Origin: a virus
DNA: 20,738 nucleotides
IMG/VR virus record: IMGVR_UViG_3300020438_000348
Coordinates: 1-20,738 of that record
Direction: 5' to 3' (one strand)
Below the pieces are notes generated by a model, which did no database searches, was not told where the DNA came from, and was given only the letters and a program-made list of their open reading frames with translations. Shown here one piece after another: positions 1 through 20,738 of this stretch. The position numbers were made by a program, and so were the translations under genes. Each line of letters starts with the position of its first letter. Position 1 is the first letter of the stretch.

Positions 1-144
1 ATGGATGACAAACATGTGTTCACGTGTGGAATACCTATATAAAAATATTACAATATATGACAAAACGGTGATGTGTTATGTGGGATAAAGTGAGTCCCGT
101 ATTAACCCATTTATTGCGCGCCCCCAACCCTTCCATAACGACGA

Positions 145-154
145 AGTATATACT
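145..154. promoter_or_regulatory. Palindromic operator-like site, copy 1
   Basis: AGTATATACT is a perfect 10-bp palindrome. It sits in a longer context (ATA-A-CGAC then G-AAGTATATACTC, 135-155) that recurs with few changes at 1369-1390. The shared flank plus palindrome suggests a binding site for a dimeric regulator. No protein can be assigned to it. Confidence 0.4.
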
Positions 155-215
155 CGTGAACCGCGCGCTATTCACGCCTTTTCATGGATATTCACAAACA
201 CATATGTAAAAATAT

Positions 216-246
216 TTGGATACCGCAAGGAAAGGTCGTATATTAC
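216..246 (+). promoter_or_regulatory. Host-type promoter P0
   Basis: TTG (216-218, within TTTGG) is followed after exactly 20 bases by TATATTAC (239-246), preceded by TCG. This fits the Bacteroidetes TTTG-N19/21-TAnnTTTG promoter. It shares TTGG-n-TACCG and TCGTATATT at the same offsets with P1, 115 bases downstream, so the two look like tandem promoters for the gene at 392. Confidence 0.5.
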
Positions 247-307
247 GATTGTAATGAGGTTCACCGTCACCACATGAGAACATACTGGCCATATGTCTCC
301 AAAACAG

Positions 308-322
308 GTTTAAAGTAATCGC
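308..322 (+). promoter_or_regulatory. 15-bp box upstream of P1 (copy 1)
   Basis: GTTTAAAGTAATCGC occurs here and again, identical, at 1769-1783. Here it begins 23 bases before the TTG of P1; in the second copy it begins 44 bases before the TTG of P3. The 21-bp difference is about two helical turns, so a protein bound at the box would face the same side of the DNA. Candidate activator or repressor site. Confidence 0.5.
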
Positions 323-330
323 GAAAGTGG

Positions 331-361
331 TTGGCTACCGTACTCCTTGTTCGTATATTTA
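331..361 (+). promoter_or_regulatory. Host-type promoter P1 (gene at 392)
   Basis: TTGGCT (331-336), then an 11-base spacer, then TGTTCGTATATTTA (348-361). The same two blocks with the same 11-base spacing recur at P3 (1813-1843). Read as Bacteroidetes sigma, it is TTG-N20-TATATTTA; read as sigma-70, TTGGCT-N17-TATATT. The start codon at 392 is 30 bases downstream. Confidence 0.65.
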
Positions 362-391
362 CAGGGTAAATAAGATAAATAAATAAAGGTT

Positions 392-778
392 ATGAAAAAA
401 GTAGATATTAAAAATGCAGTAGGGACAATCCAAAGAGAATTAACTAAGTATGGTTTAATGACACCAGGTAATGGTATTGATTTTCCAGTTTCAATTATGG
501 TAGAACAAGTTGAGAACGATAGAGGTAGAGTGGTTCCACATATGGTAGCAAAATGGAGAGAAACAACAGCTACACCTAATGGGTATGATAAAATGCCTAC
601 TAGCAAATATGAGGAAATGGATAGATATTTCAATGCCGAATTATTTGTTAATGGTATTATTCAAAGAGCCGAATGGATTAAAGCAGATCATACCGACTGT
701 GTTGCATATTTAAATGATAATCCATTTGGTCATCCAGCGTTATATAAAGTATGGGCAGAATCGCATGTAACAGCATAA
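392..778 (+). CDS. Unknown 128-residue phage protein
   Basis: I do not recognise this family. The protein is soluble in appearance, with no signal peptide or membrane segment. It is rich in charged and aromatic residues, especially in the C-terminal half (several Trp and His, and an NDNPFGHP stretch near residues 108-115), which suggests a compact folded domain. Codon use (TTA, AGA, AAA, GGT) matches neighbouring phage genes, unlike the flanking DNA. The ATG at 392 follows an A-rich leader (AAATAAAGGTT) like that of the gene at 1889, and lies 30 bases after promoter P1. It stands alone between two long gene-free regions, so it is probably expressed singly and early from P0/P1; that timing is inference. 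Confidence 0.8.
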   Translation: MKKVDIKNAVGTIQRELTKYGLMTPGNGIDFPVSIMVEQVENDRGRVVPHMVAKWRETTATPNGYDKMPTSKYEEMDRYFNAELFVNGIIQRAEWIKADHTDCVAYLNDNPFGHPALYKVWAESHVTA

Positions 779-804
779 TATGTTGTGTGGGTGATTAATG
801 TGGT

Positions 805-880
805 GTAGGTAAGGCCAGCGCAGTATAATATGCTGTTGGTGGCGCTTACTTATACCGTACTTCCTACATGCGTAGGGGAA
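805..880 (+). other. Nested and alternative hairpins
   Basis: A hairpin pairs GTAAG (809-813) with CTTAC (845-849), GCCA (814-817) with TGGC (840-843) and CAG (821-823) with CTG (833-835), around the loop 824-832. CCTAC (863-867) can pair either with GTAGG (872-876) across a 4-base loop, or with GTAGG (805-809), enclosing the first hairpin. Two mutually exclusive folds are therefore possible. No T-run follows, so this is not a simple terminator. Confidence 0.4.
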
Positions 881-997
881 TCTATGTCGGTATGTTATTG
901 TAATATAGAATATAATGCTGTCGTGCCTATTGTGTACCGGATGTGTACCTTATTATTAATAACATGATGTGTTGTACTTAATATATTATATAGCATG

Positions 998-1030
998 ATA
1001 TGCGTTTAGCCGGCGTACGTACGCGCATAT
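998..1030. other. Hairpin with central 12-bp palindrome
   Basis: ATATGCG (998-1004) pairs with CGCATAT (1024-1030). Within and overlapping the loop is the perfect palindrome GCGTACGTACGC (1013-1024), giving an alternative fold. Such a GC-rich palindrome is unusual in this AT-rich sequence. Its function is unknown. Confidence 0.4.
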
Positions 1031-1174
1031 CTATATGTAATACCCACGTAATGCTGCCGTCCATCGATACGTGTATGTGTCAAAAAAGGATTTAGACGGA
1101 TTATTAGATCGAGTACACCTCTACACCATCGATTGTATATACCTATATCTTTAATTAAGGAGGGTGGGTTAACT

Positions 1175-1252
1175 ATGTATACTCATGGACATTTACATTA
1201 TATTAGAGATTCAAATTATATTACTTACATATTGTATGTGGAAGATTTATAG
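1175..1252 (+). CDS. Possible 25-residue peptide with Shine-Dalgarno
   Basis: A 25-codon ORF, rich in Tyr, His and Ile, starts at the ATG at 1175. It is preceded by AAGGAGGG at 1157-1164, ten bases before the start. That is a strong Shine-Dalgarno sequence in a genome where other starts lack one. Codon choice (TTA, AGA, ATT) resembles the phage genes. It may be a leader peptide or chance; no homology is recognised. The GGAGG could instead be part of a structured RNA. Confidence 0.3.
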   Translation: MYTHGHLHYIRDSNYITYILYVEDL

Positions 1253-1311
1253 ATACTTAGAGAATAAATAATAATGTTCCCATACGTACACTGAATTGTC
1301 ATTTTACCATT

Positions 1312-1342
1312 TTGCCTCACCCACATAGAAATCGTAATTTCG
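1312..1342 (+). promoter_or_regulatory. Host-type promoter P2 (gene at 1412)
   Basis: TTG (1312-1314, within TTTG) then exactly 20 bases then TAATTTCG (1335-1342), preceded by TCG as in the other sites. It lies 69 bases before the ATG at 1412. The -7 region overlaps a small AT hairpin, GAAAT-CGTA-ATTTC (1328-1341), so part of the match could reflect that structure instead. Confidence 0.45.
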
Positions 1343-1379
1343 CGGTTCTTTTTTTAAAAAAATCTTTCATATCGACAAA

Positions 1380-1389
1380 AGTATATACT
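1380..1389. promoter_or_regulatory. Palindromic operator-like site, copy 2
   Basis: AGTATATACT again, in the context ATA-T-CGAC then AA-AAGTATATACTC (1369-1390), matching 135-155. It falls between P2 and the late-type motif upstream of the gene at 1412, where a bound protein could block transcription. The GTATATAC core is also at 1135-1142 and 3203-3210. Confidence 0.4.
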
Positions 1390-1394
1390 CTCCA

Positions 1395-1402
1395 ATATTT
1401 AT
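1395..1402 (+). promoter_or_regulatory. Late-type motif ATATTTAT upstream of 1412
   Basis: ATATTTATCA followed by a TAAAAAC tract just before the ATG at 1412. It closely resembles the sequence before the sigma-adjacent structural gene at 9517 and has no TTG 20 bases upstream. Nine bases separate it from the ATG, so it would give an almost leaderless transcript; a role in translation initiation is an alternative. Confidence 0.4.
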
Positions 1403-1411
1403 CATAAAAAC

Positions 1412-1774
1412 ATGGCAACTTATTTAGCAGCAGATACAAGAGGAAGTGGATCATTAGGAGAATCAATAAATGGTAAAAAAACATTTGTAATTACTAATAG
1501 TAAAAATTCCCAAGGACAGTACCCAGTTGGATATCTCACATTAGAGGGCAATAGCAATATCAACCAAAACCTAAATGCAGATATCTCATTAACAGGATCA
1601 ATTAATATTTTAACCGGTGGAATATCAGAAGATTCAATTGTAATGAGCGATACAAAATGGTCAATATCTATATTTGGCGCAACAGGTGAATTTGAGTTTA
1701 CACCAAATACACCAATTCCTCAAGATTCTTACTATATAAAAGGTGTAGGCCCATTTGATCTCGCAATAGTTTAA
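1412..1774 (+). CDS. Small beta-rich unknown protein
   Basis: A 120-residue protein rich in Gly, Ser, Thr and Asn with alternating hydrophobic residues, as in small all-beta proteins. It has no signal peptide or membrane segment. Residues 1-25 contain a Gly/Ser-rich stretch (DTRGSGSLGESINGKK), and the C-terminal third has repeated aromatic/hydrophobic strands. I do not recognise a family; a virion decoration or fibre-associated role is possible but speculative. It has both a host-type promoter (P2) and a late-type motif upstream, so it may be expressed at more than one stage. Its stop codon lies inside the 15-bp box of the next promoter (GTT-TAA at 1769-1774). Confidence 0.75.
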   Translation: MATYLAADTRGSGSLGESINGKKTFVITNSKNSQGQYPVGYLTLEGNSNINQNLNADISLTGSINILTGGISEDSIVMSDTKWSISIFGATGEFEFTPNTPIPQDSYYIKGVGPFDLAIV

Positions 1775-1783
1775 AGTAATCGC
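1769..1783 (+). promoter_or_regulatory. 15-bp box upstream of P3 (copy 2)
   Basis: GTTTAAAGTAATCGC, identical to 308-322. It overlaps the last sense codon and stop codon of the preceding gene. It begins 44 bases before the TTG of P3. Between box and promoter is a pyrimidine run and a weak hairpin, TTTC/GAAA (1796-1811), absent from the first copy. Confidence 0.5.
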
Positions 1784-1812
1784 ACATTTTCTTTCTTTCT
1801 TGCGCAGGAAAC

Positions 1813-1843
1813 TTGGCTCCCCAGGATACTGTTCGTATATTTA
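1813..1843 (+). promoter_or_regulatory. Host-type promoter P3 (DUF932 gene)
   Basis: TTGGCT (1813-1818), 11 bases, then TGTTCGTATATTTA (1830-1843): both blocks and the spacing are identical to P1. TTG to TA spacing is 20. The spacer contains a short hairpin, CTTGG/CCAGG (1812-1825). The ATG at 1889 is 45 bases downstream. Confidence 0.65.
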
Positions 1844-1888
1844 TGGCATAAGAAAATTAAGAAACAATATAAATCAAAAATCAAAGTT

Positions 1889-2695
1889 ATGTTAAATTTA
1901 GAAAAAAGTGAAGTTTTAAGTAGAAAAGAGTTAAAAGAAGTATGTCCTGTTATTTTTGCAGATAAAGCTTCAAATGAAGTATCTAAGCACTATACCCACA
2001 TTCCAACATCAAAAGTCATAGATGATATGGAATTATTAGGTTGGGGTGTTGTTGATGCAAAATCAGTTAAAGCTAGAAAAAATAGTACTAAAGGTTTCCA
2101 AAAACACCTAGTAGTATTTAGAAATCCAGATGTTGTTATTAATGGTGAAGATGGAGATACAGTTTTCCCACAAGTCTTACTTACAAATAGCCACGATGGT
2201 AAAAATGCATTTACTTTTACAGCGGGTCTATTTAGAATGGTTTGTGAAAATGGATTAGTTATATCAACTTCAACATTTGAAGATGTTAAAATGAGACATA
2301 TGGGTTATTCATTCGAAGAGCTTCAGGTTAAAATCAAAGATATGGTTGAAAAATTACCTTTAACTGTTGAATCAATGAATAAAATGAAAGAAACAGAGCT
2401 TGGTCAAAATCAAGCAGTTGATTTCGCTAAAAAAGCTCTTAATACTAGATTCACAGATAAAGAGTTAAAAAGAATTAAGATTAATTTTGAAGATTTACTT
2501 ACACCTACTAGAATAGAAGATGAAGGTAATGATCTTTGGAGTGTATTTAATGTAGTACAAGAAAAAATCATTAGTGGTGATTTTGAATACATAGCGGCTA
2601 ACAAAGTTAGAAAAGCGAGAGAAATTAAAAATTTCAAACAAGATCAAAAGATCAATAAAGATTTATTTGAATTAGCTTTAGAATACGCTCAATAA
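1889..2695 (+). CDS. DUF932 family phage/plasmid protein
   Basis: The 268-residue protein fits the DUF932 (phage/plasmid-like TIGR03299) family, found in many phages and plasmids; its biochemical role is not established. The hallmark is the block around residues 100-127, TNSHDGKNAFTF followed by GLFRMVCENGLV, after a conserved strand with HLVVFRNPD near residues 72-80. The N-terminal third includes the SKHYTHIPTSKV segment typical of the family start. The C-terminal region is helical and charged. The ATG at 1889 is preceded by an A-rich leader (AAAATCAAAGTT) and promoter P3 with its upstream box, so it is probably expressed early by host polymerase. A strong terminator follows ten bases after the stop. 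The family assignment is from memory of motifs, not a search. Confidence 0.8.
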   Translation: MLNLEKSEVLSRKELKEVCPVIFADKASNEVSKHYTHIPTSKVIDDMELLGWGVVDAKSVKARKNSTKGFQKHLVVFRNPDVVINGEDGDTVFPQVLLTNSHDGKNAFTFTAGLFRMVCENGLVISTSTFEDVKMRHMGYSFEELQVKIKDMVEKLPLTVESMNKMKETELGQNQAVDFAKKALNTRFTDKELKRIKINFEDLLTPTRIEDEGNDLWSVFNVVQEKIISGDFEYIAANKVRKAREIKNFKQDQKINKDLFELALEYAQ

Positions 2696-2704
2696 TATTA
2701 ATAT

Positions 2705-2726
2705 GCCCCCGCAAGGGGGCTTTTTT
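2705..2726 (+). terminator. Rho-independent terminator after DUF932 gene
   Basis: GCCCCC (2705-2710), GCAA tetraloop, GGGGGC (2715-2720), then six T. The stem is perfect and GC-only, the strongest terminator in the window. Confidence 0.93.
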
Positions 2727-2737
2727 ACAACTAGCTC

Positions 2738-3199
2738 ATGTCTATTAAAAAACTTTCCCTAAACGAATCATCTAATTATCTCAGTAAAGAAGAAGATAAT
2801 TTAAATTCACCTATTAGATATTACACACTTGAGATAGATGATGATGGATGGGATAAAGTAACATATTACACCTCCAGAAGAAAAGATATCTACAAAAATC
2901 GTGGTAAAGGAGACCAATGGGTGTATGTTTTATCTAACCCATCAATGCCAAATTTCCTAAAAATTGGGTATACTAAAAATGAACCTGACATAAGAGCCAA
3001 ACAAGTTGGTTCTTCAACAGGAGTAGCATTACCCTTTGATTTAGAATGGGCATTCCAATGCTTCAACGGTGAACAACTAGAAAAAGAAGTTCATAAAGAA
3101 TTAGAATCATATAGAGTAAACAACAATAGAGAATTTTTCGACATACCCCTAAAAGAAGCAATAGAGGCAATCGAAACACTCGGTAAAAGATATGTATAG
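2738..3199 (+). CDS. T5orf172 / GIY-YIG-like protein
   Basis: A 153-residue protein whose residues about 60-146 match the T5orf172 (MUG113) domain, a member of the GIY-YIG nuclease superfamily found in phage and plasmid proteins. Visible landmarks are WVYVL (61-65, the GIY-like strand), LKIGYT (74-79, the YIG-like strand), Arg86, His119, and NREFFD (130-135) near the end. Residues 1-55 are a polar N-terminal extension with no recognised domain. The domain may bind or cut DNA; many relatives are uncharacterised and I cannot tell whether this copy is catalytic. It begins 11 bases after the T-run of the DUF932 terminator and has no clear promoter, so it may depend on read-through. It is a stand-alone gene, not inserted in another ORF. 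Confidence 0.78.
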   Translation: MSIKKLSLNESSNYLSKEEDNLNSPIRYYTLEIDDDGWDKVTYYTSRRKDIYKNRGKGDQWVYVLSNPSMPNFLKIGYTKNEPDIRAKQVGSSTGVALPFDLEWAFQCFNGEQLEKEVHKELESYRVNNNREFFDIPLKEAIEAIETLGKRYV

Positions 3200-3201
3200 G
3201 T

Positions 3202-3211
3202 CGTATATACG
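3202..3211. promoter_or_regulatory. Palindrome CGTATATACG upstream of small ORF
   Basis: A perfect 10-bp palindrome with the GTATATAC core seen at 146-153, 1135-1142 and 1381-1388. It is followed by TATTTATAA (3212-3220). It is preceded by GGTC, as in P0, but no TTG sits 20 bases upstream (TCGG instead), so a promoter here is doubtful. Confidence 0.3.
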
Positions 3212-3231
3212 TATTTATAAATTAAAATCTG

Positions 3232-3372
3232 ATGAGAAACTTAAGAGAAGAACTGTTTAAAATTAAAGGAGGAGATTTCCCTACATGGTATGCCTCACTA
3301 TCTAAACTTGAAAAACTAGAATACCGCCAAATCTTAAAAGAGCTTGGTGAAAATGTACCTAGTAACAAATAA
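3232..3372 (+). CDS. Small charged protein, 46 residues
   Basis: An ORF of 46 codons, starting MRNLREELFK and ending at TAA 3370-3372. Codon use matches neighbouring phage genes (AGA, AAA, TTA, GAA) and the protein is a plausible small helical protein with a central DFPTWYAS segment followed by a KLEKLEYRQILKELGE helix. The start has an A/T-rich leader and follows the preceding gene by 32 bases. Function unknown. A longer reverse-strand ORF over the same DNA is probably its shadow, because all other genes here are on the + strand. Confidence 0.6.
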   Translation: MRNLREELFKIKGGDFPTWYASLSKLEKLEYRQILKELGENVPSNK

Positions 3373-3441
3373 TTCATTACTTCGTAATACCTAAAACTAG
3401 ATTTTAACATAATTTTACCATACGTTTAACCAAAATAAAAA

Positions 3442-3798
3442 ATGGGTAATTTTCAATTAGTTATAATAGGTATGCTCGTAATATGGTTTGTAATTGTATT
3501 ATTTTTTATATACATGCATACCGAACAACAAGTTAAAAGTAGAAGTAAAAAAATGAAGATGTCTTTTTTAAAATCATTAGTTAGAAATAGAAAACTCACA
3601 CCAATGGAAAGATTAGGTGCTCGAGTTGGATATATGGGTGCTGGGTTGTTAATAGCAGCACAGTGGACAATAGAACCTGCTTTATATATAATGGGTTTTG
3701 TTTGTATTTTATTCCAAGTTATAATAAGAAAACAATGGAATTTAGTCGCTCTTAATTTAAATGGTTTATTTGCTTGGTTAAAACATTTTTTCTTTTAA
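3442..3798 (+). CDS. Small phage membrane protein
   Basis: A 118-residue protein with three likely membrane segments: about residues 5-24 (VIIGMLVIWFVIVLFFIYM), 62-77 (ARVGYMGAGLLIAAQW) and 81-94 (ALYIMGFVCILFQV). A basic stretch (KSRSKKMKMS, 33-42) and RNRKLTPMERLG between the first two helices should face the cytoplasm. The C-terminus (LNGLFAWLKHFFF) is amphipathic and very hydrophobic. No family is recognised. A holin or host-membrane modifier is possible, but no lysis gene lies next to it, so I do not assign one. A TACGTTTA element lies at 3421-3428, 13 bases before the start, without a good TTG partner. Confidence 0.75.
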   Translation: MGNFQLVIIGMLVIWFVIVLFFIYMHTEQQVKSRSKKMKMSFLKSLVRNRKLTPMERLGARVGYMGAGLLIAAQWTIEPALYIMGFVCILFQVIIRKQWNLVALNLNGLFAWLKHFFF

Positions 3799-3808
3799 CA
3801 AAATACAC

Positions 3809-3832
3809 CGCGTATATGCGCATTATCGCGCG
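3809..3832. other. CGCG-rich segment in intergenic region
   Basis: CGCG ends flank the palindrome ATGCGCAT in a 206-base gap (3799-4004). It has the same CpG-dense style as the gene-free regions at 1-391 and 779-1411, and the DNA on either side is strongly AT-rich. Apart from the late-type motif at 3954, I see nothing else defined in this gap. Confidence 0.35.
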
Positions 3833-3953
3833 TTATATAGCATAATAATTTAGTTTTATAATGGTTGTGAACATAAGAGTAATATATGTTTATATCAAAT
3901 ATGAGATTTTTTAATCTTTTATGTAATATCTTATACTATTCAGGAAAAAATTA

Positions 3954-3961
3954 ATATTTAT
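3954..3961 (+). promoter_or_regulatory. Late-type motif upstream of coiled-coil gene
   Basis: TTAATATTTATT centred 45 bases before the ATG at 4005, with no TTG at the host-promoter spacing. It shares the ATATTTAT core with the sites before 1412, 6875, 9517 and 12392. Confidence 0.4.
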
Positions 3962-4004
3962 TAATGAGGTAACCTTATTTAAAACTAAAAAAAACACACA
4001 CATT

Positions 4005-6596
4005 ATGGCCGACCCAGGAGAAAACACATTTAACGTAGAAGGAGTAATTCAATCTTCTTTTGTTAGTTTAACATTATTAAATACTGCTGAAAGTAGAATG
4101 AAAGCAGCACAAGAAGAAAAAGATACTTATCAAGCAGAATTTGAAGCTTTATCAGCAGATCAAAATGAGAAATTAAGACAAATAACAGAATTAAACAAAG
4201 AAATTAATAGTTTCTCTAGATTGCTAACTGATAATAGAGATTCTTTAGAAACTTTAGAAAGAGAAAAAGACAAGAATGAAAAAAGAAGAGATGAAATTCA
4301 AAAAATCTTAGATCTTGCAGAAGAAGGTGATGAGAGAATCCCAGTTCTTGAAAAAGAATTAGAGGATTTAGAAAATAGACATAGTGCATTAAAAGATTTA
4401 ATTTCGGATACAAAATCATCTATAAAAGAAATTGAAAGTGAAATCTCTGATAAGACACAATTAAGAGAAGATTTAACTGCTGTTTCAAATGAACTAGCAG
4501 GTCAAATTAGAGAAACAGGTAATAAATTAGCAGCAGCTGAAACTACATTAATTGAAGCTACCCAATTATATAATGGGTATTATGAAACTTATTCATTTCA
4601 ACAAAGTCAAATTGTTTCTATAACATCAGTAGTAGATGATCCTGTTAACAATTTGGTAAATTCTATTGTTAATAAGGGTGTTTCTTTAGATTCCCAAATT
4701 GAAGCTAAAAATAATAAAATAAGTGAGCTTGAAAGTAAAAGAGGTGAGTTAGGTGATAAAAGGAATTCATGTGAAGAAAAACAATTAGACTCTGATATAG
4801 CTTCTAGTTTAACTGAAACATTTGAGGTTTGGGAGGTGAGATTTAATAATGAATTAAAAGCTTTTATAAAATTAATAGAATTAAAGATAAGAGGATATAG
4901 AGCCCAACATGAAGGGAATATTCCATCTGAAAATAAAAAGAATGAAATTAGAGAAACATATGGAAGTTATGGGGCTGAGTTGCGTGCGGCGTGGGAAGAA
5001 TATCAAGAAGCCTTAGATCGACATACATTTATGTTAAATCAACTTGAAACTCTTCCATTATCTATAGAAACAACTAAGAGAGAAATTGAAAAATTAACTA
5101 ATTTAATCGCGGGATATAAAGATTTATTAAAAGAAAAAACTAAAGATAAAAAAATATTAGAAGCTCAAATTCCTAGTTTAGAAGATCAAAAATCCGCAAA
5201 TGAACAAATAATAAGAGATGCTACTAAGTTTTTAGAGAAAGTAGGAAGGGATATTGAGAAAATGGGTAAAGAGCTTCAGGTTGAAGAAGCTGGTTTAGTT
5301 GAAGATAATGGTGAAAAAAGTAAAACTGAAGCAGATATTGCAACCCTTACCACACAAATATCTACACTTGAAAGTGCAATCGCAACATTAGAAACTGAAA
5401 TTGAAGCTATAGTAACAAGCATCAGTGATAAAAAAGATGAAGATGATGATTTACAAACAAGAATTCAAGCTTTAATTATAAAAAGAGATGAAGGTGGAGG
5501 ATTAACAGAAGCTGAAGCTACAGAACTAGCTACTAAAGAGGCTAGTGTTGAACAAATAAAACAAGATATAGAAGCTTTAGAAAAATCAAGAGAACAAAAA
5601 ACAGACCAGAAAAAAACCTTCCAAACAGACCTTGATAAAGCTAAAGATGATAAAAGTAGCGCTGATAAGGAACTTGCAGAAATAAATGATAACATAAGTG
5701 CTAGAGAAGCAGCAATAGCAAAAATAAAAGATCAAATTCAAAATGCGAATTCTGATGCTGCAGCAGAAACAAAAAAGAAAAATGATGCTGAATCTGAAAA
5801 TAAAACAATTGATAAACAAATAACTGAAGCTAAATCAAAACTTCAATTATTAGAAGCAGAAGTTGAGAGCCTTGAACAAAAATTAGTGGATAGTGAGGAA
5901 GAGAAAGCTGACAATGAATCAGAATTAGCATCTGAGGAAGATGAATTAAAAGAATTAACTGCGGATGATAATCAAGTAATTAAGGATGCTAAAAAAGATA
6001 TGGAATCAAAGTTGGGTGATTATAATACTAGAAAAGATACAATTGCAAATGAAGAGAAAGATAGAACAACAAAATCATTAGAAAAAGAAGTTAAAGGAAA
6101 AGTAGAATTAATTGAATTAACAAATACACTACTTACTGAGGCAAATAATATGGCTAAAGCTTTAATACAATTTGAAGATGCACAGGCTTTTACTTCTCAA
6201 GTTGGTTCTGCTATTAATTCTATGGTTAATGGTAGTAATGATGAAGAAAATATAGCTGTAGATAAACAACGACAGGCCTCTGATAATCTAGAAAATCCAG
6301 ATGGAACTAAGGTTAACTTTTCAGCAAGAGATGCTAATACAGAAACAGGTGCTGATAAATTTGCTATGACAGTAACTGGACCATTAATTAAAGAACAAAT
6401 AGAGAGAAATCCTACAGTTAAATTTGTTATGGTTCCAATAGAATTAGATGTTGCACCTGAAGAAATTGATACTTTAATACGTTTAGGATATGGTATTAGT
6501 TTTAATGAAAAACAGTTACGAAAGGGTGATACTTTTTCTAATGCTCTTCAAATGAAAATTAGTTGGGAAGTAGATTTAAATGCAGGAAAATCATAA
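4005..6596 (+). CDS. Giant coiled-coil protein of unknown function
   Basis: An 863-residue acidic protein. Residues about 30-210 and 225-710 are almost continuous coiled coil: long runs of Glu, Lys, Gln and Asp with Leu/Ile at heptad spacing and few Pro or Gly. Short breaks (for example VSITSVVDDPVNNLVNSIVN near 202-221) may be hinges. The last ~150 residues are different: an Asn/Asp-rich linker (SMVNGSNDEENIAVDKQ) and a compact mixed domain ending in MKISWEVDLNAGKS. No Walker A, ABC signature or SMC head is visible, so it is not an SMC ATPase despite the similar rod. A virion rod, tail fibre or scaffold are possible roles; none is shown. It has its own late-type motif upstream and a hairpin terminator downstream, so it is probably its own transcription unit. 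It starts MADPGENTFNVEG with no signal peptide. Confidence 0.85.
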   Translation: MADPGENTFNVEGVIQSSFVSLTLLNTAESRMKAAQEEKDTYQAEFEALSADQNEKLRQITELNKEINSFSRLLTDNRDSLETLEREKDKNEKRRDEIQKILDLAEEGDERIPVLEKELEDLENRHSALKDLISDTKSSIKEIESEISDKTQLREDLTAVSNELAGQIRETGNKLAAAETTLIEATQLYNGYYETYSFQQSQIVSITSVVDDPVNNLVNSIVNKGVSLDSQIEAKNNKISELESKRGELGDKRNSCEEKQLDSDIASSLTETFEVWEVRFNNELKAFIKLIELKIRGYRAQHEGNIPSENKKNEIRETYGSYGAELRAAWEEYQEALDRHTFMLNQLETLPLSIETTKREIEKLTNLIAGYKDLLKEKTKDKKILEAQIPSLEDQKSANEQIIRDATKFLEKVGRDIEKMGKELQVEEAGLVEDNGEKSKTEADIATLTTQISTLESAIATLETEIEAIVTSISDKKDEDDDLQTRIQALIIKRDEGGGLTEAEATELATKEASVEQIKQDIEALEKSREQKTDQKKTFQTDLDKAKDDKSSADKELAEINDNISAREAAIAKIKDQIQNANSDAAAETKKKNDAESENKTIDKQITEAKSKLQLLEAEVESLEQKLVDSEEEKADNESELASEEDELKELTADDNQVIKDAKKDMESKLGDYNTRKDTIANEEKDRTTKSLEKEVKGKVELIELTNTLLTEANNMAKALIQFEDAQAFTSQVGSAINSMVNGSNDEENIAVDKQRQASDNLENPDGTKVNFSARDANTETGADKFAMTVTGPLIKEQIERNPTVKFVMVPIELDVAPEEIDTLIRLGYGISFNEKQLRKGDTFSNALQMKISWEVDLNAGKS

Positions 6597-6621
6597 AAAA
6601 CAATAAACATAACATAAAAAT

Positions 6622-6652
6622 TTGGAAGCTCGAAAGAGCTTCCTTATATTTC
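6622..6652 (+). promoter_or_regulatory. Promoter-like match spanning the terminator
   Basis: TTG (6622-6624, within TTTGG), exactly 20 bases, then TATATTTC (6645-6652), as in P0-P4. Most of the spacer is the hairpin stem-loop. The ATG at 6672 lies 19 bases beyond. The TCG seen before TA in most other sites is missing, so this could be coincidence. Confidence 0.4.
6624..6650 (+). terminator. Terminator hairpin after coiled-coil gene
   Basis: GGAAGCTC (6624-6631), GAAA loop, GAGCTTCC (6636-6643): a perfect 8-bp stem with a stable tetraloop, followed by TTATATT. The T-run is broken by A, so termination may be incomplete. The hairpin also occupies the spacer of a promoter-like match (6622-6652). 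Confidence 0.75.
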
Positions 6653-6671
6653 AAGTATAAAATGTCATACT

Positions 6672-6863
6672 ATGAAAAGATACAAACCATCCTCAAGTGA
6701 ATTGAAAAATGAAATGATAAATAATCTGATATTTCTGCAAGAACAGAAGGAAATGTTATGGTTGTATCACCCAAGTAATATGGAGGGATTAAACCTTATA
6801 GCGGAATATGAAAAAATTACCGAACAAATTTCAGATTTGGAATTAGAAATTGATAAGAATTAA
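6672..6863 (+). CDS. Small helical protein, 63 residues
   Basis: The protein is largely helical and charged, with MINNLIFLQEQKEMLWLY (15-32) and a C-terminal coiled-coil-like stretch (EKITEQISDLELEIDKN). It has no known domain. The start at 6672 follows the hairpin terminator and the promoter-like element at 6622-6652. The stop is 11 bases before the next gene, so the two are probably cotranscribed. The codon pattern supports a real gene; the function is unknown. Confidence 0.7.
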   Translation: MKRYKPSSSELKNEMINNLIFLQEQKEMLWLYHPSNMEGLNLIAEYEKITEQISDLELEIDKN

Positions 6864-6870
6864 TATTTAT
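6863..6870 (+). promoter_or_regulatory. ATATTTAT motif before gene at 6875
   Basis: TAATATTTATCAAC overlaps the end of the preceding stop codon and ends four bases before the ATG at 6875. That is too close for a normal promoter unless translation starts at the internal ATG at 6887. It supports the alternative reading that the motif helps translation initiation, or it may be chance. Confidence 0.25.
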
Positions 6871-6874
6871 CAAC

Positions 6875-7306
6875 ATGAGTTTAAACATGGATAATATATT
6901 TTCATTATTCTCCTCAGGTGAAGAAGCTAATGGGGTTGATGATCAAGTGTTCATTAATTTTAAAGAATCACCTGCTTATTTCATAGGAATGTATAAGAAA
7001 TTAATATTAAATAATCTAAACTTTAACAAAAAGATAGTAAAATTCTTTAAGGAATCCAACTCTGATTTAGATGTTGATGAAATGTCTGATGCTGGAGAAT
7101 GGGTAACGTATAATAGAGCATGGCATTACATAAGTAAAATAAATTTAAGTAATGAAGATCATATCTCTTCACTAGAAAAACACAATGACCCATATTTAGA
7201 AACTACAGTAAAACTGGGTATAAAATTCTTTGAGGATGAAGAACAATATGAAAGGTGTGCTTTACTCAAAAAAATACAAGACATTTTAGAAGGTTTAAAA
7301 GGATAA
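6875..7306 (+). CDS. Unknown 143-residue protein
   Basis: An acidic, mostly helical, soluble protein. The N-terminus reads MSLNMDNIFSLFSSGEE, with an alternative start at Met5 (6887). The middle has ESPAYFIGMYKKLILNNLNFN and a WVTYNRAWHYISKI segment rich in aromatics (about 77-90). The C-terminal part (LGIKFFEDEEQYERCALLKKIQDIL) looks like a helical bundle segment. No family is recognised. It follows the gene at 6672 by 11 bases and is probably in the same operon. The end of the gene overlaps the upstream part of promoter P4, the TTG of which begins two bases after its stop codon. Confidence 0.75.
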   Translation: MSLNMDNIFSLFSSGEEANGVDDQVFINFKESPAYFIGMYKKLILNNLNFNKKIVKFFKESNSDLDVDEMSDAGEWVTYNRAWHYISKINLSNEDHISSLEKHNDPYLETTVKLGIKFFEDEEQYERCALLKKIQDILEGLKG

Positions 7307-7307
7307 C

Positions 7308-7338
7308 TTGGAGTCACACCTTTTTATTCGTACGTTTG
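7308..7338 (+). promoter_or_regulatory. Host-type promoter P4 (HD / late sigma operon)
   Basis: TTG (7308-7310), 20 bases, TACGTTTG (7331-7338), preceded by TTCG. The -7 element is a perfect match to the Bacteroidetes TAnnTTTG consensus, the best in the window. It would drive 7429-9480, including the late sigma factor, with a leader of roughly 85 bases that holds an 8-codon ORF (7362-7388) of doubtful meaning. Confidence 0.65.
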
Positions 7339-7428
7339 GGATACGGGTTTAGGAAGGAAAAGATGATGAAAGAAAATAAGGTTATTTAGGTATTAGGGTT
7401 TAAGGAACATCCTATTAAAATCAAAAAT

Positions 7429-7614
7429 ATGAACAAAGAAATTATTGATAGAAGAATATCCCAAGTAGAGGGATTAATAGCAGGGTTAAGATATAACCTT
7501 AGGGGGCAATCCACAAAACAAGAATTTGAATCTAATATTGATAAATTAGAAGAAATTGTTGAAGATTTAAAATCTCATTTAGAAAGATACACAACACCCC
7601 TCAGAAACGGATAA
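7429..7614 (+). CDS. Small coiled-coil protein, 61 residues
   Basis: The protein is basic to neutral and nearly all helix, with heptad-like hydrophobics in ISQVEGLIAGLRYNL and IDKLEEIVEDLKSHLERY. It is probably a small dimeric coiled coil. It is the first gene of the operon behind promoter P4 and ends three bases before the HD-domain gene, suggesting cotranslation. The family is unknown; small genes of this type are common in large phages. Confidence 0.72.
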   Translation: MNKEIIDRRISQVEGLIAGLRYNLRGQSTKQEFESNIDKLEEIVEDLKSHLERYTTPLRNG

Positions 7615-7617
7615 TAT

Positions 7618-8397
7618 ATGAATTTAACAGCAGAACAAATCCAATCTAATTGGGAAAAATTAATAGGTTATATTAACACCTACATTTCAGATCCTAGAAG
7701 TAAGCATTTACTTTATTTCTATAACAAATTCGCAGATCGAATTGTTATGATGCCTGCTTCACATAAAAAAGAATACCATAATGCATTCCCAGGTGGTTAT
7801 GTAGATCATGTTAATAGAGTTATTGAAGCATCTCTTAAAATATATGATGTATGGTGTGAGTTTGGAATGGATGTCTCGACATTCACTAAAGAAGAATTAG
7901 TATTTTCAGCTTTAAACCATGATTTAGGTAAAATGGGTGATAAAGATCATGAATCGTATATTCCTCAGACTGATCAGTGGAGAAAAGATAAATTAGGTGA
8001 AGATTACATGCATAATAAACAAATCCCATTCTCATCAGTACCCGATAGAGGTTTATTTTTACTTCAAGAGCATGATATTAAGTATACATTTAATGAAATG
8101 GTTGCAATCCAAACACATGATGGTTTATACGACCCAGCAAATGAAAAATATTTAAAATCATACATGCCAGAAACTAAACCCAGAACTTCTCTTCCATTTA
8201 TTATACATCAAGCAGATATGATGGCTGCTCGAATAGAATTTGAGAAGGAATGGTTGCCAAAATTTAAAGGTGAAGATGGGTTGGATAAGTTAAAAGGAAA
8301 TCATATATTGAATGGGAATAAGAAACAACCCACAAAAAACAAAGCCTTAGGTTCTATAAAGAGTGAAGGTTTGAAAAATATGTTAGATAAGTTATGA
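7618..8397 (+). CDS. HD-domain metal-dependent phosphohydrolase
   Basis: A 259-residue protein with a recognisable HD-superfamily core. His64 in GGYVDHV, the His101-Asp102 pair in ALNHDLGK and Asp200 in IHQADMMAAR are the expected metal ligands; His167-Asp168 may add to the site. Known members hydrolyse nucleotides or other phosphate esters, often nucleoside monophosphates or dNTPs, but the substrate here is unknown. HD hydrolases occur in many T4-like marine phages and may serve nucleotide metabolism during infection. The C-terminal ~40 residues are a Lys-rich tail outside the core. The start at 7618 lies three bases after the preceding stop; the stop overlaps the next start (ATGA), indicating translational coupling. 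Confidence 0.88.
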   Translation: MNLTAEQIQSNWEKLIGYINTYISDPRSKHLLYFYNKFADRIVMMPASHKKEYHNAFPGGYVDHVNRVIEASLKIYDVWCEFGMDVSTFTKEELVFSALNHDLGKMGDKDHESYIPQTDQWRKDKLGEDYMHNKQIPFSSVPDRGLFLLQEHDIKYTFNEMVAIQTHDGLYDPANEKYLKSYMPETKPRTSLPFIIHQADMMAARIEFEKEWLPKFKGEDGLDKLKGNHILNGNKKQPTKNKALGSIKSEGLKNMLDKL

Positions 8398-8678
8398 TTG
8401 GTTATATAATTGCAATATGTGTTTTATCAGTACTAGTCATAATATTTGGCTTTACTACTTTCAATTTATTAAGGAAAAATGAAAGAGCAGAAGATATTGT
8501 AGTTGGGTATTTAGATTACTTAGATAAAATATCAAGAGTAATTGAAATTTCAGATGAAAAAGTAAAAAAAATAGACATCAAAGGTTCTTTTAAAAGTGAT
8601 GATGAAATAGGTTTCTTTTTTGAACAAATCAAAAACATACAAGAAGTTTTAAACGACTTCAAGTTAAAAAAGTATTAA
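8394..8678 (+). CDS. Membrane-anchored small phage protein
   Basis: A 94-residue protein with one N-terminal membrane segment (about residues 3-24, GYIIAICVLSVLVIIFGFTTF) followed by a cytoplasmic helical domain. The C-terminal part, FKSDDEIGFFFEQIKNIQEVLNDF, resembles a conserved small protein I recall from marine T4-like phages near the late sigma gene; its role is unknown. The ATG overlaps the HD gene stop (ATGA), and the stop precedes the sigma factor start by four bases. The three genes clearly form one translationally linked unit. Confidence 0.78.
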   Translation: MIGYIIAICVLSVLVIIFGFTTFNLLRKNERAEDIVVGYLDYLDKISRVIEISDEKVKKIDIKGSFKSDDEIGFFFEQIKNIQEVLNDFKLKKY

Positions 8679-8682
8679 TCTT

Positions 8683-9480
8683 ATGGATTCCATTATTAGA
8701 AAGCATTCTGCTAAGAAACAGAAAAAGAACTATTTTACTAAAGAAACAGAACAAGCTATCGTTAGATATAATAACGAAAAAAATTTTGAAACACGTAGTA
8801 ATATATATCAAAAGGAAATTCATTATCCTTTTTTTAAATTAACTCAAAATATAATACACACATTTAAATTTTATCATACCGAAGTTGAAAATTTAGAAGA
8901 TTTACAACATGAAATTATGATATTTTTACTTGATAAAATACATCTATTTAACCCAGAAAATGGAGCTAAGGCCTATTCTTATTTTGGTACTATAGTAAAA
9001 CGATGGTTAATTGTTTATACTACAAAAAACTACAATAAAAAATTAAGTAATATACCAATTACAGACTTAAGTAATTACTCTAATCTAGACATGACATCCC
9101 CTTCATTTGTAAATTCATCTAAGATGGATATAGGAGTTGAAAAAATAATAGAGGGAGAAGCAAAAGACGAACTAGATTTTGCAGGATATAAATCATCAGA
9201 TAAATTATCTTTATTTGTTGACCAGTATGTAGATTATATAACAGATAACATTTACGATATTTTCCCAAAACCTTATGATGCTCAAATAGCAGATGCAATA
9301 TTAGAATTATTTAGGAAACGAGATAACATAGATATATTTAATAAAAAGGCATTATACATTTATATTAGGGAGCAAGTTGATGTAAAAACACCAAAAATCA
9401 CAAAAATAGCTAACATTTTAAGTAAAATATTTAAAGAAAAATATTTATCATATCTAGAAACAGGTGCTTTCCCGTCTTAA
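8683..9480 (+). CDS. gp55-like late-transcription sigma factor
   Basis: A 265-residue protein that I read as a T4 gp55-type sigma factor, which binds host RNA polymerase core and directs it to phage late promoters. The best evidence is residues about 65-112, which look like sigma region 2: the EDLQHEIMIFLLDKIHLFNPE helix, then AYSYFGTIVKRWLI, a pattern shared with T4-like gp55. The N-terminal YFTKETEQAIVRYNNE (17-32) resembles the usual gp55 start. T4 gp55 is about 185 residues, so this one has a long extra C-terminal region (about 130-265) that is helical and unrecognised. No gp33 co-activator or clamp gene is visible here. It lies directly upstream of the baseplate operon. Confidence 0.78.
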   Translation: MDSIIRKHSAKKQKKNYFTKETEQAIVRYNNEKNFETRSNIYQKEIHYPFFKLTQNIIHTFKFYHTEVENLEDLQHEIMIFLLDKIHLFNPENGAKAYSYFGTIVKRWLIVYTTKNYNKKLSNIPITDLSNYSNLDMTSPSFVNSSKMDIGVEKIIEGEAKDELDFAGYKSSDKLSLFVDQYVDYITDNIYDIFPKPYDAQIADAILELFRKRDNIDIFNKKALYIYIREQVDVKTPKITKIANILSKIFKEKYLSYLETGAFPS

Positions 9481-9495
9481 AGGTTTACTTTAAGT

Positions 9496-9503
9496 ATATT
9501 TAT
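9496..9503 (+). promoter_or_regulatory. Late-type motif before baseplate operon
   Basis: TAAGTATATTTATCAATAAA starts 26 bases before the ATG at 9517, in the 36-base gap after the sigma gene. Its -7-like TATATTTA has no TTG 20 bases upstream, matching the T4 rule that late promoters have only a -10 element. The ATATTTATCA core plus A-rich leader is shared with the site at 1395. Confidence 0.5.
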
Positions 9504-9516
9504 CAATAAAACAACC

Positions 9517-9858
9517 ATGGGAAATCTAGATTCAATTATATTTGGTAAAAAAAAATTCTCAGACATACTTGAAGAAATATACCAAAACCAAAAAAGACGT
9601 GAAGACCAAGTATCCTCCCTTATATCAGAATTAAAACCTTTAGTCCAAGAAATAGGTGATGCTACTTTAATAGTTCCATTAATTAAAGAATATATGGAAA
9701 TTGGAGTTAAAAATGATGAAGCTTTAATTAAAATGGCTACTATAATACAACGTTCTCTCCAAAATCAAGGTGAAGATGGAGGGTTAGGAATAACAGACGA
9801 AGAAAAAACCCAACTTTTAGAAGAAATGGAAAAACTCCAAAAGAATAAAGGAAAATAA
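9517..9858 (+). CDS. Unknown helical protein at operon head
   Basis: A 113-residue, mostly helical protein, with DILEEIYQNQKRREDQVSSL and LLEEMEKLQKNKGK as likely coiled-coil ends and a conserved-looking centre (LVQEIGDATLIVPLIKEYMEIGVKNDEALIKMA, about 47-79, in two parts). I do not recognise it. Its place between the late sigma factor and the spike gene fits a virion assembly or tail chaperone role, or a transcription partner, but neither is supported by sequence. It is linked to the spike gene by a TAATG stop-start overlap and preceded by the late-type motif. Confidence 0.72.
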   Translation: MGNLDSIIFGKKKFSDILEEIYQNQKRREDQVSSLISELKPLVQEIGDATLIVPLIKEYMEIGVKNDEALIKMATIIQRSLQNQGEDGGLGITDEEKTQLLEEMEKLQKNKGK

Positions 9859-11081
9859 TGGCAACACCTGGTAAAATTTCAACTATAAAAGATGGTGGAG
9901 GTAATTCCTCTAAGGGTCTAGGGTTATTAGCTGGTAGAGTTAGGAGAGTTATTTTAAATGCAGATGATTACCCTAAAGAATGGATTCAAAAAGGAGAATA
10001 TGCAGGGATGGGTGGTATATTTTATTCCCCTTTAGCATCACCTACAAAAAATATTGATTTCAATAATTTTGCTCTACCCTTATTTCCTAATATGAAGCAG
10101 CCTCCCACCCATAATGAGGTAGTTCAAATAATTGCTTTACCTAATCCTTTTTCTCAATTACAAGTTAATAAAACAACAAAATATTACTTCCAACCTGTAA
10201 ATATATGGAATAGTATTCACCATAATGCTATACCAGATTCTGTTTGGGATAACCTAAGTGGGGATTCTGCAAGAGATTACCAACAAACTGAAGCAGGAGC
10301 TGTTAGAAAAGTATTAGATGGTAGTACAGATATTCCTTTAGGGGAGACATTTAATGAAAAGATTGATACAAGACCTCTCCAATTATATGAAGGAGATGTT
10401 GTATATGAAGGTAGATGGGGTAATAGTATTAGATTTGGTTCAACTTCATATGATGGTATGCCTGCAAATCCATGGTCTGATGAAGGTGAAGATGGGGATC
10501 CAATAACAATTATTAGAAATGGTCAACATGAAGAATCAACAGACCCATGGGTACCTCAAATAGAAGATATTAACGAAGATAAAGCAAATGTATATTTAAC
10601 TTCAACACAACAAATTCCACTTAATGCTGCTAATACTAAATATTCATCATATGACAATGAACCAACGGTTCCTGATCAATATGTTGAACCTCAAGTAATT
10701 TTAAATTCAAGTAGATTAACATTTAATGCCCATTCAGATAGCGTATTATTAAGTGCAGAAAAATCAATATTTTTAGGGTCAAATGATTCAATTAATATAA
10801 CTGCTGCAAATAAAACAGTAATAGAATGTGATGATATTAAATTAGGCAATAAAGACGCCACAGAACCTATTATATTAGGTAATAAATTTCTTACAGATTT
10901 ACAAAACTTATGTGCCCAAATAGTGGCACTAGGAACAGCTTTACAAACCCCAATAGGAGCAGGACCACCTTTTGTACCTAATGCTGCTATACCTGTACCT
11001 GCTGTAAATGTGACACAAGCAGCACAAACAATGTTAAATAAAATTGAATCTTATAAATCAAAAGTAAGTAAAACAAAATAA
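9858..11081 (+). CDS. gp5/gpV-like baseplate spike protein
   Basis: A 407-residue protein resembling the central spike of contractile tails (T4 gp5, P2 gpV, VgrG-like). An N-terminal OB-fold-like region (about 20-150) includes VGRI-type strands in GLLAGRVRRVILN. Residues about 178-210 hold the EGDVVYEGRWGNSIRFGS block typical of phage gp5 proteins, followed by DPITIIRNGQ. Residues about 285-342 are a repeated-strand segment (LTFNAHSDSVLLSAEKSIFL, INITAANKTVIECDDIKLG) as expected for a trimeric beta-helix. The end (345-407) is helical and Ala/Pro-rich. No lysozyme domain is seen, unlike T4 gp5. It is coupled by TAATG to both neighbours. Confidence 0.82.
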   Translation: MATPGKISTIKDGGGNSSKGLGLLAGRVRRVILNADDYPKEWIQKGEYAGMGGIFYSPLASPTKNIDFNNFALPLFPNMKQPPTHNEVVQIIALPNPFSQLQVNKTTKYYFQPVNIWNSIHHNAIPDSVWDNLSGDSARDYQQTEAGAVRKVLDGSTDIPLGETFNEKIDTRPLQLYEGDVVYEGRWGNSIRFGSTSYDGMPANPWSDEGEDGDPITIIRNGQHEESTDPWVPQIEDINEDKANVYLTSTQQIPLNAANTKYSSYDNEPTVPDQYVEPQVILNSSRLTFNAHSDSVLLSAEKSIFLGSNDSINITAANKTVIECDDIKLGNKDATEPIILGNKFLTDLQNLCAQIVALGTALQTPIGAGPPFVPNAAIPVPAVNVTQAAQTMLNKIESYKSKVSKTK

Positions 11082-12358
11082 TGTTAGGTCCTATAATCAT
11101 AAAACAAGTAGTAAAACTAGCAAAAGGAACCGCTAGGTTTGATGCTATGGCCAATGATATGATAGCTAAATTTGAATTAGGATGTCCCCCTAAAGGAGAA
11201 CTTGAGAGAATAATCCAACAAAAAAATACAATAGTATCTGCTTTATCACAAGTATCGGGTGTTATTAATACTATTACTAAAATAGGCACCACATTAGATG
11301 GAATACTAACAGGTTTAAATATAGCGGTTAATGTTATAAAATTTTTACCCCTACCTCTACCTCCCTTTAGTCCTGCATTATTAGCAACAGGCCCTGCGGC
11401 TGCTGCAGATACTTTAGGAGATTTAGTAAAAGCAGGAAAAGGTGCGGTTTCAATTATACCTAATGCTTTAAAGCAAATAGCAGATGGAATAAATAAATTA
11501 ATAGCTAAATTAAATACTATTGATGGTTTATTAAATCCTTGTTTAGCAGAAGCAGGTTTAGATGGTTCTATAAATAGTGATGATTTAAGTAATTTATTAA
11601 ATACAACAGGTGCTAATTCTGATTCAGCGGTTAACCAAGCAACAGAAGCAGATTTATTAGCCCAATTACAGCCTAACTCTAATGATCCCTTATTTTATAA
11701 AGGTTACAAATTAGAAATTCAAAATGATCCTCAAAATGAATATTCATTTGCTTCTAGAAGAATTAAAGGTAAAGAAGGAATATCAGGAGTTGAAATTTAT
11801 AACCAACCAACTCAATCTTTCTCTTATTCTTCATCAGTTCAAGTATTAATTGATGAAATTAAGTTTAGGATAGACTTGCAACCCGCAAATCCAATATTAC
11901 TTAATGCAATTGCTAGTGGTAATCTAACAGACGAACAAATAGAAGATTTAGGTTTTGATCCAAGTTCTACTTCTGGAGGAACAGATACTTCATCTTCAGG
12001 AGGATTTGATACAGGACAGGGTCCAAACAGGTTTTTAGCTGCTTCTACTGTAGTGCCCTCTTTCCCAAATGTATCAGGTAAAGCACTTGTAACAACTCTA
12101 CCAGCAAAAGCTAAAATTACTATAAATGGGGGGAGAGGTACTGTTGGAGGTAATAAATGTTACACAACCGTAACTTTTGTTGCAACTTTAATTGGAGGAG
12201 GACCTAATGATAAAGTTTCAATAGTAAATAAAAAAGTAATCCAAAAAACTTCAATAACCACAGTTAATTTTTTAAAAAAAGGTAAATATGCTTATAATTT
12301 AAAGATAACAAGTCTTAGAGGTACTGACCCAAATAAAGCAAGTGTAGAATTTATATAA
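11081..12358 (+). CDS. Probable tail structural protein, Ig-like C-terminus
   Basis: A 425-residue protein of likely structural role. Residues about 45-165 form long Gly/Ala/Ile-rich amphipathic helices with a Pro-rich turn (LPLPLPPFSP). Around 205-275 is a mixed segment with YKGYKLEIQNDPQNEYSF and VQVLIDEIKFRID, which resembles structural proteins I recall from marine T4-like phages. A Gly/Ser/Thr-rich linker (about 295-320) leads to an all-beta C-terminal domain (about 330-425) with Ig-like strand spacing. Its function in the baseplate is unknown. It is coupled by TAATG to the spike gene, which suggests stoichiometric assembly with the spike or hub. Confidence 0.7.
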   Translation: MLGPIIIKQVVKLAKGTARFDAMANDMIAKFELGCPPKGELERIIQQKNTIVSALSQVSGVINTITKIGTTLDGILTGLNIAVNVIKFLPLPLPPFSPALLATGPAAAADTLGDLVKAGKGAVSIIPNALKQIADGINKLIAKLNTIDGLLNPCLAEAGLDGSINSDDLSNLLNTTGANSDSAVNQATEADLLAQLQPNSNDPLFYKGYKLEIQNDPQNEYSFASRRIKGKEGISGVEIYNQPTQSFSYSSSVQVLIDEIKFRIDLQPANPILLNAIASGNLTDEQIEDLGFDPSSTSGGTDTSSSGGFDTGQGPNRFLAASTVVPSFPNVSGKALVTTLPAKAKITINGGRGTVGGNKCYTTVTFVATLIGGGPNDKVSIVNKKVIQKTSITTVNFLKKGKYAYNLKITSLRGTDPNKASVEFI

Positions 12359-12375
12359 AAAAACATAATAATTTA

Positions 12376-12383
12376 ATATTTAT
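12376..12383 (+). promoter_or_regulatory. Late-type motif before gene at 12392
   Basis: TTAATATTTATAAG lies eight bases before the ATG at 12392, in the only real gap (33 bases) in the first part of the baseplate operon. There is no TTG at the host spacing. The short distance to the ATG leaves a translational role possible. Confidence 0.4.
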
Positions 12384-12391
12384 AAGAAAAA

Positions 12392-12724
12392 ATGAAGTCC
12401 ACAGAATTAAAAAAGATGATAAAAGAAGCCGTAAAGGAAGCAATCCAAGAAGAACTTAAAGAAGTTCTTTTAGAGGCTGTACGATCTCCAAAACAATCCC
12501 TGCCTTCACCAGTTGTAGAAAGTAAACAACCAATGGTACAAAGTAAATCATTAGCTGATAAAAGAAATTTGTATGAACAGGCGTTAGGAGAAACTCAAAT
12601 GAATTTTACTTCAAAAGATGTCCCTGGAAATTTTAACCCTCAAGCAGGTTATGATTCCGCAAATGGAACTTTACCACAAGGTGAATTAGGGTTAGATCAA
12701 ATAGCAAATTTTATACCTAGATAA
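12392..12724 (+). CDS. Small baseplate-region protein, 110 residues
   Basis: The first 30 residues are a charged helix (LKKMIKEAVKEAIQEELKEV), followed by a Pro/Ser/Gln-rich, probably disordered middle and a C-terminal segment with FNPQAGYDSANGTLPQGELG. No family is recognised. It has its own late-type motif and a TAATG overlap with the gp25-like gene, so it is translated together with the wedge genes. It may be a minor wedge component or assembly factor; this is inferred only from position. Confidence 0.72.
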   Translation: MKSTELKKMIKEAVKEAIQEELKEVLLEAVRSPKQSLPSPVVESKQPMVQSKSLADKRNLYEQALGETQMNFTSKDVPGNFNPQAGYDSANGTLPQGELGLDQIANFIPR

Positions 12725-13131
12725 TGGCTCAAATTATTTCAAATAAAAACCCTATTGATTTAGAAAAAAGAAAAGCTATTGGTTTTGGTTTTCCTTTAAA
12801 TGCAAATGCTGTGTTTAGACCAACTTATCAAACAAAAGACCAAATTCAAGCAGATTTAATAAATTTTTGTTTAACTAATACTGGAGAGAGGGTTTTTAAT
12901 CCAAATTTTGGTTTAGATTTAAGGGCTCTTTTATTTGAAAATGTAACTAATTCAACTTTAGATCAAATGAAAGAAATAGTATCTACAGGAATTAATAATA
13001 GTTTTCCTCAAATTGAAATAAAACAATTAGAATTCATTAATGACTCAGATTTTAATACAATTAACTTTATATTAAGTTATATAATTAATCCTTTTGGTAT
13101 AGAAGATGAACTAAATATAGAACTACAATAA
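12724..13131 (+). CDS. gp25/gpW-like baseplate wedge protein
   Basis: A 135-residue protein of the gp25 (GPW_gp25, lysozyme-like) family, a core subunit of contractile-tail baseplate wedges. The family signature is visible in the central part: IQADLINFCLTNTGERVFNPNFG (about 41-63, in two segments), then LDLRALLFEN and the helix TLDQMKEIVSTGI, then paired strands ending ELNIELQ. Length is close to the usual 120-140. Known homologues are structural and not enzymatic. It lies directly before the gp6/gpJ-like gene with TAATG overlaps on both sides, the standard arrangement in P2-like and other myoviruses. Confidence 0.92.
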   Translation: MAQIISNKNPIDLEKRKAIGFGFPLNANAVFRPTYQTKDQIQADLINFCLTNTGERVFNPNFGLDLRALLFENVTNSTLDQMKEIVSTGINNSFPQIEIKQLEFINDSDFNTINFILSYIINPFGIEDELNIELQ

Positions 13132-14993
13132 TGGCTGAATTAGATAGAGACATAAGATATATTGACAGGAATTTTAACACAATAAAAAATTCATTAGTAG
13201 ATTATACTAAAGCATACTTTCCTAACACTTATAACGATTTCACCCCAGAATCAACAGGAATGTTATTTATGGAAATGACATCATACGTTGGTGATGTTTT
13301 ATCTTTTTACTTAGATAACCAAATACAAGAAACTTTCATACAATTCGCTAGACAAACAGATAACTTGTTTAATATCGCATATATGTTAGGATATACGCCT
13401 AAAGTTACTACGGTAGCGTCTGTAGATGTTGACTTATATCAAACAGTACCTGCTAAATTAGTAGGTAATGAAAATGTCCCTGATATGGATTATTGTGTCA
13501 CTCTTCCAGAGAATACCACAGTAAATAGTCCTACAAATGCTGGTTTAACCTTTTTAATAGAAGACGTATGTGATTTTTCAGTTTCTAGTTCTATGGATCC
13601 TACTATGACTACTATATATGAAGTAGCAGGAGATCAACCAACATCTTTCCTTTTAAAGAAAACCAGAAAAGCAATATCTGCTACTATTCGTACTATTAAT
13701 TTTACATTTGCAAGAGCAGAAAAATTCAAAACAGTTGAAATTATAGGTAATAATATTATAGGAATTTTAGATTGTTTTGATACTAATGATAATGAGTGGC
13801 ATGAAGTGCCCAATCTAGCTCAAAGTGTAATAATGGATACTATTAGAAATACCAATCCAAATGATCCAAACTACTCAGATGACTTAGATGCTTCCTACCT
13901 ACTTAGAACTAAAGAAATACAAAGAAGATTTGTTTCAAGATTTACAGCTGAAAATACACTGCAATTACAATTTGGAGCAGGTTCAACAGGTTTAACAACA
14001 GAAGAAATTATTCCTAATCCTGATAATGTAGGTTTAGGTTTACCCTTTGAAAAAACCAAATTAACAACAGCTTTTTCACCTACAAACTTTGTATTTACAG
14101 ATACTTATGGTTTAGCTCCTTATAATACTACTTTAACTGTTAGATATTTAACTGGGGGGGGTATTATTTCCAACGTAGAAGCAGGTACTTTAACTCAAGT
14201 AAATGATAATGGTATTAAATTTAATAATCCAAATTTAGCAAACACATCCTTAGCTAATACTTCTTACCAATCTATAGCAGCAAATAATGTTTTAGCCGCA
14301 GATGGAGGTCAAGATGGAGATACAATAGAAGAATTAAGACAAAATGCATTAGGTAACTTTCAAAACCAATTAAGAACAGTTACTAAAGAAGATTACATGA
14401 TTAGAGCTTTATCTATGCCTGCTAATTTAGGGGTTATAGCAAAAGCATATTCACAACCTGCTAAAATATCACAATATCAACCAGGAGAATTGCCAACAAT
14501 ATTAGATTTATATGTTTTATCTTATGATAATCAAAAGAAATTAAGAACTGCATCACAAGCATTAAAACGTAATCTACAAACTTATCTATCCCAATATAGA
14601 ATGATTAATGATGCTATTAAAATTAAAGATGCATTCGTTGTTAATATTGGAATAGAATTTGAAATTATAGTATTGCCTAATTCTAATAATAATGAAGTAT
14701 TAACAAAGTGTATCGATGCTCTTACTGCATATTTCCATACAGATAAATGGCAAATAAACCAACCTATTATTATTAAAGAATTATTTGTTTTACTTGATAA
14801 AATAGTAGGAGTACAAACTGTACAGGATGTAAGAATTATTAATAAAGCAGGTTCTGTAATGGGGTATAGTGATTATGCTTATGATGTGTATGGGGCAACA
14901 TATAAACGTGTTGTTTACCCATCAATAGATCCAATGGTATTTGAACTAAAATTCCCAAATACAGATATTAAAGGTAGAGTTGTTCCACTATAA
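13131..14993 (+). CDS. gp6/gpJ-like baseplate wedge protein
   Basis: A 620-residue baseplate J / gp6-like wedge protein, which dimerises to form the inner ring around the hub. The N-terminus has the expected start with STGMLFMEMTSYVGDVLSFYLDN (about 44-66, in two parts) and FARQTDNLFNIAYMLGYTPK. The J-like centre has GGQDGDTIEELRQNAL (about 390-405) followed by TVTKEDYMIRALSMP, the conserved pattern of the family. The C-terminal region has long mixed strands ending in KGRVVPL. It is larger than P2 gpJ (about 300) and close to T4 gp6 (about 660). It follows gp25 with a TAATG overlap. Confidence 0.92.
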   Translation: MAELDRDIRYIDRNFNTIKNSLVDYTKAYFPNTYNDFTPESTGMLFMEMTSYVGDVLSFYLDNQIQETFIQFARQTDNLFNIAYMLGYTPKVTTVASVDVDLYQTVPAKLVGNENVPDMDYCVTLPENTTVNSPTNAGLTFLIEDVCDFSVSSSMDPTMTTIYEVAGDQPTSFLLKKTRKAISATIRTINFTFARAEKFKTVEIIGNNIIGILDCFDTNDNEWHEVPNLAQSVIMDTIRNTNPNDPNYSDDLDASYLLRTKEIQRRFVSRFTAENTLQLQFGAGSTGLTTEEIIPNPDNVGLGLPFEKTKLTTAFSPTNFVFTDTYGLAPYNTTLTVRYLTGGGIISNVEAGTLTQVNDNGIKFNNPNLANTSLANTSYQSIAANNVLAADGGQDGDTIEELRQNALGNFQNQLRTVTKEDYMIRALSMPANLGVIAKAYSQPAKISQYQPGELPTILDLYVLSYDNQKKLRTASQALKRNLQTYLSQYRMINDAIKIKDAFVVNIGIEFEIIVLPNSNNNEVLTKCIDALTAYFHTDKWQINQPIIIKELFVLLDKIVGVQTVQDVRIINKAGSVMGYSDYAYDVYGATYKRVVYPSIDPMVFELKFPNTDIKGRVVPL

Positions 14994-15003
14994 TAAATAA
15001 ATT

Positions 15004-15534
15004 ATGAGTTTAAAAAATTCTTTAAATAAAACAAATTTAGATGTAGAAAATTCTAATCCACAGGGGGGACCAATTGGTTATGGAGACCTTGATAATAATT
15101 TTGTACATAAATATAGCCCATCAAATACTTATTTAGATATAGTAACACGTGGAGGGGATGGATCAGGTAATATAAGCCCTAATAGAAGTCCTATAAGTGA
15201 ATTTGGAATAGAAGATACAAATCTACAACCAGGTAATATATTTGAAATTTCTTCATTAGATACTACATCAGATTTAGCTGGTGTGAAACAAGGCACTAAT
15301 GGTGGTCCTAATAGGTTTAATAATAATAGATTTAGTACTGTAGGTGCTGGAGATGGTATATATACTAATTTTAAGGCTTCAACTTCACCTACATCTCCCT
15401 CACCTAGTAAAGGGGTACCTATTAAAACAAAAAATGGTAAAGATTCAAAATCATTATTAAGTGCTTATTCTTCTGAAAATACTTATATTGAATCTATAAA
15501 TAAATTTAAAACCGAAAATAACGATAAAGTATAA
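15004..15534 (+). CDS. Unknown low-complexity structural-region protein
   Basis: A 176-residue protein rich in Asn, Ser, Gly, Thr and Pro, likely extended or partly disordered. It has no signal peptide. It contains GGPNRFNNNRFSTVGAGDGI (about 99-118), Gly-rich turns, and a charged C-terminus. It begins ten bases after the gp6-like gene and ends three bases before the next start, so it belongs to the baseplate operon. It may be a linker or adaptor of the wedge, as inferred from position. Family unknown. Confidence 0.72.
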   Translation: MSLKNSLNKTNLDVENSNPQGGPIGYGDLDNNFVHKYSPSNTYLDIVTRGGDGSGNISPNRSPISEFGIEDTNLQPGNIFEISSLDTTSDLAGVKQGTNGGPNRFNNNRFSTVGAGDGIYTNFKASTSPTSPSPSKGVPIKTKNGKDSKSLLSAYSSENTYIESINKFKTENNDKV

Positions 15535-15537
15535 AAC

Positions 15538-16668
15538 ATGGCTGTATATAAATTATTCCCAACAAAAGATGCTTCTATATATACCCAAAATGTAGAAATG
15601 AATACTGGATTAGATGAAATCCTAGAAGCTTCTACTTATTTAATTAATAATGACCCTTACATTAGTAGATATTTAATAAAATTTTCAACAGATGAAATAT
15701 CTGATGTTTTTACTACAAAAATAAAAGATAAACCTTATCAAATTAATTTAATAAACTATTTAGCTTTAGCTGAAGGTTTAAATAGAGAAACAGAATTATA
15801 TTTCTACCCTGTATCTGGTAGTTGGGATATGGGAACAGGACAATATTTAAATTCTCCATCCACAACAAATGGAGTTAGTTGGAAAAAACAAACAGTAATT
15901 AATAATTGGAATACTGCTTCTTTTGGGCAATATGCAACTGCTTCTTTTGATACAATACCTGGAGGAGGAACATGGTATACGGGCTCAAATTTAGGTTTAG
16001 ATGTAGTTTCTACTAAATCTTTTAATTATTACACAGATAAAGATATTGATGTTGATGTGACTAATACAATTAAAACTTGGTACAGTAATTCAATAGACAG
16101 TAATGATGGTTTTCCTAACGAAGGATTTTTAGTAAAACAAAATAAAGAAAACGAATCAAACGTTACTCCAGATAATAACCATAAATTAAGATATTTTAGT
16201 ATTGATACTAACACAATATATCCTCCTTCCTTAGAATGTAAATGGGATGACTCAGCATTCAATACAGGATCATCTACTAATAAAGTATTAACCCAATCCG
16301 AAACTTTTATTTCAGTATACAACAATGAAGAATTTTACTACCCTGAAAGTATAGCAAGGTTTAGATTTGCGGCTATACCAAAATACCCAGATAGAACATT
16401 TATAACAGCTTCTTATTATGGGGAAAATTATTATTTGCCAGAAAATGTTTCTTTATATGCAGTTAAAGATACTGAAACAAATGAATATGTAATAGATTTT
16501 GATTCTAATTTTACAAAAATAAGTGCAGATTCTACATCGAGTTATTTTGATCTTTACATGAATGGTTTGGAGCCCGAAAGATATTATACTATATTAGTAC
16601 AATCTAAAATAGGTTCTGCAACAAAGGTTTTTGATGAAGGTATTAATTTTAAAGTAATTAACCCATGA
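15538..16668 (+). CDS. Structural protein with DNRLRE-like domain
   Basis: A 376-residue, mostly beta protein. Residues about 1-230 resemble DNRLRE (CBM96-like) beta-sandwich domains: an opening FPTKDASIY strand, a YISRYLIKF strand (about 41-49), and a later VDVTNTIKTWY segment, the pattern by which such domains keep a conserved Trp-containing helix. Similar domains often sit in extracellular binding proteins, so this may be an adhesin-like or wedge-linked protein; sugar binding is not shown. Residues about 260-376 form a second beta region, perhaps fibronectin-like (LEPERYYTILVQSKIG). The gene overlaps the next one by ATGA. Confidence 0.68.
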   Translation: MAVYKLFPTKDASIYTQNVEMNTGLDEILEASTYLINNDPYISRYLIKFSTDEISDVFTTKIKDKPYQINLINYLALAEGLNRETELYFYPVSGSWDMGTGQYLNSPSTTNGVSWKKQTVINNWNTASFGQYATASFDTIPGGGTWYTGSNLGLDVVSTKSFNYYTDKDIDVDVTNTIKTWYSNSIDSNDGFPNEGFLVKQNKENESNVTPDNNHKLRYFSIDTNTIYPPSLECKWDDSAFNTGSSTNKVLTQSETFISVYNNEEFYYPESIARFRFAAIPKYPDRTFITASYYGENYYLPENVSLYAVKDTETNEYVIDFDSNFTKISADSTSSYFDLYMNGLEPERYYTILVQSKIGSATKVFDEGINFKVINP

Positions 16669-17051
16669 AAATACAAGCTGAATTAAATAGACAAGTCTTT
16701 GATAAGAAAAAATTTGAAGAAACCATTAATACCGGTTTTACCCAATTAGATACTGGGGAGGATAATGGGTTTTTTGATATTAATTTAGCTACTTTAGAGG
16801 ATTTTTGGACATTATATGAAAAATTCTTTTATGACATACCTAAATTGGGGTTAATAAATTCACATGAATATTTAGCTAAGGAAAGTGCTGCATATGCTGG
16901 ATCAGATACTATAAATGATGAAATACAAGCTTTATTAGATGAAATAGCAGAATTAAGAGAAGAAAATTTACAATTAAGAGAAAATGAATTAAATACTTCA
17001 TTAGCGGATGCTGGAGTAAGTCAACAAATCTCATTAAGTAGTGGTACATAA
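16665..17051 (+). CDS. Small protein with C-terminal coiled coil
   Basis: A 128-residue acidic protein. The N-terminal ~70 residues look folded (GFFDINLATLEDFWTLYEKF, DIPKLGLINSHEYLAKES). A coiled coil follows (IQALLDEIAELREENLQLRE, about 88-107), then a Ser-rich tail. It overlaps the previous stop (ATGA) and is followed by an AT-rich gap and a very large gene. A wedge or fibre connector is possible from position only; I do not recognise the family. Confidence 0.75.
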   Translation: MKIQAELNRQVFDKKKFEETINTGFTQLDTGEDNGFFDINLATLEDFWTLYEKFFYDIPKLGLINSHEYLAKESAAYAGSDTINDEIQALLDEIAELREENLQLRENELNTSLADAGVSQQISLSSGT

Positions 17052-17052
17052 T

Positions 17053-17060
17053 ATATTTAA
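17053..17060 (+). promoter_or_regulatory. Late-type motif variant before large tail gene
   Basis: TAATATATTTAA: the core reads ATATTTAA instead of ATATTTAT, nine bases before the ATG at 17070 and just after the previous stop. No TTG at host spacing. This is the weakest of the set because the surrounding gap is AT-rich. Confidence 0.3.
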
Positions 17061-17069
17061 AAGTTAAGC

Positions 17070-20000
17070 ATGCCAGAAGTAAGTGAAAGTACTGAAATAT
17101 TAAATTTAAACCCCTCCCAAGATTTATTTAAAAGAGGGTATGATAATGGGACTTTATATACAGTTTATAATTTTATAAACCATGAACTAAAATCATCCCC
17201 TACAGATACTTATTTCCTTTCAGAAATATCATCTGATAGGACTGAAGTAAGGTTAAGTAACAATTTTCTTTCTAATGAAGAGATTGAAACTTCATATAAA
17301 GAATTTAAAGAAAGATTAGAATCTACTGATTATTTCGATGAATTTTATATTGCATTTGAAGGGAATAATTATAATATTGGTGTTAATTGTTTTTTAGATA
17401 CATCAAAAGAAAAATATACTGTTTTAGTTAAATTATATGATGCTTTACCCAATGCTTTTAAATTAAAAGATGAAGTTTATATTGTAACCAAAACAGCAGA
17501 ATCTAAAGCGTATAAAATAAATCAAGATTCTTCTAATCCTTCAACAGATAGTATTAACCCTAGTATTTTATTTGATGACGGTTTTGAGTTAGATAATCAA
17601 GCTATTATCCCAAATGAAGAAATTACAAGTACTTTTACACCTGATAAAAATAGTATAGAACTTTACATTTATGATGTAAATTTTGGTTTACTAACATCAG
17701 ATACTAATTTTACAGATTTTACAATAACAGGCCCAGGACTAATTGATAGCGATGCTGGTACAGGGGTATGTTCATTAGGACCTCAATTTACCACTCAAGA
17801 AGCATGTACTTCTGCTGGGGGTACCTGGACTTCTACAAATGGTGGAACTTGTTCATTAGGACCTCAATTCCAAACTGAAACAGAATGTACTGAAGCAGGA
17901 GGTATTTGGACTTCAAATAATGAATCTGCAAATGGAGCATGTTCATTAGGACCAGAGTATCCTACTAAACAAGCTTGTGAAGCTGCAGGGGGATTATGGA
18001 CCCCAAGTAATGGAGTATGTTCATTAGGACCACAATATACAACTCAAGCTGCATGTCAAGCTGCGGGCGGAATGTGGTCGTCCAATAGACCCGGTGTCTG
18101 TACGTTAGGACCGCAGTATACCACACAATACGCGTGTATAACCGCAGGAGGTATATGGCATAATAGTGAAATTTATGGTGATGCTACTTTCTTAAGAGGA
18201 CCTAATACTAATTTAGAGATAAAAGATTTTGTTAATAATTCTACAGTATATAAAACAAAAAATGAATTAGTTAACACCCCATCAACTGCATCTAAAAATA
18301 ACTTAGATTATTATTTAAATCAAAGAGGTGTTACAATCACCCCAGATTATTCTAAATTTAATGAATTTGTTAATTTTTCATCGGCAAAACAAAGATTAAA
18401 AAACTTTTATTATAAAGTTCAACAAATTGAAGCTTATGAAGATGAATTAAATATTTTAAATTCTATAAGTGGATCAACCTCATCATCTTTAACAGTAACA
18501 TCAAATCAATCTTCTATTGAAGGTCATATCACGAATTTAATTAAAAATTTTGATGGGTATGAATATTATCTTTATTATGTAGATGAGCCTTCATCATACC
18601 CAAAAACAGGATCTAAATTTCCATATGAATTAAAAGACACAGACTCAACAGATGTTTTAACTTGGCTGGGTAGTGATGATGAGAATAGTCAATATTATGG
18701 GGGTCAAATATTAAGTGCTTCTTTTTACGATCAAGATAATCAAAATTGGTTATTTTACACTATACCTGAATTTATTAGGGAGAATGAAGAAAATGATAAT
18801 TATCTTACTTTTTGTAATATGGTTGGTCAATCTTTTGACGAAATCTGGCTCTATACAAAAGCAGTCAGTCAAAAATCAAATACAACTAACCAATTAGATA
18901 AAGGTGTTCCTTTAGACTTAGCTCAATCAACTATTGAAGGTTTAGGATATCAAGGATTTGGAAATAACTATAATAATCAAGATAACTACATAGGTTTAAC
19001 AGGTGAAGATAATGGTAGTTTTGTCCCTCCTACTGGAAGTGAATTAATAAAAAATTATATAGCTATTAATGGTGGTTCTGTAATTAATTATTGGGAAGAT
19101 AATTATTCATTTACAGGATATGTAGAAGAATTTATTGAAGAAGGATTCCCTTATGCTATAGATAGAGTAAGTAAAGAAATTTATAAACGTCTTTACCACA
19201 ACATGGCTTACCTTGTTAAGAAAAAAGGTACAACAGCAGGATTAAGGCAGCTTATCAATATATGGGGTATACCCAGTACAATATTAAGAATAAATGAATT
19301 TGGAGGTAAAGATAAAGATAATTCTGATGATTATGATCTATGGTATAATAGATATAGTTATGCCTACACTCCTGTAGGAACACAACTATTTCCAAGTGCA
19401 TCAATGCAAATTCCATGGGTGCCTTTATTAAGAAATAAAATAGCAGATAATGCTAATATAGTACCTGATGGAATTTCATTTAGGTTTAAAACTCAAGGTA
19501 TTCCTAAAGATGATAATAGAGGTACTTATTATACTCAATCATTATTAGTTAAAAAATCAGATGATGATCCTAATAATACTGAGGTAGATTTTGGCATTAC
19601 TTTAACATACGAACCTCAAGTAACAGGTTCATATCCTGGAGCTGCACCTAATGAATATAACAAATATGGTACACTTCAATTTTATATCTCTGGTTCAACT
19701 GTTGGATCAGGTAATGGTAGTTATTTTACAGGTTCTAATGGTGGTATTTATTTACCATTTTTTGATGAAGGTTGGTGGACAATTTCTTTATCAAGAGATT
19801 TTCATGCATCAACTAATGTTAACACAAATAATACCCAATACACCTTAAGAGCTGCAAATAATATATATAATGGAGATGATGGAGATAGAATAGGATTCAC
19901 AGGAACCTCAACAGCAAGCGCTCAAACTGTAAATTTATATGGTCAAGGTTTATATGGTCATGCTTTATATGGTCCTGGTATTTCATATGCTAATGTAAAT

Positions 20001-20738
20001 TGGAATAGATTTGGATCTGGATCATTTGATGGGGTATATTTAGGAGGAACCCCCTCAGGTTCTACAATTAATGGAATAACTTTAAATGAGCCTGGAAAAA
20101 TGTTTATAGGGTCATTCCAAGAATTTAGATATTATTCACATGAATTAAAACAAGAAGTATTTAATGATCTTGTTATGAATCCCGAAAGTATAGAAGGGAA
20201 CAATGTGACAGGAGAACAAAGTTCATTTGATATAGTTAATTTTAGAGCTCCATTAGGTAATGAATTAGAAAGTAATTTTTATGTATCTACAAGTTTAGCT
20301 GAAAAAGTACAACCATTCTCATCATTACATCCTGCAATATCTGGAGAATCTGAAGCAATTATCACACAGTCTTTCTTTTTCCCTGCAACAGGGTTAACTA
20401 GTAGTAGATATAATCTATATTATAACAACCCAGGAACATACGAACAAACTTTAAGTTTAATAAATAGAGAACCTTATTTATTAGATCAACCTGCTATTGG
20501 TATTACTAATAGAATTACTAATAAAATACAAGTAAATGATGGTACTGATTTTGGTACAATATTATCTAACCAAATTAGTATTGAACAAGATTATTTAATA
20601 AGTAGAAGTTATACTGAAGATATAAATAGTTTAGAAGTAGGCTTTGCCCCCGCGGATGAAGTAAACGATGATATTATAGCTACATATGGTCATGGTGTTA
20701 TTGGTGATACAATAGCTGATCCTAGATTTACACAAGAA
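17070..20738 (+). CDS. Very large gpI-like tail protein with LamG-like domain (partial)
   Basis: An open frame of 1223 codons with no stop before the window end. Residues 1-230 are unrecognised. Residues 234-363 hold five Cys-rich repeats. Residues about 709-746 (LYHNMAYLVKKKGTTAGLRQ, then LINIWGIPSTILRINEFGG) resemble the conserved core of tail protein I (P2 gpI), which links baseplate to fibres. Residues about 800-1045 look like a LamG/concanavalin-A-like sandwich (ISFRFKTQG early, GKMFIGSFQEFRYYSHELKQ late), interrupted by three LYGxx pentapeptides (956-970). Near the end is SLEVGFAPADEVNDDI, a motif I recall in related phage structural proteins. The size and mix suggest a baseplate-to-fibre protein that may touch host glycans; this is inference. 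The ATG at 17070 follows the preceding stop by 18 bases. Confidence 0.85.
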   Translation, partial: MPEVSESTEILNLNPSQDLFKRGYDNGTLYTVYNFINHELKSSPTDTYFLSEISSDRTEVRLSNNFLSNEEIETSYKEFKERLESTDYFDEFYIAFEGNNYNIGVNCFLDTSKEKYTVLVKLYDALPNAFKLKDEVYIVTKTAESKAYKINQDSSNPSTDSINPSILFDDGFELDNQAIIPNEEITSTFTPDKNSIELYIYDVNFGLLTSDTNFTDFTITGPGLIDSDAGTGVCSLGPQFTTQEACTSAGGTWTSTNGGTCSLGPQFQTETECTEAGGIWTSNNESANGACSLGPEYPTKQACEAAGGLWTPSNGVCSLGPQYTTQAACQAAGGMWSSNRPGVCTLGPQYTTQYACITAGGIWHNSEIYGDATFLRGPNTNLEIKDFVNNSTVYKTKNELVNTPSTASKNNLDYYLNQRGVTITPDYSKFNEFVNFSSAKQRLKNFYYKVQQIEAYEDELNILNSISGSTSSSLTVTSNQSSIEGHITNLIKNFDGYEYYLYYVDEPSSYPKTGSKFPYELKDTDSTDVLTWLGSDDENSQYYGGQILSASFYDQDNQNWLFYTIPEFIRENEENDNYLTFCNMVGQSFDEIWLYTKAVSQKSNTTNQLDKGVPLDLAQSTIEGLGYQGFGNNYNNQDNYIGLTGEDNGSFVPPTGSELIKNYIAINGGSVINYWEDNYSFTGYVEEFIEEGFPYAIDRVSKEIYKRLYHNMAYLVKKKGTTAGLRQLINIWGIPSTILRINEFGGKDKDNSDDYDLWYNRYSYAYTPVGTQLFPSASMQIPWVPLLRNKIADNANIVPDGISFRFKTQGIPKDDNRGTYYTQSLLVKKSDDDPNNTEVDFGITLTYEPQVTGSYPGAAPNEYNKYGTLQFYISGSTVGSGNGSYFTGSNGGIYLPFFDEGWWTISLSRDFHASTNVNTNNTQYTLRAANNIYNGDDGDRIGFTGTSTASAQTVNLYGQGLYGHALYGPGISYANVNWNRFGSGSFDGVYLGGTPSGSTINGITLNEPGKMFIGSFQEFRYYSHELKQEVFNDLVMNPESIEGNNVTGEQSSFDIVNFRAPLGNELESNFYVSTSLAEKVQPFSSLHPAISGESEAIITQSFFFPATGLTSSRYNLYYNNPGTYEQTLSLINREPYLLDQPAIGITNRITNKIQVNDGTDFGTILSNQISIEQDYLISRSYTEDINSLEVGFAPADEVNDDIIATYGHGVIGDTIADPRFTQE
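17769..18158 (+). repeat. Five Cys-rich tandem repeats in the tail protein
   Basis: Five copies start at 17769, 17850, 17940, 18018 and 18099, spaced 81, 90, 78 and 81 bases. Each reads C-[ST]-L-G-P-[QE]-[FY]-x-T-[QEK]-x-x-C-x-x-A/S-G-G-x-W, 20 residues, then a 6-10 residue Ser/Asn/Gly linker. Two Cys per copy suggest a disulphide or metal-stabilised hairpin. I recall similar repeats in other marine phage and bacterial surface proteins, so the unit is known in type; its function is unclear. Confidence 0.88.
18061..18160 (+). other. CpG-dense patch within the repeat region
   Basis: By direct count, 9 CpG and 54 G+C in these 100 bases, whereas 17761-18060 contain no CpG. The reading frame and repeat motif are kept: copy 5 encodes the same pattern with different codons (ACG, CCG, CAG, ACC, GCG). 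The patch has the same style as the CpG-rich gene-free regions. Confidence 0.7.

Follow-up and report, generated by a model that had tools for sequence, protein, structure and literature searches.

An orphan gene for a coiled-coil-rich protein in a variable cargo interval of a marine Far-T4-like Bacteroidota phage

PeSL-bounded cassettes and ORFanage regions have been described in the variable regions of T4-like phages (PMC4503421), and published phages of the Far-T4 group have been assigned to marine Bacteroidetes (PMC7198788). Fibritin (Wac), the collar whisker protein of T4, is a parallel trimer made up of a short N-terminus, an interrupted coiled coil and a β-rich C-terminal region (PMC3797505). 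The 863-aa protein considered here resembles fibritin in that a coiled coil broken into segments precedes a small C-terminal region, which is probably β-rich; it differs in that it shows no sequence match to fibritin, is modeled with an antiparallel hairpin, and is not encoded near neck genes. No counterpart in the protein to the conserved N-terminal neck-binding domain of fibritin (about 50 aa) emerged from PDB (E 0.01), Pfam or PHROGs searches, in which a far relative could be missed.

The gene lies in a linear IMG/VR record of 20,738 bases (the whole stretch of DNA analyzed, hereafter the window; its genes are designated by w and their start position, e.g., w6672), which by sequence comparison belongs to the marine Far-T4-like Bacteroidota phages. 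The gp6-type baseplate wedge protein of the window (13131–14993) shares 46.8% identity with its counterpart in Flavobacterium phage vB_FspM_immuto (Immutovirus) and 44.1% with the one in Microcystis phage Mel-JY01, and immuto matches the window in the order of its DUF932, T5orf172 and phosphohydrolase genes. Although they share this homologous wedge protein, neither the immuto nor the Mel-JY01 genome contains a homolog of the coiled-coil protein. Some related contigs are located in metagenome-assembled genomes (MAGs) of Flavobacteriales and other Bacteroidota; the Bacteroidota assignment fits these locations, the relatedness to immuto and the published Far-T4 phages, and the host is probably a member of the Flavobacteria. 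The locus is composed of the following features (window coordinates):

3442–3798, + strand: left neighbor, 118 aa, membrane-like; adjoins w6672 or w6875 in relatives.
3885–3941, no strand assigned: intergenic leader similar to the one that precedes the next gene in contig L005 (TATGTTTATATCA; score 45).
3942–6608, no strand assigned: insert absent from relatives, as judged against L004 and L005.
3954–3961, + strand: late-motif core ATATTTAT lacking the conserved flanks (matrix and clade comparison).
4005–6596, + strand: gene for the coiled-coil-rich protein P0001 (open frame; phage-like codon usage, GC3 0.12).
6624–6643, no strand assigned: terminator-like hairpin GGAAGCTC-GAAA-GAGCTTCC, a backbone element.
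6672–6863, + strand: right neighbor, 63 aa; directly follows the left neighbor in L002 and L005.

The reading frame begins with an ATG at 4005, continues unbroken for 863 codons and ends with a stop codon at 6594–6596, which verifies the protein proposed in a sequence-only reading of the window. That reading was also correct in stating that no ATPase motif is present (the Walker A pattern [AG]x4GK[ST] does not occur in the 863-aa protein) and in placing the gene away from the baseplate cluster, since the first late-motif gene of the baseplate operon begins at 9517. GC3 and codon usage match the rest of the window; a comparison of late and early codon usage gave no clear class, with a slight lean (0.015 bits per codon) to the late side. 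The product is acidic (net charge −69), contains no transmembrane segment (best 19-residue Kyte-Doolittle mean, 0.99), and yielded no catalytic motif or family match. Sites of the gp21-type prohead protease are not enriched in it (6 vs. 3.8 ± 1.8 in shuffles). Internal repeats exceed shuffles in 2 of 5 segment pairs, as expected for coils, and were dismissed as a special feature.

By sequence, the protein is an orphan not placed in any family. Homologs were not found in IMG/VR (queried with the full protein, N-terminus, middle and C-terminus), in 51 further long related records, several of them 124–484 kb in length, or in about 800 genomes of the order or family of the MAGs that carry related phage contigs, and GTDB contigs and phage records gave nothing beyond generic coiled-coil matches; pattern scans of this kind reach fairly close relatives only and could miss a distant family. 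No PDB chain matched the sequence at E 0.01, Pfam and PHROGs profile searches returned only sub-threshold or weak coil matches, and NCBIfam and PADLOC returned only SMC-like coil matches, those from NCBIfam being far under the curated cut-offs. For the C-terminal region (residues 742–863), PDB, IMG/VR, phage-record and GTDB searches found no relatives. The profile matches within the coils, to SMC (E 8.5e-17), Lamassu LmuB (E 1e-07) and Wadjet JetC (E 1.4e-05), were set aside as generic, with SMC reaching 60 bits against a cut-off of 567 and PADLOC profiles coming without cut-offs. Other candidates that were rejected are an MCE/MlaD-like protein encoded beside an ABC ATPase (contig L099, E 0.003; chance coil similarity), a 102-aa ORF of L165/L176 that matches only in a low-complexity linker, a ubiquitin variant (E 0.053; chance) and CorA (E 0.0056; under its own cut-off). 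The earlier remark that no equivalent had been described is borne out by the sequence and profile searches, and no clear similarity to a characterized phage protein, such as a fiber or scaffold, emerged from the sequence searches.

In all close relatives examined, the genes flanking the coiled-coil gene are direct neighbors, and these empty sites provide a natural with/without comparison. The 9.6-kb contig L002, whose gp6-type wedge protein is 87% identical to that of the window, lacks the gene and matches window positions 3565–3851 and 6609–15508 as two abutting segments with nothing between them. The gene is likewise missing from L004, L005 and L006, and in L100, L101, L102, L104 and L107 the left neighbor (83–95% identical) is followed directly by the homolog of w6672 or w6875. 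With L002 as the reference, the missing part extends from about 3852 to 6608; because the leader as far as about 3941 is similar to that of L005 (score 45 vs. best shuffle 40, i.e., barely above shuffles), the insert relative to L004 and L005 is taken to be about 3942–6608, scarcely larger than the gene itself. Either gain in the window lineage or loss in L002 fits the comparison, and the two cannot be told apart. No independent contig spanning the gene was found among related contigs; an assembly artifact is nevertheless unlikely because the composition of the insert matches that of the backbone. Contig L003, from another data set, is 99.92% identical to the window over 13.8 kb and begins at window position 6933, 325 bases past the right edge of the insert; the population may be mixed for the coiled-coil gene, or these may be mere contig ends.

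The insert has the DUF932/T5orf172 genes on one side and the HD-phosphohydrolase/sigma/baseplate block on the other, and lies in an interval of variable content. Of the 24 loci whose upstream sequence is long enough, 15 have, within the 4.5 kb before w7618, an ORF other than DUF932 that reaches 250 aa or more, and the cargo in the same interval of relatives includes UvdE (UV endonuclease), DNA ligase, carbamoyltransferase, CHU_C proteins, RecA-like ATPases and DUF285. Judged from this gene content, the interval serves as a site for cargo, comparable to the variable regions of other T4-like phages; the coiled-coil gene is very probably accessory cargo, and its patchy distribution indicates that it is optional. 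As in T4-type hypervariable cargo and morons, a gene-sized insert is located between genes that adjoin each other in relatives, by a stem-loop and at a place of changing content. Unlike morons, the gene has a composition like that of the backbone (GC3 0.12) rather than a foreign one, it lacks a clear promoter of its own, and the stem-loop is common to phages without the gene and so is not a terminator belonging to it. An orphan gene in a variable cargo interval of a T4-like phage is a familiar kind of event of which many are known, and the interval offers a defined place to seek host-interaction genes in an abundant, little-cultured group of marine phages. The cargo proteins at L029:423-2522, L081:206-1411, L072:1838-3064 and L076:1804-3009 have at their C-terminal ends the CHU_C sorting domain of type IX secretion, which serves bacteria as an export signal and would not be expected in phage proteins.

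The expression class of genes in this clade can be approached from sequence, as the clade has a late-promoter-like motif. Among 8-mers ahead of orthologous gene starts, ATATTTAT shows the strongest enrichment, preceding w9517 in 48 of 48 loci, w12392 in 46 of 46, and 5 of 6 homologs of w1412, a set outside the training of the matrix. Extended to ATATTTAT[A/C]A-nn-AAAA, it is located 12–26 bases ahead of the start (loci including orthologous positions in L002–L081). Because this extended motif precedes the baseplate operon and a gene with similarity to sigma-70 region 2 (8683–9480) lies upstream, it is probably the late promoter of the clade. It differs from the late promoter motif of T4, which is TATAAATA. 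The sites used as yardsticks are:

9496–9503, + strand: good match to the late-promoter-like motif, ahead of the baseplate operon.
12376–12383 and 1395–1402, + strand: further late-motif sites, before w12392 and w1412, respectively.

The sigma-like gene at 8683–9480 encodes a 265-aa protein that is 65–96% conserved among relatives and, from its weak region 2 similarity, is a candidate late sigma factor (gp55-like). The 120-aa protein encoded at 1412–1774, unassigned to a family, has a strong late-motif match among nonstructural genes; its homologs vary in length from about 120 to 231 aa.

Measured against these sites, the signals around the coiled-coil gene are incomplete. At 3954, 51 bases from the gene start, the 8-base core is present without a mismatch; the site carries a T where 99% of sites have an A, lacks the A-run, and scores −2.3 on the clade matrix, as compared with at least 12.7 at all 79 training sites. 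As proof that the gene is late, this core was rejected on these grounds, and from so weak a motif it is not evident that the gene is expressed together with the virion genes; the core could be functional, which would then suggest a role in the virion or in assembly. The hairpin at 6624–6643 has a perfect 8-bp stem and a GAAA loop (−14.5 kcal/mol), and it belongs to the backbone because it is identical in L002 and L104, both of which lack the gene. Of the earlier description of the gene as bounded by a late-type motif and a terminator, the hairpin and the exact core are real, but the late flanks are missing and the hairpin is not specific to the gene; the proposal that the gene forms its own transcription unit is thus unsupported.

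The protein can be divided into four regions:

4035–4631, + strand: residues 11–209, N-terminal helix pair modeled as an antiparallel hairpin (AlphaFold, heptads, PDB superposition).
4632–4928, + strand: residues 210–308, helical at low confidence, no significant heptads (heptad scan, AlphaFold).
4929–6227, + strand: residues 309–741, segmented helical region with clear heptads only to about residue 448 (heptad scan, AlphaFold).
6228–6593, + strand: residues 742–863, C-terminal region, probably β-rich, with no detectable relatives (low-pLDDT models).

Heptad periodicity of hydrophobicity exceeds that of shuffles at residues ~29–196 and ~309–448, is absent at ~225–308, and is mostly not significant at ~421–700, so that the earlier estimate of about 680 residues of nearly continuous coiled coil holds clearly for the first two stretches and weakly or not at all for the remainder. 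The AlphaFold model, predicted as a single chain from a single sequence without relatives (mean pLDDT 57), is almost all helix over residues 11–741, with breaks at 105–111, 210–212, 257–258, 303–308, 350–353, 389–391, 431–438, 496–501 and 589–594. Its N-terminal hairpin is formed by helices 11–104 and 112–209 with a turn at 105–111 (pLDDT mostly 85–91) and is about 14 nm long. A length of about 100 nm would be reached by 680 residues only as one unbroken helix. The single rod of that length considered in the sequence-only reading is unlikely because of the repeated helix breaks and the modeled hairpin, the longest predicted helices being 94–147 residues (14–22 nm); the model is no more than suggestive of an antiparallel hairpin in place of a rod, as single-chain modeling may fold back a long helix. 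A distinct C-terminal domain had also been proposed, and structure prediction for it called for: a β-rich region was obtained at about residues 742–863, but its models are poor (pLDDT 47 alone and about 30–40 in the full-length protein). A fold search of the PDB with the model gave no match at E below 0.001. The best superposition of the hairpin is with the antiparallel coiled coil of PI3K p85 (8sbj_B; 2.1 Å over 151 columns), and SMC arm segments, CT398 and HP0958 also superpose well (none at E below 0.001). Tape measure proteins and a myosin-like protein rank among the best viral fold matches; with TM-scores (by query length) no higher than about 0.2, these matches were discarded as generic.

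A large helical part, a small C-terminal domain and the lack of a catalytic motif make it most likely that the protein works by binding. The reading we prefer, which we hold tentatively as a whole, is that the gene is accessory, dispensable and specific to its lineage, and that it encodes a non-enzymatic coiled-coil adaptor working in the infected cell. Taken separately, the chance that the product is such an adaptor is about even; its action inside the cell rather than in the virion, which is favored by the hairpin of the best model, by the weak match to the late promoter and by the lack of adjacent virion genes, is a possibility somewhat short of that. The product would be soluble and acidic, its helical arms (with at least one antiparallel hairpin) would space or oligomerize it, and the β-rich C-terminal region or the tip of the hairpin would contact a partner. 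Serving as an adaptor or scaffold for components of the host or the phage, the product would be of benefit in certain hosts or conditions only. An optional fiber or whisker of the virion, with the N-terminus anchored to the particle, the segmented coil as shaft, and the C-terminal β-rich domain touching the host or retaining tail fibers, is the main rival and a close one, less likely than the preferred reading but of real weight, since the short N-terminus, interrupted coil and C-terminal region recall fibritin (PMC3797505), a late-motif core stands upstream, and codon usage leans slightly late. It has to contend with the weakness of that promoter match, the lack of a sequence match among PDB chains, the distance from other structural genes, the absence of the gene from sister phages, and N-terminal coils that are modeled as antiparallel, as opposed to the parallel trimer of fibritin, albeit in a single-chain model. 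Absence from every close relative examined, which is compatible with an optional fiber, argues against an essential morphogenetic protein such as a head scaffold or tape measure; despite the highly helical and acidic character that it would share with phage scaffolds and the tape measure proteins among the viral fold matches, this is highly improbable, as those matches are generic and cleavage sites of the gp21 type are not enriched.

Intermediate-filament-like proteins have a long coiled coil and no NTPase motif, and these properties would suit a protein of the cytoskeletal type that builds filaments by self-assembly inside infected cells; frequent helix breaks, the hairpin model, the lack of a homolog and the absence from the AlphaFold model of a core helix long enough for a filament rod leave it only a slight chance. 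The protein shares with the arms of SMC/Rad50-type proteins (SMC, JetC, LmuB) modeled antiparallel helices, in which the hairpin resembles SMC arm segments, and weak profile similarity confined to the coils; it differs from them in having no ATPase head and unequal arms. The cargo-like distribution, the profile matches and the hairpin could together point to a counter-defense or host-takeover protein that binds and blocks or sequesters a host complex, e.g., an SMC-like defense or chromosome complex, by mimicry of coiled-coil arms. However, any long acidic coiled coil gives such matches, which here fall far under the SMC cut-off or, in PADLOC, have none; we consider it distinctly unlikely. A bolder form of the adaptor reading is a new family of phage multi-hairpin coiled-coil adaptors that would grip a host complex, possibly of the SMC type, through coil mimicry and a new C-terminal β fold, and that marine Far-T4 flavophages would carry as exchangeable cargo; this we regard as a long shot. 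Elsewhere in the window, the ORF of the baseplate block at 17070–20738, which is open at its C-terminal end, contains about five Cys-containing repeats of the type CSLGPQFTTQEACTSAGGTW at approximately 17750–18230.
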